This document shows positions 1 through 64,000 of a stretch of 64,000 nt of DNA, piece by piece. Where the stretch lies: contig NZ_KB913017.1 of assembly GCF_000383975.1 (NCBI RefSeq), positions 3,386,265 through 3,450,264 of the forward strand, given 5' to 3'. How positions within the stretch are numbered: position 1 is the first letter of the stretch; each line of letters opens with the position of its first letter. A program made the translations under genes and the position numbers. The notes beneath the pieces are model-generated. The model made no database searches. It saw only the letters and a program-made list of their open reading frames with translations, and was not told the DNA's origin. Origin of the DNA: Natronorubrum tibetense GA33 (GTDB taxonomy: Archaea > Halobacteriota > Halobacteria > Halobacteriales > Natrialbaceae).

Positions 1-380
1 CGCGTGTCGCAGTATGTATCGTCGCCGCAGGGAGTTTGCGTTGTAAAAACGTGGTTGTGAGATCCAAGAAATTCGTGTCGTCATCGACACAGAGAAGATG
101 CATACAGGAGTGTATGATGCCCTTATCAAAGCTCTTTCTCAAAACACATTCTTCAGCGCCTTAATACGGACACTATCCAGACGCTACTACCGATACGGTT
201 GATTTCGCGGCCGCGGCGATGACGTCTGCTTCTGTGTGGGGGTTCTGTTCAGTCATCCACGCGTAGTCCCGCGGCAACACGTACGATCCGTCGAAGTTGT
301 TCGACCAGCGTATCGCTATGACGAGCAGGCGATGGATCTCGTGTAGTACCCCGCGAGAGTCAGACAGGCGATCGTGACGA
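1..380. other. Stretch without a convincing gene
   Basis: I see no convincing gene here. A 79-codon minus-strand frame (173-412) overlaps the end of the next gene and matches nothing I recognise; it could be a gene remnant. Two perfect inverted repeats lie close together at 75-90 (arms GTGTCG/CGACAC) and 101-116 (arms CATACA/TGTATG), each with a 4-nt spacer. Confidence 0.4.
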
Positions 381-2660
381 CTAGTCCCCAAGCAATCGAG
401 AAAAGAAGCCACCAGATTTGTCGGTATCCGACGCGTCTTCCGTGGTGGCTGACTGCTCGATGTCCGTACCGGTTTCGGCCGCCCCGTTCAGGAGGTCGTT
501 GACAGAGTACCCGATCCACTCAGCGAATTCCTCAGGTGCGCCGATATAGACGCTGGTGGATGATTTCTCGGACATAAATCGTTTCGGGAGACGCTTCTCG
601 TAGTCGTACACCTCGTACTCTTCGCGGTCGAAGTCAGCCGTAATGGCATTCGGCTCCGACTCGAACGTGACACGTCCGCCTTGGATATCTCGCTGCCACT
701 TCAACCGTCCCGTGTCGTACGTCTTCTCAGCCGGTTCATCAGCGGGGAAGTACTCGGGTTGCTCTCGACCGGCTTCGTCGTAGAATTCGCGGACAATGCG
801 ACGGACGTCTTCGATAGTGCCGTTCGCATCGGTCCACGGCTGCTCGGTGAGCATTCGCCGAGCCACGTAACTGAAGATCGGGTTTTGTCGTTCCAGCACC
901 TCCGAAAGGTCTTCTTGTGCTTCGCGGAATCCCGGGTCCTCCGGATTAGAGGGGAAGGAGACATCCATGCTCAGGATTTTCATTCGGTTCCGGAACTCGG
1001 ATTTCGGGAGCGCGTCGTTGGTCGTGAAGATGAGACACGGCTGATCGACGCTGGTGGGCGTCCAGTCGCCCCAGTAGTTTCGGATCGGGCTCCACCGCTG
1101 AATCTTCTCCTTCTCCGCGTCGATGATAGCGTACGGGAAACACGTGTCCCACTCACGGACGCCGCGGACCTCTTTGACGCCGACATCGTCCGCGTCTACA
1201 CCGGAGATGACCGTGTTGTCGGAGACGAGTCGCAGGATGTACTCAGTGAGCTTGTCTTTCCCCGCGTCACTCTTCCCTTCGATGTAGAGGTGCTGCAGGA
1301 CGTTGTCCAGCGTCCGGGACGGTGACGACAACGCCGCGGCGTACTGGTTGGCGAACGGGGCCCAGAACCCGTAGAGGAACGCTTCGTACATCTGCGCCAT
1401 CACTGCGGTCTCGGATTGCGTGTGGCCGTGGTTCTCGACCGTCTCGATGTAGTCTTCGATTGTTTCGAGGCAGTGATCCAGGACTTCGGGGGTCGGCTCG
1501 CCGGTGGCGACAAGAATCATTTCGTCATCCTCGCCGATCACGACCTGTTCGGCCTCCGGAAGGATGGACATCGTTGGGATGGCTGTCGATTCCTTGACCT
1601 GCTTGTTATACGCGCTCATTGGCGCGGTAATGCTGTGGTCTTCGACGGTCGCGCCACGGTCACGGAGCCCAGCCCCGAACTCGTCAGCAGTGTCTTTGTC
1701 CACCTTGCTGGTTCCCATCCGTATCTTCTCGTCGGGTGCACGAATCCGCGGACGGTCGAGCCCATCCGTTAGCCCCGTTTCGTGATCCGATTCGACGAGT
1801 CCGACGTCCGGTGATTCGTCGTCATCCGGAGCGACGCTCGAGCTTTCATCGTCCGTTGGCTCGTCCGGCTCGATGACGTTGCGATCGGCGTTCTCGGGGT
1901 CTTCGACGAACGCAACTGTCTCGTCGGCCTCCTCTGGGTCGTCGACGACGGCAGTGACCTGATCGGCAACATCTTTCAGGTCCTCGACGGCATCCTGATT
2001 CAGGGCAGCAGTGTCGCTCACGTCAAGGTCCCCGGCACCAACCCAGTACTCGATGCGGTTCTCCCGCTCTTCCGGCGTATCGGCATCCTCTAACGCTTCG
2101 ACAAGTCCTTCGAGGAGCGTCTGATCGCTGTACCCCTCGCGGTACTCGTCAATGAACCGCTCGAACTCCTCGTCCAGTTCGGTCCCGACATCGGTCGTGA
2201 AGACGGAGATCTGGTTCGTGTGGTACTCCCAAGAGTTTCGTGAGAGGTTGGCCGATCCTTGGACAAGCTTCACCGTGTCGTCCGGCATGACGATTCGGTA
2301 AATCTTCGAGTGGACTGTCTTTCGGTTCTTCAATCGGATCGTAAGTCGGTTGTCCTGTCGAAGTCGAACGAGCGACCGGGCCGTGGACACCTCGCTCACC
2401 TGGTCGGCATAGTCTTCGGCGTTCCCGATGAGTACGTCGAGTGAGTCGATGTCGTACTCGGTTAGCATCTGTACCATCAGCTCGGGTGTCTCCGCGTACG
2501 TCACGGCGTCTACGTGACGAGCGCCTGCGAACAGATCGAGAAAGTCATCCCGGTCTTTCACCATCGCCAGGCGGTATTTTGCAGCACCGGATCCATAGAA
2601 CTCCGGCATATCTGCGAATCTGTCAAACGAGACATTCGCCGTCAGTTCGTCCATATACAT
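381..2660 (-). CDS. PLD-like nuclease domain fused to P-loop helicase-like ATPase
   Basis: The N-terminal ~170 residues resemble a phospholipase D superfamily nuclease: H117 and K119 (HSK) are followed by GSANLS at 135-140, one HKD-type half-site. A very acidic, low-complexity linker spans about 210-300. The C-terminal half has a P-loop GKSDAGKD at 462-469 (D where S/T is usual), a Walker B-like IIDAE near 512-516 and a sensor-like FTTND at 545-549, an arrangement recalling superfamily 3 viral/plasmid helicases. It ends in a short hydrophobic tail GGFFSRLLGD. The start could be Met1 or Met3; a TATA-like TTTTATT lies just upstream, so the mRNA is probably leaderless. Its function is unknown; replication of the element or anti-invader defence are both possible. 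The domain reading is from motifs only. Confidence 0.7.
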   Translation of the reverse strand: MYMDELTANVSFDRFADMPEFYGSGAAKYRLAMVKDRDDFLDLFAGARHVDAVTYAETPELMVQMLTEYDIDSLDVLIGNAEDYADQVSEVSTARSLVRLRQDNRLTIRLKNRKTVHSKIYRIVMPDDTVKLVQGSANLSRNSWEYHTNQISVFTTDVGTELDEEFERFIDEYREGYSDQTLLEGLVEALEDADTPEERENRIEYWVGAGDLDVSDTAALNQDAVEDLKDVADQVTAVVDDPEEADETVAFVEDPENADRNVIEPDEPTDDESSSVAPDDDESPDVGLVESDHETGLTDGLDRPRIRAPDEKIRMGTSKVDKDTADEFGAGLRDRGATVEDHSITAPMSAYNKQVKESTAIPTMSILPEAEQVVIGEDDEMILVATGEPTPEVLDHCLETIEDYIETVENHGHTQSETAVMAQMYEAFLYGFWAPFANQYAAALSSPSRTLDNVLQHLYIEGKSDAGKDKLTEYILRLVSDNTVISGVDADDVGVKEVRGVREWDTCFPYAIIDAEKEKIQRWSPIRNYWGDWTPTSVDQPCLIFTTNDALPKSEFRNRMKILSMDVSFPSNPEDPGFREAQEDLSEVLERQNPIFSYVARRMLTEQPWTDANGTIEDVRRIVREFYDEAGREQPEYFPADEPAEKTYDTGRLKWQRDIQGGRVTFESEPNAITADFDREEYEVYDYEKRLPKRFMSEKSSTSVYIGAPEEFAEWIGYSVNDLLNGAAETGTDIEQSATTEDASDTDKSGGFFSRLLGD

Positions 2661-3014
2661 AGCAGCGGTCTAAAACGAATAAAACCGTGCCGTGGCGTGG
2701 TAGTGGACCATACGCTATCGACACTTGGAGATACTTCGACAGCGACGCACACCGCACGGTGCTAGGAGCCGGCCAGTCATTGAGGAATGGCGCGAAGCAT
2801 ACGACGAACGGCAACGCGAACCGACGCGGTCAGAAGGAACTGACTTCGGTGAAGGTGATTCGAGGGCAGTTGGAAATCTTAACCAGGTCAGACAAGAGTC
2901 CCCTTATAGGGATTGGCGAGGGAGTATGGGGGCAGTGACAAGGGAGAGGGAGAGCCAGAGTCCTCTAGGGTGGCTAAGCAAATCCTGAGGCGAACTCGGG
3001 GCCGGAAGGGGAGG
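2661..3014. other. Intergenic stretch with a possible coding remnant
   Basis: The left edge holds the promoter of the PLD-like gene (minus strand, TTTTATTCGTTTTAG around 2670-2690). A plus-strand frame at about 2767-2930 (reading RPVIEEWREAYDERQREP and onward) has haloarchaeal-looking composition but no good start and no match I know, so it may be a truncated gene. Nothing else is recognisable. Confidence 0.3.
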
Positions 3015-3962
3015 TCAAAGCTGCTGCAGCCGATCGTAGAACACGTCGTAGAACTGCTCGCCGTTTTTGACCATCCAGTCGAGATACGCGTCCCATTGCT
3101 CTTCGTCGCTAACATCACCGTGTTTTGTAATCCCGATTCTGCTTCGTTTCTTCCCTGACCGAGTCTCCTCGGGCTCATCCCAAGCGACCTGTTGATCAAA
3201 TTGTTGGTCAATCTCATCACGATCTTCTTCCAACTGCGAATACGCGTCAGCATCATCCCGAATAACGAGACCGACTCCGAGTTCATCATCACGCGTGTTA
3301 ATTGTGAACTGGAGTTCGAATCCTGACTTGCCGATGGAGAGATTGTGATAGTAACTCGGGTACGGTTTGCGGGCACTGAGTTGAGTCTCCCGTTCCTCGA
3401 TTCGGTCCCGAAATTCCGTCCAATACTCTTCTTGAAGTTGTTTCGTGTCGGTAAGCTCGCCTTCGGATCGTTGTGCTTTTTGTTTCCATTCGCTCGGTTC
3501 GACGACTGGATTGAGACGAACGGCCGGCTTTGAATCGCCAATTCTCCAGACTTCTAACCGGATAGCGAACAGATCGACTCCCTCACGACTGTTCTCGTTG
3601 AGTCACTGCATTGCGTCGCGGTGCTCGTCATAGAATCGCGGGGCGATCCAGACGATAATATCCGCATCAACGCCTGAGGCGTACGCAATCGATTTCCCCA
3701 GATGATCATGATCGGACGAGTTGAGTTGGTTCTCGATAACGACATTCCGATTGTCGTTGACGACTTCAGCCAAGATATCGACGTTGTACCTGCCGACACT
3801 CTTCTCTTCTTTAATAACCTCTAACTCCAGTCCAAGCGCGTTTTCTAGTTCGGATTCGTCCTCAGAACGTATTTCGTTAGCTACCCAGGGTGTGAAATCC
3901 CGAGCCTCGTCCGTCCAATAGTCACGTACTTCCTGCGACTCAAGAGACTCCAATTCCGGCAT
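3015..3962 (-). pseudogene. DUF4268-type nuclease-like gene, split by one in-frame TGA
   Basis: The frame runs for 315 codons and is open throughout except for one TGA at 3603-3605 (codon 120), where a TGG would read straight through: ...HRDAMQ(W)LNENSREGVDL. I read every codon from 3234 to 3602 and found no other stop. The N-terminal half has the family hallmarks YNVDILA, NVVIENQL and SDHDHLGKS near residues 58-93, and the C-terminal half continues with RLEVWRIGDS and a typical PSEW segment. DUF4268 proteins are PD-(D/E)XK-like predicted nucleases often found with defence genes or alone. Either this is a recent nonsense mutation, a sequencing error, or two polypeptides are made. The upstream promoter region is AT-rich at 3963-4000. 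Confidence 0.8.
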
Positions 3963-4119
3963 AGTCGAGACGATTCACCAGAGTATTAAAAACGTATGTG
4001 ACTATGACCAGCCGTCTGTACCGAGTCAGAACTCTCGTTAAGCCGGCAGAGTAAAAGCTGATCTCGGTAATTCCGTCACTACACTAGTGTAGCGCCGGAT
4101 TCAACGGGATTTTCAGATC

Positions 4120-4527
4120 TCACGGGGAAGTGTTGGTGTCGAGACCAGTTGTCATCTGGTGCTGGGTCTGTATTCCTGTGTGGAACCGTTGGACGAGTTC
4201 GGACTGGTGTTCGGGACACGCCATCGGAAGGATGACCCCGTTTTGAACTTGGACCAAGGGATGCGGCGAATTGTACGGGGCGAGACGGCAATTGGGACAC
4301 GACAATCCGCCGGCCGGTCGATGATGGAGAAGGTCAGCCGTGTCCTCCGATGTCAATCCACAGATCGAAGAAAACTGCTCGAGGTGGTCGTCACAGCTGA
4401 GGACAGGGATCGTCAGCTGGTCCAGGAGGAGAAATGAGACCTCTTGTTGGCTGCCAGACTGGACGGCAGACTGGCACGCATCACATCCGATAGCCGACAG
4501 CGACTGCTGGATATCTGGTGATGCCAT
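4120..4527 (-). CDS. Small zinc-knuckle protein, unknown function
   Basis: This 135-residue protein has CDAC near residue 15, CDDH near 45, CPNC near 77 and CPEH near 104, four short Cys/His pairs spaced like two zinc sites. It has no signal peptide or membrane segment. Small haloarchaeal zinc proteins of this kind are common on mobile elements and their roles are mostly unknown. It stands alone; the neighbours on both sides read differently or lie more than 150 nt away. I do not recognise the family. Confidence 0.65.
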   Translation of the reverse strand: MASPDIQQSLSAIGCDACQSAVQSGSQQEVSFLLLDQLTIPVLSCDDHLEQFSSICGLTSEDTADLLHHRPAGGLSCPNCRLAPYNSPHPLVQVQNGVILPMACPEHQSELVQRFHTGIQTQHQMTTGLDTNTSP

Positions 4528-4663
4528 TGTGTGTCCGCGGGCCGCTACACAGGTAAATCATGGGGTGTCAACCGTTCAGCAGGAGATGATGAGACGCTAA
4601 GACATCTCGAACCAGTTGACCCTGAGACGATTCACTTGGTGCGCTACGGGGCGTCCCCCTTTT

Positions 4664-4678
4664 GCAAGTCATTAAGTG
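4664..4678 (+). promoter_or_regulatory. TATA-like promoter element for the 4701 gene
   Basis: GTCATTAAGTGAGGG lies about 25-35 nt before the ATG, the spacing expected for a leaderless haloarchaeal transcript. Confidence 0.45.
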
Positions 4679-4700
4679 AGGGAGTCCACCAACCTGTTAT

Positions 4701-5153
4701 ATGAGGTACGAAAATTCGGCGGCAGGACGCCAATTGACCCTCCTACTCGAAGGGGTAGCGGTACCGACTGACGAGACAGAGCGTGAGCAGTTCCTCGACG
4801 ATCTCGAAACCGCTCTCGAGTCTGTATTCATCGAACACGACCTCGATACGGAGCGTCTCCGAGCGATCGGTGGTCATACTTACTCAGCAATCGATGACCG
4901 ATGTCCAGTGTGCGGTGACGATTTGAAACTGATCGAGCCGTCACTCGATCCGCATAATGGAGCACACGCACGGGCAACTTGCGAGTGTGGCTGGTTTGGA
5001 GAAGCAGTGTACCGGCTGATCGATCTCCACGAATCCACAGCAGGTAGCGGCGATCACAGTGCGACAAACGATGGTGAGTCAGGAACTGCGCTTTTCGACG
5101 AGAACAGTAGTGTCTCGCTATACGATCTCGATCTTCGGTACTATCCCTACTGA
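4701..5153 (+). CDS. Zinc-ribbon protein, unknown function
   Basis: The 150-residue protein has an alpha-helical N-terminal half and a zinc ribbon made of CPVCGDDL near residues 73-80 and CECGW near 98-102, followed by an acidic tail ending in YYPY. Cytoplasmic, with no signal or membrane segment. The start sits right behind a TATA-like element, so the transcript should be leaderless. The next gene (5216) lies 62 nt downstream in the same direction and has its own possible promoter. Its function is unknown. Confidence 0.7.
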   Translation: MRYENSAAGRQLTLLLEGVAVPTDETEREQFLDDLETALESVFIEHDLDTERLRAIGGHTYSAIDDRCPVCGDDLKLIEPSLDPHNGAHARATCECGWFGEAVYRLIDLHESTAGSGDHSATNDGESGTALFDENSSVSLYDLDLRYYPY

Positions 5154-5215
5154 CGATTGACGCAAAGTGCCACGAATCGACCGCGACCGCAGCTACGAAA
5201 AAAGCTAAGGTATAG

Positions 5216-5740
5216 ATGATAGGGAATCAACCAGACGACGACCGCGACCAGTGTACAAGGAATCAAACACATCCCGTCACGCTCGAGGACGTACTCGCTC
5301 TCGAGGAAGGGGACGCCATTGCTGTGCGAACGGTTATTGAAGAGCGCGTCGAGATATTTGCAGGCCGAGTCGAAGCAGACCCTCCCTCCCTGACGGCAAT
5401 TGAAAATGATCTCGACGAGTATTCTTGCGCATACTTACTGCCTGTCGACACGAATCTCTGGTGGATGCTCGAAGATGATCAAATCCATGATAAATACCAT
5501 GAGTTAGACGAACTTCCGCCATATCGGAAGGCAGTGGGTGAACCACTGACAGAACCACCGTCGTGTTCATTGGACTATCGAGAGGAGGAGGGAGTTCTAT
5601 TCACACTTCCATCACCGGTGTATAACAGCAGACGTGTCCACCACTATGCAAGAGATTGGGAGTACCCTGTCGTCGCACTTGAAAGTGGTAGTCTCGTCGA
5701 ACCTGAGAATCTAATTCCCGGAGACTACGATGGACAATAA
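5216..5740 (+). CDS. Hypothetical acidic protein
   Basis: The 174-residue protein is acidic, with no cysteine pairs arranged as a zinc site, no signal peptide and no membrane segment. It begins with a polar N-terminus, then a beta-rich core (DAIAVRTVIEERVEIFAGRV), and contains LLPVDTNLWWMLEDD in the middle. I do not recognise the family. It follows a zinc-ribbon gene in the same direction; an A-rich run at 5198-5206 could serve as its promoter or the end of the previous unit. Confidence 0.6.
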   Translation: MIGNQPDDDRDQCTRNQTHPVTLEDVLALEEGDAIAVRTVIEERVEIFAGRVEADPPSLTAIENDLDEYSCAYLLPVDTNLWWMLEDDQIHDKYHELDELPPYRKAVGEPLTEPPSCSLDYREEEGVLFTLPSPVYNSRRVHHYARDWEYPVVALESGSLVEPENLIPGDYDGQ

Positions 5741-6083
5741 CGTACTTGCTCTATTTCAAGGATTCCATTGTTTTTGCTCTCGATCGGTGTGCTGGCGCGC
5801 GCGTTCTCATATCAGCACGGATTTTTGGGCGATTCGTTCATCGGGAAATATCAATGAAATCTGTAAAACTCGGGGGTGGCTCTGCTGCTAGGTACTGTTT
5901 TGGGTGTCGGTTAGAGCCATCACTAGTTATTTTCTGCCAGTCTCGGTTATGTAAATTCAGGTGTGGGGGAATCTGAAGTGGATAATCTTGGTTGTTTGCT
6001 GTATTATGGCGATTTGATCGGCTAATAATAGCAGCTGAGGGCTTACTTTTTAAATAGCGTGTAGACTACAACCGTCTGCGAAT
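5741..6083. other. AT-rich intergenic stretch
   Basis: No convincing gene is present. The 76-codon plus frame at 5746-5976 has no protein-like composition. A TATA-like TTTTTAAATA at 6046-6056 sits about 28 nt before the 6084 start and probably drives it. Confidence 0.5.
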
Positions 6084-6557
6084 ATGACAAACACACACGA
6101 TTCCGAATCGGTACAGTGCAGAGATATTGATCATGAAAAACTCTTCGAACAGGGTATAGCCCCGGAGGCGTACCATGACTTTCAGGAGGTGGCTCAGGGT
6201 CTGATCTCTGTCCAAACCTGCTGTGAAATCGGTTACATTGAGGAACGATGCTCGCGTTGTTCAGCCAGGTTTTCCGGCCTTCAGATTCTTGGTGACGTTC
6301 CGAAGTCGATGCAGGATCTCAAGTGGATCACCGATGACGTGTACGATACGTTTTACGAGGATCCACGACCCGTTCATCACGTCGCCATGGGGCCGGATGT
6401 ACTCGAGTTGGGGCAAGAAGCAGTAATGGAGTTGTTCAAGTTGCTGCAGTTGACTGCTGGACTTGCCCGCGAGGACAAAGAGGACGGGACTGGCAAACGA
6501 TCCAAACAGGATCTCTGGGCGCGCGTACTCGGCCCGGAACACGCAAACACCAATTAA
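6084..6557 (+). CDS. Hypothetical protein with Cys-rich knuckle
   Basis: The 157-residue protein has TCC...ERCSRC around residues 45-60, a possible zinc knuckle, followed by a helical C-terminal half with ELFKLLQLTAGL and a basic patch GKRSKQD. There is no signal peptide. The start is supported by a TATA-like box about 28 nt upstream. The function is unknown and I do not recognise the family. It belongs to the run of small zinc-type proteins between 4.1 and 6.6 kb. Confidence 0.6.
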   Translation: MTNTHDSESVQCRDIDHEKLFEQGIAPEAYHDFQEVAQGLISVQTCCEIGYIEERCSRCSARFSGLQILGDVPKSMQDLKWITDDVYDTFYEDPRPVHHVAMGPDVLELGQEAVMELFKLLQLTAGLAREDKEDGTGKRSKQDLWARVLGPEHANTN

Positions 6558-6634
6558 CACGACCAGGCCAGTTGCACGTTAGAATCTGTTATAGAATGAT
6601 TCTCATGGATTCGGACGGTGATCAGTACAAGCGT

Positions 6635-6835
6635 CTACTCATTACTAAGGAAGACACTCGTATCGCGTTTCATGGCCGCTTCAAAGGCTTCCACTTCTTT
6701 CTCTATCGAATCAACGACGTCATCACCTAACAATTCTCGCACCTCTGTCTCTGTTATTTCGCCATCTCTATACTGTTCGTATATTTTGATTTTCTCTGCG
6801 TCAGCATCATCCATAGCTGTGTATTTGCCTCTCAT
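6635..6835 (-). CDS. Small helical protein, antitoxin-like
   Basis: This 66-residue protein is almost entirely helical and charged: EKIKIYEQYRDGEITETEV followed by an EKEVEAFEAAM helix. The size and pattern recall small archaeal antitoxins, but no toxin gene sits beside it, so this is only a resemblance. A start at Met8 is also possible. The next gene on this strand ends 115 nt away at 6950. Confidence 0.45.
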   Translation of the reverse strand: MRGKYTAMDDADAEKIKIYEQYRDGEITETEVRELLGDDVVDSIEKEVEAFEAAMKRDTSVFLSNE

Positions 6836-6949
6836 CGGATTAAGAGTGACTGAGCAACAGACTTCTTGATGCTCACTGCATACCCTAACTGTCGAATATG
6901 AATGAATTTATGACACGCTACGTTAACAGTAGATAGTAGTACCGCTTCT

Positions 6950-8539
6950 TTATTTAGTTCCACACCTGAAACTGAAATAGGCGATTCGGTAACTACGTAT
7001 GCAGGATGGGGCGATTATGTCTGTGTTATCATAGTATTTCCAGCTAGATCCATCGAAGACTGCGAGAACGTATGAATCACCAGCAGACGAATCGTCAGAG
7101 AGTGCAGTATTCCCTTCTTCAGCACCGGACGACTCGCTCAAATCATCCCCTCCGAGTGGACCACCATCAATCACACCGTCGAATTTGCATCTGTCTCCCG
7201 CACAGGTGAAGTCGGAGCCAAATCCTTCGGAATCGACACTCCACAGTTCCACATCATCCGAACTGATCCTAACTCCGTCCCCAGTTGAGTCGCCCGCAGC
7301 AAACGAAGATTGCGAAAGTGAAAAACCATCTGCGTTAACGATCCAAACCCCATGATCATCAGGATCTATAACATGAATGTTGCTTGCTTTTCCATTCACT
7401 GCCCCATCGACGTTAAAACCGTAGCGTCCAGCGTTTCGTGAGATAATCCCACGAGCTTCGCCACGCTCTTGAATCCTGAAACCATCCCGCCCGGTACCAT
7501 CAATAAAGCAGTCAACGATTTTATTTGGGCCGTCGCTTAGGTCTGCAATTCCAAAGTCTTCAGAGTCGAACACCTTACAGCCCTTTACGGTATTATTCGC
7601 TACCCCATCGCCCCGAAAGTCAATCCCCGATCCGGGACCGTCGGGGTTGTGGGCATCGTCAAACGACCACACGTTTTCAACGGTTGAGTTGGTTGTTCCC
7701 ATCGACACATGAATCCCGCTCTGCCGACAATTTCGTGTGATTCCGTGGCCGATATAGATATTGTCGCAGTAATCAGTATCAACGCCGTCACCGTTGCCCG
7801 CGAATGCATCGTCTGAGTCTCCTGAATTCTCGGAAATGAAATGCGTCACCTCCGAATTGTTTGCGAAATCAACGTCGATATTCTCTGTCCTGCCCCCCTC
7901 AACATGGACATATCTAATTGCACAGTTCTCGATACGATTATTTTCTTCACCTTGGATGCCAAGAATATATATTTCGTCGTGTTCATCTCCCTGTGTTATC
8001 GTTGCCGCTGGTCCCGGACCCCATAGTTCAACATTGTTGTGATCAATTGTGACTGGTTTGTCCCAAATATAGGTTCCTGACCCGTATGTACGGACGATTC
8101 CGCCGCCGTTGGAACCAATAGTACTGAGAGCGTCTTGGACTGCCTCCGGCCCGTCGTCAAGGTTGACCCGCTTGACGTTGTTTTGCTCACCTACACTGAC
8201 CTGGTCCGTTTCTACTGCATTCGTGACAAATGCTCCATCCGACTTCCAACCCCACGTCTCGCTGCTCGGTTCATGCTTAATGATGCGATCTCCGGTCTCC
8301 GGATCGATCTTCTCGGACACATCGCCATCGTCAATCCGAATCGGCGAGGTCAGTTCATTGTCCTCGTTGAAGTGATGTGAAGTTCCGTCAGTCATATCCT
8401 CGTCTTCTTCCGGTTCCGGGTCTTCGGAATCTTCGGGGTCGCTCGGACCATCGTCTGTTGTCTCTTGCCTCTGGCAGCCTGCTGTGAGCGTCGCCACCGC
8501 AGCGCCGGCCACAATCGCGGCCCGTCGCGAGAGCTTCAT
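6950..8539 (-). CDS. Tat lipoprotein with right-handed beta-helix (tailspike/pectate-lyase-like)
   Basis: The N-terminus is a Tat lipoprotein signal: SRR at 4-6, a hydrophobic run, then TAGC with the lipid cysteine at residue 22, followed by an acidic spacer. From about residue 125 onward (AVQDALSTIGSNGGGIVRTY) the sequence has the start of a pectate-lyase-3 type fold and then many short N-, G- and D-rich turns (NNRIENC, NSTVENV, NNTVKGC) typical of a right-handed parallel beta-helix. The C-terminal LAVFDGSSWKYYD resembles a tail-fibre tip segment. It is likely exported folded and anchored outside the membrane, where it could bind or cleave polysaccharide. A TATA-like TTTTATATGG lies about 25-30 nt upstream of the start. 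The last ~20 residues look unlike the rest and may be a frame-shifted end. Confidence 0.75.
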   Translation of the reverse strand: MKLSRRAAIVAGAAVATLTAGCQRQETTDDGPSDPEDSEDPEPEEDEDMTDGTSHHFNEDNELTSPIRIDDGDVSEKIDPETGDRIIKHEPSSETWGWKSDGAFVTNAVETDQVSVGEQNNVKRVNLDDGPEAVQDALSTIGSNGGGIVRTYGSGTYIWDKPVTIDHNNVELWGPGPAATITQGDEHDEIYILGIQGEENNRIENCAIRYVHVEGGRTENIDVDFANNSEVTHFISENSGDSDDAFAGNGDGVDTDYCDNIYIGHGITRNCRQSGIHVSMGTTNSTVENVWSFDDAHNPDGPGSGIDFRGDGVANNTVKGCKVFDSEDFGIADLSDGPNKIVDCFIDGTGRDGFRIQERGEARGIISRNAGRYGFNVDGAVNGKASNIHVIDPDDHGVWIVNADGFSLSQSSFAAGDSTGDGVRISSDDVELWSVDSEGFGSDFTCAGDRCKFDGVIDGGPLGGDDLSESSGAEEGNTALSDDSSAGDSYVLAVFDGSSWKYYDNTDIIAPSCIRSYRIAYFSFRCGTK

Positions 8540-8641
8540 GTCTCGTTGGTGTGACAGTCACCATATAAAACATCTGTTTGAGCTGAGTACTAGTCATTAG
8601 CATAGCTCATAAGGTCCGGTCCGGTGTATTAAGTAACCGCG

Positions 8642-9988
8642 TCAGGAGTGATCGGTGTAGATCCAATTATTCCCCTCTCGGACGTATTCGGTCGGCGTAT
8701 CTTGACGCTGTACTTTTGTGTCGTATCCACTTCCCTGCGAGTAATTGAAATGGTCATACCGCCCGGCCCACCAAATAACTGGCAAGTCGTTTTGGTGGCC
8801 TCGTGGGCTGATGGGTCGACCGCGTTTCGTCGGACGAGTTACAGACTCATCTGCTGGCGATAAGTCTTTTGACGACCACGATTCCCCATCATCGTCGGTC
8901 GACCATTCCTGTATCTGGTAGTTCCGGTTATCGGTTTCAACGGATGCATAGACCCTTGTTGGGTCTTGGGAGTCCAGCGAGAGTCCACCCTCGTAATAAT
9001 GTTCCTCGGGGAGTGAGCCACCCATCTCCACGATCTCACTTCCGATTACCCATTCTGAGCCGTCCCACTTAGCCCAACGAGCGCGATAGTCTCCATCTCC
9101 GCCACCTTCCCCAGTTTCGACGTGCTCGGTAAACGCAACGTGAGGGCGTCCAGCGCCATCACAAATCAAATCGTATTGTTTCGGCGGATTGTTCCCACTG
9201 GCTTCGCCGTCGTAGACCAGCGTGAGTTCCGTCTCATCCGTTAACTCCTGATCGCCGGACTGTATCACCGTACCGTCGCTCTCGTGATAGTCACCGCCCT
9301 CGAGATACCAGTGACGGATCGCAGGCGTATCCATACGATGATCTCCGAGCGCGAAGTGTAATCGATCCTCATGCTGGTACGGGTGGATGTAAATGGCTTC
9401 CGAGACCAAATCTACAAAGTCCTGTTCGCTGCCGTAGGTCTCTCCACCATCTGTCGACACGCGATATTTCCATTTCCCGTCAATGTGGCCTCCGACTCGG
9501 TAATAGAGCCGTAGCTCGCCATCCCACGGAACGGGCTGTGGATAGTCGACGTTTTCCACGTCGGCAGACGTGAACGACTGTGTACTCCCCCACGACGATA
9601 TATCCAGCGCGTTTTCGCTGATCGCATAATCCATATTTTCTGTCCCTTCGCCCCTATCGGTCCAGTAGACAATCAATCGATCATCGTCGCGGACGTGGAT
9701 TGCAGGGGATGAGTGATCGTCTGTCCAGTCAAGTTCGTCAGACACCCTCACTGATTCGGTCGCTCCGTCGTTGTGATCGTAGGCCGTGATACCGACCCAG
9801 CCACGCGAGTCCATCCAACCGACATAGGTCGTGTCTTCAACGCGGACTGCGCGCGGACGTTGATGGACTGACCATGCCCCATCGGAGACAAGTACTTCAG
9901 ACATTACCTCTGCCTCCTGGTTAGTTGCCAAGCATCCCGAAAGACCAACTGCACCGACCGTCGAGACAAGGAAATCGCGGCGTTCCAT
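8642..9988 (-). CDS. Tat lipoprotein, BNR/sialidase-like beta-propeller
   Basis: RRDF at 3-6 and LSGC (lipid Cys19) mark a Tat lipoprotein signal. The mature part resembles the BNR-4 family of sialidase-like propellers: repeated SPAIHVRDDDRLIVYW, WDGELRLYYRVGG, STDGGETYGSE and STDDDGESWSSKD segments, the last two being Asp-box-like. Such proteins act on or bind surface glycans. It has its own promoter (GTTTAATC about 28 nt upstream). It lies between the beta-helix gene and the LamG-like gene on the same strand, suggesting a set of surface or virus-derived receptor-binding proteins. Whether it hydrolyses anything is unknown. Confidence 0.7.
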   Translation of the reverse strand: MERRDFLVSTVGAVGLSGCLATNQEAEVMSEVLVSDGAWSVHQRPRAVRVEDTTYVGWMDSRGWVGITAYDHNDGATESVRVSDELDWTDDHSSPAIHVRDDDRLIVYWTDRGEGTENMDYAISENALDISSWGSTQSFTSADVENVDYPQPVPWDGELRLYYRVGGHIDGKWKYRVSTDGGETYGSEQDFVDLVSEAIYIHPYQHEDRLHFALGDHRMDTPAIRHWYLEGGDYHESDGTVIQSGDQELTDETELTLVYDGEASGNNPPKQYDLICDGAGRPHVAFTEHVETGEGGGDGDYRARWAKWDGSEWVIGSEIVEMGGSLPEEHYYEGGLSLDSQDPTRVYASVETDNRNYQIQEWSTDDDGESWSSKDLSPADESVTRPTKRGRPISPRGHQNDLPVIWWAGRYDHFNYSQGSGYDTKVQRQDTPTEYVREGNNWIYTDHS

Positions 9989-10040
9989 GCCCCGTGGTTG
10001 GAGTGGTGTTGATTAAACGTACCGTCTGTGATTCTATACA

Positions 10041-10700
10041 TTAGAACACCTCTATTCTGGTCACATCGAGGTCGTGGTCGGCTGTGTTAATTGGCGCAAA
10101 TATCTCAGGGTTAGATGGCATGAACGTTTCCGTTTCGGTACCCTCACTAACGCCGTCAAAGAACAACTCCCAATTCCCATCCCCGTCGTGTACTGCGGAG
10201 ACGGTATGAGGATCAGTATCCACAGGCCATGTAGATGAAACAACAGTGGACGTGGATCCGCCTTCGTCATACCGAAGTTCTAAACCACCATTCTCAATGA
10301 CCGAAATACGCCATCGATTGTCGGTGTCTTCACGAATTATATTTGGTGTGAACGCGCCAGTTCCGTCGGAAATCGTCTGGAACTGAAACTCAAAACTCCA
10401 AGTTCCGGCTGTCGTTGGCGCTGGAGTTTCTATCCCAGAGGTTGCATCGCCGGGCAATGTGAGGGAGTTATTCGATACGATCGGGTCTCCCGCAAGCACG
10501 TCCCACCCGACACGTGCTGTCGTTACAGCCTCGCTGTCCTCGGGTTCATCAAAGGCATACGGAACGTCGTCAAACCTCCTACCCCACCCCAGAGAGTCGT
10601 CTTCCCAGTCTTCCAAGACCCAACCATTTAGCACGCCAGCGACCTCTGGCTCGATCTCCAGCCAGTCTCCGTTCCAGCGGACAAATCTCGTTCTCGTCAT
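10041..10700 (-). CDS. LamG/concanavalin-like beta-sandwich protein
   Basis: I chose the ATG at 10700 (MTRTRFVRWNG) because it overlaps the stop of the small upstream gene as ATGA; a frame open further upstream exists but lacks support. The 219-residue protein has no signal peptide. Residues ~90-215 have the beta-sandwich pattern of laminin-G/concanavalin-like domains (SFEFQFQT, NRWRISVIENGGLELRYD, HTVSAVHDGDGNWELFFDG). Such domains bind carbohydrate and are frequent in viral tail fibres. Together with the preceding 52-residue ORF it looks like a piece of a tail module. Function inferred from fold pattern only. Confidence 0.6.
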   Translation of the reverse strand: MTRTRFVRWNGDWLEIEPEVAGVLNGWVLEDWEDDSLGWGRRFDDVPYAFDEPEDSEAVTTARVGWDVLAGDPIVSNNSLTLPGDATSGIETPAPTTAGTWSFEFQFQTISDGTGAFTPNIIREDTDNRWRISVIENGGLELRYDEGGSTSTVVSSTWPVDTDPHTVSAVHDGDGNWELFFDGVSEGTETETFMPSNPEIFAPINTADHDLDVTRIEVF

Positions 10701-10855
10701 TCGTCCACCTCTACCCAAACATCACCATCTCGAACGGTGAAATCCTCGATTTCTTCAGGATCATCTGGGCCGACAAAACGAGTGTGTGACGCGACCGTCT
10801 CGGCAGTCGTTTCTACGGCGTTCTCTATATCCTCTGTACTTACCGCGATTTTCAC
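10697..10855 (-). CDS. Small acidic protein, GTG start, coupled to the LamG-like gene
   Basis: A GTG at 10853-10855 opens a 52-codon frame (MKIAVSTEDIENAVETTAET...) that ends in TGA overlapping the ATG of the next gene. A TATA-like TTTATTC lies about 20 nt upstream of the GTG, giving a leaderless transcript for the pair. The acidic, helical then beta composition recalls small virion or linker proteins encoded before tail-fibre genes, but I do not recognise it. Confidence 0.55.
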   Translation of the reverse strand: MKIAVSTEDIENAVETTAETVASHTRFVGPDDPEEIEDFTVRDGDVWVEVDE

Positions 10856-11092
10856 GGAGAACTCTGAATAAAGAAACCGTACTACCAGCTACTGTTAAGT
10901 AATGAGCATTCTCACCCTTCCTTTTCGCCACGACGTGCGTTGACGAACCAGTTGGGTCATCTGTTATAGCTAAGCAAAGTCGACAATATCGACGAGATAT
11001 TCAGCCAGAAACCGAGACCAGTACACTAGCAGGTAGTGCGCAATAATTTGAGGTGGGGTAGAATTATTATGCTCAAGCGGCTACTGTAGCGT

Positions 11093-11638
11093 ATGCCGCC
11101 CGAAAATGCGTCCGGCGACGAGCCAGAATGGGTAGGGGCGTGGAAGGAGCACGCGTCGGCGTTTGATCGGGTGAAGTCGGTCACGATGACGCTTTCGGAG
11201 TCCCGACCCGCCTCTTGGATCGCTGAAGAGGCAGCCGTCTCTCCGAATACTGCGCGGGACCATCTACGTCGACTCATCGATCTTGGTGTCGTGATGGCGA
11301 CCGAGCAGGACGGGGTCCGCCACTACTATCCGGATCCGCTGTACACGCGACTCCGAGACATCCGGGAGTTACTCGAAGACACGACAAAACGGGAACTCTC
11401 AGAGCAGGCAGTGGCGTTGAAAGAAGATATCGCGGAGTGGAAAGCCGAGTATGACGCTGACTCCCCCGACGCACTCCGTGAACGAGCAGCTGTGGACGAT
11501 GTCTCTGCTGAGCTGGCATACGAATTGACGCGGGCAGCAAGCGACTGGGAACTCGCCCGGTATCGGCTCTCGCTTGTGCAGGACGCGATCAAGAACTACG
11601 ACACCTGGACGTCTGACTCGTCGTCAGTCACCATATGA
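11093..11638 (+). CDS. Winged-helix transcriptional regulator (DUF7342-like)
   Basis: Residues ~15-75 form a winged-helix DNA-binding domain with recognition segment ESRPASWIAEEAAVSPNTAR followed by a wing (GVVMATEQDGVRHYYPD). The C-terminal half is a long helical region (RELLEDTTKRELSEQAVALK) suited to dimerisation. Haloarchaea have many such HTH proteins paired with an unknown downstream gene. Its stop overlaps the start of that gene as ATGA (11635-11638), so the two are co-translated. It may autoregulate its operon. Confidence 0.75.
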   Translation: MPPENASGDEPEWVGAWKEHASAFDRVKSVTMTLSESRPASWIAEEAAVSPNTARDHLRRLIDLGVVMATEQDGVRHYYPDPLYTRLRDIRELLEDTTKRELSEQAVALKEDIAEWKAEYDADSPDALRERAAVDDVSAELAYELTRAASDWELARYRLSLVQDAIKNYDTWTSDSSSVTI

Positions 11639-12207
11639 CCGGCGACCGGGACGTGTCGAAGAACCAGTCCGACACTGACATCCACCGACGCGCTTCGCCT
11701 GACTCCTCCCGAGGACGTGTTCGCTTCGATGGGGGTTCGGATCCGGGTCGTGATCGACACCGCATTTTGCGCGAGTTACGTGGCGAACTGGCTCGACACC
11801 CTGCCGTTCGATCTATCGAGGGGGAACCACCGGACGAGTACCGGGAATTACGGGCCACGCTCGATCCATCGTGGTTCGGTCGCCCAGCAGAGACTGCGTC
11901 TCTCCGGGTGACGTGGATCCCGGATCCATTACCAGGTCCCGAAGCGGCCGACCGTACGAACGATACCTGGATGCGGACTCCGATACAGGCGTACTACACC
12001 ATCCATTACAGCGAAACTGACGGGCTCGACTGCGGGTTCCACTGTGAACCGAACCCCCACGTCGATGGACTACTTCATTATCAGGAGCGCGATGACGCGG
12101 ATGACACATACACCTACGAGCCGGTTTCGTTCGGTGCACGCTCGGTGTCCGGCCTCCTGTGGGAAGTGATGGACGCGCTCGCCGACCGGCTTGACGACTC
12201 TGAGTGA
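11635..12207 (+). CDS. Unknown partner of the winged-helix regulator
   Basis: The 190-residue protein has a disordered, charged N-terminal ~40 residues and a compact C-terminal part containing LRVTWIPDPLPGPEA, YYTIHYSETDGLDCGFHCEPN and HYQERDD, with scattered His and Cys. There is no signal peptide. The 4-nt overlap with the regulator gene argues for a fixed functional pair, either a toxin-antitoxin-like unit or a sensor and its regulator; the sequence itself does not decide. I know no function for the family. Confidence 0.65.
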   Translation: MTGDRDVSKNQSDTDIHRRASPDSSRGRVRFDGGSDPGRDRHRILRELRGELARHPAVRSIEGEPPDEYRELRATLDPSWFGRPAETASLRVTWIPDPLPGPEAADRTNDTWMRTPIQAYYTIHYSETDGLDCGFHCEPNPHVDGLLHYQERDDADDTYTYEPVSFGARSVSGLLWEVMDALADRLDDSE

Positions 12208-12539
12208 CGCGGATAAACTTGTTAGGATCGACCGGCTTTGTCAGGTATCCACTTGCACACAAGTTTCCTGGAATATGCATGGATTTTCTCAAGCACGGCT
12301 GTGAGACCAGTATCCCGCTCAGAGAAGGAAAGTGCAGCTAAACGTGTAGAGGAAATATAACTTTCTCGGGACGAGGTTTTATTATCTACCAATCTTCACG
12401 GGGGTAAAATCGCCAGAGTGCGACGGGGTGAGTGACAGCTGATCTGTGAGGGAAAGTATGCCCTATGGTATGTGAACTTTGGAGATTTTCTCCCGGGGCA
12501 AGTACTTATCCCGGAGAGGGCGGGAAGCAGACGTGAACT
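12208..12539. other. Transposase upstream region
   Basis: No gene is visible. ACTTGCACACAAGT at 12251-12264 is a short perfect inverted repeat, TTTTATTATC near 12377 is TATA-like, and CTCCCGGGGCAAGTACTTATCCCGGAGAG near 12491-12518 forms an imperfect inverted repeat just before the transposase start. I compared this region by eye with the flank after 15134 and saw no terminal inverted repeat of 10 nt or more. Confidence 0.45.
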
Positions 12540-14372
12540 ATGACAAGTCACCAATCAGGAAAAGCGAAAATATCCCATTCGGACGCATACGCTTGCGATC
12601 TCGGTACTGACGCTGATGGATCGTACAGTGTTGACATCACAGGCAGTCATGGCGACGAGACCAATGATGACGTGGGTCTCGGAGGGCGTGATACTGACGT
12701 TGCTGTCGAGCATCCAGTCGAAAACCAGCAGGAATTACGTTACCGGGCCCACCTCACTGCACAACTCGCTGCCCGCAACGATAAGAAGATTAGAAACACC
12801 GAACCCGCCGCAGCGTTCGACGACGCTGTGCTGGCTGTCGCGGATCGCGCGCTCGATGCGGTCGGTATTGACATAACCGCAATTCCGATCGAGCAACCGT
12901 ACCTTTACGCCCTCTTCTTACACGATGCGTGGGGGTTCAACTCAATCCTGAAACTCACCCGGCATTTGGATGATCACCCCGTGATTGCAAGTCGGATCGA
13001 ACTGAGTGAGATGCCCAGTGACTCCTCGTTCTACCGGCGTGTCTCAACACTCGCTGACGAGGGACTGGCAGGCCCCATCAAGAATGCAAGCGAGCGCGCG
13101 GTTCACGCCGTGTGGCGGAACTGTCGTCACGTCCCAGAGGAAGTAATGGAACACTGGGACCTTTCCCCAATAACGAGCATCAACAAGTATCCTGTATCAG
13201 CAGAGACGCGCCGAGAGGCGATTCGAAACTGGGTGAAAGTCTTACTCTCGGACGCTGCTGAGACACTCACGTTCGATCGTGCAGAGAATGCCTCGTACAC
13301 CATGGAAGAATACATCGGCGTGCTCGCTCACAGTGCACTCCAGAATACTGGTCTCACTGCTCTCCCGACCACGGCAGCGTGGCTGTACGATGCCGACCGA
13401 CTCCCTACGGGAGAGAGCTTGCTCAAACACATCAAATCAGACTCACTCCGTCTTGATGAAATCGAGACACAGTTCGCTGCAGCGAACGCCTCGGTACTAC
13501 AGCGAGGTGAAACGCTCGGTTTGTTCGATAACCCATTGGATCTCGCATTCGACACAGTAGACATCACGTGGTGGGGTTACCCTCTTGAAGCGACTATCGG
13601 GAAACGTCGATCAGCGACAGATGCCACACCGGACTGGGTGTACGGCGTGCTTATCGCGGTCACCAAGGACGCACGTGTGTGCTTCGGTGTTAACCTCGTA
13701 AAGAGCAAGGACCTGCATGACAGCGTTCTTGATGACCTGCTTGCGACGGCAACCACCTACGCCCACATCCGGCACGTGTTCGGCGACAAAGAATTCTACG
13801 ACGGGTCGGTCATCGAGACGCTTCGGAAACACATCGGCGATGGCTGGGTGATCAAAGCCCAACGCAGGAACCGTGTTCAAGAATTCATACGCGAGATCCC
13901 GACAGACAACCGCGGATTCCGTTCCGGACTCAACGTCACAAGCGCAACGCCAGCGCCCAACGCATTTGCTCTCCCGAAGCGCCTCCACGGCCAGCAGACA
14001 CTCGTGCATTTCAGAGACTCAAATACAGAGACTGCTGCTGATGATCGCGCCGATACTCATACGGTGTATCTTACAGACATGACGGATGAGGACGTGTCAG
14101 TAGAGATGATTAAGTCCCGGTACGATGATCGCTGGTCGATCGAAACGGCAATGCGCCAGTATCAACACGACTTCCACCCCGTCTGTGGTTCCAAGAACGT
14201 CAAGATACGAGTGTACTGCGCCAACATCGCCATGCTGTTCTTTAATTGGCATGCGCTGATCAACCGTGTCCTCTCCCCACAGTACAACCTCCCGTTGACC
14301 GTTACGCACCAAGAATTGCTCACTGCTATCCGGGATGTCGCCTTCAGAGAAGCAGACGGTCGAGAGAACTAA
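12540..14372 (+). CDS. DDE transposase (IS4/ISH3-like)
   Basis: The 610-residue protein has the layout of an IS4-superfamily DDE transposase: a helical N-terminal region, DTVDIT at 338-343 giving the first acidic residue (D341 or D338), FGDKEFYD at 414-421 (D416), and YDDRWSIETAMRQY at 528-541 with the Y-R-W-E signature (Y528, R531, W532, E535). It would cut and paste DNA as a multimer. The ~60-residue N-terminal extension rich in Asp and Gly is unusual. QPYLYALF at 119-126 resembles a PCNA-interaction motif (Q-x-x-L-x-x-h-F), of interest because a PCNA-like gene follows. The catalytic triad looks intact and there are no internal stops, so the gene may be active. Confidence 0.85.
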   Translation: MTSHQSGKAKISHSDAYACDLGTDADGSYSVDITGSHGDETNDDVGLGGRDTDVAVEHPVENQQELRYRAHLTAQLAARNDKKIRNTEPAAAFDDAVLAVADRALDAVGIDITAIPIEQPYLYALFLHDAWGFNSILKLTRHLDDHPVIASRIELSEMPSDSSFYRRVSTLADEGLAGPIKNASERAVHAVWRNCRHVPEEVMEHWDLSPITSINKYPVSAETRREAIRNWVKVLLSDAAETLTFDRAENASYTMEEYIGVLAHSALQNTGLTALPTTAAWLYDADRLPTGESLLKHIKSDSLRLDEIETQFAAANASVLQRGETLGLFDNPLDLAFDTVDITWWGYPLEATIGKRRSATDATPDWVYGVLIAVTKDARVCFGVNLVKSKDLHDSVLDDLLATATTYAHIRHVFGDKEFYDGSVIETLRKHIGDGWVIKAQRRNRVQEFIREIPTDNRGFRSGLNVTSATPAPNAFALPKRLHGQQTLVHFRDSNTETAADDRADTHTVYLTDMTDEDVSVEMIKSRYDDRWSIETAMRQYQHDFHPVCGSKNVKIRVYCANIAMLFFNWHALINRVLSPQYNLPLTVTHQELLTAIRDVAFREADGREN

Positions 14373-14375
14373 TCA

Positions 14376-15134
14376 ATGCGCGCCTGCCTCTCTGCGAAAA
14401 TGCTCCGTGACGCGCTTGCCCCAGTCGTTGCACTGGTTAACGAAGTTATCGTCTACGCTGACGGTGATGCACTCGTTCTCCATGCACTCGGAACAGACAA
14501 GACGGCCAGCGTGACTGTGACCATCCCTTCCGAGGCGTGCACTGCGTATACGCCCAGCGAACAGTCCTTCGGTATCAACGTTGACCGACTAACTGAATTT
14601 TTACATTGCTTCTCGTCTACTGCTCCAGTCACGATAACCAGCCCACCACATAGCGACCGATTCACCATTTCGATAGTTGATTCAACGTACTGCGCGGACT
14701 GTATCGACCCTAATACGATCTACCAACGCACCCAGAACGACTCGACTCAACCTGTTGCTGCCGTCTTCACCGTTCCTAGTGAGTCTACTCCCCTCAAACA
14801 ATCTCTCGTCGCCGCTAATCTTTGCAGCGAAACCATCACCATTGAGACTCAACGCAGTGACCCGGTGGTTCAATTCACAGCCACTGGGGACACGGACAGT
14901 ATGACCTCTCAACTGACTCGAGACGACATACTCACACTCACCGGAACCTCCATTCGTGCCACCTACCCTGTCGATAAATTCCTCTCGATGCACAAGGCTT
15001 TGAATCGGCGAACAGACCAATTCCGATTCACAATCAACGCCACACAGACACTCAGCCTCACCGCCCTCTACGCTGATAACGCCACCACAACTTGGTATAC
15101 CCTCTCACCACACGCAACCACATCGACTGATTGA
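14376..15134 (+). CDS. Divergent PCNA-like sliding clamp
   Basis: The 252 residues align along their whole length with archaeal PCNA (about 247 residues): LRDALAPVVALVNEVIVYA at 10-28 matches the first clamp helix and strand, GINVDRLTEFL at 66-76 the second, CIDPNTIYQ at 109-117 the domain junction, GDTD at 171-174, YPVDKFLSMHKAL at 197-209 the second-domain helix, and WYTLSPHA at 240-247 the C-terminal strand (YMLAP-type in host clamps). It is much more Ser/Thr-rich and less acidic than a haloarchaeal host PCNA. A clamp ring encircles DNA and recruits partners. Starting 3 nt after the transposase stop, it probably serves transposition or replication-coupled insertion; it could instead be a captured replication gene. 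Homology is judged from remembered family patterns, not a search. Confidence 0.8.
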   Translation: MRACLSAKMLRDALAPVVALVNEVIVYADGDALVLHALGTDKTASVTVTIPSEACTAYTPSEQSFGINVDRLTEFLHCFSSTAPVTITSPPHSDRFTISIVDSTYCADCIDPNTIYQRTQNDSTQPVAAVFTVPSESTPLKQSLVAANLCSETITIETQRSDPVVQFTATGDTDSMTSQLTRDDILTLTGTSIRATYPVDKFLSMHKALNRRTDQFRFTINATQTLSLTALYADNATTTWYTLSPHATTSTD

Positions 15135-15583
15135 ATGGTCCCAATACAGTGTATTCTGATTACACGGTTTCGATACGCCCGAGCAGTGTTACGATATCGT
15201 TGCCCACCAGGCTGTTCTGAACGAACTCTTAAAATAAACAACCTATTCACGTTCTACAATGCAACGTTCACTGAAACGAAATTGAAAGCCTTGCGTGCAT
15301 TTCTAAACAGTGACCCCTTTGATCTCGTCGTTCGTGACTACACGAAGACGCGTGACGGAGGTTCGACGCGACCAGTCCGAATGATCTTGAAGCGGCCCCA
15401 GTGCTTAATCCGAGGACTCTACCTGATGAAGAGGTCACACGACTCGCCGAATTATTTCGGTCATCGAAACCCAGTTAGGGGATTTCTAGACTGGGTCTCG
15501 GATTCCAACTGATCAAATATAATTTGACTCAAGTGGTCCTACGTTGCCAATACTTATCACTCAGATTCGAGCAGTATGAAGGC
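15135..15583 (+). other. Stretch after the clamp gene with possible decayed coding
   Basis: An ATG abuts the clamp stop (TGAATG) and opens a 125-codon frame to 15512 whose middle (KLKALRAFLNSDPFDLVVRD) looks protein-like. A second frame, reading LNPRTLPDEEVTRLAELF and stopping at 15476-15478, looks protein-like just where the first loses its character. This suggests a frameshifted remnant of a third gene. Inverted repeats at 15448-15461 (CCGAA/TTCGG) and 15466-15501 (11-nt arms, one mismatch) could be a terminator or an element end. Confidence 0.35.
15466..15501 (+). terminator. Hairpin after the transposase/clamp unit
   Basis: CGAAACCCAGT and ACTGGGTCTCG pair over 11 positions with one mismatch around a 14-nt loop. 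It lies downstream of the transposase and clamp genes. It may end transcription or mark an element boundary; which one is unclear. Confidence 0.3.
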
Positions 15584-16210
15584 ATGCAAAGCCGGCTATC
15601 TCGACGGTCACTCTTAGCGGTCGCTGGTGGGATCAGTCTCGCAGGTTGTCTGGATACGTCACCAACGGACGGGAACGATGACAGTGAGGACGAGACCGAT
15701 TCTGATGACGGCGAATCCACGGAATCCGAAGGCGAATCGGACGCACAAGATGCTGGAGGCAGTGACAACGTTGGTCTTGACACGTACAATTTCGAGGTAG
15801 ATGTTCCTGAGGAACGGCATGAAGAGGCACTTGAGAACCTTCTCGAAGGTATCGAGATGATAAACAACTCTGAGGAAGGCGACGAACTATACATGGAAGG
15901 CGAGATCGTCAGCTATACTGACGACGGGAATACGGCCGAAATAGTGGTTGAGTACCCGGAGGGGTACTCTGACCCGGATGAGGATGAGGATCTTAACGAG
16001 ACGGCGTACGCTGCTGGTGAGTTCATCGGTGAACGAATCGTAATCAGTGTGCTTATCGGCAGATACGCGTACAATGCGAACTCTCTTCCCGAGACATTCG
16101 AGACCCTCTATATTGAGGACGGCGCTGACGAACCGTTCGAGACGTCAACCTCAACAGCTGAAGAAGCCGCCGAGTACTACGAAGAGGACGTTGACAGCAC
16201 GGACACTTGA
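15584..16210 (+). CDS. Tat lipoprotein, unknown function
   Basis: I chose the ATG at 15584 because it begins a clean Tat lipoprotein signal: SRRSLL at 6-11 and LAGC with the lipid cysteine at residue 22; an upstream in-frame start would add 20 implausible residues. After a ~45-residue acidic linker comes a globular domain with DTYNFEVDVPEERHEEALEN and EIVVEYPEGYSDPDED. It is exported and anchored to the outer face of the membrane. I do not recognise the domain. The flanks are AT-rich and it appears to be a single-gene unit. Confidence 0.7.
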   Translation: MQSRLSRRSLLAVAGGISLAGCLDTSPTDGNDDSEDETDSDDGESTESEGESDAQDAGGSDNVGLDTYNFEVDVPEERHEEALENLLEGIEMINNSEEGDELYMEGEIVSYTDDGNTAEIVVEYPEGYSDPDEDEDLNETAYAAGEFIGERIVISVLIGRYAYNANSLPETFETLYIEDGADEPFETSTSTAEEAAEYYEEDVDSTDT

Positions 16211-16543
16211 TCAGATCTCCGGGGGCGTTAGCAAGGGCAAGTGTCCCTGTATCGTGAGCGCCGAGATGATTCCCGATACTCGTCTTGAGGAGGTGAAAAA
16301 AAGAGTCGTGGTGAAAGACGCTGTGTTGTGATTTTGAAGAATTCATTGTTGAAACGATTGAGTGATCCTTTCTAGAGGCCATTCCGTTCGGCTAATTCGC
16401 TACGTTTCCTATATGCCAATAGATAGCTCCACGAGCGCATATACCGATAAATTCCTTCAATTTTTAATATTGAAATATAACTCCATAAATCACTCAAGAG
16501 AGAGGGTTTTTAACTAAAAAGGTAATAGGCCGGTTTGCGTCAA
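16211..16543. other. AT-rich intergenic stretch before recombinase 1
   Basis: No gene is seen. TTCAATTTTTAATATTGAA at about 16457-16475 is an inverted repeat with 6-nt arms in very AT-rich DNA, and TTTTTAACTAAAAAGG at 16507-16522 is a likely TATA region for the recombinase that starts at 16544. Confidence 0.45.
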
Positions 16544-17923
16544 ATGACGAATGCAAAGCCAACGGCTGCTATCACTCAAGAGTTGCGGAGAGAACTCGGT
16601 GATGAGGCAGAAGATGTGCAGCGAAAGTATAGTGACCTTCACGATTGGATGATCAATGAGGGGAAGAATCCAAGGCGAGAAATCGGACTCAACAGAACAA
16701 CGGCGAAGAACTACCTCAATCGTCTCGATCAGCTTCATCGGCTCTCGATCACACATTTCGAACCGGATGATCCGTCGAAAATCGAAGATGAGCACGCAGA
16801 CGCGCTTCTGTTGATGATTGACCGAGCAGAGATCACAAAACAACGCGGGAAGAATAAAGACGAAGAGTACGGTGAATCAACGAAGAGAAAATTCTCCGAC
16901 ACGCTGGAGTGTTACTTCAAGTGGCGGTATTATGAAAGATCGATGGACTACGAATGGGAGCCCAAGATCAACTTCAGTGATGAGAAAGGTGAGTCCGCAT
17001 ACCGGTTCACTTACCGCGAATTAGGGAAGTTGTTCAAAGAAGCAGAAACGTACGGAGTGCTTCCATCGTACTACGATACACCAGTTAACGAGCGAGAACG
17101 GGTTGACGGTCTCGTTGCACAACGCCTCGGGATTCCGAAAGAAGATGTCACGCGGAACGACTGGCTCCATGCCGATTGGAGCGGGAAAACCCATTCACTG
17201 GTGACCGTTGGATTTGATGCTGGATTAGCCCCGATCGAAATTGCAAACGCCGAGACGCGCTGGTACGACCCGAAAACAAAGACACTCACAATCCCGACAG
17301 AGTACTCCTGTAAAGAGCGCGAAAAAGAAGAAGTCGGTCTGAGTGATGAATCTGCGGATTCGATGAGTGGATGGATGCAGGAACGACGCCACCTCAGTAA
17401 ATACGACGGCAGCAACAAGATCTGGCTTAATAGAGAGGGGAACTCCTACCAATCAGGGAGCCTCTGTAATCTTCTTCGAAGTCTCTGCGAAGAAGCAGGC
17501 ATCAAAACTGACGATCGAAAGATTGTCTGGTACAGTCTCCGCCAAACGATGGGACGGAACGTCACGGCAGAAGGAGAACTGTCAGAAGCTAACGATCAGT
17601 TGCGTCACGAACGATTCGAAACAACACAGGAGCGATACAACCAAACCCCAGTCGAAAAGCTTCAACTCCGACTCAATGAAACACGGCGGAAGGCAACGAA
17701 GGCAGCAGCAGATCCAAATTACAACCCCTACGAGGAAGAAGAACAGACTACATCGTCGACGCGTAACGCGAACACTTCGTCAGCACAGAACGCAGGAGAT
17801 CCGTCCTCTGCGGTCACCACAACACATGGAGGAGGCGTCCATATTGACGCTGTAATCCCCGACACTACAGAATCCCGAGTCGATATCACGAAGCAAATTC
17901 TCCACGACGAAACAGAGGACTAA
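16544..17923 (+). CDS. Tyrosine recombinase paralogue lacking catalytic Arg I
   Basis: I start at the ATG 16544 rather than a TTG three codons upstream. The 459-residue protein has a SAM-like N-terminal domain and a tyrosine recombinase catalytic domain. R333 (WYSLRQ), H355 (QLRHE) and Y365 (ERYNQ) are in place, and K257 or a neighbour could be the beta-hairpin lysine, but the first arginine is replaced: GLAPIEI has A229 where its neighbour has GLRPIEV. The C-terminal ~70 residues are a disordered extension. It is clearly a paralogue of the convergent gene ending 22 nt away. It may be inactive as an integrase and act as a directionality or regulatory factor, which is inference. Confidence 0.8.
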   Translation: MTNAKPTAAITQELRRELGDEAEDVQRKYSDLHDWMINEGKNPRREIGLNRTTAKNYLNRLDQLHRLSITHFEPDDPSKIEDEHADALLLMIDRAEITKQRGKNKDEEYGESTKRKFSDTLECYFKWRYYERSMDYEWEPKINFSDEKGESAYRFTYRELGKLFKEAETYGVLPSYYDTPVNERERVDGLVAQRLGIPKEDVTRNDWLHADWSGKTHSLVTVGFDAGLAPIEIANAETRWYDPKTKTLTIPTEYSCKEREKEEVGLSDESADSMSGWMQERRHLSKYDGSNKIWLNREGNSYQSGSLCNLLRSLCEEAGIKTDDRKIVWYSLRQTMGRNVTAEGELSEANDQLRHERFETTQERYNQTPVEKLQLRLNETRRKATKAAADPNYNPYEEEEQTTSSTRNANTSSAQNAGDPSSAVTTTHGGGVHIDAVIPDTTESRVDITKQILHDETED

Positions 17924-17945
17924 CTTCGCCCCTGGGAATGGAGAG

Positions 17946-19073
17946 CTAGCCCATTCGGTCCAACGCGTTCTTCCTGTCCTCAATTGGCGCTTGGTCGTAC
18001 TTCATCGTCGATTCTGGGGACTTATGACGGAGCTGTGTCTGTGCTGCAGCGAGTCCTTCTTCGCGCGCCATGTACGTTCCCGTTGAGTGGCGGATCGCGT
18101 ACCAACTCATCTGTCGATTCTCGGTGGAGATGTCTGCAATCTCGCAGAGCCGATGGAGTAGGTTTCGAAGTGACGCGGATTGGTAGGGATTTTTCTTTCT
18201 GGTGAGCCAGAGAGCGTCGGTGTCGTCATATTTCTCGATCGTTGATCGCTGCGTCAGCCAGCGGTCTAACATCTCGACGGTCTGGTTCTGTAGGCTGACG
18301 ATCCAGTGTTCCGTGTTCTTTGACGACTCTTCTTTCGGGATTCGAAGGACACCGTTGTCGATGTCAATCCACGTTGTTCGTGCGCGCTCAACTTCGATCG
18401 GGCGAAGTCCCCCATCGAGGCTTGCCCCAACGAGGCTGGGGATTTTCCAATTGTTCGCGCGTTCCCAGTCTGCTTCCGTCACCTCTGCTTTTGGTTTCCC
18501 GAACCGCTGGGCAAGATACGCCACCCACTGGTCTCGTTCGTCGCCGTAGACGCTATCACGACTCGGGACGCTCCCATATTCCAGCGACGCGTCTCGGATT
18601 GCGGTCCGTTCTTCGCGCGTCAGATAATCCCGGGGTGTCGTTGATTGGTTTTTGCGGGAGAACGTGATTTCTGGCTCCCACTTGTCCGCACCTCGTTGAT
18701 GATGCCGCCACTTGTAGAGCATCATCAGGGCCTTCCGACACGAATTTTTGTGCGCGTTTGACTTCTGTTGACCAGCTAAGTGACGCAAGTATCTGTCAGC
18801 GTGGTCGTGAGTGAGGTTGGACGTGTACCCTCCTTCGTGATCCCAGACCCAGCGATAGAATTGGTCCATCCGGAATGCTCGGTTACTGACCGTTGTCTCA
18901 GCATAGCCGTCAGCTGTCTTGGGATCCTTCCCAAACGTCAACAACCAGTCTAGACAGTGTTCTCGCTCGCTCCGGTAGTCGAGGTACTGTCGTTCGTTCA
19001 GTAACTCTTCAGTTGGACCAGGGATGAGCGTGATCCGATCGAGGGGGTCGGTTGCCTGATCGGCGTCTTTCAT
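17946..19073 (-). CDS. Tyrosine recombinase (integrase)
   Basis: The ATG at 19073 (MKDADQATD) is preferred to a TTG 19 codons upstream. The 375-residue protein has an N-terminal core-binding domain (EYLDYR-like start, YRWVWDHEG) and a complete catalytic set: R224 in GLRPIEV, K252 in SSKN, R328 in WYAIRH, H350 in QLRHK and the nucleophile Y359 in MKYDQ. The usual HxxR is YxxR, as in many archaeal integrases. It lies with its start 220 nt from the 3' end of tRNA-Glu, the expected attachment site, and should catalyse integration and excision of the element. It ends 22 nt from its paralogue, convergently. Confidence 0.88.
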   Translation of the reverse strand: MKDADQATDPLDRITLIPGPTEELLNERQYLDYRSEREHCLDWLLTFGKDPKTADGYAETTVSNRAFRMDQFYRWVWDHEGGYTSNLTHDHADRYLRHLAGQQKSNAHKNSCRKALMMLYKWRHHQRGADKWEPEITFSRKNQSTTPRDYLTREERTAIRDASLEYGSVPSRDSVYGDERDQWVAYLAQRFGKPKAEVTEADWERANNWKIPSLVGASLDGGLRPIEVERARTTWIDIDNGVLRIPKEESSKNTEHWIVSLQNQTVEMLDRWLTQRSTIEKYDDTDALWLTRKKNPYQSASLRNLLHRLCEIADISTENRQMSWYAIRHSTGTYMAREEGLAAAQTQLRHKSPESTMKYDQAPIEDRKNALDRMG

Positions 19074-19123
19074 TGCCTGACCTCCGAGGTGGGAACCTGG
19101 GTGAGTGCCCCTCGATTTCGCCG

Positions 19124-19262
19124 ATCGCAAGACGGCGGTCGATTTTCCCCCGTGAACCGCATTGCCTCACGAGAAAACCGAATCGCAAGACGGCGTCGGG
19201 GTCGATGCATCATTTGAATCGCATTGCCCGTGAACATACGTTTACCTATGGTTAGTTCACGG
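19124..19262. repeat. Short repeats between integrase and tRNA-Glu
   Basis: Three repeat families lie in 140 nt: ATCGCAAGACGGCG at 19124-19137 and 19182-19195; CGCATTGCC at 19158-19166 and 19220-19228; CCGTGAAC at 19150-19157 and 19228-19235, with its inverse GTTCACGG at 19255-19262. They are placed as integrase arm-type or excisionase sites would be, and overlap the integrase promoter. Confidence 0.55.
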
Positions 19263-19292
19263 CGAAAACCACGAGAAGGCGGCGGGGTAAGA

Positions 19293-19367
19293 TGCTCCGT
19301 CAGGGATTCGAACCCTAGTCATTGCCGTGAGAGGGCAATATGATTGGCCGGACTACACCAACGGAGC
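19293..19367 (-). tRNA. tRNA-Glu (CTC)
   Basis: The minus strand folds as a cloverleaf: acceptor GCTCCGT/ACGGAGC with discriminator A, anticodon stem TTGCC/GGCAA around loop CTCTCAC, giving anticodon CTC, and T arm AGGGTTCGAATCCCT. CCA is not encoded. It probably is the attachment site of the element to its left, with its 3' end facing that element. Confidence 0.92.
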
Positions 19368-19464
19368 GTACTACATCACATAGTTGTGCGGAGGACAGTT
19401 TAAGGATTCCGTTTCGATCCGTCACTGTTGCGTCGTACCACAGATTCGAGCGGTGACACGACCG

Positions 19465-20757
19465 TCACTCCTCGAATGGAGATTTGGTCGCCTCGGGTTC
19501 GAACCCCTCGAGGCTGATGATGTTCTCGCGGCCGACGCGAAGCTTGCTGATGGTTCCCTCTTCTTCCATATCGGAGAGGAGCATGCTGACCTTGGACTTC
19601 GACCAGCCGGTCTCCTCGACGATGTTGACCTGTTTCATTCGGCCACCGTTCTCGCGGATGAGTTTGATGACTCGGTCCTCGTCGGTGAGCAGTTCCTCGT
19701 TGGCCAGCGGGCTGGCACCGTTGGTCGAGTCTTCGTCGTGGCTCTCGCCTGCGGACGACGCCGTTGCGTCCAGATCCGTCTGCTCGGCCGATGTGACGTT
19801 CGACTGCGCCGTGGCGCCGGCGTCGGTAGCCGTGTGACCGTCGGTCTCGGATCCCGAATTTCGGCGTCGGTACCAGACAGCGGTGCCACCGATCCCCAGT
19901 ACGAGGAGCGCGCCGAGAGCAAGGTACCACGCCGCGTCGTCGCCGTTCGTGATCGGCGAAACGGCCGAGCCAGTCTCGTCGTTCTCGCCGCCCGAACCGT
20001 CCGTGACGAAGACGGCGCGCGGATTGCCGTCCAGGAACTGTTGTTCACCTTGCCACTGCACCGAGTCGGCGTTCTCGAGCGTGTTGTGTGAGGGCTGGGC
20101 CCCGTCTTCGGGCCCGATACGATCGAACGTGAGGCCGTCGCCGGCGATAATCACGATCGACTGATCCGAGCCGATATACATTTGTTCGAAGACGTCGCCG
20201 ACTTCGACGGTCCCGTCTTCGACCTCCGCGAACCCGTTCCAGGTGAACGACATCTCGACGATCCCCCGGGTTCCGAAGCGATCATCGACCGTCGCGGATC
20301 GGTTGAACCCCGTCGCCTCCATCTCCCGGTCGGTCGTTTCGGCGCCGCTGTCGGTCATCCGCTGGGCCTGCGTGACGAACCGCTCGTACAGTCCGGTCTC
20401 TTCCTCCTCGAACTCTTCGGCGAACTCCTCGAACGCCTCGCGCTCTTCGGATTCGTTCTCGGCGTCGAAGCGCTGTTCGTGCTGGAAGGTCCACGTCGCG
20501 CTGCCGTTTTCGTGGACGGTGATCTGGAACGTCGTCGTGTCGAAATCTTGTGAGTCGCTGGCGATCGACTCGTCGGCTACCGTGGTAGTTGCACTCGAGT
20601 CCTGAGCGGTCGGCTGCGTCGCTGTGATCGACTGAGACGAGGCGCTCTCGCCGACATCGGTGTCGGACATCGCCATCGGAACCCCGATACCGGCGGTACC
20701 GGCGAGAAAACCGATGACGACGAGGGCGACGATGCCGACGGAGACCGACCGGTTCAT
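19465..20757 (-). CDS. Membrane-anchored winged-helix protein (DUF7343/DUF7345-like)
   Basis: The frame is open far upstream, but the start at 20757 (MNRSVSVGIVALVVIGFLAG) begins with a signal/anchor helix and leaves room for the divergent gene at 20905. The 430-residue protein has an extracytoplasmic domain to about residue 265 (TFQITVHENGSATWTF, RGIVEMSFTWNGFAEV), a membrane helix near 270-293 (YLALGALLVLGIGGTAVWY), a Ser/Thr/Asp-rich linker, and a C-terminal winged helix (MKQVNIVEETGWSKSKVSML) near 365-425. This is a known haloarchaeal type in which an external sensor domain is joined to a cytoplasmic DNA-binding domain. The target genes are unknown. Confidence 0.78.
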   Translation of the reverse strand: MNRSVSVGIVALVVIGFLAGTAGIGVPMAMSDTDVGESASSQSITATQPTAQDSSATTTVADESIASDSQDFDTTTFQITVHENGSATWTFQHEQRFDAENESEEREAFEEFAEEFEEEETGLYERFVTQAQRMTDSGAETTDREMEATGFNRSATVDDRFGTRGIVEMSFTWNGFAEVEDGTVEVGDVFEQMYIGSDQSIVIIAGDGLTFDRIGPEDGAQPSHNTLENADSVQWQGEQQFLDGNPRAVFVTDGSGGENDETGSAVSPITNGDDAAWYLALGALLVLGIGGTAVWYRRRNSGSETDGHTATDAGATAQSNVTSAEQTDLDATASSAGESHDEDSTNGASPLANEELLTDEDRVIKLIRENGGRMKQVNIVEETGWSKSKVSMLLSDMEEEGTISKLRVGRENIISLEGFEPEATKSPFEE

Positions 20758-20904
20758 TCGTCTACCACTACGTGGCGGAGCTAAAAATGCTTGTGAATAC
20801 CGGAACCCGCTGGCAGTAGTCACGAGGTCGTCGACCCAGAGCGGAGATACCACTCCTCGCAGCGTGTCGATACGCACAAACCAGTCGATGGCGTAGCCAC
20901 GGCC

Positions 20905-21483
20905 ATGATCGCCAATCTCGCGCAGGGCGTCCAGGTGTTCACGAGCAACGTCTATCTCGTCGACGGCGAGCGAACCGTCCTGATCGATCCGGGAGCGAAC
21001 TTCGACGTCGTCAGCGCTATCCGCGAGCGAGTCGACGATCTTGACGCCGTCGTTCTCACCCATACCCATCGGGATCACGTCGGCAACCTGGAGGCCGTCA
21101 CAGACGCCTTCGACGTCGACACGTGGGGATACGACACCTCGATCGACGGCGTCGATCACGCCATCGAGGACGAAGAGACGGTCCAACTGGGCGACGACGA
21201 GTACGTCGCGCTCCACACGCCGGGGCACAAGAACGATCACCTCTGTTTCTACGCGGCCGACGCGGGGATCCTCTTCGCGGGCGACCTCGTCTTCCAGAAC
21301 GGGAGCTTCGGCCGGACAGACCTCGAGGAGGGCGACCGCGAGCTATTGATCGAAAGCATCGATCGGCTACTCGAGCGGATCGACGAGGGCCTCGAGGAGA
21401 TGCACACGGGACACGGCCCGAGCGTGACGAACAACCCGTACGATCACGTGGAGCTGTCGGCGAGAATGGCCCGGCAGGCCTGA
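20905..21483 (+). CDS. Metallo-beta-lactamase-fold hydrolase
   Basis: The 192-residue protein has the metal-binding set of the family: HTHRDH near residues 51-56, LHTPGH near 105-110, FAGDLVF near 125-131 and HTGHGP near 167-172. The size and motif match small glyoxalase-II-like or general thioester hydrolases of archaea; the substrate cannot be told. Cytoplasmic. The gene reads divergently from the membrane regulator, with 147 nt between the two starts. Its 3' end is followed convergently by the thiQ-like gene. Confidence 0.85.
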   Translation: MIANLAQGVQVFTSNVYLVDGERTVLIDPGANFDVVSAIRERVDDLDAVVLTHTHRDHVGNLEAVTDAFDVDTWGYDTSIDGVDHAIEDEETVQLGDDEYVALHTPGHKNDHLCFYAADAGILFAGDLVFQNGSFGRTDLEEGDRELLIESIDRLLERIDEGLEEMHTGHGPSVTNNPYDHVELSARMARQA

Positions 21484-21577
21484 GCGGCGGGCTGCCGAGA
21501 CAGCGTCCATCTGCTGGCGTCGAATCGCTCTCGACGCCACGGACGGCCCCGATCAGCCCGTCCCGACCGCGAGACCG

Positions 21578-22627
21578 TCACGGCTCCAGCACGTGCGCAC
21601 TCGAGGGCTCGAACCCCACGGTGATCTCGTCCGCTGGAACCTCCTCGAGCTGTAGCACGATCGGAACGCCGTTCCATCGGCCGTACGCGTGGACGGTCTC
21701 CCCGCGGAACTCGCTGGTCTCGACGGAGATCGGAAACTGATTCCGCTCGACCGTGGGCGACAACGCGGCCGCCCGGACGCAAAAGTGTACTCGATCCGTG
21801 CCGTCCGGAATCGACTGAACCTCGACCGCTTTCCCGCCAACATCGACCACGCATCGATCGGCGTCTCGAGCGACGACCGTCCCCTCGAATATGTTGTTGT
21901 CGCCGACGAACTCGGCGACGAAGCGCGTGTTTGGTTCGCGATAGATCGTCTGGGGCGAGGCGACCTGCTCGATTCGGCCGTCGTTCATCACCGCGAGCCG
22001 GTCCGAAATCGCGAGCGCCTCCTCCTGATCGTGCGTGACGTAGACTGTCGTGATATCGAGTCGCGACTGGATCCGCGTGAGCTGGCGGCGCAGCGATTCC
22101 CGGAGGCGGGCGTCGAGTGCGCTCATCGGCTCGTCGAGCAGGAGCAAGTCGGGTGCCGGCGCGAGCGCGCGGGCCAAAGCGACCCGCTGCTGTTGTCCCC
22201 CTGATAGCTGGTCAGGGTCACGGCTCCCCGTTCCCTCGAGGTCGACGAGTTCGAGCAATTCCGCGACGCGCTCGTCGACGCTTACCCCGCCGGGCGGGTT
22301 CCGGAATCGGAGCCCGTAGCCGACGTTTTCGGCGACGCTCAGGTGCGGGAAGAGGCCGTAGCTCTGGAAGACGACGCCGACATCGCGATCCTCGGGCGGC
22401 ACACCAGCCATCGGTTTGTCGTCGAAGTAGACGGTCCCGTCGGTCGGCTCTTCGAAGCCCGCGATCGTTCTGAGCGTGGTCGTCTTCCCACAGCCCGAGG
22501 GGCCGACGAGCGTGAAGAACTCGCCGTCTTTGACAGTGAGGTCAATCTCTTGCAGCGCATCCGCCGCGGTCTCGCTTGCCCCGGTCTCGTAGCGTTTCGA
22601 GACGCCCTCGAGTCGGAGCTCGGTCAC
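21578..22627 (-). CDS. thiQ: Thiamine-type ABC importer, ATP-binding subunit
   Basis: The 349-residue protein has Walker A GPSGCGKTT near 42-50, Q-loop VVFQSYG, signature LSGGQQQ, Walker B LLLLDEP and switch THDQEEA. It has a C-terminal TOBE-like domain of ~110 residues, as in the Fe3+/spermidine/thiamine importer family. It overlaps the permease gene by 4 nt and is the third gene of an operon (binding protein, permease, ATPase). It energises uptake. Assignment to thiamine rests on the binding protein; iron or another substrate is less likely. Confidence 0.82.
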   Translation of the reverse strand: MTELRLEGVSKRYETGASETAADALQEIDLTVKDGEFFTLVGPSGCGKTTTLRTIAGFEEPTDGTVYFDDKPMAGVPPEDRDVGVVFQSYGLFPHLSVAENVGYGLRFRNPPGGVSVDERVAELLELVDLEGTGSRDPDQLSGGQQQRVALARALAPAPDLLLLDEPMSALDARLRESLRRQLTRIQSRLDITTVYVTHDQEEALAISDRLAVMNDGRIEQVASPQTIYREPNTRFVAEFVGDNNIFEGTVVARDADRCVVDVGGKAVEVQSIPDGTDRVHFCVRAAALSPTVERNQFPISVETSEFRGETVHAYGRWNGVPIVLQLEEVPADEITVGFEPSSAHVLEP

Positions 22628-24513
22628 AGTTCGTACCTCCCCCCGACGCGGTCGATGACGACGAAACTCGCTGCCGTCACGAGCAGTAGCAGCGTCCCCA
22701 TGGCGATCGCGGGTCCGGATCGACGGCCCAGGTAGCGTTCGACGGCGACGGGCATGGTGTAGCTCTCGCCGCCGCTGGCCAAAATCACCGTCGAAGAGAA
22801 CTCGCCGATCGAGATGGCGAAGGCGAATGCCGCGCCGGCGACGATGCCGTTCGCGACCAGCGGGAGTTCGACGTCCAGCAGCGCGCGGAATCGCGAAGCG
22901 CCGAGCGCGCGAGCGGACTCGATCATCGCCGGATCGAGGTTCGTCAGCAGCGGCGAGACGTTTCGGGTGACGAACGGATAGGCGGCGACCGCGTGCGCGA
23001 TGACGATCGCGACAGCGCCGGTCACCTGAAAGCGCCAGCCGCCCGGCAGCGGGATGCCGAACACGAGCCCCTGTAGGAGTCCGATTCCGAAGACGATGCC
23101 GCTGACGGCGAGCGGGAGCATCGCGAGGGTGTCGACGATCGTCCCGCTGCGGCCGGTACGGGCCGTCAACACCGAGATGACGACGCCCATCGGCACGGCG
23201 ATTAGAAGCGTCGCAACCCCGAACAGCAGCGAGTTCCGGATCGCCGGCAGCGGGAGCGTCTGGAAACTCGCGCCCTCGAGTTGGCGCTCGAGCAGAAACG
23301 CGTAGTTCCGGAGCGTGAGGCCGGAGCCGTCGGTGAAACCTCCGGCGACGAGACTCGCCATCGGTCCGACGAAGAGCACCAGCGCGACGAGCCCGTAGCT
23401 GAAAATCGCGAGTCGCCGCGGCGAGAGAGCGGTCCGCAGGTCGGGGACGAGTCGCTCCTTCGGCGGTGGCGACGGTGCCTGTGAGAATCCGGTCTGTGCG
23501 GACTCGTAGCGAAGGTAGGCGTAGGTCAGCCCCAGCGAGAGGATCGTCTCGAGGATCGCAAGCGTCGCGGCTTCGGCGTAGTCGAGTCGCTGGATGCGGT
23601 CGTAGATCCAGACCTCGACGGTCGCGAGCTGCAGTCCGCCAAGCGCGAGCACGATGGGGAATGTCATGAACGTGAAAATGAAGGTCAACAGCGCGCCGGT
23701 GAGGACGGCCGGGGCGAGCTGCGGGACGACGACGTCCCGAAAGGCCCGTCGCTCGCTCGCGCCGAGGCTACGTGCCGTTTCGACGGTTCGGGCGTCGACG
23801 GACTCCCAGGCAGCGACGGTGAGCCGGGCGACTAGCGGCGCGTTGTAGAACGCGTGGGCGAGGATGACGACCGTCAGCGGACTGGTCTCGATGAACGCGT
23901 AGGGACCCAGACCGACCGTCCCGAGGAGCCCGTTGAGCGTCCCCGCTCGCCCGAACATCGCGTAGAAGCCGACCGCGACCAGAATCCCGGGCATGACGAA
24001 GGGGAGGATCGTCAGCGATCGGAGCGTTCGCCGGCCGTAGAACTCGTAGTTCGCGAGGACGTACGCGGCCGGCAACCCGAGCGCGACGCTCGCGACCGTC
24101 GACAGCGCGGCCTGGTAGGCCGTAAAGCCGAACAGTCCCTTCCGAACGCCGGGCGTGTCGACGGCGAGCCACGGCACGGGGAGGTCGATGCCGGGGAACG
24201 GATACTCGAGCGTCAGCGAAATCGAAATCGTGGCGAGCCAGCCCACGAGCGAGCCGAGATGCGTGCCGACCGCCAGCGGTTCCGCGAAAACATCCGCGAG
24301 CGCCCCAAAGTAGAACGGATCCGTCAGTACGTCGGCGAAGTGACCGAGCGTCGGCGTTCCGTCCTCGAGGACGGCCTCGACGAAGACGACGCCGACGGGG
24401 AGATACAGCATGACGGCGAGGATTCCCGCCGTCACGAGCGCGGTCAGTCCGATTGCGTGGCGCTCGAGCCACGCGCGGACGCGACCCGGTGCGACGCGAC
24501 CTGTAGCGGACAC
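22624..24513 (-). CDS. thiP: Thiamine-type ABC importer, fused permease
   Basis: The 629-residue membrane protein contains two permease halves with about six helices each. Each has an ATPase-contact (EAA) loop: ETARSLGASERRAFRDVV near residue 247 and ESARALGASRFRALLDVE near 547. Such a tandem duplication is typical of ThiP and FbpB permeases. It begins 9 nt after the binding-protein gene and overlaps the ATPase gene by 4 nt, so the three are co-translated. It forms the membrane channel for the substrate delivered by the lipoprotein. Confidence 0.85.
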   Translation of the reverse strand: MSATGRVAPGRVRAWLERHAIGLTALVTAGILAVMLYLPVGVVFVEAVLEDGTPTLGHFADVLTDPFYFGALADVFAEPLAVGTHLGSLVGWLATISISLTLEYPFPGIDLPVPWLAVDTPGVRKGLFGFTAYQAALSTVASVALGLPAAYVLANYEFYGRRTLRSLTILPFVMPGILVAVGFYAMFGRAGTLNGLLGTVGLGPYAFIETSPLTVVILAHAFYNAPLVARLTVAAWESVDARTVETARSLGASERRAFRDVVVPQLAPAVLTGALLTFIFTFMTFPIVLALGGLQLATVEVWIYDRIQRLDYAEAATLAILETILSLGLTYAYLRYESAQTGFSQAPSPPPKERLVPDLRTALSPRRLAIFSYGLVALVLFVGPMASLVAGGFTDGSGLTLRNYAFLLERQLEGASFQTLPLPAIRNSLLFGVATLLIAVPMGVVISVLTARTGRSGTIVDTLAMLPLAVSGIVFGIGLLQGLVFGIPLPGGWRFQVTGAVAIVIAHAVAAYPFVTRNVSPLLTNLDPAMIESARALGASRFRALLDVELPLVANGIVAGAAFAFAISIGEFSSTVILASGGESYTMPVAVERYLGRRSGPAIAMGTLLLLVTAASFVVIDRVGGRYEL

Positions 24514-24522
24514 GGCCGTCGG

Positions 24523-25632
24523 TTACTGGCTGGCGAACTCGCGCGCCCAGTCGTCCACCCACTCGTCGAGGTTTCCGCGGAGGTCGTCGTAGCCGACCGT
24601 CACCGCCTCCGGCGGCACGTGGGCGTACTGATCGAACTCGTCGTCGAGATCGACGTACTCGTCCTCGACCGCGGGGAACTGGACGTTTCGCTCGGCGATC
24701 TCAGCCTGGGCGTCGTTCGAGAGGACGAAGTCGAGGAACTCGTAGGCGAGATCGACGCTGTCGGCATCCTCGAAGATCGCCATCCCTTCCGGGTTCGCGT
24801 AGCCCTGGTCGTTCAGGAAGCCGACTTGGTGGCGTGAGAGGTCGTTTCCTTCCGCGCTCGCGAACACCTGGTCCGTCGAGTAGGAGACGACCATCGGTCG
24901 CTCCTCGTTCATGTACGCGCCGTAGTAGGACTCGGACCAGTCCTCGAGGGTCCGGACGCCATTCTCCCGGAGGTCCCGCCAGTAGTCGAGGTAGCCGTCC
25001 TCGCCGAAGGCGTCGATCGTCCACAGCAAGAACGCCTGTCCAGGATCCGAGGTCTGGGCGTTTTGAGCGATCAGGGCGTCCTCGTACGCCGGTTCAGTCA
25101 GGTCCTCGAAGGTCTCGGGTTCATCAACCTCGGTCTCGTCGAAGACGAGGCTGATGTACCCGGTGTCGTAGGCGAGCACGCGGTCGTGCGGGTCGCCCAT
25201 ATCGAGTCCGTCGCGGATCCGACTCGAACGGTCGATACGATCCGCGTTGAGTTCGCGGAAGAGCCCGCCCTCCTCGAGACGGTCGTCGACGCTCACGAGG
25301 TCGTCGATGTTCAACCCGACGTAGACGTCGGCGTCGATATCGCCCTCGAGCTGGATGTAGTGGTTGATCCCCTGACTCGGAAGTTGGGTCCACTCGAGTT
25401 CGGCGTCGGGGTACTCCTCCTCGAACGCCTCCTTGAGCCACGGGCCGGCGGGGTTGTCACCGTCGATCATCGATTCGTAGGTGACGACCTCGAGCGTCCC
25501 CTCGAGATCGAGATCTTCGGGTTCGGGATCGCCGTTCGAATCGTTCGATTCGTCGTCATCCTGTGTCAGACACCCAGCAAGTCCGAGCGCGGCCCCACTA
25601 CCGACTGCACCGACGAACGTTCGTCGTCTCAT
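24523..25632 (-). CDS. thiB: Thiamine-type ABC importer, substrate-binding lipoprotein
   Basis: RRRTF at 2-6 and LAGC (lipid Cys21) give a Tat lipoprotein signal. The mature protein matches ThiB/TbpA: LEVVTYESM at the start of the first lobe, DADVYVGLNIDDLV, YDTGYISLVFDE and SYYGAYMNEERPMVVSYSTDQ. ThiB proteins bind thiamine or its phosphates through aromatic residues in the cleft. It is the first gene of the operon. The upstream 170 nt contain an AT-rich GGTTAAAACC at about 25659-25668 that is probably the promoter; I looked for a THI-element (TPP riboswitch) and did not find its conserved boxes. Confidence 0.83.
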   Translation of the reverse strand: MRRRTFVGAVGSGAALGLAGCLTQDDDESNDSNGDPEPEDLDLEGTLEVVTYESMIDGDNPAGPWLKEAFEEEYPDAELEWTQLPSQGINHYIQLEGDIDADVYVGLNIDDLVSVDDRLEEGGLFRELNADRIDRSSRIRDGLDMGDPHDRVLAYDTGYISLVFDETEVDEPETFEDLTEPAYEDALIAQNAQTSDPGQAFLLWTIDAFGEDGYLDYWRDLRENGVRTLEDWSESYYGAYMNEERPMVVSYSTDQVFASAEGNDLSRHQVGFLNDQGYANPEGMAIFEDADSVDLAYEFLDFVLSNDAQAEIAERNVQFPAVEDEYVDLDDEFDQYAHVPPEAVTVGYDDLRGNLDEWVDDWAREFASQ

Positions 25633-25809
25633 TACACGGTTGTTTCACTGGGTGGTTTTAACCCCTCTGATACTGAATTTGCGGTCTCTGGAACCGGAAT
25701 CGACGGATATCGATGATTCGAAGGAGGGAAATACGGGGCCAACGAGGCAGGGTCTTTCCGATAGCGGGCCTCAGGCGTCGGAACCGGAGTTCAGCAGTGT
25801 CATCAGTTC

Positions 25810-26649
25810 TCAAACTCTCTGGGCCGCCTCGAGCATCGCGTCGTAGGCCTCCCCGTACGCCCGCGCGATCCGTGCCGGATCGTCTCGTGCGTCACCGCCG
25901 AGCGCCGGTAGCCGAATCCGCTCGAGCGGCTCGAGATAGTCGAGTACGTCCGGGACGCGTTTCTCGAGCGCGCCGTCTTTCGGGCTCGAACTGGCGATCT
26001 CGCAGGCGCGACAGTACCGATCGCTTGCGTAGATCCGCGCGCGGCCGGGTTCGACGGCCGCGACGGCGCTGATCGCCGCGTGCTCGAGTGACTGAAGCGG
26101 CTGGGCGATGTCGCTGTAGGACTCGACGACGGCGACGTCGGTCGATTCGATCTCGGCCGCCAGTCGTTCGAACGCGGGGACGTACCGTTCCTCGGCGAGT
26201 TCGTTGAACTGGCCGACGGTCTCGACGGGGATGGCGTCCTCGAGCGGGAGCGCGTCGGCGACGACGTCCGGAATCTCGGCGGTTGCGTTACGGACGAATA
26301 TCGGCCCGTCACCGTCGACACCCGGCCGACCGACGCGGTCGACGAGGAACTCGCGATCTGACCTTCCGAGGAGTCCGGACCCGCCGCCCGGCGTGGGCCG
26401 CCACAGGCGGTGGACCGGGTTGAGCCGCTCGGGCTCGCGGCCGCGCGCTTCGGCCCGTGCAAGCCGTTTCGCGTCCTTACCGTAGAGCCGGCCGTCGGCG
26501 AGCGCCGACCGGCAGTCGTCGTGGTCGAACCAGTAGTCGTTTCCCGCACGTGGTTTGTAGCCGACGCCCCCGGTTCGCTCGAGGAGGCCGGCCGAGAACG
26601 TGGTCTTGCCGGCGTCGACGCGGTCGGCACCGACCACGAGGAGGATCAT
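25810..26649 (-). CDS. Predicted P-loop ATPase/GTPase
   Basis: The N-terminal VVGADRVDAGKTTFSAGL is a P-loop close to the dethiobiotin-synthetase/BioD-like group. The 279-residue protein has a conserved RAGNDYWFDHDD, which in related NTPases lies near the nucleotide pocket, and a cluster of cysteines (RYCRACEIA near residue 220). It is of a family widespread in archaea whose role is unknown. Its start overlaps the stop of the upstream gene by 4 nt (ATGA), so the two are translated together and probably act together. Confidence 0.72.
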   Translation of the reverse strand: MILLVVGADRVDAGKTTFSAGLLERTGGVGYKPRAGNDYWFDHDDCRSALADGRLYGKDAKRLARAEARGREPERLNPVHRLWRPTPGGGSGLLGRSDREFLVDRVGRPGVDGDGPIFVRNATAEIPDVVADALPLEDAIPVETVGQFNELAEERYVPAFERLAAEIESTDVAVVESYSDIAQPLQSLEHAAISAVAAVEPGRARIYASDRYCRACEIASSSPKDGALEKRVPDVLDYLEPLERIRLPALGGDARDDPARIARAYGEAYDAMLEAAQRV

Positions 26650-26978
26650 TCGGTGTCGTCGTCGGCTTCGTCGCCGCTGCTGTCGTCAGCGTCGGTTTCG
26701 TCGCCCTCTTCCTCCTCTTTCAGCCCGTAATGGGCGGGTTCGTCGTCGGAACGCGGTTCGGCGACGACGAGATCGTCGGCGTTGTTCATGATCCAGGGGA
26801 TCGTCCAGTCGAGCAGGACGTCTTCGGTCCCCTGGTCGATCTCCGCGTCGGGATCGAGCCCCTGCAGGAGGCGAGCGATCTCGTAGACGGTGTACATCTG
26901 GTCGGCCTCGAGCAACTCCGCGGGCGTGTAGAAGTCACACGGCGGCAGACTGTCGAACTCGGACTTGGAAACGGGCAT
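26646..26978 (-). CDS. DUF5827-like small acidic protein
   Basis: The 110-residue protein has a compact N-terminal part (CDFYTPAELLEADQMYTVYE, LLDWTIPWIMNNADDLV) and a disordered acidic tail of ~35 residues. It is a conserved haloarchaeal family without known function, regularly found beside the P-loop gene that follows. The 4-nt overlap makes them a unit. Cytoplasmic, no signal peptide. Confidence 0.7.
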   Translation of the reverse strand: MPVSKSEFDSLPPCDFYTPAELLEADQMYTVYEIARLLQGLDPDAEIDQGTEDVLLDWTIPWIMNNADDLVVAEPRSDDEPAHYGLKEEEEGDETDADDSSGDEADDDTE

Positions 26979-27099
26979 CTACTGGGTGCTATCGGTCTCG
27001 GACGCCTAAATCGTTCGTTCTCGACCCGTCGGTTGGGCCACGGGGTGGTGTTACCGCCGAGACCACACCGAGGGTACATTCCGCTGGAATCGCTGTACG

Positions 27100-30000
27100 C
27101 TATCGCAATCGTTCGCCGTCAGCGACCGCCGCGTCGAGCAGTTCGATCGGATGCGGCGGCCGATCGTACGCCTCGAAGTCCCCGATCTGGGTGCGACAGG
27201 AGGTCCCCGGGGCGACGACCGTAGTCTCGTCTCCGTTCGCCGTCTCCACCTCGGCCGCACTCGCCTCGAGTTGTTCGCGGAGCAGGTCGCCGATGGCCCG
27301 CGAGAGATCGTAGTGTTCGGCCTCGTAGCCGAAGGAGCCGGCCATGCCACAGCAGCCCGAATCGACGGGGTCGACGGCGTAGCCCGCGCGTCTGAGCAGG
27401 CCGACCGCGTGGTGGTCCGCGCCGCGAGCCTTCTCGTGGCAGTGGCCGTGGTAGGTCACTCGCTCGCGTGCGTCCTCGTGGTCGACCGGGAGCCGTTCGT
27501 CCAGGTGATGCGTGTCGAGATACTCGCAGACGCCGTAGGCGTTCGAGACGAGTCGCTCGAGTCGCTCGTCGTCGACGCGGCCCGGGAGCAGCGACCGGTA
27601 CTCGTCGACCACCATCGCCGCGTCCGAGGGCTCGACGAAGCAGACCGACCAGCCCCGCTCGAGGTAGGGATCGAGATCGTCGAGCAGCGCCTCGCCGTGT
27701 TCGGCAGCGTCGTCGAGCAGCCCCTTCGAGTAGGCCGCCCGCCCGGTCGGTCCGAGGTCGGGGACCGCGACGCGGACGTTCGCAGCCTCGAGGAGCCGGA
27801 CGGCGGCCTTACCGGGAGCTGGGTTCGAGTAGTTTGTGTCCGTGTCCGGAAAGAGGACGACCCCCGCGGTGGCCGCCTCGGGATCGACGGTCGACTCCCG
27901 ATCGGCGAACCAGTCGACCAGCGTCTCCCGCCGGAACTCCGGCAGCGTTCGCTCCGACGCGATTCCGAGGGTCTTTTCGAGGGCCGTCCGCGCGCCCGGC
28001 AGCTTCGTCGCTCGATTGGCGACCGGGGCCGCGGCGCTCCCAGCGGCGGCGAGCCGATCGACGTTCGAAAAGAGGCGCTCGCGGAGGCTCGTCCCGTTGC
28101 GTTCGTGGGACTGGTGTTTCACCTCGGCTTTGAGTTTCGCGAGGTCGACCCCGGTCGGACAGTCGCTCTGACAGCCCTTACAGCCGATACAGAGGTCGAG
28201 AACCTCCTCCTGGAACCGGTCGCTGTAGAGTTCCTCGGGATCGATCTCGCCGCTGATGGCCGCCCGGAGCAGGTTGGCCCGTCCGCGGGTCGTCGCGATC
28301 TCCTCCTCGGTCGCTCGATAGGTCGGACACATCACGTCGCCGTCGGTCTGGCGACAGGTGCCACAGCCGTTACAGAGTTCGACGAGGTGGGAAAAGCCGC
28401 CGTCGTCGTCGAAATCAAGTGTCGTCTGGGGCTCGAGCGAGGCGTAGTCGGGGCCGTAGCGGAGGTGTTCCCGTATGTCCGTCCGCTCGCCCACGTCGTC
28501 GCGGTACACCACCTTCCCCGGGTTCATCCGCCAGTCGGGATCGAAGGCGGATTTCACGTCCTTGAACGCCTGCCAGAGCGTGGGACCGTACAGCTTCGGG
28601 TTGAACTCCGTCCGCGCCAACCCGTCCCCATGCTCGCCCGAGAACGCGCCGTTGTGCTCGAGCGCAAGGTCGGTGACATCCTCGGCAATGGAACGCATTT
28701 TTTCGACGCCGTCGCCGTCCTTGAGATTCAGTACGGGCCGGATGTGCAGCGTCCCCACGCCGGCGTGTGCGAAGTAGGCCGCCGTCGTGTCGTGATCCGC
28801 GAGGATCTCCTGAAAACTCGCGACGTACTCTGCGAGCTCTTCCGGCGGCACCGAGGCGTCCTCGACGAACGGGTACGGCTTCGGATCGCCGTCCATACTC
28901 ATCAGGAGGGGAATCGACGCCTTGCGGAGCTTCCAGAGTCGGTCCTGGGTTTCGGCCTCGAGCGCTTCGATCGAGTCGAACGCCGCTCCCTCGTCGACGA
29001 GCCGTGCGGTCGCGTTCGTCAGTGCCGCCGAGAGGTCGTCGACCATCTCGGAATCGAACTCGACCATCAGTACCGCCGCTGTGCCGTCGGGGATCGGCTC
29101 CGCGTACTCGGCGTACTCCGGCGACTCCGCCGCCAGTCGGAACACCTCATCGTCCATCAGTTCGACTGCGCTGGTCTCGAGGGACAGCGCCTCGGGCACC
29201 GCGGCCAGCGCCTCGAGCAGGTCGTCGTAACAGCAGACCGCGAGCGCGGTCGTCTCGGGGCGGGTGACGAGTGAAAGTTCGGCCTCGACGACGACGCCAA
29301 GCGTGCCTTCCGCGCCGACGACGAGCTTCGAGAGATTGATGACATCGTCTCCCGCGTCGTTCTCCCGCAGCACTTTCTGCAGGTTGTAACCGCTGACACA
29401 GCGTTTGAGGGTCGGATATCGGTCTTCGATCTCGTCGGCGTTGTCCTCGACGAGCGCGCGGACGGTTTTGTAGATCTCCGCCTCGCGGTCGTCCTTCGAG
29501 ACGATCTCGTCCCACTCTGGACCGTCAACGACGACGTCCCGCGTGCGAATCAGCGAGCCGTCCGCGAGAACGACCTCGCACTCCTCCACGTAGGCGTCCG
29601 TGATGCCGTAGCGGACCGAGTGTGCACCCGTCGAGTTGTTGCCGATCCCGCCACCGATCGTCGCCCGGTTCGACGACGCTGGGTCGGGCGCGAATCGGAG
29701 GCCGTGGGGCTCGAGCGCGTCGTCGAGGTCGTCCTGAACGACCCCGGGCTGGACGGTGGCCCGCTGGTCATCCGGCTCGATTTCGAGGATATCATCCATG
29801 TGTCGGGACAGGTCGAGGACGATACAGCCCGGACCGACCGCCTGTCCGGCGAGCGAGGAGCCCGCACCTCGGGGGAGAACGGGGACGCCGTAGTCGGCCG
29901 CGACGCGGACCGCAGAGCAGATGTCGTCCCTGTCCCGCGGGAAGACGACGCCCGCTGGCTGTGCGCCGTAGATGCTTCCGTCGGTCGCGTACAGCACTCT

Positions 30001-30159
30001 GGTGTACTCGTCGAAGCGAACGTCGCCGTCGACCGCGACCTCGAGGGCGGCCGCGAGGTCGCCGCCCGTGCCGTCCGCGTCGCCATCGCTATCGTCCCGA
30101 TCAGCGTTCGTGGTGCCTTCGAGCGGTCGGTCCTCGCCGCCGACTCGTTCCGTAGCCAT
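27100..30159 (-). CDS. FAD/Fe-S oxidoreductase, D-lactate dehydrogenase type
   Basis: I start at the ATG 30159 (MATERVGGED); a frame open 34 codons further lacks protein-like character. The 1,019-residue protein fuses two parts. The first half is a GlcD/Dld-type FAD-binding domain (VLPRGAGSSLAGQ and NRATIGGGIGNNSTGAHS motifs) plus FAD-oxidase C-terminal domain. The second half has two 4Fe-4S sites (CNGCGTCRQ...CPTY and CIGCKGCQSDC) and CCG-type domains (HGHCHEKA, DSGCCGMAGSFG, GTSCRTQIG). It oxidises a D-2-hydroxyacid, most likely D-lactate, and passes electrons to the quinone pool. Other D-2-hydroxyacids, such as 2-hydroxyglutarate, cannot be excluded. Confidence 0.85.
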   Translation of the reverse strand: MATERVGGEDRPLEGTTNADRDDSDGDADGTGGDLAAALEVAVDGDVRFDEYTRVLYATDGSIYGAQPAGVVFPRDRDDICSAVRVAADYGVPVLPRGAGSSLAGQAVGPGCIVLDLSRHMDDILEIEPDDQRATVQPGVVQDDLDDALEPHGLRFAPDPASSNRATIGGGIGNNSTGAHSVRYGITDAYVEECEVVLADGSLIRTRDVVVDGPEWDEIVSKDDREAEIYKTVRALVEDNADEIEDRYPTLKRCVSGYNLQKVLRENDAGDDVINLSKLVVGAEGTLGVVVEAELSLVTRPETTALAVCCYDDLLEALAAVPEALSLETSAVELMDDEVFRLAAESPEYAEYAEPIPDGTAAVLMVEFDSEMVDDLSAALTNATARLVDEGAAFDSIEALEAETQDRLWKLRKASIPLLMSMDGDPKPYPFVEDASVPPEELAEYVASFQEILADHDTTAAYFAHAGVGTLHIRPVLNLKDGDGVEKMRSIAEDVTDLALEHNGAFSGEHGDGLARTEFNPKLYGPTLWQAFKDVKSAFDPDWRMNPGKVVYRDDVGERTDIREHLRYGPDYASLEPQTTLDFDDDGGFSHLVELCNGCGTCRQTDGDVMCPTYRATEEEIATTRGRANLLRAAISGEIDPEELYSDRFQEEVLDLCIGCKGCQSDCPTGVDLAKLKAEVKHQSHERNGTSLRERLFSNVDRLAAAGSAAAPVANRATKLPGARTALEKTLGIASERTLPEFRRETLVDWFADRESTVDPEAATAGVVLFPDTDTNYSNPAPGKAAVRLLEAANVRVAVPDLGPTGRAAYSKGLLDDAAEHGEALLDDLDPYLERGWSVCFVEPSDAAMVVDEYRSLLPGRVDDERLERLVSNAYGVCEYLDTHHLDERLPVDHEDARERVTYHGHCHEKARGADHHAVGLLRRAGYAVDPVDSGCCGMAGSFGYEAEHYDLSRAIGDLLREQLEASAAEVETANGDETTVVAPGTSCRTQIGDFEAYDRPPHPIELLDAAVADGERLR

Positions 30160-30305
30160 ACGAGCACTCGACCACCGAGAACCAAAACAGTGCGTGTGAG
30201 CTTCACACGATGTCGCCGACCGCGACCGACTGGCGGCGCGGCTATCGGGGACGTGTGTCAAAAAACGTCAAGATTGCCGAGTCGTCGCGTTTCCGGGCAG
30301 CTACG

Positions 30306-30908
30306 TTACTCGAAGTGGTCGAGGCACTTCTGGTACTCCTCGGCGGCCGAGTCCCAGTTGACGACGTCGAAGAAGCCGTCGATGAACTCGCCGCGGTCCG
30401 GACCGTAGTCGTAGTAGTAGGAGTGTTCCCAGACGTCACAGGCGAGAATTGGGTGCGAACCCCAGAGTGCGCCCTGGTCGTGCTTGTCGACCGCAACGTT
30501 ACGCAGCTGCTTGGCAACCGGGTCGTAGACCAGCAGAGCCCAGCCACCGGCGGCGCCGGCAGCGGCCTCGAACTCGCCCTTCCAGCCCTCGTAGGAGCCG
30601 AAGTCCTCCTCGATGCGGTCGGCGAGGTCGCCCTCGGGTTCGCCGCCGCCGTTCGGCGACATGTTCTCCCAGAACAGCGTGTGGAGATAGTGTCCACAGC
30701 CGTTGTGGGTGACATTCGAGAGGGCTCCGGGCGTCGAGCCGAAATCGCCCGACTCGCGGTTCTCCGCGAGGGTCTCCTCGGCGGCGTTGAGACCGTTGAC
30801 GTAGCCCTGATGGTGGGTGTCATGATGCCAGGTCACGACCTGTTCGGAGATCGATGGCTCCAGCGCGTCGTAATCGTACGGAAGTGGTGGAAGTTCGTGG
30901 TCAGTCAT
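30306..30908 (-). CDS. sod: Superoxide dismutase (Mn/Fe)
   Basis: The 200-residue protein is a complete Fe/Mn SOD: LPPLPYDYDALEP at the start, HHDTHHQGYVN with the first metal histidine, the second in the LHTLFW helix, and DVWEHSYYYDYG with Asp and His metal ligands near residues 160-165. Haloarchaeal enzymes of this type use manganese. It converts superoxide to peroxide and oxygen in the cytoplasm. It appears to be a single-gene unit; CTTAACAG about 40 nt upstream may be its TATA element, giving a short leader. Confidence 0.93.
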   Translation of the reverse strand: MTDHELPPLPYDYDALEPSISEQVVTWHHDTHHQGYVNGLNAAEETLAENRESGDFGSTPGALSNVTHNGCGHYLHTLFWENMSPNGGGEPEGDLADRIEEDFGSYEGWKGEFEAAAGAAGGWALLVYDPVAKQLRNVAVDKHDQGALWGSHPILACDVWEHSYYYDYGPDRGEFIDGFFDVVNWDSAAEEYQKCLDHFE

Positions 30909-31102
30909 TGGAATTCACCTGTAGTGTTGTATCTGCATCTCGCCTGTTAAGTTTTGAGGAGAGAAACGGTATCATGCCGCACAGGCGATCGCACTCCCCT
31001 CGTGTGGTTCGTCTCGCGTGATACGCCGCCACCAGTACTCTCACCACGGGTCGGGGGTTAAACCTTTCAGCCGGGCCGGGGGACCACGTCGTCGCCGTCG
31101 GT

Positions 31103-31525
31103 CTACGAGAGTTCCTTGTGTTTTGCGTGCTCGAGCCACTCCTCGAGCGAGGGCTGTGTCCAGTATCGAACGGTCTCACTGCGTCGATCGTGGTCGAGAA
31201 CGCCGGCGTCCTCGAGTTTCGGCAGGTGCGTGTGCTGCAGTTCTGTTCGGATTCGCAGTTGTCGCTGGTCGCAGTCGGTCTCGAAATCGGTGTCGTCGCC
31301 GGAGTCGGCTTCATCTGCTATGGCTGCCTCCTGGCTCGAGTCCGCCTGCTGGAGGTCGACGACCGCGGTCGTGAGTTCGTCGAGCGTCGCGACGCCGTCC
31401 GGTTGGTCGTGCATGTAGTAAAGCGCGTACCGTCGACGGCGGTTCGAGAGAAGATCGAAGATCAGATCGAGCGACGGCGTCACCTCGGCCGTGATCTTCG
31501 TCGACTCTCGCTCGGTTTTACGCAT
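31103..31525 (-). CDS. DUF7344-type winged-helix regulator
   Basis: The 140-residue protein begins with LDLIFDLLSNRRRRYALYYM, the hallmark of a large haloarchaeal winged-helix family, followed by LATLDELTTAV-like helix, an acidic loop (~residues 60-85), and a second helix-wing part (LRIRTELQHTHLPKLEDAGV, SETVRYW). It probably binds DNA as a dimer; target genes are unknown. It is flanked by intergenic stretches of about 200 and 270 nt and is transcribed alone. The 271 nt upstream, to ndk, hold AT-rich promoter-like DNA near 31600-31660 and no gene I could identify. Confidence 0.78.
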   Translation of the reverse strand: MRKTERESTKITAEVTPSLDLIFDLLSNRRRRYALYYMHDQPDGVATLDELTTAVVDLQQADSSQEAAIADEADSGDDTDFETDCDQRQLRIRTELQHTHLPKLEDAGVLDHDRRSETVRYWTQPSLEEWLEHAKHKELS

Positions 31526-31796
31526 CCACGAACCACCTACCGTGTGTTACCATTCGAAACCACCAACCGTCTCTTCTGCAGCCGTCCCATTAGATGTTGC
31601 GTCTACCTAGAAAAACACATGTACATTCTCCACAATATAATCTCCGGTATAATTACTGGGTGGTGGCCGCTGCCAACGAGATTACAGTCGTCGCTCTTAA
31701 CCGTCTGTTTTTGATGTCGACTGTACGTTAGACGCGAGAAAATGAAGAATCGATCGGGCGAATCGCTGCGTTCGAGCCGAGACGAGCCTCGACGTA

Positions 31797-32261
31797 CTAC
31801 TCGTAGAGCCACTCGGCGTCGTGCTGATCGTAGTCGATCAGTTCGTCGTCGTCGAAGTGAATCGCGATTTCGCGTTCGTTCGCGCCATCGTCCTCGTGGT
31901 CGGCAGCGTGAACGACGTTTCGACCGAGATCCAGCGCGTAGTCGCCGCGGATCGTTCCCGGTGCGGCCTCGAGCGGGTCGGTCTCGCCGATCATCTGACG
32001 GACCTGACGGGTCGCATCCTGGCCTTCCCAGACCATCGGGACGACCGGACCGCCGGTGATGAACTCGATGAGGCCGTCGAAGAACGGCTTATCCTCGTGT
32101 TCGCTGTAGTGTTCTTGGGCCCGCTCCTCGGGCATGTTGATCACTTTGATCCCGACGAGTTTGAGACCGCGGTCCTCGAGTCGGGAGATGACTTCGCCGA
32201 CGAGCCCGCGCGCGAAGGCGTCGGGCTTGACCATGACGAAGGTCCGCTCGTGGTCGCTCAT
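31797..32261 (-). CDS. ndk: Nucleoside diphosphate kinase
   Basis: The 154-residue enzyme has TFVMVKPDAF at the start, and NVVHAADHEDD-type active site with the catalytic histidine (H in VVHAAD, where most species have IHGSD). It moves the terminal phosphate from ATP to other nucleoside diphosphates. It is the last gene of the rpl7ae-rps28e-rpl24e-ndk operon and overlaps rpl24e by 4 nt. Confidence 0.95.
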   Translation of the reverse strand: MSDHERTFVMVKPDAFARGLVGEVISRLEDRGLKLVGIKVINMPEERAQEHYSEHEDKPFFDGLIEFITGGPVVPMVWEGQDATRQVRQMIGETDPLEAAPGTIRGDYALDLGRNVVHAADHEDDGANEREIAIHFDDDELIDYDQHDAEWLYE

Positions 32262-32656
32262 TGTTCGGCCTCGGTCTCTTCGGCTTCGTCCTCGCCGTCG
32301 TCTTCCGCTTCGGCTTCGACATCCTCGTCCTCGGCGACGTCCTCGTCACCGGCGGATTCGGCGTCGTCGTCTTCGTCGACGGCTTCGTCCTCGGTCTCGA
32401 GGTCGTCGTCAGCTTCGGCGTCGGCGACCTCGTCTTGATCGTCCTCGGCAGCGGGCGTGGTATCCTCGGCCGGCCCCTTGTTACGGCGACCGTCCTCGGT
32501 CCACTCCAGATCGCGCGGTTCACGACCGAGCTTGTAGTTTTTCTCCGCCTTCGAGTCGACGAAGTGGAGCACACTGCCGTTCTTGCGGACGTACATGATG
32601 CCCGTGCCGGGCTCGATCTCTTCGCCCGTGTAGTCGCACGTACGTTTCTCGACCAT
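32258..32656 (-). CDS. rpl24e: Ribosomal protein L24e with long acidic tail
   Basis: The first ~68 residues are L24e with a zinc-ribbon start (CDYTGEEIEPGTGIMYVRKN) and the KNYKLGREPRDLEWTE core. Only one cysteine of the usual zinc set is present (C6), so the fold may not bind zinc. The next ~62 residues are an Asp/Glu/Ala-rich tail, absent from most archaeal L24e proteins as I know them. It starts 3 nt after rps28e and overlaps ndk by 4 nt. Confidence 0.9.
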   Translation of the reverse strand: MVEKRTCDYTGEEIEPGTGIMYVRKNGSVLHFVDSKAEKNYKLGREPRDLEWTEDGRRNKGPAEDTTPAAEDDQDEVADAEADDDLETEDEAVDEDDDAESAGDEDVAEDEDVEAEAEDDGEDEAEETEAEQ

Positions 32657-32659
32657 TGG

Positions 32660-32884
32660 TTATTGTCCTCCGATGGAGTCTGCCTCACGAGCGGTCTCGC
32701 GAAGCTGCAACACGTCGCCTTCGCGGACCGGCCCGAGGCAGTTTCGGGTGATGATTCGTCCCTGGTTCTCGCCCTCCTTGATTCGGCATTTGACCTGCAT
32801 GGCTTCGCCGTGCATGCCGGTCTTGCCGACGATCTCGATGACCTCGGCGGGCGTAGAGCCGCTTTCTTCCTCTTCAGCACTCAT
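32660..32884 (-). CDS. rps28e: Ribosomal protein S28e
   Basis: The 74-residue protein has the S28e core: [20 protein letters not shown], then [19 protein letters not shown] and the RE-rich end. It belongs to the small ribosomal subunit of archaea and eukaryotes. It lies 11 nt after rpl7ae and 3 nt before rpl24e in a classical archaeal operon order. Confidence 0.96.
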
Positions 32885-32895
32885 CTCTGATCACC

Positions 32896-33258
32896 TCAGT
32901 CGAGGTCCTCGACCTTGTCGGCGATATCTTCGACGTCGTCGCCCGCCTCGCCGGCGTCGACGATCGCCGCGGCGGCGCTCCCGACCTCGAGGCCGGCAGC
33001 GTGGCCGACGTCGTCCTGGGTCTCGATGAAGACGACCGGGATGCCCTTCTCGTCGGCGAGTTCGGGCAGGTGCATGACGATCTCCTCGGGGGAGACGTCT
33101 TCTGCGACGTAGACGAGATCGGCGTTGCCGCGCTCGATCGCTTTCGTCGTTTCGTTCGTTCCTTTCTTTACGCGTCCTGTGTCTCGTGCGACCTCGAGTG
33201 CCTCGAGGGCATCGTCTGCGAGGTCGGCCGGGATGTCGGTTGTTACGTAGACTGACAT
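32896..33258 (-). CDS. rpl7ae: Ribosomal protein L7Ae
   Basis: The start at 33258 ([13 protein letters not shown]) is supported by a purine-rich ribosome-binding sequence GGAGAGGTGA a few nt upstream and by the family N-terminus. The 120-residue protein has [20 protein letters not shown], the kink-turn RNA-binding motif, and EKGIPVVF. L7Ae binds kink-turns in 23S rRNA, box C/D and H/ACA guide RNAs and RNase P RNA. It heads the operon and has a leader of about 130 nt, unusual for a haloarchaeal gene. Confidence 0.96.
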
Positions 33259-33641
33259 TGGTTGTTCACCTCTCCTACACGTGGGCTCGCGCTCCCCTGC
33301 CGTCCGGGTGCTGGGCACCCGTGCCGAACTGATTCCGGCGGAAGTCCTGTGAGGCTAGGAGCATCATCAACCCCGCGTAGGGTGTACTACGCCAGTAGCG
33401 TTGCCCCCCTTAAAAGCGTGTTCAAACGGACGGGGCTGTGAGAGGGGTCCGCACGGGCCGATTCGACAGGATATAGACAATCGTGACTGTGGTGCGAGAC
33501 TATCGATCAACCCACGGTACGCGGTGGTCCGGAGTATCGATTGCCGTCGAACGGAACGCTTCTCTCGATCACCCTTCCAGGCGACTGCCCCATCGATCGT
33601 ACTCCGGTGGCTATTACTCTCGAGTCCCCCAATCCGCTCAC
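33259..33641. promoter_or_regulatory. Divergent promoter region and long rpl7ae leader
   Basis: On the minus strand a TATA-like GCTTTTAA at 33410-33417 would start rpl7ae transcription near 33385, leaving a ~127-nt leader. It contains UGAUGA (33364-33369), a 5-nt hairpin at 33333-33343, and a 7-bp hairpin with a 3-nt loop at 33305-33321. On the other side tmcA starts at 33642 with no clear gene in between. Confidence 0.55.
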
Positions 33642-36050
33642 ATGGACGCGGACATCGTCGGACTCGCCGAATCGCTGTTCGACGAAGCGACGGGAACGAA
33701 CGAGCGACGGCTGCTGGTCCTCTCTGGCGAACGGGAAGAGGGATACGACGCCCTCGAGTCGATCCTCGACGCCCTCCCGGTCGCGATCACCGCCACGACG
33801 CTCGTCGGTCCCGACGACCGCCTTCGCTGTGAATACCTCCCGCAGGCCAACGCGAGCGACCTCCTCGGAACGACTCGAGACGTCGTCGCGCTCGATGCCC
33901 ACGAGGGACTCCGACCGAACGCGCTCGGCAAAGTCATCGGTGCGGTCGACGGGGGCGGCCTGCTGGTCCTGCTGACGCCACCGCTCGAGGGCTGGCCCGA
34001 CCGAAGCGGCGAGTTCGACGAGTCACTCGCGGTGCCACCGTTCTCCCTCGCGGACGTTACCGGGCGATTCAGAGGGCGACTCGTCGAAACCCTTCGCGCA
34101 CATCGCGGAATCGGAATCGTCGACCTCGATGCCGAGCAAATCGTCGACGACGGATTGACGAATCCGGCACCGCGCCCGAGCCGCGAGCAGGAACCGTCGC
34201 TCGAGGCACCGACGAACACGCGGTTCCCCGCCGAAACCTACGAGGCCTGTCTCACCGGCGACCAGGCCAACGCGGTTGCCGCGTTCGAGTCACTGCTGGA
34301 GGGAACCGAAGCAACTGGCGCGACCGACGAGACCGAAGCGACCAAACGCACCCAGCCAGGAGCCGTCGTCCTCGAGGCCGACCGCGGCCGCGGCAAGTCG
34401 AGTGCCGCAGGACTGGCCGCGGGAGCCATGGCTGCGGCGGGACTGGACGTCCTCGTCACCGCACCCCAATCGCGGAACGCGGCCGAACTATTCGATCGCG
34501 CGGGGGAACTCTGCGAGGCGCTCCCGGACGTCGACGCCACGGTCGACCCTGCTCGCCGGCTCGAGACCGCTGTCGGCGGCCGTGTCCGGTTTCTCGAGCC
34601 GACCGACGCCGTGGCCCAACTCGAGGACGCGGACGTCGTCATCGTCGACGAGGCCGCCGCGCTCCCGGTCTCGATGCTCGAGTCGCTACTCGAAGCCGAC
34701 AACGTCGCGTTCGCGACGACGATTCACGGCTACGAGGGGGCCGGCCGCGGCTTTTCGGTCCGGTTCCGGGATCGACTGGCCGGGAGCGATCACGAGGTGG
34801 CCGAGCGAACGCTTCTCGAGCCGATCCGGTACGCCGCGGGCGACCCCGTCGAGGTCTGGGCGTTTCGCGCGCTGCTCCTCGACGCCCGGCCGCCGGTCGA
34901 GTCGCTGGTCGAGGACGCGACACCAGACTCGGTCGACTACCGACGACTCGAGCCGGACGACCTGCTCGCAGACGAACACCTGCTCCGGGAGGCGTTCGGC
35001 CTGCTAGTGCTCGCCCACTACCGCACCGAGCCCAACGACCTCGCGCGAGTGCTCGATGCACCAAACCTCGAGGCCCGCGCGCTGGTCCACGGTGACGGCG
35101 ACGGCACCGAATCCCAGGGGGACGGGAGCCGGAACGGACGCGTCGTCAGCGTCGCCCTGCTGGCTCGCGAGGGGAACCTCTCGCCGGAAACGCGGACGAT
35201 GATGTACGAGGGAGACCGCGTTCGCGGGAACATGCTCCCCGACGTGCTCACGAGCCAGTTGCGCGACGAGTCCGCGGGCGAACCCGCCGGCCTCCGCGTC
35301 ATTCGCATCGCGACCCACCACGCGGTGCGCTCGCGCGGGCTGGGGTCGCGGCTGCTCGAGTGTATCCGCGAGGAGTTCTCGAGCGAGACGCCACGCGTCT
35401 CGGACGGCGAACGGGACCGACGGCCCCGCGAGGGGATCGACTGGCTCGGCACCGGGTTCGGCGCGACGCCCGGTTTGCTCGAGTTCTGGCGCGAGAACGG
35501 CTACCGAACGGTCCACGTTTCGACGACTCGCAACGACGCCAGCGGCGAGTACTCGGCGCTCATGCTCGCCCCGACGACCGAGCCGGGAGCCGACCTCCAC
35601 GACCGCCACGCCGACTGGTTCGCCCGGCGGTTCGCAGCGCTCTGTACGGACGCGCTGTCGGATCTCGATCCCGACGTAGCCCGTGCACTCTTGCGGTCCG
35701 TCGACGACGCGGCAGCGCCGCGGCTCGAGCTATCCGACCACGACTGGCGGGTCGTCGCCGGCGCGGCCTACGGTCCCGGGCTGTTCGACGTCGATCCCGA
35801 GCCATTCCGTCGACTCATCATCCGCTACTTCGTCGAGAACCCGGTCGAAATCGACCTGACCGAACGCGAGGAACGACTGCTCGTGCTGCGCGCGCTCCAG
35901 GCTCGCGGCGTCTCGGCCGTCGCGGAGCGACTCGGGTACCACTCGACCGGCCAGTGCATGCGCGCGCTCGGCGACGCGCTCCGTCCGCTGGTCGATCGGT
36001 ACGGTGGAGACGCGGCGCTCGAGGAGCGAGGTCGGTTCGCCGACGGGTGA
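33642..36050 (+). CDS. tmcA: tRNA(Met) cytidine acetyltransferase
   Basis: I start at ATG 33642 (MDADIVGLAESLF) since the 53 upstream codons are not conserved in style. The 802-residue protein has an N-terminal DUF1726-like domain, an RNA-helicase-like ATPase with Walker A LEADRGRGKS at 244-253 and VVIVDEAAALP Walker B near 331-341, and a GNAT acetyltransferase domain (RVIRIATHHAVRSRGLGSRL near 545-565), then a tRNA-binding tail. TmcA makes N4-acetylcytidine in tRNA; archaeal versions can modify more widely. The order of domains matches the family. Confidence 0.93.
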   Translation: MDADIVGLAESLFDEATGTNERRLLVLSGEREEGYDALESILDALPVAITATTLVGPDDRLRCEYLPQANASDLLGTTRDVVALDAHEGLRPNALGKVIGAVDGGGLLVLLTPPLEGWPDRSGEFDESLAVPPFSLADVTGRFRGRLVETLRAHRGIGIVDLDAEQIVDDGLTNPAPRPSREQEPSLEAPTNTRFPAETYEACLTGDQANAVAAFESLLEGTEATGATDETEATKRTQPGAVVLEADRGRGKSSAAGLAAGAMAAAGLDVLVTAPQSRNAAELFDRAGELCEALPDVDATVDPARRLETAVGGRVRFLEPTDAVAQLEDADVVIVDEAAALPVSMLESLLEADNVAFATTIHGYEGAGRGFSVRFRDRLAGSDHEVAERTLLEPIRYAAGDPVEVWAFRALLLDARPPVESLVEDATPDSVDYRRLEPDDLLADEHLLREAFGLLVLAHYRTEPNDLARVLDAPNLEARALVHGDGDGTESQGDGSRNGRVVSVALLAREGNLSPETRTMMYEGDRVRGNMLPDVLTSQLRDESAGEPAGLRVIRIATHHAVRSRGLGSRLLECIREEFSSETPRVSDGERDRRPREGIDWLGTGFGATPGLLEFWRENGYRTVHVSTTRNDASGEYSALMLAPTTEPGADLHDRHADWFARRFAALCTDALSDLDPDVARALLRSVDDAAAPRLELSDHDWRVVAGAAYGPGLFDVDPEPFRRLIIRYFVENPVEIDLTEREERLLVLRALQARGVSAVAERLGYHSTGQCMRALGDALRPLVDRYGGDAALEERGRFADG

Positions 36051-36135
36051 GCGCGACGACCGCATCGCCTCCGGATTACGATCGTCGCTGACTGCTCCCG
36101 ACATGGGGCAATGGAGATTTCGGCGGTCCGCGGCG

Positions 36136-36882
36136 CTACAACAGCCGGCGAAGCAGCCAGTTGGGGGTCAGAGCGAGGACCCACGCGACGAGGCGCCAGC
36201 GCCGCGTGACGTAGACGTGATTTTTCTCCGTCCGAATCGCTCGAGCGATCTGTTTCGCGGCGGTTTCGGGCGAACACTCCCAGAAGTCGCCCATCGAGAG
36301 CTCGGTGTCGACGTAGCCGGGTTCGACGGTCGTAATCGAGACGTTCGAGTCCGAGTCGCGCTGGCGGGCCCGGAGTCCCTCGAGGTAGGTCGAGACGAAC
36401 GCCTTCGACGCGCAGTAGGCCTGGACTCCGCCGCCGCCGAAGTGGGCCGCAACGGACGAAATTCCGACGAGATGACCGTCGAGTTCGCTCGCGTGGTCCT
36501 CCCGACCGACGGTTTCGAAGTACTCCATCGCGGCCGTTGCGAGCGCGACGAACCCGCGGACGTTGACGTCGACGGTCCGTCGTTCGGGCTCCCAGTCCAG
36601 TTTCGGATTGAACGGACCGACGCCGGCGTTGAGCACGACCAGATCGACCGATCCCATCGCCTCCGCGAGTTCGAAAAAGCCCGCTCGAGCGTCCTCGGTG
36701 TCGGTGACGTCCATCGTCGCGACGTACGATTTGGTCGGTAACTCGTTTCCGATCTCTCGCATTCGCTCCGTTCGACGGGCGGCCAATCCGATCTCGTACC
36801 CCTCGTCGGCAAGCTGTCGTGCGAGCGCTTCGCCGATCCCCGACGACGCGCCGACGATGATCGCTCCGCGTGTCTGCGTCAT
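36136..36882 (-). CDS. Short-chain dehydrogenase/reductase
   Basis: The 248-residue protein has the SDR cofactor motif VGASSGIGEALA near residues 10-21, the NAG strand (LNAGVGPFN near 85-93), catalytic Ser in GISSVAAHFGGGG near 141-152 and the YCASK pair (Y156, K160 approximately). It reduces or oxidises an unknown substrate with NAD(P). The C-terminus WVLALTPNWLLRRLL suggests membrane contact. It reads divergently from the DUF456 gene and convergently toward tmcA. Confidence 0.88.
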   Translation of the reverse strand: MTQTRGAIIVGASSGIGEALARQLADEGYEIGLAARRTERMREIGNELPTKSYVATMDVTDTEDARAGFFELAEAMGSVDLVVLNAGVGPFNPKLDWEPERRTVDVNVRGFVALATAAMEYFETVGREDHASELDGHLVGISSVAAHFGGGGVQAYCASKAFVSTYLEGLRARQRDSDSNVSITTVEPGYVDTELSMGDFWECSPETAAKQIARAIRTEKNHVYVTRRWRLVAWVLALTPNWLLRRLL

Positions 36883-37031
36883 ATCCAGTCGTTCGGATGC
36901 CGGTACGTAATAATACGGGAGTCGGAACCGGCCACCGACGCCGCGGGAATTGCACGCCAGGTACCGACCGATCTCTCATCGACTGCACCGAAGACCGTAC
37001 GCCTTTTGTCGGGCCGGCCGTCGGGGTCGAT

Positions 37032-37517
37032 ATGGTCGATGCGATCACGATCCTCGCAGTCGCGTTGCTCGTCGGCGGTATCGTCGGGACCCTCGTCCCG
37101 CTCGTTCCCGGCGGACTGCTCTCGCTGTCGGGGATCTACCTCTACTGGTGGCACTCCGGCTTCGCAGAACCCGGAACGATCACACTCGCCGTGCTCACGG
37201 TTCTGGGGTTACTGACGCTCTTCGCCGAGTTCTTCGCCGGCTCGCTCGCGGCTCGAGTCGGCGGCGCGTCGTGGGCGACGACCTCCATCGCTGCCGTGGT
37301 CGCCATCACGCTGCTTCTGGTCGTCGGCCCCATCGGACTGCTCGTCGGCCTGTTCGGGACGGTCTTTCTCCTCGAGTACTTTCGACGCGGCGACGCCGCC
37401 CACAGCACCCGGTCCGCGCTCTTTGCGACCGTCGGCACCCTCGCGTCGACGGCGATCCAGGCGCTGCTGACGGCAACGATCCTGTTCGTCTTCGTCCTCG
37501 CCGTTTTCGCGTTCTGA
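37032..37517 (+). CDS. DUF456 membrane protein
   Basis: I start at ATG 37032 (MVDAITILAVALLVG); the 54 codons upstream do not look coding. The 161-residue protein has four to five hydrophobic helices and the DUF456 hallmarks: VGTLVPLVPGGLLSLSGIY at residues ~16-35 and RRGDAAHSTRSA near 112. DUF456 proteins are widespread small membrane proteins of unknown function. A single-gene unit. Confidence 0.85.
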   Translation: MVDAITILAVALLVGGIVGTLVPLVPGGLLSLSGIYLYWWHSGFAEPGTITLAVLTVLGLLTLFAEFFAGSLAARVGGASWATTSIAAVVAITLLLVVGPIGLLVGLFGTVFLLEYFRRGDAAHSTRSALFATVGTLASTAIQALLTATILFVFVLAVFAF

Positions 37518-37605
37518 TGGTTCGACCTCCAGTTCGTCTCGCTCGTCTCTATCCGACTCGCTCGAGGAGCACAAACACTGAGTCGGCCGCCGTCGTAGAG
37601 CGCCT

Positions 37606-37779
37606 ATGGACTGCACCGAGGACGACTGCGACCGGCCCGCTGCCGTCGAACTCCACATTCCGTGGACGGACAACCGGCTGGTCTGTGCCGCCCACGCGCG
37701 AGTGCTGGGTCGGCAAGACGGCGTCGTCGCCGATCCGATCGTCGACACCGGTGACGACCTCCTCGAGCGCGACGAGTGA
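37606..37779 (+). CDS. 57-residue zinc-finger-like protein
   Basis: The ATG at 37606 opens a 57-codon frame with C3, C8, C27 and H30 (CxxxxC...CAAH), a plausible zinc site, and an acidic tail ending LLERDE. It lies 88 nt after the DUF456 gene. Codon use is typical of the core genome. Small zinc proteins like this are common and conserved in haloarchaea; the function is unknown. Confidence 0.7.
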   Translation: MDCTEDDCDRPAAVELHIPWTDNRLVCAAHARVLGRQDGVVADPIVDTGDDLLERDE

Positions 37780-37921
37780 GGAAGGACTCGAGCCGCCGAC
37801 GGTCGCCAACTAGACGCAAATTATATCGTCACATTCGCAACTTAGAGACGTTCTCGGGCCTGTAAACGACCGTTTCCAGAAGAGATATGATGAGGTCACG
37901 GCTTGCTCACCACAGCAACCC

Positions 37922-38815
37922 ATGCACCCCAATCGGCGAACCGTCATTCAGCGCTCGAGTCTCGTCACCGCAGGGCTTCTCGCCACTGCCGGCACCACGA
38001 ACGTCGCCGGAGCCACGTCCCAGTCCGAGGAGACGGGACGGGTTGAGGGTCGGCTCACGTACGGGGGACTCCCCGTCGAGGATATCACGGTCACGTTCGA
38101 CGGCCAACACGACACCGACAGTACGAGCAACGGCTCGTACGAGCAGGGGCTCGAGCCCGGCACGTACACGCTCGCAGTGGATACCGACGGCTACGTCGCG
38201 GAATCGGCGGAGATCACCGTCGGAGCCGGCGAGACCGTCACCGCCGATTTCGACCTCCGACGCGAATGGGGTCCGGGCGAGGGCGAACTCGAGGTCGCCG
38301 TTATCGAAGAGAGCGGGGGCTCGACGATCGACTCTCGAGTGACCATCTACGGGAACGGCGAGGAACACAGCGCCATTGCGCCGGGCGGCCGGGTCCCGGA
38401 CAACGATCGCTGGCGACGCGGCTTCGTCGTCTCCGAGGGCTGGTGGGAGATTCGCGCCTCGGACGCTGACGGCTACGGCGACGGCTACGACGAGGTGTAC
38501 GTCGAGGCCGACGAGAGCGTTCGGTCGCTGGTCGAACTTCCCGACGACGAGCGGACGATCCACCCCGACGGGTGGGTCTCGGGCACGGTCGCCGACGAGG
38601 CGGGCGAACCGATTCCGAATGCGATGGTTCGATTCAGGAGCTACCGATCGACGATGATCGAGCGGACGTCCGAGGCTGGCGAGTTCACCGTCGAAATCCC
38701 CCACGGACAGTACACGCTGGACGTCTCGGAAGCGGGCTACGAGCGTCTCGAGACGGACGTCGCCGTTCGATTCGGCCGCATGACGGACCAGGACGTGACG
38801 CTCGAGGCGGAGTAG
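37922..38815 (+). CDS. Secreted protein with carboxypeptidase-regulatory-like domains
   Basis: The N-terminus NRRTVIQRSS then a hydrophobic stretch ending in NVAGATS suggests a Tat signal (cut near residue 31) without a lipid cysteine. Two carboxypeptidase-D regulatory-like beta-sandwich repeats are visible: GRLTYGGLPVEDITVTFDG...GLEPGTYTLAVDTDGY near 40-95 and GTVADEAGEPIPNAMVRFR...HGQYTLDVSEAGYE near 230-285. Such domains occur in extracellular structural proteins. The substrate or partner is unknown. It reads in the same direction as the previous small gene, 142 nt downstream. Confidence 0.78.
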   Translation: MHPNRRTVIQRSSLVTAGLLATAGTTNVAGATSQSEETGRVEGRLTYGGLPVEDITVTFDGQHDTDSTSNGSYEQGLEPGTYTLAVDTDGYVAESAEITVGAGETVTADFDLRREWGPGEGELEVAVIEESGGSTIDSRVTIYGNGEEHSAIAPGGRVPDNDRWRRGFVVSEGWWEIRASDADGYGDGYDEVYVEADESVRSLVELPDDERTIHPDGWVSGTVADEAGEPIPNAMVRFRSYRSTMIERTSEAGEFTVEIPHGQYTLDVSEAGYERLETDVAVRFGRMTDQDVTLEAE

Positions 38816-38979
38816 TCGACCCTCGTCGGGAGCGTAGTCAACTCACTCGTTCGATCGCGCTCCCGCGACGGTGACGCAAGCGAATAGTGGTTTTCGGGCA
38901 CTCTCTGTCGCTCGAGCCGGGATTCAGCTCTTTTGTTCTACCGACGGAATTTATCTGTCTGTGGACCCATCTCGCGACT

Positions 38980-39333
38980 ATGGGAATGTTCGAGCGGCTT
39001 GGCGAGAAGGTCGAGCGATTCAAACAGGAGGCGGTATCCGCTCGAGACGAGAGCGCCGACTATCGGTGCCGAAACTGCGGATCCGAAATTTTCAGCGAAC
39101 AGGAGCAGTGTCCGGAGTGTGGCAGCAGCGAAATCGAGCTCGTTGTGCAACCCGAGCCGACAGCGGAGACCGCGGACGGTGACGACGAGACGGAATCCGA
39201 CGAAACCGCTGCAGCCGAAACCATCGACGAGTCTGAGGACACCGAAACCACCGAAGCTACCGACGAGTCTGAGGACACCGAAGCCGACGTGCTCATCGAG
39301 GAGGCGGAAGAGAACGAAACCGGCGAGACGTAA
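38980..39333 (+). CDS. Zinc-ribbon protein with acidic tail
   Basis: The start at 38980 (MGMFERLGEKVERFK) removes 31 unlikely residues upstream. The 117-residue protein has an amphipathic N-terminal helix, a zinc ribbon (CRNCGSEIF near residue 30 and CPECGS near 45), and a Glu/Thr-rich tail containing a repeated ESEDTE(T/A) element. TATA-like TTTATC lies about 30 nt upstream. The helix plus ribbon layout suggests a small adaptor, but no function is known. Confidence 0.75.
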   Translation: MGMFERLGEKVERFKQEAVSARDESADYRCRNCGSEIFSEQEQCPECGSSEIELVVQPEPTAETADGDDETESDETAAAETIDESEDTETTEATDESEDTEADVLIEEAEENETGET

Positions 39334-39365
39334 CCGTTTTCGGTACCGACCAGTCGCTTTTCGCC

Positions 39366-41084
39366 TTAGTCGTGCGTGTAGTAGACGACGGTCTCGTCCT
39401 CGTCGTGACGGTCTATTCTCGAGAAGCCGACCCGTTCGAACTGCACGAGTTCGTCAGCATCGAGGTCAGCGACACCGGGTTCGGCGTGGCCCCGGACATC
39501 GCCGTCGGGCGTTCGCATACGGACGGCGACGCTCTCGTCCGCCGGCACCCAGTGGACGACGTCGACGTCACCCTCGCGGACGACATCGATGTCCTCGCCC
39601 GTGTACTGGAGCACGTCCCGCGTGAACTGGAAACAGCCCAGTCCCTTGAGCCAGATGCGCTCTTCGCGCTGGGGAAGATCGTCCTCCTCGAGCATCACGG
39701 ACGCGCCGACGGGGACCTCGCGGACGCCGCGCTCCTCGTGGTTGGGATGGAGCGGCGGATTCGCCTCGTCCGGCGGGCTGCCACCCAGCGGGACCTGAGT
39801 GCCCTCGCGGACGAAAAAGCGCCGGTCCGTCTCCTCGTCGATCAGGTCTCGGTTGTTCGCATAGATCGTGCTCATCGCCAGGTCGACGTCGCTGGTCGAG
39901 GTGCCGAGACCGGTCATCGACTCGACGATGGCTTCGCCGCGAATCCCGCGGCGTCGGAGGCTCTTGAGCGTCGGGGCGCGCGGGTCGTCCCAGCCGTCGA
40001 GTTCGCCTTCCTCGATCAGTTCCGCGATCGTCGAGGTGCTCATCTTGACGTCGTAGGCGTCGATCTGGACGTGCCCCCAGTGGAGGACTTCCGGGTACTC
40101 CCAGTCGAAGTAGTCGTAAACGAACTGTTGGCGTTTGGCGGAGTCCTGCAGGTCGATGCCGCGAATGATGTGGGTGACCTCGAGCAGATGGTCGTCGACC
40201 CCCGATTGGAAGTCGAGCATGGGCCAGCAGCGGTAGTCGCTGGCCTCCTCGCGCGGGTGTGGCGTGTCGATCATCCGGAACGCAACCCAGTCGCGCAGCG
40301 CGGGGTTCTTGTGCTCGATGTCCGTCTTGACGCGAAGGACCATCTCGCCGCTCTCGTACTCGCCGTCGACCATGGCCTCGAACTCCTCGAGGACGGTGTC
40401 GACGTCCTTGTCGCGGTGTGGACACGGCTCGCCGCTGTTCTTCAGCTCTGAGAACTCCTCGCCCGAACAGGAGCAGGTGTAGGCCCCGCCCAGTTCGATC
40501 AACTCACGGGCGTGCTCGTAGTAGGTCTCGAGGCGATTGCTCGCCCGGTAGATCGCGTCGGGTTCGAAGCCGAGATAGTCCAGGTCCTCGAGGATCGCGT
40601 CGTAGGCCTCGAGATCGGGGCGTTTCGTCTCGGGGTCGGTGTCGTCAAAGCGGACGCAGAACCAGCCGTCGTATCGATCCTTGTAGCTGCCGATAACGGC
40701 CGGCATCCGTGCGTGACCGACGTGCCACGGCCCGTTGGGGTTCGGTGCGACGCGCATCCGAATCTCGTCGTGATCGTCTGCGTTCGAGAGGTCGGGGAGA
40801 TCGTGTTCGTCCTCCTCATCTTCGGCTTCGATCTCCGCGAGTTCCTCGGGGGCGAGTTCCTCAAGCCGCTCGCGTTTTTCCTCGTTGGAAAGGTCGTTGA
40901 CCCGACCGATGACGCCGCCGGCAATGCCCGGAATTTCGTCTCCGTGGGGTCGGAAGTCGGGATTATCGCCCATCAGCGGACCCATGATCGCGCCAACGTC
41001 GGCGTCGCTCTCGTGTTTGACCGCGTTCAACAGCGCGTGTTTCTCCGCCTCACGCTCGACACGCTCTCGTAGCTCGTCGTCCAT
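39366..41084 (-). CDS. gltX: Glutamyl-tRNA synthetase
   Basis: The start at 41084 (MDDELRERVEREAEKHALLN) is chosen because the upstream frame consists of short repeats. The 572-residue enzyme is archaeal in type: a ~105-residue N-terminal extension, HVGH at 121-124 (HIGH motif), the KMSTST form of the KMSKS motif around residue 340, and a beta-barrel C-terminal anticodon part of the glutaminyl-tRNA-synthetase kind. In archaea it also makes Glu-tRNA(Gln), later converted by an amidotransferase. It reads divergently from orc1. Confidence 0.95.
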   Translation of the reverse strand: MDDELRERVEREAEKHALLNAVKHESDADVGAIMGPLMGDNPDFRPHGDEIPGIAGGVIGRVNDLSNEEKRERLEELAPEELAEIEAEDEEDEHDLPDLSNADDHDEIRMRVAPNPNGPWHVGHARMPAVIGSYKDRYDGWFCVRFDDTDPETKRPDLEAYDAILEDLDYLGFEPDAIYRASNRLETYYEHARELIELGGAYTCSCSGEEFSELKNSGEPCPHRDKDVDTVLEEFEAMVDGEYESGEMVLRVKTDIEHKNPALRDWVAFRMIDTPHPREEASDYRCWPMLDFQSGVDDHLLEVTHIIRGIDLQDSAKRQQFVYDYFDWEYPEVLHWGHVQIDAYDVKMSTSTIAELIEEGELDGWDDPRAPTLKSLRRRGIRGEAIVESMTGLGTSTSDVDLAMSTIYANNRDLIDEETDRRFFVREGTQVPLGGSPPDEANPPLHPNHEERGVREVPVGASVMLEEDDLPQREERIWLKGLGCFQFTRDVLQYTGEDIDVVREGDVDVVHWVPADESVAVRMRTPDGDVRGHAEPGVADLDADELVQFERVGFSRIDRHDEDETVVYYTHD

Positions 41085-41124
41085 TACCGAGACGTACTCG
41101 GTCCCGGCCCAAAACCTCCGCGAT

Positions 41125-41190
41125 GTGCGTTCGGTGCGTTCCCGGGGCGTGCGTTCGGTGCGTTCCCGGGACGTGCGTTCGGCACGTCCG
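41125..41190. repeat. 24-nt tandem repeat, 2.7 copies
   Basis: GTGCGTTCGGTGCGTTCCCGGG plus two bases is repeated at 41125, 41149 and (partly) 41173, with very little variation. It lies in the region upstream of gltX, on the opposite side from its start by only about 40 nt. It may be a mutable regulatory or structural element; no known factor is recognised. Confidence 0.7.
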
Positions 41191-41383
41191 GCGATACTGT
41201 CGGTCAGACCGATTTGATCGAGCGGACTCACCCCGCAGTGCCGATGTAAGTCGCCCGAAAACGTACGCTATAGCCAGTTTAGCCCGAATATCCGAATTCG
41301 TTGATTGCTGCTGAGAGACTGCTACCAAAGCATATAAATAACACATCTACGATATCGGTCATACGAGAGTCACGATAACCAGA

Positions 41384-41401
41384 TTGTGACATCGGTCACA
41401 A
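41384..41401. promoter_or_regulatory. Perfect inverted repeat TTGTGAC-ATCG-GTCACAA
   Basis: Seven-nt arms with a 4-nt spacer lie 112 nt before the repeat cluster of the putative origin. It could be an operator or an origin element. Nothing identifies the protein that would bind. Confidence 0.4.
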
Positions 41402-41513
41402 CGTGTCCACCCGAATCGGGTGTGATCGACCGCTCGTCCGTTCCGTCGTGTTCGTTCGTGACTGCGGTTCTGAATCGAGTGTTTCAGCGTTTCTCGTCGA
41501 CGCTCGTAGCGTA

Positions 41514-41685
41514 TTTACACCGGCACTCCGGGGTGGGAGTGTTCCGAAATCGACAACTACATCGGAACTCCGGTGGACTTACACTGGCACCGAAGGGTGG
41601 TGAAAACGGTTCTACAGGCTTTGAAAGGGCAATTTACAAAATCTACATCGGCACTCCGGTGTGTTTACACCGGCACCGAGGAGGT
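41514..41685 (+). repeat. Five ORB-like direct repeats
   Basis: TTTACACCGGCACTCCGGGGTG (41514), CTACATCGGAACTCCGGTGG (41557), TTACACTGGCACCGAAGGGTGG (41579), CTACATCGGCACTCCGGTGTG (41643) and TTTACACCGGCACCGAGGAGGT (41664) share the core TACAYYGGMAC and all point the same way. Their form (short core then G-rich end) resembles origin recognition boxes, each initiator having its own version. The last copy overlaps the upstream promoter of orc1. Confidence 0.65.
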
Positions 41686-41718
41686 AGCGTTAAGTACCAC
41701 CTCGAGCAAACCCGACGT

Positions 41719-42915
41719 ATGTCAGGATCTGAGTCCTTCTTCGACAACCAAAATCATATCTTTGCGAACAAGGACTTGCTGCGGATCTCCCACCTCGTCG
41801 ACGGTGACCGAATCATCGGTCGACAGGACGAACTCAACAGCCTCGCACAGGCGCTCAAAGACGCCGTACAGGGTCAGACGCCGAATCATGTCCTGATCTA
41901 CGGTAAGACGGGCACGGGCAAATCGCTCTGCTCGAAGTACATCACGAAGGATCTTCGCTCGAGCGCTGCGGAAAACGACGTCTCGATCGGTGTCGCCTAC
42001 ATCGACTGTCTCCAGCACACGACGGAAACCCAGGCCGTTCGCACGATCGCTCGCGAGCTCAACGACGAATCCATAACGGGGGTCACGATTCCCGCGTCGG
42101 GTCTGAGTACGGGCGAGTACTATCGGCGACTCTGGAACGTCCTCGACAGTCGGTTCGACGTGGGAATCATCATTCTCGACGAAGTGGACAAACTCGGCGA
42201 CGACAACATCCTGATGCAGCTCTCTCGAGCCGTCGAATCCGGAAAACTCGAGGATAGCACGCTCGGAATCATCGGGATTAGTAACAAGATCCGGTACAAG
42301 GAAGAGCTGAACGAGCGCGTCAAATCCAGCCTGAGCGAGCGGGACTACGTCTTTCCGCCCTACGATGCGAACCAGCTCCGGGCGATTCTCGAGTCACGCA
42401 AAGACGCGTTTCAGGACGGCGTGCTCGAGGATTCGGTGATCCCGAGAGTTGCGGCGCTGGCCGCGAAAGAACACGGCGACGCGCGAAAGGCGATCGACAT
42501 TCTCCGGTACGCCGGCGAGATCGCCGACGAGAACGGCCTAGAAACTGTCACCGAAGATCACGTCAACCAGGCTCACACTCGAGAGGAACAGAATCGGCTG
42601 GCAGAACTCATCTCGAAGCAGCCACCACATTCGAAACTGCTCCTGCAGGCGCTCGCATTTCGGACCCAACAGGCTCCAGAGGACGACCCAGCGGTCCCAA
42701 CGTCGAACATTTATTCGACCTACGAAGTGCTCTGCCAACAGGAAGGTGCGGATCCGCTTCGGATCCGGCGGGTTCGCGAGTTGCTTAGCGAACTGGCATT
42801 TCTCTCGATTATCGAGCAGACGCGGAAGGGACGTGGCCACGGCAAAGGCGCACACACGATCCACGAACTCGTCGACGATCCGGAACTGGTTCTCAAAGCC
42901 TGCAAATCGGTGTAG
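41719..42915 (+). CDS. orc: Orc1/Cdc6 replication initiator
   Basis: ATG 41719 is preferred, with TATA-like GTTAAGTA at 41689-41696 for a leaderless mRNA. The 398-residue protein has AAA+ motifs: Walker A GKTGTGKS at 62-69, Walker B IILDEVDK at 151-158, sensor ISNK near 187, and arginine-finger region. Its C-terminal winged helix starts near 290 (ELISKQPPHSKLLLQALAF). It binds origin repeats and loads the MCM helicase. Haloarchaea carry several Orc1 paralogues, each linked to its own origin; the paralogue number cannot be told here. Confidence 0.93.
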   Translation: MSGSESFFDNQNHIFANKDLLRISHLVDGDRIIGRQDELNSLAQALKDAVQGQTPNHVLIYGKTGTGKSLCSKYITKDLRSSAAENDVSIGVAYIDCLQHTTETQAVRTIARELNDESITGVTIPASGLSTGEYYRRLWNVLDSRFDVGIIILDEVDKLGDDNILMQLSRAVESGKLEDSTLGIIGISNKIRYKEELNERVKSSLSERDYVFPPYDANQLRAILESRKDAFQDGVLEDSVIPRVAALAAKEHGDARKAIDILRYAGEIADENGLETVTEDHVNQAHTREEQNRLAELISKQPPHSKLLLQALAFRTQQAPEDDPAVPTSNIYSTYEVLCQQEGADPLRIRRVRELLSELAFLSIIEQTRKGRGHGKGAHTIHELVDDPELVLKACKSV

Positions 42916-43070
42916 GTGTCCAAAGTCTGCAAATCGTGTCGGCGTATCGCACCGTACCGACGGCTCGTCGCTCAACTGCACTCACGATAGGAACTCGACT
43001 CGAGACATACGTCAGTACGTTTTCCGAGACGCACAGTAGCACGTTCGAGAGAAAAGCGGCGAGAAGTCGA

Positions 43071-44168
43071 TCAGTAGCCGCGTTCGATCAAGTAATCCGC
43101 CAGCTGACAGAGCAGTTCGCGAGCTTCGTTGTCCGGCAGGACCTCGAGTCGTGCCTTGCCCTGATCGACGAGGTCGCGGGCCTTGTCGTTGGCATAGCTG
43201 ATCGAGCCGGCCTCCTCGAGCCGGGCGACGGCGTCGTCGATCTCGGCCTCGGTGACCGCATCGACATCGGTCGTATCGACCAGCCCTTCGATGTCGACGC
43301 CCTGGTCGCGGGCGTGGACGGTGATCAGCGTCTGTTTGTTCTCGACGAGGTCGCTACCGCGTTGTTTCCCGAGTTTCTCGCTCGGGACGGTCAGATCGAG
43401 GACGTCGTCCTGAATCTGGAACGCGCGGCCGATGTCGAGCCCGTAGCCGTAGAGGGCGTCGATGGTCTCGTCGTCCGCTCCAAGCAAGATCGCGGGGAGA
43501 CACGCCGATGCCGCGTACAGCACGGCCGTTTTCTGTTCGACCATCTCGAGGTACTCCTCGGGCGTGACATCGGTTCGGTTCTCGAAAGTGATGTCGAGCG
43601 ACTGCCCCTCGCAGATCTTCGTACAGGTCGTCGCGAGGATGCCGAGCGCGTCGACGGTCCGGGCGGGATCCGCACCCGTCTCGAGCATGATCTCGAACGC
43701 CTTCGAGTAGAGCGTGTCGCCGGCGAGAATCGCCGTTCCGAGGTCGTACTCCTTGTGGACGGCCGGCACGCCGCGCCGGAGGTCGTCGTCGTCCATGATG
43801 TCGTCGTGGATCAGCGTGAACGACTGGATGACCTCGACGCTGACGGCGGCGTCCATGAGGTCGATCGTGTCTCGCGGCGGGCCGCTCGAACTATCCGCGG
43901 AACGTGTTTCCGTGCGCTCCCCATCGATCGTGGGGAACGCGCGGTAGTCCTCGCTGAGCGGCTCGGCGTCGACGAGCGCCTCGCCCGTGGCGAGCAGCAC
44001 CGTCGGCCGGAGTCGCTTCCCGCCGGCGTCGAGCAGATACCGCGACGCCTCGTAGAGCCGCTCGGGTCGTTGGATCGGTAACTCCTCTGGAATGGCCTCG
44101 TTGACCTGCTCGCGGCGCTTCCGAACGGCCTCGAGCACCGCCTCTTCTCGTGCCTCTGGGGTCGTCAT
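43071..44168 (-). CDS. idsA: Geranylgeranyl/polyprenyl diphosphate synthase
   Basis: The start at 44168 (MTTPEAREEAVLEAVRK) lies 1 nt after the rnj stop, so both are on one transcript. The 365-residue enzyme has GGKRLRP near 49-55, the first Asp-rich motif HDDIMDDDD near 121-129 and the second one FQIQDDVLD near 255. The residues ~80-102 form an Arg/Ser-rich insert absent from most relatives. It chains isoprene units to the C20 precursor of archaeal membrane lipids. Lengthening to longer products cannot be excluded. Confidence 0.92.
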   Translation of the reverse strand: MTTPEAREEAVLEAVRKRREQVNEAIPEELPIQRPERLYEASRYLLDAGGKRLRPTVLLATGEALVDAEPLSEDYRAFPTIDGERTETRSADSSSGPPRDTIDLMDAAVSVEVIQSFTLIHDDIMDDDDLRRGVPAVHKEYDLGTAILAGDTLYSKAFEIMLETGADPARTVDALGILATTCTKICEGQSLDITFENRTDVTPEEYLEMVEQKTAVLYAASACLPAILLGADDETIDALYGYGLDIGRAFQIQDDVLDLTVPSEKLGKQRGSDLVENKQTLITVHARDQGVDIEGLVDTTDVDAVTEAEIDDAVARLEEAGSISYANDKARDLVDQGKARLEVLPDNEARELLCQLADYLIERGY

Positions 44169-44169
44169 A

Positions 44170-45522
44170 TCAGTCGACAAGCTGGATGAGGTTACCGTTG
44201 CGCGTTACGTGAACATCCCGACCCATCTGGTAGCCTTCGCTCTCACAGAGGCTTACGTAGCCCGACAGCCCCTTCAAATCCTGGTGGGCGGGAATGATGT
44301 TCTGTGGCTGGAGCGCATCGAGCATCTCGTAGTGGCCCTCCTGGTTGAGGTGGCCGGAGACGTGGATGTCGTCGTAGATGCGGGCGCCCTGCATGCCGAG
44401 CAGTTTCTCGGCCTGGTAGCGCTGGCCCTCGTTGGTCGGCTCCGGAATGACGCGGGCGGAGAAAACGACCTTGTCGCCGTCGTCCAGTTGGTACGGCGTC
44501 TCGCCGCGGGCCATCCGGGTGAGCATCGCGCGTGGCTCGCCCTGGTGGCCGGTGACGACTGGCAGGAAATTCTCCTTGCCCTCGTTCATGATCCGTTTGA
44601 ACGTTCGATCGACGGACTTGCGGTGGCCGAACATTCCCAGGTCGTCCGGGAAGTCGACGAAGTCGAGTCGCTCTGCGGTGCCCGAGTACTTCTCCATCGA
44701 GCGACCGAGGAGGACCGGCTGCCGGCCGATATCCTTGGCGAACTCGACGAGGCTCGTCACGCGCGAGATGTGACTCGAGAACGTGGTCGCGACGATGCCG
44801 CCGTCGTAGTCTTCCATACTGTAAATAACGTCCCGGAGGTGTTCCCTGGCGACGTTTTCGCTGGGCGTGCGCCCCTTCTTGTTCGCGTTGGTACAGTCCT
44901 CGATGTAACAGAGCACGCCATTGCCCTCGCGACCGATCTCGCGGAACCGCTTCATGTCGATCGGGTCGCCGATGACGGGCGTGTGGTCCATCCGTTTGTC
45001 CAGCCCGTAGACGATGGCCCCTTCGGGCGTGTGGAGGACCGGGTTGATCGCGTCGATGATCGAGTGGGTGACGTTGACGAACTCGAGTTCGACGGTACCG
45101 CTGTCGCCGATCGACATCGTTTCGCCGGCGTCCATCTTGACCAGGTCGTTCTCGACGCCGAACTTCTGTTCGCCTTCGATCTGCTGTTTGACGAGTTCGA
45201 TCGTAAACGGCGTCGCGACGACGGGTGCGTCGTATCGGTGAGCCAGTTTCGAGATGGCACCGATGTGGTCCAAGTGACCGTGGGTCGGAACGATCGCCTG
45301 CACGTCGCCCTCGAGGTCGGACATGATCCGGTCGTCCGGAATCGCGCCCATGTCGATCAGATCGAGGCTGTGCATCCGTTCGGTTTCGACGTTGTCGTGG
45401 ATCAGAACCTGCGAGAGGTTCAGCCCCATGTCGAAGATAACGACGTCGTCACCGGCGCGGACGGCAGTCATCTGCCGGCCGACTTCTTCGTAGCCGCCAA
45501 TTGTTGCAATTTCGATTTCCAT
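44170..45522 (-). CDS. rnj: Ribonuclease J
   Basis: ATG 45522 ([17 protein letters not shown]) is the family start; the upstream frame does not look coding. The 450-residue enzyme has the metallo-beta-lactamase motif THGHLDHIG with H81, H83, D85 and H86, then beta-CASP motifs such as FSSHISR near 293 and [10 protein letters not shown] near 395. Archaeal RNase J is a 5'-3' exoribonuclease used in RNA turnover. It is co-transcribed with idsA, 1 nt away. The promoter candidate at 45729-45735 would give a leader of about 180 nt. Confidence 0.92.
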
Positions 45523-46023
45523 GGTTCGTTGTACTGAAAGTCGCGTGATGGACTCTCGTCGAAACGGTCCGCGGACTCCCGGTCGTACGGCCCCGGCGTC
45601 TTGCAGCGCGTCGGCCATCCCGCTATGCGTTCGCGGCGGCCATCGCCGCCGATCGACCGACAGCACCGCCGTCGGCCGCGAACGCACTTGCCCGCGGGTT
45701 TCGCTACTGGCTCATACACGCCGGGGTGTTAAAAACACAGTGGGTTAGTCGCCTCCGGTTGCGACGGCCAAACGAGCGGGAGACCGGCCAACACTCCAGC
45801 TACCGGTAATTCGCCGACGGAGTCCCTCAGGCATCCCGACTGTGAGGACGGGCGAACGTGTCGGGAGAACCCGTCTCTCCGCGAGTATTTTTGACCATAA
45901 TAATTGATCAAATGATTTTCTTTCGGCCGTATCTTCTTCCGGATTCTCATTCGGCATGTGTTGCAAACACATACGATGCCTCAATGGGAAGCTTTTGTAA
46001 CTTCCGTCCGAAAGCCCCACCCG
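45523..46023. other. Divergent intergenic region rnj / APC transporter
   Basis: No gene is seen over 501 nt. The left part may encode the long rnj leader (TATA-like GTTTTTAAC on the minus strand near 45728-45736). The right part is AT-rich (TATTTTTGACCATAATAATTG at 45888-45908) and likely carries the transporter promoter. Confidence 0.5.
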
Positions 46024-48357
46024 ATGACGAAGGATCTCGAGCGAGACCTGGGGTTGTTCGCCGTAATCGCGATCAGCATGGGGGCGATGATTGGGAGCGG
46101 GATCTTCATCCTCCCCGGCGTCGCGATGGCCGAAGCGGGACCGGCCGTGATCCTCGCATTCGTGATCGCCGCAATTTTGGTCGTGCCGGCGGCACTGAGT
46201 ATCGCCGAACTCGGCACGGCGATGCCCGAAGCGGGCGGTGACTACGTCTTCATCGAGCGCGGGCTTGGACCGACGTTCGGGACCATTGCGGGCCTCGGGA
46301 CGTGGCTCATGCTGATGCTCAAAGGATCGCTCGCGCTCTACGGCGGTATGTTCTACATCAACTTCGTCTACGAACTTCCGACGTGGGATCTCGCCGTTCC
46401 CGCGGTCGAATCGACGCTCACGATACCCGGTGTCCGTGCGCTCGGAATTACGTTCGCGATCGTGCTCATCGCGGTCAACCTCTTCGGGGTCAAACAGACC
46501 GGTGGGCTCCAGCTAATCATGGTCATCGTCATGCTCGCGATCCTCTCGGCGTTCGTCGCCGGCTCGATAATCCAGGTCGAAGGCGCGAACTTCGACGGCT
46601 TCTTCGACGAAGGAATCGACGGGATCCTCAGCGCGACGGCGCTCGTGCTGGTCTCCTACGCCGGCGTGACGAAAGTCGCCGCCGTCGCCGAAGAGATCGA
46701 GAACCCCGGCCGGAACCTCCCGCTCGGCCTGCTCGTCTCGCTGATCGCCACGGCCTTTCTCTACGCTCTACTCGTGTTCGTCCTCGTCGGCGTCGTCGAA
46801 GGGGAGGCGCTGACCGGCACGGAGGAGCCGATGGCCGAGGCCACGGAGCTCCTCTTCGGTGAGGTGACGATCTGGGGCGGCCTCCCACTCGGGACGCTCG
46901 CCGTCGGTGCGATCGTCCTCGCTGCCCTGCTCGCCCTCATCAGCACCGCCAACGCGGGGATCTTGACCGCCTCTCGCTACCCGCTCGCGCTCAGCCGCGA
47001 CAACCTCTTCCTCGACAAGTTCGAGTACATCCACCCCCGGTTCTCGACGCCGTTCGTCGCCATCCTCACCACCGGTGCGATCATCATCTTCATCGTCGCC
47101 ACCCAGGAGGTCGACGAGATCGCCAAGATGGCCGGCGCGTTCCAAATTCTCGTCTATATCCTCGTCTGCGGAGCGCTGATCGCCTTCCGCGAACGCGATC
47201 TCGAGTGGTACAACCCCGACTTCCACACGCCGGGCTACCCCTGGGTCCAGCTGTTCGGGATCTTCTCGGGAATTTTCATTATCTCTCAGATGGACGTTCA
47301 GGAGATCGTCGGCTCGATCGTGATCGTGATCTTCGGCTTCGTCTGGTTTCGCTGGTACGCCAAGGACAAGGTCGAACGCGAAGGCGTTGCCAAGGGACTC
47401 GCCCGTCGCGAAGCCAGCAAGCAGTTCGTTCGCGACACCGAAGCACAGCTCGAGGAAGGAGCGGACTCCCCACAACCTGCCCGCGCTACCGACCAGTACG
47501 AACTGCTGATTCCGATCCGGCAAGACGTCTCTCGCGAACAGGAGGACGCCCTGATCCAGATGGCCGCCCCGATCGTCAGCCGGCGCAATGGACGGATTCG
47601 CGTGGTCCGTTTCGATGAGGTCCCCGATCAGGTGCCCCTCGATACGGCCGCCGAGGAGGTTTCAGAGGCCGACATCGAGTTCGAAGAGCGAACCGACGAA
47701 CTCGTCCGCTACCTCGAGGTGCCCGTCGAGGTCGGCGAGATCGTCAGTCACGACACGCGACACGCGGTCGTCAACTTCGCCGACCGAACTGGCGCGGACC
47801 TCATCCTCGCCCGTCAGGAGGCGACCAGCCGCCTCGGGACCCTCTTCGGTCGGGACACCGACTGGATCATGGACCACGCGCCCTGCGACGTCGTCTTCGT
47901 CCAGCACGAACAGCGGGTGCAGGTCGACGAGATCGCCATCGTCACGGATCGGAGCCCGTTTAACGATCCGCTCAAGGTCGAACTCGCGGACGCGATGGCG
48001 GATGTCCTCGGCGCACGCATCCGGTTTTGCTACGCTGTTTCCGAGAACGCTCCCGAGGAGCTCACCGAGACGATCGAGGAGTACCACGACGAACTCGACG
48101 ACCTCTGTACGGTCCCCGTCGAGTCGACCATCGTTCGAGCGAATGACTCTGTCGAGGGGCTCTCGCGGGCGCTCGAGTCTTCCGACATCGTCATCCTGAG
48201 TACGGTGACTCACCGTCGCTTGCCCGATCTGGTCATCGAACAGCGATCCGATCGCCTCGCCGCGGCAATCGACCAGCCGGTGTTGCTCGTCCACTCCAAG
48301 CAAACGCGTCGGGGCTCGTTCCTGCGACCGATCCTCGACCGGGTGCTGTTCGACTGA
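46024..48357 (+). CDS. APC-family transporter with two UspA-like domains
   Basis: I start at ATG 46024 (MTKDLERDLGLF); upstream ATGs at 45958 and 45976 are possible and would add up to 22 residues. The first ~430 residues are an amino acid/polyamine/cation (APC) permease with about 12 helices; GAMIGSGIFILPG near 18-30 is the unwound TM1 substrate site. After residue ~495 come two universal stress protein-like domains (YELLIPIRQ, IAIVTDRSPFNDP). This fusion is known in haloarchaea; the soluble part probably senses nucleotide and controls transport. The amino acid carried is unknown. Confidence 0.87.
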   Translation: MTKDLERDLGLFAVIAISMGAMIGSGIFILPGVAMAEAGPAVILAFVIAAILVVPAALSIAELGTAMPEAGGDYVFIERGLGPTFGTIAGLGTWLMLMLKGSLALYGGMFYINFVYELPTWDLAVPAVESTLTIPGVRALGITFAIVLIAVNLFGVKQTGGLQLIMVIVMLAILSAFVAGSIIQVEGANFDGFFDEGIDGILSATALVLVSYAGVTKVAAVAEEIENPGRNLPLGLLVSLIATAFLYALLVFVLVGVVEGEALTGTEEPMAEATELLFGEVTIWGGLPLGTLAVGAIVLAALLALISTANAGILTASRYPLALSRDNLFLDKFEYIHPRFSTPFVAILTTGAIIIFIVATQEVDEIAKMAGAFQILVYILVCGALIAFRERDLEWYNPDFHTPGYPWVQLFGIFSGIFIISQMDVQEIVGSIVIVIFGFVWFRWYAKDKVEREGVAKGLARREASKQFVRDTEAQLEEGADSPQPARATDQYELLIPIRQDVSREQEDALIQMAAPIVSRRNGRIRVVRFDEVPDQVPLDTAAEEVSEADIEFEERTDELVRYLEVPVEVGEIVSHDTRHAVVNFADRTGADLILARQEATSRLGTLFGRDTDWIMDHAPCDVVFVQHEQRVQVDEIAIVTDRSPFNDPLKVELADAMADVLGARIRFCYAVSENAPEELTETIEEYHDELDDLCTVPVESTIVRANDSVEGLSRALESSDIVILSTVTHRRLPDLVIEQRSDRLAAAIDQPVLLVHSKQTRRGSFLRPILDRVLFD

Positions 48358-48476
48358 TCAGAGCGACACTCGGCTCTCGCTCTCACCGCTCTTCCTGTTC
48401 GATCGATTTGGCTGTCGGATCGTTTCCGTCCTGAAAACCCTCAAAATATTTACTTCTGTACTGGGTTGGTGCTACC

Positions 48477-49142
48477 ATGCCCTCCAGACGAACGGTCGTC
48501 GTCGGGTGCTGTGCCGTCGCATTCGCCGGCTGTCTGGGCGACGGCGGAACGGAGCCGGAGTCGGAGTCAACAAACGTCGAAGACGCCGACGACCCACCGG
48601 ACGATGTCTCGGAACCCGCCTACCGAACTCTCGAGAACGCGCAGAAAGGCGGGCAAGCTGAGCCGATCAGGGCGACGAAAGCGGAGTGGGACAGGTGGGT
48701 CGAGTACCTGCCGGACGAAGACGCGGTTCGATATGTCGCCTCGAAGGGGCCCTCGAGCGACGTTGATCCCGACGATTACGAACAGAAGCCGCCCGATCGA
48801 GACCTGGAGTTTACGACGACGCCCTGGGACCGCTGGAAGCATATCCGAGCCAACGACATCGCGGGCGAAGCCGCAGTCGAAGCCGTGACTGACGAATTGG
48901 GGATCGAAAACGTCGGTCGACCAATATCCGTCGGCAGAGAGCCCGCCGATCGACCGACAGTCGTTCGCGTCGAGATAGTTGTCGATGCCGAGGGAGAGAC
49001 CGTTCACGGCGAAGCGATCGATATCGACGACCTCGCGGCGGCGACACCGGAATCCGTCGACGTCACCTACGAACTAGACGGGAAAACCGTTGAGACCACG
49101 CGAACGGTTACCGCGGAGTACCGGAAACAGAGACTCGAGTAA
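48477..49142 (+). CDS. Tat lipoprotein, unknown function
   Basis: The N-terminus MPSRRTVVVG then FAGC (lipid Cys19) is a Tat lipoprotein signal. The 221-residue mature protein has an acidic spacer, then a globular part with WDRWVEYLPDEDAVRYVASK and a C-terminal beta-rich domain (PTVVRVEIVVDAEGETVHGE, TVETTRTVTAEYRK). I do not recognise it. TATA-like AAAATATTTA at 48441-48451 lies ~27 nt upstream, giving a leaderless mRNA. Confidence 0.75.
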   Translation: MPSRRTVVVGCCAVAFAGCLGDGGTEPESESTNVEDADDPPDDVSEPAYRTLENAQKGGQAEPIRATKAEWDRWVEYLPDEDAVRYVASKGPSSDVDPDDYEQKPPDRDLEFTTTPWDRWKHIRANDIAGEAAVEAVTDELGIENVGRPISVGREPADRPTVVRVEIVVDAEGETVHGEAIDIDDLAAATPESVDVTYELDGKTVETTRTVTAEYRKQRLE

Positions 49143-49146
49143 TCGG

Positions 49147-49887
49147 CTAGTCGATCGTCGTCCCCGGTTCGTCGCTTCCGAGGAAGGCATCCAACTCTTC
49201 GAGGCCGAAAATAGACGCTTCAGCCTCGAGTGCGAGCAACGCCTGCACCTTCGCGGCCATCCCGCCGGTTACGTCGGTCGAATCGCTGGCACCCAGAACG
49301 CTCTCGACGTCCTCGTAGGCCGAAATTCGCTCGATGACCGCCTCGTCGTCGTTCAAGACGCCCGGAACCGTCGAACAGAGGCCGATCCGGTCGGCCTCGA
49401 GGTCGCGGGCCAGCTCGGCCACCAGTTCGTCGCCGCTAACCACGGTCGCGCCCGACCCCGCGTGGGCGATCATATCGCCGTGAAGGACGGGGACGAACCC
49501 CTCCGCGAGCAGCGTCTCGACCTGCCCGGTCGGGAGTTCGAGACGCCCCTCCTCGTCGCGGTAGCCTGCCGAGAACGGGTGGACCGGAATCGCTTGCACG
49601 TCGCGCTCGAGCAGCCGCGTCAGTACGAACTGGTTCAGCGTCTTCATCGCGCCGTGGATCTCGAGCGCCGCAGTCGCGTCGTGCGTGCCCGCGGTCGTGG
49701 AGACACCGTGCTCGCTGGCGTTGTGGTGGCCGAAACTGCCGCCGCCGTGGACGATTACGAGGTCCGTCGCGTCGGTTTCGACCGTACTCGCCACGGCGGC
49801 GGCGGCCCGCTCGAGCGCCTCGCCGTCGAGCGTTTCGGGTCGATCCTTGTCCGTGATGACGCTCCCACCGAGTTTCAGGACGATCAT
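49147..49887 (-). CDS. ipk: Isopentenyl phosphate kinase
   Basis: The 246-residue amino acid kinase fold protein has KLGGSVITDK at the start, VHGGGSFGHH near 45-54 with the catalytic histidine, VLHGDMIAH near 135 and TDVTGGMAAKV near 214. It phosphorylates isopentenyl phosphate to IPP, the last step of the archaeal alternative mevalonate route. It overlaps mvk by 4 nt. Confidence 0.94.
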   Translation of the reverse strand: MIVLKLGGSVITDKDRPETLDGEALERAAAAVASTVETDATDLVIVHGGGSFGHHNASEHGVSTTAGTHDATAALEIHGAMKTLNQFVLTRLLERDVQAIPVHPFSAGYRDEEGRLELPTGQVETLLAEGFVPVLHGDMIAHAGSGATVVSGDELVAELARDLEADRIGLCSTVPGVLNDDEAVIERISAYEDVESVLGASDSTDVTGGMAAKVQALLALEAEASIFGLEELDAFLGSDEPGTTID

Positions 49888-50870
49888 TCGAGGCGCTCCA
49901 CCCCGGTTTCAGCGAGTTCGGCGCGGAAAGAGTCCTCACAGCCCGGCGTGTACGACAGCGCCGTCTCGGTCTCGTCGGTCGGATCGAGCGCGACGATACA
50001 GCCGCCGCCACCCGCGCCCGTCAGCTTCGCGCCGTGGGCACCGGCGTTGCGAGCCGCCCAGACCATCGAATCGAGCGAACGCGAGGAGACGCCCAGCGCG
50101 GACAGCAGCCCGTGGTTGAAGTTCATCAATCGGCCGAGTTCCTCGATGTCGTCCGCGGCGAGCGCTTCCTCGCCGTTTCGAACGATTTCGCCGATAGATT
50201 CGACCGTATCCGCCGCGAACTCGTACTCCTCGCGGAGGCCGCGAACGCCAGCGACGAGTTTTCCGGTGTCGCCGGCCCCGCCGTCGAAGCCGACCACGAT
50301 CGGGAGGTCGGGCGCTTCGAGCGAGCGACAGTCGTCGCCCTCGACCCGGACGGCCCCGCCCGTGGCCGAACAGAACGTATCGGCTCTGGAGGCTTGCCCG
50401 CCCTGCACCTCGTACTCCGTCTGGTAGGCCCGCTCGGCGAGTTCATCGGTCTCGAGCGTCGTCCCCAGTTCGCGGGTGCCGGCGTCGATCGCGGCGACCG
50501 CGACGGCCGCCGACGATCCCAGCCCCGCACCGAGCGGGATGTCGCTCTCGATCGTCACGTCAAAGCCGACCTCGTCCTCGCCGGTGACGTCCCGGACCTG
50601 CTTGATCGCGCCGTCGACGTACCCCATCGCCGCGGTGAGCAGCGACTCCTGGACATCGACATCGGGCGGCCCGTCGGCCGTTCCGCCGTACTCGACGGTG
50701 AAACCATCCAGACTGAGATCCTCGGCGTGAATGCGCAGTTTGCTGTCCGCCCGTTGCTCGACACCGACCCGCGCCCGTACCTCGATGGCACACGGAACCG
50801 CGGGCTCGCCGTAGACCACCGCATGCTCCCCGAACAAGTACACCTTCCCGGGAGCGCTCGAGACTGCCAT
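49884..50870 (-). CDS. mvk: Mevalonate kinase
   Basis: The 328-residue GHMP kinase has SAPGKVYLFGEHAVVYG at 4-20, PLGAGLGSSAAVAVA near 111-125 and GAGGGGCIVAL near 287-297. It makes phosphomevalonate in isoprenoid synthesis. It leads a two-gene unit with ipk (4-nt overlap). In other haloarchaea this pair lies directly after rps2; here about 6 kb of other genes is inserted. Confidence 0.95.
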   Translation of the reverse strand: MAVSSAPGKVYLFGEHAVVYGEPAVPCAIEVRARVGVEQRADSKLRIHAEDLSLDGFTVEYGGTADGPPDVDVQESLLTAAMGYVDGAIKQVRDVTGEDEVGFDVTIESDIPLGAGLGSSAAVAVAAIDAGTRELGTTLETDELAERAYQTEYEVQGGQASRADTFCSATGGAVRVEGDDCRSLEAPDLPIVVGFDGGAGDTGKLVAGVRGLREEYEFAADTVESIGEIVRNGEEALAADDIEELGRLMNFNHGLLSALGVSSRSLDSMVWAARNAGAHGAKLTGAGGGGCIVALDPTDETETALSYTPGCEDSFRAELAETGVERLE

Positions 50871-51000
50871 GGCCGGCCGTTCGCACGACGACGGTTAATA
50901 GCTATCTTCTCGGACCGGACTCCTCACCGATCGTGATAGTTTGCTAACTCTCCCGGCAAATATTCGTGGGTGTTAACCTGCAGTGGTACCCAGTCCGTCT

Positions 51001-52026
51001 ATGAACCGGAGAACGTACCTCGGTGCAGTAGTAGGCAGTCTCACAGCAGGTGTAGCGGGCTGTCTCGACGGCTTCGCCGGCTCGGATATCGACGAAGACG
51101 AACACCCCGTCGGCGCGTGGGCTGACGGCAGTATCGAATTCGGCCTACCGCCGTTTCAGAGCCAGGAGGAACTCGAGGAACAGTACGCGGGAACGTTCGA
51201 GTGGCTCGCGGACGGCTTTGACGAGGTCGACAGCGTCGACGGCGTGCCAACGACGAACTACAGCGGCGTCGTCGAGAGCGTCGTCAACGGCCATACCGAA
51301 CTGGCGAATCTCTCGCCGTTCATCTTCGTCCTCGCCCAAGAGGACGACGTCCACCCGCTGGCGATCAACTGGTCGCACGGCTCGGATTCCTATCACACGT
51401 ACATCGCAACCAGAACCGACACCGACGTAGAGGAGATCGCGGATCTCGAGGGGAAAACCATCGCGATGGTCGACCCAATGTCGGCCAGCGGGGGGATGTT
51501 CCCCCGCTACCGGCTCTCCCAGGAGGGACTGCACGCGGGCGACCTCGAGACCGACCCCGAGGACTTCGACATCCAGTGGGCCGGGAGCCACGACGCTGCA
51601 CTCCGCGTCCTCGAGGAAGGCCACGTCGATGCCGCGGCCTACGGCGACTTTCAACACCCCGACGACGACGAGATCGTCAAAATCGCCGAGAGCGATCCGA
51701 TCCCCTTCGACGTGATCGTTGCCAAACCGGACACCCCCGAGGAGGTCCGCGAAGAACTCGCCGACCGGCTGGTCGAAACGCCGGAGGAAGCCCTCGAGGA
51801 CCACCGCGTCGACGAGTACGGCGAGTTCGATCCGGACCTCTACGACCACGTTCGCGACATCGCCGAGGAGATGGGCGTCGATATCGAGACGCTCGACGAT
51901 GCCGAGGACGAGGATAGCGATGACGACGAAGACAACGGAACTGACGACGATGGAGCCGAAACCGACGACGGCGATGATGGAGCCGAAACCGACGACGGTG
52001 ACGACGGGAACGAGAGCGACGAGTAA
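51001..52026 (+). CDS. phnD: Phosphonate-type ABC importer binding lipoprotein
   Basis: ATG 51001 begins NRRTYLGAVVG and VAGC (lipid Cys21), a Tat lipoprotein signal. The 341-residue protein matches PhnD-type periplasmic binding proteins: FGLPPFQSQEELEE, NGHTELANLSPFIFVLA, EGKTIAMVDPMSASGGMFPR (phosphate-pocket region) and DAAAYGDFQH. The last ~50 residues are an acidic tail with the repeated segment AETDDGDDG coded by a DNA repeat near 51955-52005. It probably binds phosphonate, phosphite or phosphate outside the membrane. Confidence 0.82.
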   Translation: MNRRTYLGAVVGSLTAGVAGCLDGFAGSDIDEDEHPVGAWADGSIEFGLPPFQSQEELEEQYAGTFEWLADGFDEVDSVDGVPTTNYSGVVESVVNGHTELANLSPFIFVLAQEDDVHPLAINWSHGSDSYHTYIATRTDTDVEEIADLEGKTIAMVDPMSASGGMFPRYRLSQEGLHAGDLETDPEDFDIQWAGSHDAALRVLEEGHVDAAAYGDFQHPDDDEIVKIAESDPIPFDVIVAKPDTPEEVREELADRLVETPEEALEDHRVDEYGEFDPDLYDHVRDIAEEMGVDIETLDDAEDEDSDDDEDNGTDDDGAETDDGDDGAETDDGDDGNESDE

Positions 52027-52032
52027 CCACCC

Positions 52033-52734
52033 ATGCTCAGCGTCACCGGTCTCGAGAAACGCTACGACGATGTCGCGGCGGTAGCCGACGTCTCGTTCGA
52101 CCTCGAGCCCGGGTCGCTCGCGGTGCTGGTCGGCCGGTCGGGTGCGGGAAAGACGACACTCCTGCGGTGTATCGATGGACTGGAGCGGCCGGATTCGGGT
52201 TCGATTCGACTCGCGGGTGAACCCCTCGAGTCGACCGACGCGGCGCTGGTCTTTCAGTCGGGCGCACTACTGGACAACAAATCGACCCTCGAGAACGTTC
52301 TCGACGGCGGGCTCGCGCGCGAGCCAGTTTGGCGCGAACTACTCGGATGGCACACGCCCGCGGCGAAGCGAGCCGGGATCGAACGGCTTCACGCGGTCGA
52401 TCTGGCCGGCTACGCCGACCGCCGTGTCGGCGACCTCTCGGGCGGCGAGCGCCAGCGCGTCGGCATTGCCCGGGCACTCCAGCAGGAGCCGCGAGTACTG
52501 CTGGCCGACGAACCGGTCGCCTCGCTCGACCCGGCGACCGCCCGCGCCGTCCTCGAGCGACTCGCCGCGGTCGTTCGCCGCGAGAATCTGGTCGGTCTCG
52601 TCAGTCTCCACCAGCCGCGGCTGGCCGGAGAGGTCGCGGATCGATATCTCGGTCTCGCCGATGGACGGCTCACGGTCGACGAGTCGGCGACCGAGATGGA
52701 GCCGGACCGAATCGCGGAGGTGTACCGTGGCTGA
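52033..52734 (+). CDS. phnC: Phosphonate-type ABC importer, ATPase
   Basis: The 233-residue protein has Walker A VGRSGAGKTTL near 35-45, signature LSGGERQRVG near 136-145, Walker B VLLADEPVASL near 157-167 and H-loop LHQ near 192. It starts 6 nt after phnD and overlaps phnE by 8 nt, so it is part of one unit. It drives import through the permease. Confidence 0.88.
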   Translation: MLSVTGLEKRYDDVAAVADVSFDLEPGSLAVLVGRSGAGKTTLLRCIDGLERPDSGSIRLAGEPLESTDAALVFQSGALLDNKSTLENVLDGGLAREPVWRELLGWHTPAAKRAGIERLHAVDLAGYADRRVGDLSGGERQRVGIARALQQEPRVLLADEPVASLDPATARAVLERLAAVVRRENLVGLVSLHQPRLAGEVADRYLGLADGRLTVDESATEMEPDRIAEVYRG

Positions 52735-53617
52735 CCCCGACTCCGGAGTGGACGACCGCTCCGCTCACGCGGATCCCTCCGTCGACGAGGAGTTCGATCG
52801 GATTCAGGCCCGCTGGCGGCGCCGCTTCGCGGTCAGAATCGGCGCCGTCGTCGGGCTGCTCGCCCTCGTGATCGCGACCGCACGGTGGCTCGGCTTCGAT
52901 CTGGCGTACCTCTACGCACACCGCCGGAACCTGCGGGACGTCTTGCTCGAGGAGATGCTCGCGCCCGCACAGCTCTGGGCACAGTTGCAGGCGGACAGCT
53001 CAACGCTGGCGTCGGCGACCCTCGAGACCCTGGCCATCGCGGGCGTCGGCACGGCTATCGGCCTTCCGCTCGCGTTCTGTCTCGGGATCCTCGCTGCGGG
53101 CAACGTGACACCGAGAATCGTCCACGCCCCGCTACGGCTGTTCCTGGGCGGCGTCCGCGCCGTGCCGAGCATGGTCTATGCGCTCCTGTTCGTGATCCTC
53201 GCCGGACTCGGGCCGGTCGCCGGCGCGCTCGCCATCGCGATGGGAACGGTCGGCGACCTCGGCCGACTCTTCGCCGACGAGATGGAGGAGATCGACCGTG
53301 CGCCGGTCGAAGCCGTCGCCTCGAGCGGGGCCGGACTGCTGGCGACGACCGCGGCCGCTCGACTCCCGCAGGTGACGACGGCCTACGTCGCGTGGACGCT
53401 GTTCTACCTCGAGATCAACGCCCGCAAGAGTTCGGTGCTCGGCATCGTCGGCGCCGGCGGGATCGGCTACCCGCTGTTCATGGCGTTCAATGCCAGAAAC
53501 TACACGCGCGTGATGGCGGCGATCGTGGCGATCCTCGTCCTCGTCGTGAGCGTCGAACTCGTCGCGAATCGGCTCCGGAGTTTGCTCGACGCCGACCGGC
53601 GGGCCGCACGGAACTAA
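52727..53617 (+). CDS. phnE: Phosphonate-type ABC importer, permease
   Basis: The likely start is GTG at 52727 (VADPDSGVDDRS), 8 nt inside the phnC end; the frame open further left is a shadow of phnC. The 296-residue protein has a hydrophilic ~55-residue N-terminus and about six helices. The PhnE family loop is FFLGGVRAVPSMVYALLF-like near residues 140-155 and EINARKSSVLGIVGAGGIGY near 227-246 contacts the ATPase. It is the only permease of the set, forming a homodimer. Confidence 0.85.
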   Translation: MADPDSGVDDRSAHADPSVDEEFDRIQARWRRRFAVRIGAVVGLLALVIATARWLGFDLAYLYAHRRNLRDVLLEEMLAPAQLWAQLQADSSTLASATLETLAIAGVGTAIGLPLAFCLGILAAGNVTPRIVHAPLRLFLGGVRAVPSMVYALLFVILAGLGPVAGALAIAMGTVGDLGRLFADEMEEIDRAPVEAVASSGAGLLATTAAARLPQVTTAYVAWTLFYLEINARKSSVLGIVGAGGIGYPLFMAFNARNYTRVMAAIVAILVLVVSVELVANRLRSLLDADRRAARN

Positions 53618-53697
53618 CCCGGACCGCAGGGCCACTCGAGCGCGCTCGTTCGGCCGCAGTAGCCGGATTTAAGCCGGTGTCCGCGCTACGCGGTCGT

Positions 53698-54618
53698 ATG
53701 TCTCTCGTCCTGCCGAGCGAACTCGTCGTCGACCGATTTCTCCCGACGGTCCGGGCCATGCTCGCGACTCGTCTCGCCGACCGCGACATGACTCAACAGG
53801 AGATCGCGGCCAACCTCGGCGTTACCCAGGCCGCCGTCAGCAAGTACGTCGGCGGCGAGAGCGGCGGCGACGATCGGTTTCGCGAGCATCCCGAAACCGT
53901 TGCCACGGTCAACCGAATCGCCGACGGGCTTTCGAGCGGCGAGATGGACGGCTACGACGCGCTGGCCGAACTCCTCGCGCTCGTCCGCAGTCTCGAGGAC
54001 CGCGGGCCGATCTGCGAACTCCACGAGGAGGAGATGCCCGCCCTTCGCGGTCTCGGCTGTGACCTCTGCGTTCGCGGACTCGATGCCGACGTGCGGGCCG
54101 AACGCGACGTGCTCGCCGACGTCCGAACGGCCGCACGAACGCTCGCGGCGATTCCCGAAATGGCCGACTACGTTCCGAACGTCGGCACCAACGTCGGGAT
54201 GTGTCTCCCCGATCCGCGGGACGAGACCGACGTCGCCGCGATTCCGGGTCGAATCTACTCGATGGGGCGCCGTATCGAAATTCCCGCGAATCCCGAGTTC
54301 GGTGCGTCGAAACACGTCGCCACGGCACTCCTCGCGGCCAACGTGATCGATCCCGACGTTCGGGGTGCGACCAACGTCGCGACCGACGAGAGACTCCTCG
54401 AGGCCGCCCGAGAACGAGGACTGGAACCCCTCGAATTCGACGCCGACTACGAAGATCGTGGGGCCCACCTCCGTTCGCGCTTCGAGGAGCGGGGTGGGGT
54501 TCCGCTCGTGGCCTATCACGAGGGGGCGTTCGGCATCGAGCCGACGACGTTCGTGTTCGGGTCGACGGCCGGTGACGCAGTCCAACTCGTGGACGAACTG
54601 ATCGCGATTTCCTCGTAA
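53698..54618 (+). CDS. HTH-ThiN regulator (ThiR-like)
   Basis: ATG 53698 is chosen (MSLVLPSELVVDRFLPTVRA); the upstream frame overlaps phnE. The 306-residue protein has a helix-turn-helix near 22-60 (MTQQEIAANLGVTQAAVSKY), a middle Cys-containing part (GPICELHEEEMPALRGLGCDLC) and a C-terminal ThiN domain (GASKHVATALLAANVIDP, GGVPLVAYHEGAFGIEP). The domain architecture matches archaeal ThiR, a repressor that senses thiamine phosphates, or a bifunctional thiamine-phosphate synthase. TATA-like ATTTAAGCC is just upstream. It may control the thiBPQ operon at 21.6-25.6 kb. Confidence 0.82.
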   Translation: MSLVLPSELVVDRFLPTVRAMLATRLADRDMTQQEIAANLGVTQAAVSKYVGGESGGDDRFREHPETVATVNRIADGLSSGEMDGYDALAELLALVRSLEDRGPICELHEEEMPALRGLGCDLCVRGLDADVRAERDVLADVRTAARTLAAIPEMADYVPNVGTNVGMCLPDPRDETDVAAIPGRIYSMGRRIEIPANPEFGASKHVATALLAANVIDPDVRGATNVATDERLLEAARERGLEPLEFDADYEDRGAHLRSRFEERGGVPLVAYHEGAFGIEPTTFVFGSTAGDAVQLVDELIAISS

Positions 54619-55053
54619 CGTTTCGTGTCGGCCTGAGCTATCGGAACCGAATCGGCGCGTTCTCGAATCGGACTCGAGTTCGATGGCGAGTACACAACTG
54701 CGGCGAACGTCTCTCGAACCAGTTCGACGAACGGGACCCACGAGTCGCCTTCCATCGGGCGCGTTCGGAATCGAATCCACGACTGACGCGTTCGACACGG
54801 CGGCCGAACCAGTTGCTGAACTGCTCGAAGCAGTTTCGCCATCGCGACAAACCACCTGCAGGCCGACGTTGCCCGACAGTTTCGACGCCTCTCGAGGCGA
54901 CGAACACCGACGCACTTCCCGTACTATCAGCACGATTGAAACTGTTCTATACAGCAGTTAGACAATACTCGTCGCGGTTTCGATCGAGTGTACGGTTCTA
55001 TGACGACGATAGTAATGCGTGTCAGCTGAGTGGAGTTATCCGTCTTAGCACGA
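54619..55053. other. Intergenic stretch
   Basis: I see no convincing gene in 435 nt. Several frames are open by chance in high-GC DNA, but none has a good start or protein-like composition. The part near 54945-55050 (TTCTATACAGCAG and TTAGCACGAATG) likely holds the promoter of the next gene. Confidence 0.45.
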
Positions 55054-56205
55054 ATGGACATCATCATCACGATCCAGCACGCGGCGAACGTCCACTTCTT
55101 CAAGCACGTTGTCCGCGAACTCGAGGCTGCGGGACACGACGTGTCCGTGTTCGCCCGCGAAAAGGGAGTCGCTGGACGCCTTCTCGACGCCTACGATATC
55201 GATCACGAACTGCTCTGTGGGGAACCCGACGGCTGGCTCGGATTGGGACTGACGCAACTATTTTATGAGGTGCGACTGCTCCGACGGGCGCGCGCTATCG
55301 ACCCGGCGTATATCCTCAGCAGTCACGGTATCGCCGCGACGCACGTCGCCACGCTGGTCGGCGCGGAGAGCCACGTCTACATCGATACCGAGACGGCGAT
55401 CAACACCGGGAACCGACTGACACTCCCGTTCGCGGACGCACTCTACACGCCCGAGAGCTTCCGCGAGGAGTACGGCGACAATCACGCTACGTACTCCGGT
55501 TACCACGAACTCGCGTACCTCCACCCGGATCGATTCGAACCCGACCCGTCGGTCCTCCGACGAAACGGCGTCGATCCCGACGAACGGTACGCAGTCCTCC
55601 GCTTCGGCGCGTGGAACGGCAACCACGACGTCGGCAAAGCGGGCATCTCTCCCGAAGGCCGTCGCGAAATCGTCGACCTGCTCGGGGCCGACGGACGGGT
55701 GTACGTCTCCGCGGAGGGCGACGGATCGATCCCCAGCGGCGGCGAGTCGCTCCCCGTCCCGCCCGAGGCGTTCCACCACCTGCTCGCGTTCGCCGACATC
55801 GTCGTCGGCGAGGTCGCGACGACCACCCTCGAGGCCGGCGTTCTCGGGACGCCGACCGTTCGAATCAGCCCGTTCGCCGGGACGAACGAGATGGGAAAGT
55901 TTCGTGAACTCGAAGAGTACGGCCTCGTCCAGTCGTTTCACACGAGTCACGAAGCGGAGGGTATCGAGGCTATCGAGCGGCTCTCTCGCGATCCGAACGC
56001 CGCCGAGACGTGGGCGAGCCGACGCGAGACGCTCCTCGAGGAGACGATCGACGTCAGCGGCTACGTGCTCAGTCAGCTTCTCGAGGACGTCGACGAACCG
56101 TCTCCGGAAGCGGGAGCGCGGAGCGAGCCTGAACCAGCAACGGAAGCGCGGATCGGGACCGACCCAGCAACGACCGAACGCAACGAGCCGATTTCGAACC
56201 GATGA
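55054..56205 (+). CDS. DUF354 family glycosyltransferase-like protein
   Basis: ATG 55054 (MDIIITIQHAANVHFFKHVV) is the family start. The 383-residue protein has the DUF354 pattern: HAANVHFFK then a C-terminal half with LLAFADIVVGEVATTTLEAGVLGTPTVRISP, a UDP-GlcNAc 2-epimerase/GT-B-like site. Members are linked to surface polysaccharide genes in archaea. The last ~45 residues are a Glu/Pro/Ala-rich tail. It overlaps the following glycosyltransferase gene by 4 nt, so the two are a pair. Confidence 0.85.
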   Translation: MDIIITIQHAANVHFFKHVVRELEAAGHDVSVFAREKGVAGRLLDAYDIDHELLCGEPDGWLGLGLTQLFYEVRLLRRARAIDPAYILSSHGIAATHVATLVGAESHVYIDTETAINTGNRLTLPFADALYTPESFREEYGDNHATYSGYHELAYLHPDRFEPDPSVLRRNGVDPDERYAVLRFGAWNGNHDVGKAGISPEGRREIVDLLGADGRVYVSAEGDGSIPSGGESLPVPPEAFHHLLAFADIVVGEVATTTLEAGVLGTPTVRISPFAGTNEMGKFRELEEYGLVQSFHTSHEAEGIEAIERLSRDPNAAETWASRRETLLEETIDVSGYVLSQLLEDVDEPSPEAGARSEPEPATEARIGTDPATTERNEPISNR

Positions 56206-57167
56206 GGACGACTATCCGCGTCCTGAGTCTCACCACGACCGACTGGCGCAGTTTCTATCAGAGCCAGCTTGCCGCACTCGACTCCGTCGATGTCGAGGTG
56301 ACGACGCTGCCCGTTCCGGGCGAACATCGCGCGCGCGAGGACGATGTCGAGCAGCGGACGCCGGTCGATTACGCCCGATACCTGCCCCAGGTACTCCGAG
56401 CGGCGGGCGACGACTACGACCTCGTCCACGCCAATTACGGGCTGACCCTTCCGTTCGCCGTCGCAGCGTCCTCGCTCCCGCGGACCGAATTACCTGTCGT
56501 CTGTACGCTCTGGGGCGGCGAGTATCGCGACAACTCCTACGCGTCGCTCATCGAACGATTCGTCGCTCGAGCCGACGAGGTCGTCGTTCCCTCGAACGCG
56601 ATGGCTGACCGCGTCGACCGGTCTTGCCACGTCGTCCCGTTCCCCGTCGACACGAAGCAGTTTCGCCCGATTCCACGGGCCGAGGCCCGCGAACGCGTCG
56701 GCTGGACGAGCGACGAGCGGATCGTCCTCTTCCCCTACGCGCCGTCGCGCGAGGAGAAGGACTACCCGCTGGCGAAACGCGTCGTCGACGGACTCGAGGA
56801 AGAGATCACCCTCCGGACCGTCGCCAACGAGCCATACGAGGACGTGCCGTACTACCTGAACGCGGCCGACGCCGTCCTGCTCACGTCGCGATTCGAGAGC
56901 GGCCCGATGACGGTCAAGGAGGCCGCCGCCTGTAACACTCCGGTCGTCTCGCGCGACGTCGGCTTCGCTCGGGAGGTGCTCGCCGACGTCTCGAACTCCG
57001 CCATCGCAGACGACGAGGAGGCGCTCCGTGATCGGTTGGCGACCGTCCTCGAGACCGCCGAACCCTCGGATGGGAGGGCACAAATTACCGGGTACGGCAC
57101 CGAGGAGATGGGGGCGCGGCTCCGAGCTATCTACGAGCGCTGTCTCGAACAGACGATGCGAGTGTAA
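56202..57167 (+). CDS. GT-B glycosyltransferase (family 4 type)
   Basis: The 321-residue protein has the GT-B pattern: DYDLVHANYGLTLPFAVAAS near 70-90, a conserved WGGEYRDNSYA loop, and the nucleotide-sugar site ESGPMTVKEAAACNTPVVSRD near 230-250, which includes the E-x7-E signature. It transfers a sugar in surface glycan or glycolipid synthesis, probably with the preceding DUF354 gene (4-nt overlap). The acceptor and sugar are unknown. Confidence 0.87.
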   Translation: MRTTIRVLSLTTTDWRSFYQSQLAALDSVDVEVTTLPVPGEHRAREDDVEQRTPVDYARYLPQVLRAAGDDYDLVHANYGLTLPFAVAASSLPRTELPVVCTLWGGEYRDNSYASLIERFVARADEVVVPSNAMADRVDRSCHVVPFPVDTKQFRPIPRAEARERVGWTSDERIVLFPYAPSREEKDYPLAKRVVDGLEEEITLRTVANEPYEDVPYYLNAADAVLLTSRFESGPMTVKEAAACNTPVVSRDVGFAREVLADVSNSAIADDEEALRDRLATVLETAEPSDGRAQITGYGTEEMGARLRAIYERCLEQTMRV

Positions 57168-57246
57168 CGTGCGGTATCCGCCCGTCCGATCCGAACCCCT
57201 GTAACAGCGTGGACGAACGATCGTCGATCAGGCGACGACCTCCAAC

Positions 57247-57384
57247 TCAGAATCCGACAATAAGGCGGAACGGAATCCCGATCGCGAAAATCGCGATCAG
57301 CGCCGCCGTCGCGACCACAACCGGGACCGGGATCGCCTCCTCTTCGAAATTGAACAGTGAATCGAACATACCTCCCGTTGGCAT
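57247..57384 (-). CDS. 45-residue single-pass membrane protein
   Basis: ATG 57384 gives MPTGGMFDSLFNFEEEAIPV followed by a ~20-residue hydrophobic helix (PVVVATAALIAIFAIGIPFR). Met6 is an alternative start. It reads opposite to its neighbours, between the glycosyltransferase and rps2, and ends ~80 nt from the former. I believe it is a real small gene because the amphipathic N-terminus and clean helix are protein-like, but no function is known. Confidence 0.65.
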   Translation of the reverse strand: MPTGGMFDSLFNFEEEAIPVPVVVATAALIAIFAIGIPFRLIVGF

Positions 57385-57527
57385 GGTTCCTACGTAACTC
57401 TGTTGTTCGTCTACCAACTTGACCGCGCTCGAGCGGGCCTCAAAGCGGTTCTCGGCATTTACACTAGGCAGTCGCTGGCCGATTCGTCGTCCACTCGAAA
57501 AACGAACAGTATCCGAATTCGAACGCG

Positions 57528-58343
57528 TTAGACCATACTCTCGAAGTCCTCGAGCGAGTAGGACGGCTCTGCGCCGCGCTTGTCGAGGACTTCGTTCGCG
57601 AGGAGCCAGTAGACGACCGAGAGGGCCTTGCGACCCTTGTTGTTCGTCGGGACGACGAGGTCGACGTTACTGACCTGGTTGTTCGAGTCACACATCGCGA
57701 TGACCGGGATGCCGACCGTGATGGCCTCCTTGACGGCCTGGGCGTCGCCGATCGGGTCCGTGACGACGACGACATCGGGTTCGATGTAGCCGTCGTACTT
57801 GGGGTTGGTCAGCGTGCCGGGGATGAAGCGGCCGGTGCGGGCTCGAGCGCCCACGGCTTCGGCGAACTTCTCCGCCGGGAAGCGACCGTACTGGCGCGAG
57901 GACGTGACCAGGATCTGTTCCGGGTCGTAGTTCGCGAGGAAGTCCGCGGCCGTGCGGATCCGGCCGTCGGTCTTCGAGACGTCCAGTACGTAGAGACCGT
58001 CGGTCCGGACGCGGTGGATGAACCGCTCCATGTCCTTGGTCTTCTGCTGGGTACCGATGTGGACACCGGCGCCGAGGTAGTCCTCGACGGGGATGAGGAG
58101 GTCGGCCTCCTCGTCGCTCATGACGTCGTCGTCGAGCGTCGGCCCCTCGTCTTCGGGCTCCTCGTCGGTCACTGGTTCTGCGTCGGCGTCGGCCTCCTCG
58201 GCCTCGGCGTCGGCGGGCTGTTCCTCGGCTGGCTCGACGTCTTCTTCGGGATCGGCGGCGGGGCCAGGCCCTTCGGCTGGCTCCTCGTCGATCTCGTCTT
58301 CGGCGGCGTCGAGCCCTTCCTGGGTTGCGTCGTTATCTGTCAT
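57528..58343 (-). CDS. rps2: Ribosomal protein S2 with acidic N-terminal extension
   Basis: The 271-residue protein carries the S2 core from about residue 75 ([59 protein letters not shown]). It is preceded by an Ala/Glu/Asp/Pro-rich acidic N-terminal region of ~75 residues. It overlaps eno by 4 nt and closes the conserved rpl18e-rpl13-rps9-rpoN-rpoK-eno-rps2 operon. Confidence 0.95.
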
Positions 58344-59551
58344 GTCGCGTCGTCTGCGATTCTGATGAGCTCGTTGAGCTTGGCGGTTCGCTCGCCGCCG
58401 ACGGCACCCGTTTTGATGTAGGGTGCGTCGGTCGCGACGGCGAGGTGTGCGATCGTCGTGTCCTCGGTTTCGCCCGAGCGGTGGGAGATGACCGAGTCGT
58501 AGCCGTTCTGGGTCGCGAGTTCGATCGCGTCGAAGGCGTCAGTGAGCGTCCCGATCTGGTTCGGCTTGATCAGGATGCTGTTGGCCGCGCCGCGGTCGAT
58601 ACCCTCGACGAGCCGATCGGTGTTCGTGACGAACAGATCGTCACCACAGATCAGCGTTTGGTCGCCGACCTCGTCGGTGAGTTCGGCGAAGGCGTCGTAG
58701 TCGTTCTCGTCGAGGGGATCCTCGACGTAGACCAGATCGTACTCACGGACCAGATCAGCGATGTACGCGATCTGCTCGTCCGTGTCGCGGCTGACGCCTT
58801 CGGACTCGTACTCGTAGGTTTCCGAATCGTCGTCGTACATCTCGGCGGCCGCAACGTCGAGTCCAAAGCCGATACCGAAACCGACCTCGTCTTCGACCTG
58901 CGAGACCGCCTCGTCGACGATCTCGAACGCCTCCTCGTCGTCGATCGACGGCGCCCACGCGCCCTCGTCGCCCTTGCCCGACGGAACGCCTCGTTCCTCG
59001 AGCAGGTCGGCGACGGCATCGTGGACGGCGGCATTGGCGAAGACGGCGTCTTCGACGTTCGGCGCCCCGACGGGGGCGACGAGGAACTCCTGAATGTCGG
59101 TCGCGTCGGCGGCGTGTTCGCCACCGCCGACGACGTTGCCGAGCGGGATCGGGAAGTTCTCGCCGCGGAACGCACCGCCAAGATGCTGGAACAGCGGCGC
59201 GCCGAGGACGTCGGCACCGGCTTTCGCGGCGGCCATCGAGATGGCGACCGCGCTGTTAGCGCCGATTTCCGAGAAGTCGTCCGTGCCGTCCGCGGCACGG
59301 AGGATCGAATCGACTTCTCGCTGGTTGCCCGCGTAGGCCTCACCGACGAGACGGGGGACGGCGCGTTCGCGGGCCGCGGCGATCGCCTCGTTGGCGGGTC
59401 GCTCGACGGCCTCGTACTCGCCCGTGCTGGCACCGCTGGGTGCCGCAGCGCGACCGAATCCGCCGCTTTCGGTGATGACGTCGGCCTCGACCGTCGGGTT
59501 GCCCCGGGAGTCGAGGATTCGACGCAGCCGAACGTCCGTGATGCGCGTCAT
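58340..59551 (-). CDS. eno: Enolase
   Basis: The 403-residue enzyme has the enolase start [29 protein letters not shown] near 40-48, DDLFVTNTD near 295, LIKPNQIGT near 325 and [10 protein letters not shown] near 360. It converts 2-phosphoglycerate to phosphoenolpyruvate in glycolysis and gluconeogenesis. It overlaps rpoK and rps2 by 4 nt each, a usual archaeal ribosomal operon. Confidence 0.96.
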
Positions 59552-59733
59552 TTCCGGTCGTACCCCCGCTTGACGGTAAACGGCAGGACGCCGGCATCGT
59601 ACTCTTCGGCGGCGATGAGGATCGGTTCGGTCTGCTTCGTCTCGATCAACACCGGCGCGCCGTAGGACACCTGCAGCGCTCGCGCGCCGAGGATGCGTGC
59701 TTTCTCGTAGCGATTGTGACGTTCCTGTTGCAT
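59548..59733 (-). CDS. rpoK: RNA polymerase subunit K (Rpb6/omega)
   Basis: The start at 59733 gives a 61-residue protein with [21 protein letters not shown], the conserved Rpb6/omega helix pair, and [13 protein letters not shown] at the end. It helps assemble and stabilise RNA polymerase. It lies 1 nt after rpoN and overlaps eno by 4 nt. Confidence 0.95.
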
Positions 59734-59734
59734 G

Positions 59735-59929
59735 TTACTGGTATGGAGAGACGACGTCAACGAGGTCGGTGTGACTGACGAGCATGCGCCGACAACAGTA
59801 GCGGTCGACGCCGAGTTCGTCGAGAACCTTCTCGGGGTCCTCGTCGCCCTCGTTCGCTCGCTCGTCGAACTCCTCCCAGTGTTCGCCGACGACAGTGCCA
59901 CAGGTGAAACACCGGACCGGTACCATCAT
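59735..59929 (-). CDS. rpoN: RNA polymerase subunit N (Rpb10)
   Basis: The 64-residue protein starts [15 protein letters not shown] with C7 and C10, and has the CC pair (C45, C46) that completes the Rpb10 zinc site. It docks the assembly platform formed by D, L and P subunits. It lies between rps9 (12 nt) and rpoK (1 nt). Confidence 0.96.
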
Positions 59930-59941
59930 GTTTGAATCACC

Positions 59942-60340
59942 TTAGCGGTAGGACTTCTGGTAGCGAGCCCGAGCGCCCGGGCCGCCCCACTTCTTCGGTT
60001 CGGACTGGCGAACGTCGTTGACCAGCAGCGACCGGTCGAACTCCATGTAGGCGTCGCGGAGTTCTGCGTCGTTGCTGTGCTGGACGATGCCGCGTGCGAT
60101 GGCGGTGCGGACGGCGTCGGCCTGTCCGCTGATCCCGCCACCCTCGACGCGAACGTCGATGTCCATCTCGCTCCGGAGGTCCTCACCGGCGATGCGGAAC
60201 GGCTCGAGCATCTTGAGTCGGGACATCTCCGGTTCGACCAGTTCGACCGGCTTGGAGTTGATTCGGACGCGACCCTCGCCCTCGCTAACGGTTGCGCGAG
60301 CGACGGCGGTCTTCTTCTTTCCACTCGTGTTCGTTACCAT
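59942..60340 (-). CDS. rps9: Ribosomal protein S9
   Basis: The 132-residue protein has the S9 core [19 protein letters not shown] near the start, [19 protein letters not shown] near 66-84 and a basic C-terminus ending QKSYR that reaches the decoding centre. It overlaps rpl13 by 7 nt. Confidence 0.95.
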
Positions 60341-60783
60341 GTGACGTTAGCACCGAGTTGATCGGAGACTTCGCCCAGGTGGACGAAGCGGATGTTCGAC
60401 AGGCGATCCAGCGACGTGTCCTCGAGAATCTCGGCCTCGCGGTCGTCGTCGTCCTCGTACGGGTTGCCGACGTAGACGCGAACGTTCTCGAGTGCCTCGC
60501 GACCGCGCGTCTTCTTGTACGGCAACATCCCGCGAACGGAGCGCTTGAAGATCGTGTCCGGTCGCTTCGGGTAGTAGGGTCCGCGGTCGGAGCCCAGCTG
60601 GATGCGCGTGCGGTAGTTCTCGAAGATATCCTCCTTGTCGCCGGTGATGACGGCGTCTTCGGCGTTGACGATCGCGACGCGTTCGCCGTCGAGTGCGCGC
60701 TGTGCGACCTCGCTGGCGACGCGACCGAGAATGCAGTCCCCGGCGTCGACGACGACGTCCGCGTCGAACTCTGCGATACTCAT
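60334..60783 (-). CDS. rpl13: Ribosomal protein L13
   Basis: The 149-residue protein has [20 protein letters not shown] at the start, [16 protein letters not shown] and the [19 protein letters not shown] segment typical of archaeal L13. It is an early assembly protein of the large subunit. It overlaps rpl18e (4 nt) and rps9 (7 nt). Confidence 0.95.
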
Positions 60784-61133
60784 CGAATCACCCGGACGTT
60801 GGATCCTTCGGGGTTCTCTTCGAGCAGTTGCTCGAGCGGTACTGGCTCGCCGACCTGATCGATCTTCGTCTCTGCGGACGAAGAGAAGTTGACGGCGGCC
60901 ACGGTGACGTTCTTCTGTAGTGCGCCGGAGCCCAGCACTTTGCCGGGAACGACGACAGTCTCTTCTTCGCGTGCGTATCGTTCGATGCGGCCCAGATTCA
61001 CCTCTGCGTGGGTGCGTCGGGGCTTCTCGAGTCGATCCGCAACGTCTCGCCAGACGTCGGCGTCCGCTTTGCGGGACGTCGACTTCAGCTCGGCGATGAG
61101 ATCGTTGAGCCTCGGATTAGTTTTGCTACTCAT
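60780..61133 (-). CDS. rpl18e: Ribosomal protein L18e
   Basis: The 117-residue protein matches L18e: [39 protein letters not shown] and the C-terminal [12 protein letters not shown]. It is the first protein gene of its operon and lies ~150 nt from the duplicated tRNA-Leu end, with tRNA-Leu further upstream. Confidence 0.95.
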
Positions 61134-61400
61134 TGGTTTCCTCCAAATACTGCGGGCTCGAGAGCGAGCACGTGCTCGCGTCCTCGAGCGATCGTGGAAT
61201 CGATATCGGTTCGATCGAACCGATCGAGACGTCGACCGCGTCTGGTCGTGTCTCTTCGGATCGATCGACTGCTGAGAAGTGGATGCAGGGAGCAGGATTT
61301 GAACCGCCGGGAGACGGTCGGTTTTGCAACCGCTCGACTCCCGTGGCTCAAATCTGCCGTTCCATTTTCACAGCTCTTCCGTTTGGTCGAGCTGGAAAAA
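61134..61400. other. Stretch with tRNA-Leu 3'-end duplicate
   Basis: No protein gene. It contains a 23-nt copy of the tRNA-Leu 3' end (61283-61305) followed by a long imperfect hairpin at about 61290-61360, whose arms share the GATTTGA(A/G)CC and CGGGAG pieces. This is not a working tRNA because the T stem and acceptor do not pair. Confidence 0.6.
61283..61305 (-). repeat. Duplicated 3' end of tRNA-Leu (att-like)
   Basis: ATGCAGGGAGCAGGATTTGAACC here is identical to 61400-61422, the 3' end of the intact tRNA-Leu gene, 117 nt away. Integrases that use tRNA 3' ends leave exactly such direct repeats. Confidence 0.65.
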
Positions 61401-61485
61401 TGCAGGGAGCAGGATTTGAACCTGCGGACTCCTACGAGACAGCGCCCTGAACGCTGCGCCGTTGACCTGACTTGGCTATCCCTGC
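61401..61485 (-). tRNA. tRNA-Leu (CAG)
   Basis: The minus strand gives acceptor GCAGGGA/TCCCTGC with discriminator A, anticodon stem CAGCG/CGCTG around TTCAGGG (anticodon CAG), a long variable arm and T arm GCAGGTTCAAATCCTGC. CCA is not encoded. The gene lies at its usual archaeal place between rpoD and rpl18e. Confidence 0.95.
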
Positions 61486-61617
61486 TCGCACTTCTGTCTA
61501 TCCGTCGCCCCTTCAAACCCCTTTCGATTCCAGTGGACGACGCCGCACCAGTCTCGTCGCTCGCGGCGCTGGCGAACGGGCGTGCGTCCGTGTGGGTGTG
61601 GGGGCGATGAATCATCG

Positions 61618-62367
61618 TTACAGCTGTACTGCGTCTTCGAGTTCGGTCGCACGCGCCTCGATCGAGTCGACGGCTCGCGTGACCAGTTCCTCGACGGTAA
61701 AGGAGCCGTCCGTCTCCACGCGGAAGACGAAGGCGTTCGGGACGTCCTCGACTTCGACCTGCTTGCCGGGGTATCGGTTCGAGAGATCGTGGTCGAACTC
61801 GCTGGTCGGCACGAGTTCGCCGTCGTCCTCGATGACACCGCGGACGATCTGTGACTCCTGCTCTTCGAACTCCGGCAGGTCGTCGACGACCGACACGCGC
61901 TGGAGGTGTCGGTACCCGACGGCGACACCGCCCTGATGTTTCGCGTGGTTCTTTCCGCGTTCGAGCACGGCGTCGGCCTCGGCCTCGAGGCGCTGGCCGT
62001 CTTTGAGCTCGATGATCGGCACGTTGTCGTCCGCGGGCTGGACGAGGTCGTCGCTCGAGACGAGATCGCCCGAGTAGGCGGTGGCCGGCCCTTCGACGTC
62101 GATCGAGAGCGTGACGGTGTCGTCCTCGACGAACTCGCCTTCCGGCGGGGTCGTCAGCGGGACGAGTCCGAGTCGGAGCGCGAGTTGCTCGTCGAACATG
62201 ACCGACGAGTTCTCGACGAACCGGACGGTATCGATCGCCATCGTGGGGACGTCGGCGACCATCGCGCGACGAATACCGTTGGCGAACGCGGGTGTCACGT
62301 CGCGGACGAGGAAGCGTGCGTCACGATCCTCGCGTTCGACGAACTCGACGTCGTACTCTGCTGTCAT
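61618..62367 (-). CDS. rpoD: RNA polymerase subunit D (Rpb3/alpha-like)
   Basis: The 249-residue protein has the alpha/Rpb3-type dimerisation part ([20 protein letters not shown]) and the insert domain. It has no cysteine at all, so it cannot hold the 4Fe-4S cluster seen in some archaeal D subunits. It forms the assembly platform with L, N and P. It starts 3 nt before the rps11 stop's end in the rps13-rps4-rps11-rpoD operon. Confidence 0.95.
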
Positions 62368-62370
62368 GGG

Positions 62371-62760
62371 TTAGTAGCCGCCCTTGCCTTTCGGTGCGCG
62401 CGATCCGTCGTGTGGGATCGGCGTGACGTCTTCGATGCGGCCGATCTCGATGCCGGCACGGGCGAGCGCGCGGATCGTCGCCTGTGCACCTGGACCGGGA
62501 GATTTCTGTAAGTTGCCGCCGGGGCCGCGGACCCGAACGTGCAGGCCCGTGATGCCGGCCGCCTTGACCTCTTCGGCGATGGACTCGGCCATCTGCATGG
62601 CCGCGTACGGCGACGCCTCGTCGCGGTTCTGTTTGACCGCCGTCCCACCGGAGGACTTGGCGATCGTTTCCGCGCCAGTGAGGTCGGTCACGGTCATGAC
62701 GGTGTTGTTGAACGATGCGTGTACGTGGGCAACGCCCCACTTGTCGTCGTCCTGGCTCAT
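62371..62760 (-). CDS. rps11: Ribosomal protein S11
   Basis: The 129-residue protein has the S11 core: [40 protein letters not shown] and [15 protein letters not shown] at the end. It is placed 1 nt after rps4 and 3 nt before rpoD in the standard archaeal order. Confidence 0.96.
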
Positions 62761-62761
62761 G

Positions 62762-63283
62762 TTATTGTCCCTCCGCTCGTTCCGGGTGGAGATCGTCCGC
62801 GAGTGGGCTGTTCTCGTCGAACGCGACGAGGTCTTGCTCGTCGACGTCGACGACGTACGACGGGATGCAGTGACGCTGCTCCCCGATCACGATGTGGCCG
62901 TGGATGATGAACTGACGCGCCTGCTGTGGCGTGTTCGCCAGTCCCTTGCGGTAGGCGACCGTCTGGAGTCGTCGCTCGAGGACATCTTCGATCTCGAGCG
63001 ACAGGATGTCGCCGAGTTCGTCGCCCTCGTCGAGGATGCCAACGCGTTTGAGCCGACCGAGGAACTCCTCGGAGCGGCGGATGACGACCTCGTCGTCCTG
63101 GGCCTGGCCGAGCAGCTCTCGAGCCTCGCGCCGGTAGGAGCGAAGCTCGGACTGTGCTCGCCAGAGCTCTTCTTTGTTTGAGAGTCCGTAGCGGTCGAGC
63201 AGGGAGTGCTCGGAGGCGATCCGTTCACCCTGATACGGGTGGTTCGGCGTCTCGTACTGTTTAGTGTCGGTTCCGAGCGGCAT
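62762..63283 (-). CDS. rps4: Ribosomal protein S4
   Basis: The 173-residue protein has the S4 RNA-binding domain near 105-165 ([30 protein letters not shown]) and an N-terminal basic region ([20 protein letters not shown]). It shares 1 nt with the rps13 stop, a tight operon. Confidence 0.96.
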
Positions 63284-63807
63284 TATTCGTCATCCTCCTC
63301 TTCGGCGGCAGCTTCCTCCGCCTGCTCTTCGCGGATCTCTTCGACGTTGACTCCGATGGTGCCCTCCGTACGACCGGTGGACTTGGTTCGCTGACCGCGA
63401 ACCTTCTGGCCGCGCTTGTGGCGCGAGCCCTTGTAGGAGTCGATCATCTTCATCCGGTTGATGTCGTGCTGACGGGTCAACTGGAGATCGTTGCCGATCT
63501 CGTGGGTCGTCTCCCCGGTGTAGAAGTCCGACTGGCGGTTAGCGAGCCACTCGGGTACTTCGTCAGCGTAGTTCTCTACCTGTTCGACGACGGTCTCGAT
63601 GACGTCGTCGTCGAGTCGACCGAACGTCGCTGTTCGGTCGACACCCGCTTCGTCGGCGATGAGACGGGCGGTCCGGCGACCGATACCGTTCATCTCCGAG
63701 AGCGAGCGCTCGACGGACTTCGTCCCATCGAGGTCGGTCTGACCGATGCGGACGAAGTACCGAAGATCTTCGTCGTCCTGTTGTTCTTGAGGTTCTTCCT
63801 CGCTCAT
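63283..63807 (-). CDS. rps13: Ribosomal protein S13
   Basis: The start at 63807 ([20 protein letters not shown]) is the haloarchaeal form; the upstream frame overlaps the leader. The 174-residue protein has the S13 core [37 protein letters not shown] and [15 protein letters not shown], with an acidic C-terminal tail. It heads the operon, 101 nt downstream of tRNA-Ser. Confidence 0.96.
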
Positions 63808-63908
63808 GTGTCGTGTATGGTTGTCTGGTCTGCGCGCGTTGCAAACGCAACTGGCGAAAGCACGCCAGCGTGTGTTGAATACTGACGACAGTTCGCCAGT
63901 ATATCCGA

Positions 63909-63991
63909 CGTTGTGGCGGGGATTCGAACCCCGGAGGCTTGACGCCACATGGTTAGCAACCATGCGCCTTGGGCCGCTTGGCTACCACAAC
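63909..63991 (-). tRNA. tRNA-Ser (GCT)
   Basis: Acceptor GTTGTGG/CCACAAC with discriminator G, anticodon stem CATGG/CCATG around TTGCTAA (anticodon GCT), long variable arm and T arm CGGGGTTCGAATCCCCG. The CCA end is not encoded. It lies directly upstream of the rps13 operon. Confidence 0.95.
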
Positions 63992-64000
63992 ACCGTGTCT

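Follow-up and report, generated by a model that had tools for sequence, protein, structure and literature searches.

A haloarchaeal DDE transposase-type gene in a conserved operon with its own PCNA-like sliding clamp

Introduction

Transposases that contact the sliding clamp of their host are known from bacteria, archaea and eukaryotes, and to our knowledge they only borrow this clamp. The locus described here raises the question of why a transposase gene should be followed directly by a gene for a clamp of its own. It lies on the chromosome of the haloarchaeon Natronorubrum tibetense GA33, in a stretch of 64,000 nucleotides (G000:C1:3386265-3450264) that is referred to below as the window and whose numbering is used for the features of this locus. 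From the sequence alone, the original prediction proposed that a DDE transposase gene and a PCNA-like gene form an operon here and may constitute a new transposition system.

The Two Genes and Their Products

Both open reading frames are intact where they were predicted. The first, at 12540-14372 on the + strand, encodes a DDE transposase-type protein of 610 amino acids; the second gene of the operon, at 14376-15134 on the + strand, encodes a PCNA-like sliding clamp of 252 amino acids and follows in the same frame after a gap of 3 nt.

The second product matches Pfam PCNA_N with 23.3 bits, above the cut-off of 20.3, and the NCBIfam sliding-clamp model NF002222 aligns with its residues 1-246 (E 8e-27, 94 bits, under the cut-off of 207). 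An AlphaFold2 model of the monomer (pLDDT 91.2, pTM 0.87) shows both domains of the clamp fold along the whole chain, and its best match in the PDB is 3ifv, the PCNA of Haloferax volcanii (E 1.4e-20, TM 0.85/0.91). The one other PCNA of the same genome is 24% identical to it. Judged by its predicted structure, the protein is a genuine full-length sliding clamp that is distinct from the host clamp. The original prediction, which had read it as PCNA-like along its whole length and had named a profile search without a PCNA match as its refutation, is borne out in both Pfam and structure.

The first product is weakly recognizable by sequence and clearly recognizable by fold. Pfam DDE_Tnp_1 matches it below the cut-off (E 3.6e-4), the best NCBIfam match, ISH3, reaches 53.6 bits against an equivalog cut-off of 225, and kinship to ISH3 and IS4 is only distant at the sequence level. 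The structural model, in contrast, is close to Tn5 transposase (Foldseek E 5.7e-6, VIA Z about 18) and to piggyBac (Z 20.8). The fold comparison recommended by the original prediction thus leads to Tn5 for the transposase, as it leads to H. volcanii PCNA for the clamp. As modeled, the protein is of the DDE transposase type and belongs distantly to the IS4/ISH3 superfamily; besides a helical region at the N-terminus, it has a Tn5/piggyBac-like, RNase H-like catalytic core that holds a conserved triad. The predicted triad of D341, D416 and E535 needs correction in its first member: D416 (codon 13785-13787, + strand) and E535 (14142-14144, + strand) are invariant in 25 relatives, and so is D338 (13551-13553, + strand), whereas D341 is variable. 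Three residues of the IS4 signature Y-(2)-R-(3)-E-(6)-K are present in the window transposase (Y528, R531 and E535), with Q542 at the position of the lysine; among 13 other PCNA-linked relatives this position is K in 12 and R in one. The protein is filed here as a clamp-associated variant and not as a member of ISH3.

Conservation of the Pairing in Haloarchaea

The window transposase was used to search 391 genomes of the class, and the DNA around the best matches was then fetched. A PCNA-like gene lies directly downstream at all 15 loci of the transposase lineage (the window, L065-L070, L079, L081, L083, L084, L181-L183 and L031), which belong to 15 haloarchaeal genomes and, by their search labels, to six families. 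The end of the first gene overlaps the second by 1 or 4 nt at most of these loci, and no gap exceeds 88 nt. The original prediction had called for such a count and would have been refuted by related copies that usually lack the gene; in this lineage the opposite was found.

The more distant linked PCNAs were detected with iterated profiles among the neighboring open reading frames. The PCNA of L031 matches a profile built without it with E 3e-60, and NCBIfam sliding-clamp models match six of seven further linked PCNAs that were scanned, all under the curated cut-offs. The weakest calls are L083, which had no match in that scan, and its relative L183.

The two genes have diverged together. Across 14 loci, pairwise identities of the transposases and of the PCNAs are strongly correlated (Mantel r 0.91, a value reached by none of 5000 permutations). 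On the PCNA tree, fourteen linked PCNAs are set apart by one branch (79/91; recovered in 76% of bootstrap trees) from those of hosts, viruses and plasmids; because the branches are long, a single origin of the linked PCNAs is likely and not proven. In both genes non-synonymous change is low and synonymous change is near saturation, a divergence at which exact ratios are unreliable; since non-synonymous change is far below synonymous change, transposase and PCNA have both been kept functional. The pairing is an old, conserved two-gene operon and not a chance arrangement. Outside the class, a partial sample of 295 genomes from the phylum yielded no full-length member of the family, and a pattern search found no relatives in viral contigs.

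Eleven related transposases (L071-L078, L080, L082 and L180; 660-724 amino acids) are not followed by a PCNA gene. In the transposase phylogeny they make up a single clade (100/100), which lies next to the group of the window (94/92) and within the PCNA-bearing set. L031, which had been entered as an outgroup, was also placed inside this set, and its PCNA was then found. Because the PCNA-less clade is nested within PCNA-bearing lineages, the clamp gene is likely to be ancestral and to have been lost once, and one old pairing followed by one loss is the simplest reading of these sequences.

A PIP-Box-Like Motif and the Proposed Role of the Clamp

A physical reason for the pairing is suggested by a PIP-box-like motif, QQTLVHFR (residues 485-492; 13992-14015, + strand), in the loop that separates D416 from E535. 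Model confidence is low at residues 483-501 of this loop, which is probably disordered. The motif fits the pattern Q..[ILM]..[FYW] and is conserved as QQTLxxF in the two nearest relatives (QQTLINFR in L065 and QQTLAQFT in L066), and four of the 11 PCNA-less relatives have QTNIFDFT, QTKFSDFT, QTNLSDFT or QSSILEFS in the same loop. Such a motif occurs in seven of 14 aligned loops, compared with 0.47 expected, and no such count was obtained in 5000 shuffles; because the sequences are related, the seven loops represent about two lineages rather than seven events.

The loop motif is absent from the other PCNA-bearing transposases (L067-L070, L079, L081, L083, L084 and L181-L183), and in L079, L084, L181 and L182 a weaker Q..V..F is found only near the N-terminus of the transposase. 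The C-terminus of PCNA is part of the usual PIP pocket. It looks degenerate in the PCNAs of L067, L068, L079, L081 and L182. Because these PCNA-bearing groups lack the loop motif and the C-termini examined look altered, they may dock differently. PIP boxes of H. volcanii are given as QxxLxxFx (PMC7776575). The motif and the pairing together support docking of the transposase on a sliding clamp which, in this lineage, would be its own.

On this basis, we give an even chance to the reading that a haloarchaeal DDE lineage of the IS4/ISH3 superfamily is expressed with a dedicated clamp that serves as a docking platform for its transposase. The host clamp loader would load the dedicated clamp onto DNA, and the transposase would then dock on it, in the window group through the PIP box of the loop described above. 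The clamp would thereby hold the transposase where it acts, be it at replicating DNA, at the nicks and gaps left by strand transfer, or at the ends of an integrated element, and a clamp of its own would spare the transposase competition for that of the host. The clamp would presumably form a ring and be used in choosing or steering toward a target or in gap repair; we infer a role in targeting, in repair or as a helper for a larger element. The more specific proposal, that the clamp is loaded at chosen DNA and recruits the transposase through the PIP box, so that target choice or repair would no longer depend on the clamp of the host, falls somewhat short of an even chance.

Mobility and Genomic Context

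The pair may also be a transposon that moves by itself, has divergent or distant ends and prefers integrative elements and their att regions as targets. We hold this reading, which is compatible with docking on a dedicated clamp, only tentatively, at less than even odds. The occurrence of the pair is patchy across the six families, and the flanks beyond both genes are not homologous between loci; the unit has thus reached different settings, alone or with larger elements. In the group of L079, L081, L084 and L182, homology is confined to the stretch from about 45 bp before the transposase to the PCNA stop. A conserved block of 35 nt, ATCGTTC....GCAG.AT..AAATAATCGGAAA, precedes the transposase by 230-255 nt in the same four loci and is weakly present in L181; it could be a left transposon end or a regulatory site. 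Against self-mobility, a weight-matrix scan found no right-hand partner of this block, each genome has one copy of the pair, that of N. tibetense included, and a search for an empty site of L068 gave no match in four genomes of the same genus. Terminal inverted repeats above the level of shuffled sequences were likewise not detected within 700 bp of the genes at 14 loci by repeat search, local alignment of the flanks or shared k-mers. The original prediction of a transposition system is supported in part, in that the PCNA, the DDE-type protein and the conserved operon are real; the signs of self-mobility (inverted repeats, multiple copies and an empty site) were not found.

A 94-bp hairpin-bearing sequence, 95% identical, occurs just downstream of two very divergent pairs (L079 34-127 and L183 11333-11426). 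Arrays of 14-15 tRNA genes lie a few kb from the pair in L069 (Halorubrum alkaliphilum; 2452-6547) and L081 (2871-6652), which belong to one genus by search label.

The setting of the window pair suggests the main rival of the docking-platform reading, in which the pair is a module of larger integrative elements, with the DDE recombinase and the clamp helping the element to replicate, excise, repair or rearrange; we consider this rather unlikely, slightly more so than self-mobility. The probabilities given for a docking platform, a mobile unit and such a helper module are not mutually exclusive. The window contains the right end (1-19367) of a 162-kb element integrated in tRNA-Glu(CTC) (19293-19367, - strand), which extends leftwards to about -142700. 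Its attL of 44 bp (19292-19335, - strand) has an exact copy in the same orientation, attR, 162 kb left of the tRNA and about 142.7 kb before the window start, and the genes that follow the tRNA in a genome of the same genus are 165 kb away in N. tibetense. G+C content is about 0.50-0.60 inside the element and 0.61-0.66 outside. The element contains one tnp-PCNA unit and one pair of convergent tyrosine recombinases, int1 (16535-17923, + strand; a PHROG integrase match with relatives beside tRNA-Glu(CTC)) and int2 (17946-19130, - strand; Pfam Phage_integrase, E 2.4e-16), and the transposase-clamp pair is about 4-7 kb from this tRNA-Glu/integrase end. Such elements also contain or border the pair in L065, L066, L070, L181 and L183, probably in L067, which has a recombinase pair and no intact tRNA detected, and probably in L069, where the 3′ half of a tRNA-Glu abuts the PCNA gene and is read as attR.

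A conserved att-arm block adjoins the genes in L066, L070, L181 and the PCNA-less L180, which agrees with a helper function, as do the single copy per genome and the lack of inverted repeats nearby. However, very divergent transposases beside the same att arm also fit repeated insertion there, and the remaining seven loci (L068, L079, L081, L083, L084, L182 and L031), about half of the 15, are in other settings with no such element in the fetched DNA.

The att arm consists of GGCAAT, a TATA-like stretch and ACACGG.CGA at a constant 73-74 nt from the att core, and is found in L066, L069, L070, L180, L181 and the attR of the window's element (G000, C1 about 3243608-3243800). Because in the five L loci this promoter-like block follows the transposase gene and a 17-nt copy of the tRNA-Glu anticodon arm lies 73-74 nt further on, a guide RNA was considered; it was rejected because the same block occurs at the attR of the window's element without a transposase, which identifies it as an att arm. 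A second, inverted copy of the anticodon arm is present on the int1 side (L066 7865-7881, L070 10551-10567, L180 7497-7513 and L181 8661-8677), and in L066 it matches the tRNA variant of the host. Since inverted att cores flank both integrases, the integrase cassette could invert.

It is improbable that the system has been domesticated and no longer transposes, for example as a nuclease-clamp pair directed against other replicons. Single copies would suit such a function, as would some neighbors, namely a TmtA-like protein of 1685 amino acids directly upstream of the L068 transposase (L068 10181-15238; PADLOC E 2e-121) and a protein of 347 amino acids, reading by eye like an HNH endonuclease, beside PCNA-bearing and PCNA-less transposases alike (L076, L080, L083 and L182); but the neighbors vary, and PADLOC has no match for either the transposase or the PCNA. 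That a plasmid or viral replication PCNA merely happens to follow a transposase, PCNA genes being common on haloarchaeal plasmids and viruses, is refuted by the linkage at 15 of 15 loci, to which are added the overlapping genes, the co-evolution and the lack of such a transposase immediately before the plasmid and viral PCNAs inspected, and it retains virtually no probability.

Comparison with Known Systems

A clamp encoded by a transposon, or a pair of this kind, is not described in the open-access literature searched, and neither is a family of transposases whose association with a clamp of their own is old enough to have diversified over six haloarchaeal families. The pair is a natural two-component system in which the use of a clamp to a DDE transposase can be studied, and its relatives supply the controls: some have the PIP motif and have lost the clamp, others have the clamp without the motif.

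The closest parallel in binding is IS1634, whose family is akin to IS4 and ISH3 and whose transposases bind sliding clamps, the one of Methanosarcina through a PIP-type motif (PMC4549789). Transposases of the IS1634/IS4/ISH3 type resemble the haloarchaeal protein in their DDE superfamily, in a PIP-box-like motif and in the expected docking on PCNA; their elements encode no clamp, whereas the haloarchaeal pair includes a PCNA gene, and searches around it revealed no inverted repeats. In Tn7, TnsE binds the beta clamp (PMC9690074, citing Parks 2009). The transposition machinery touches a sliding clamp there, as is expected for the haloarchaeal pair, but TnsE works as an adaptor on the clamp of the host, and Tn7 encodes none. 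The ISH3 family of haloarchaea, which gives the best NCBIfam match, differs in size, since the window lineage has about 600 amino acids compared with the 298 positions of the ISH3 model, and in lacking the extra N-terminal region and the PCNA operon. Finally, the PCNAs of phiCh1, phiH, HRTV-DL1 and CGphi46 are likewise clamps of mobile elements that are distinct from the host gene, but they are not linked to a transposase and are separated from the linked PCNAs on the PCNA tree.
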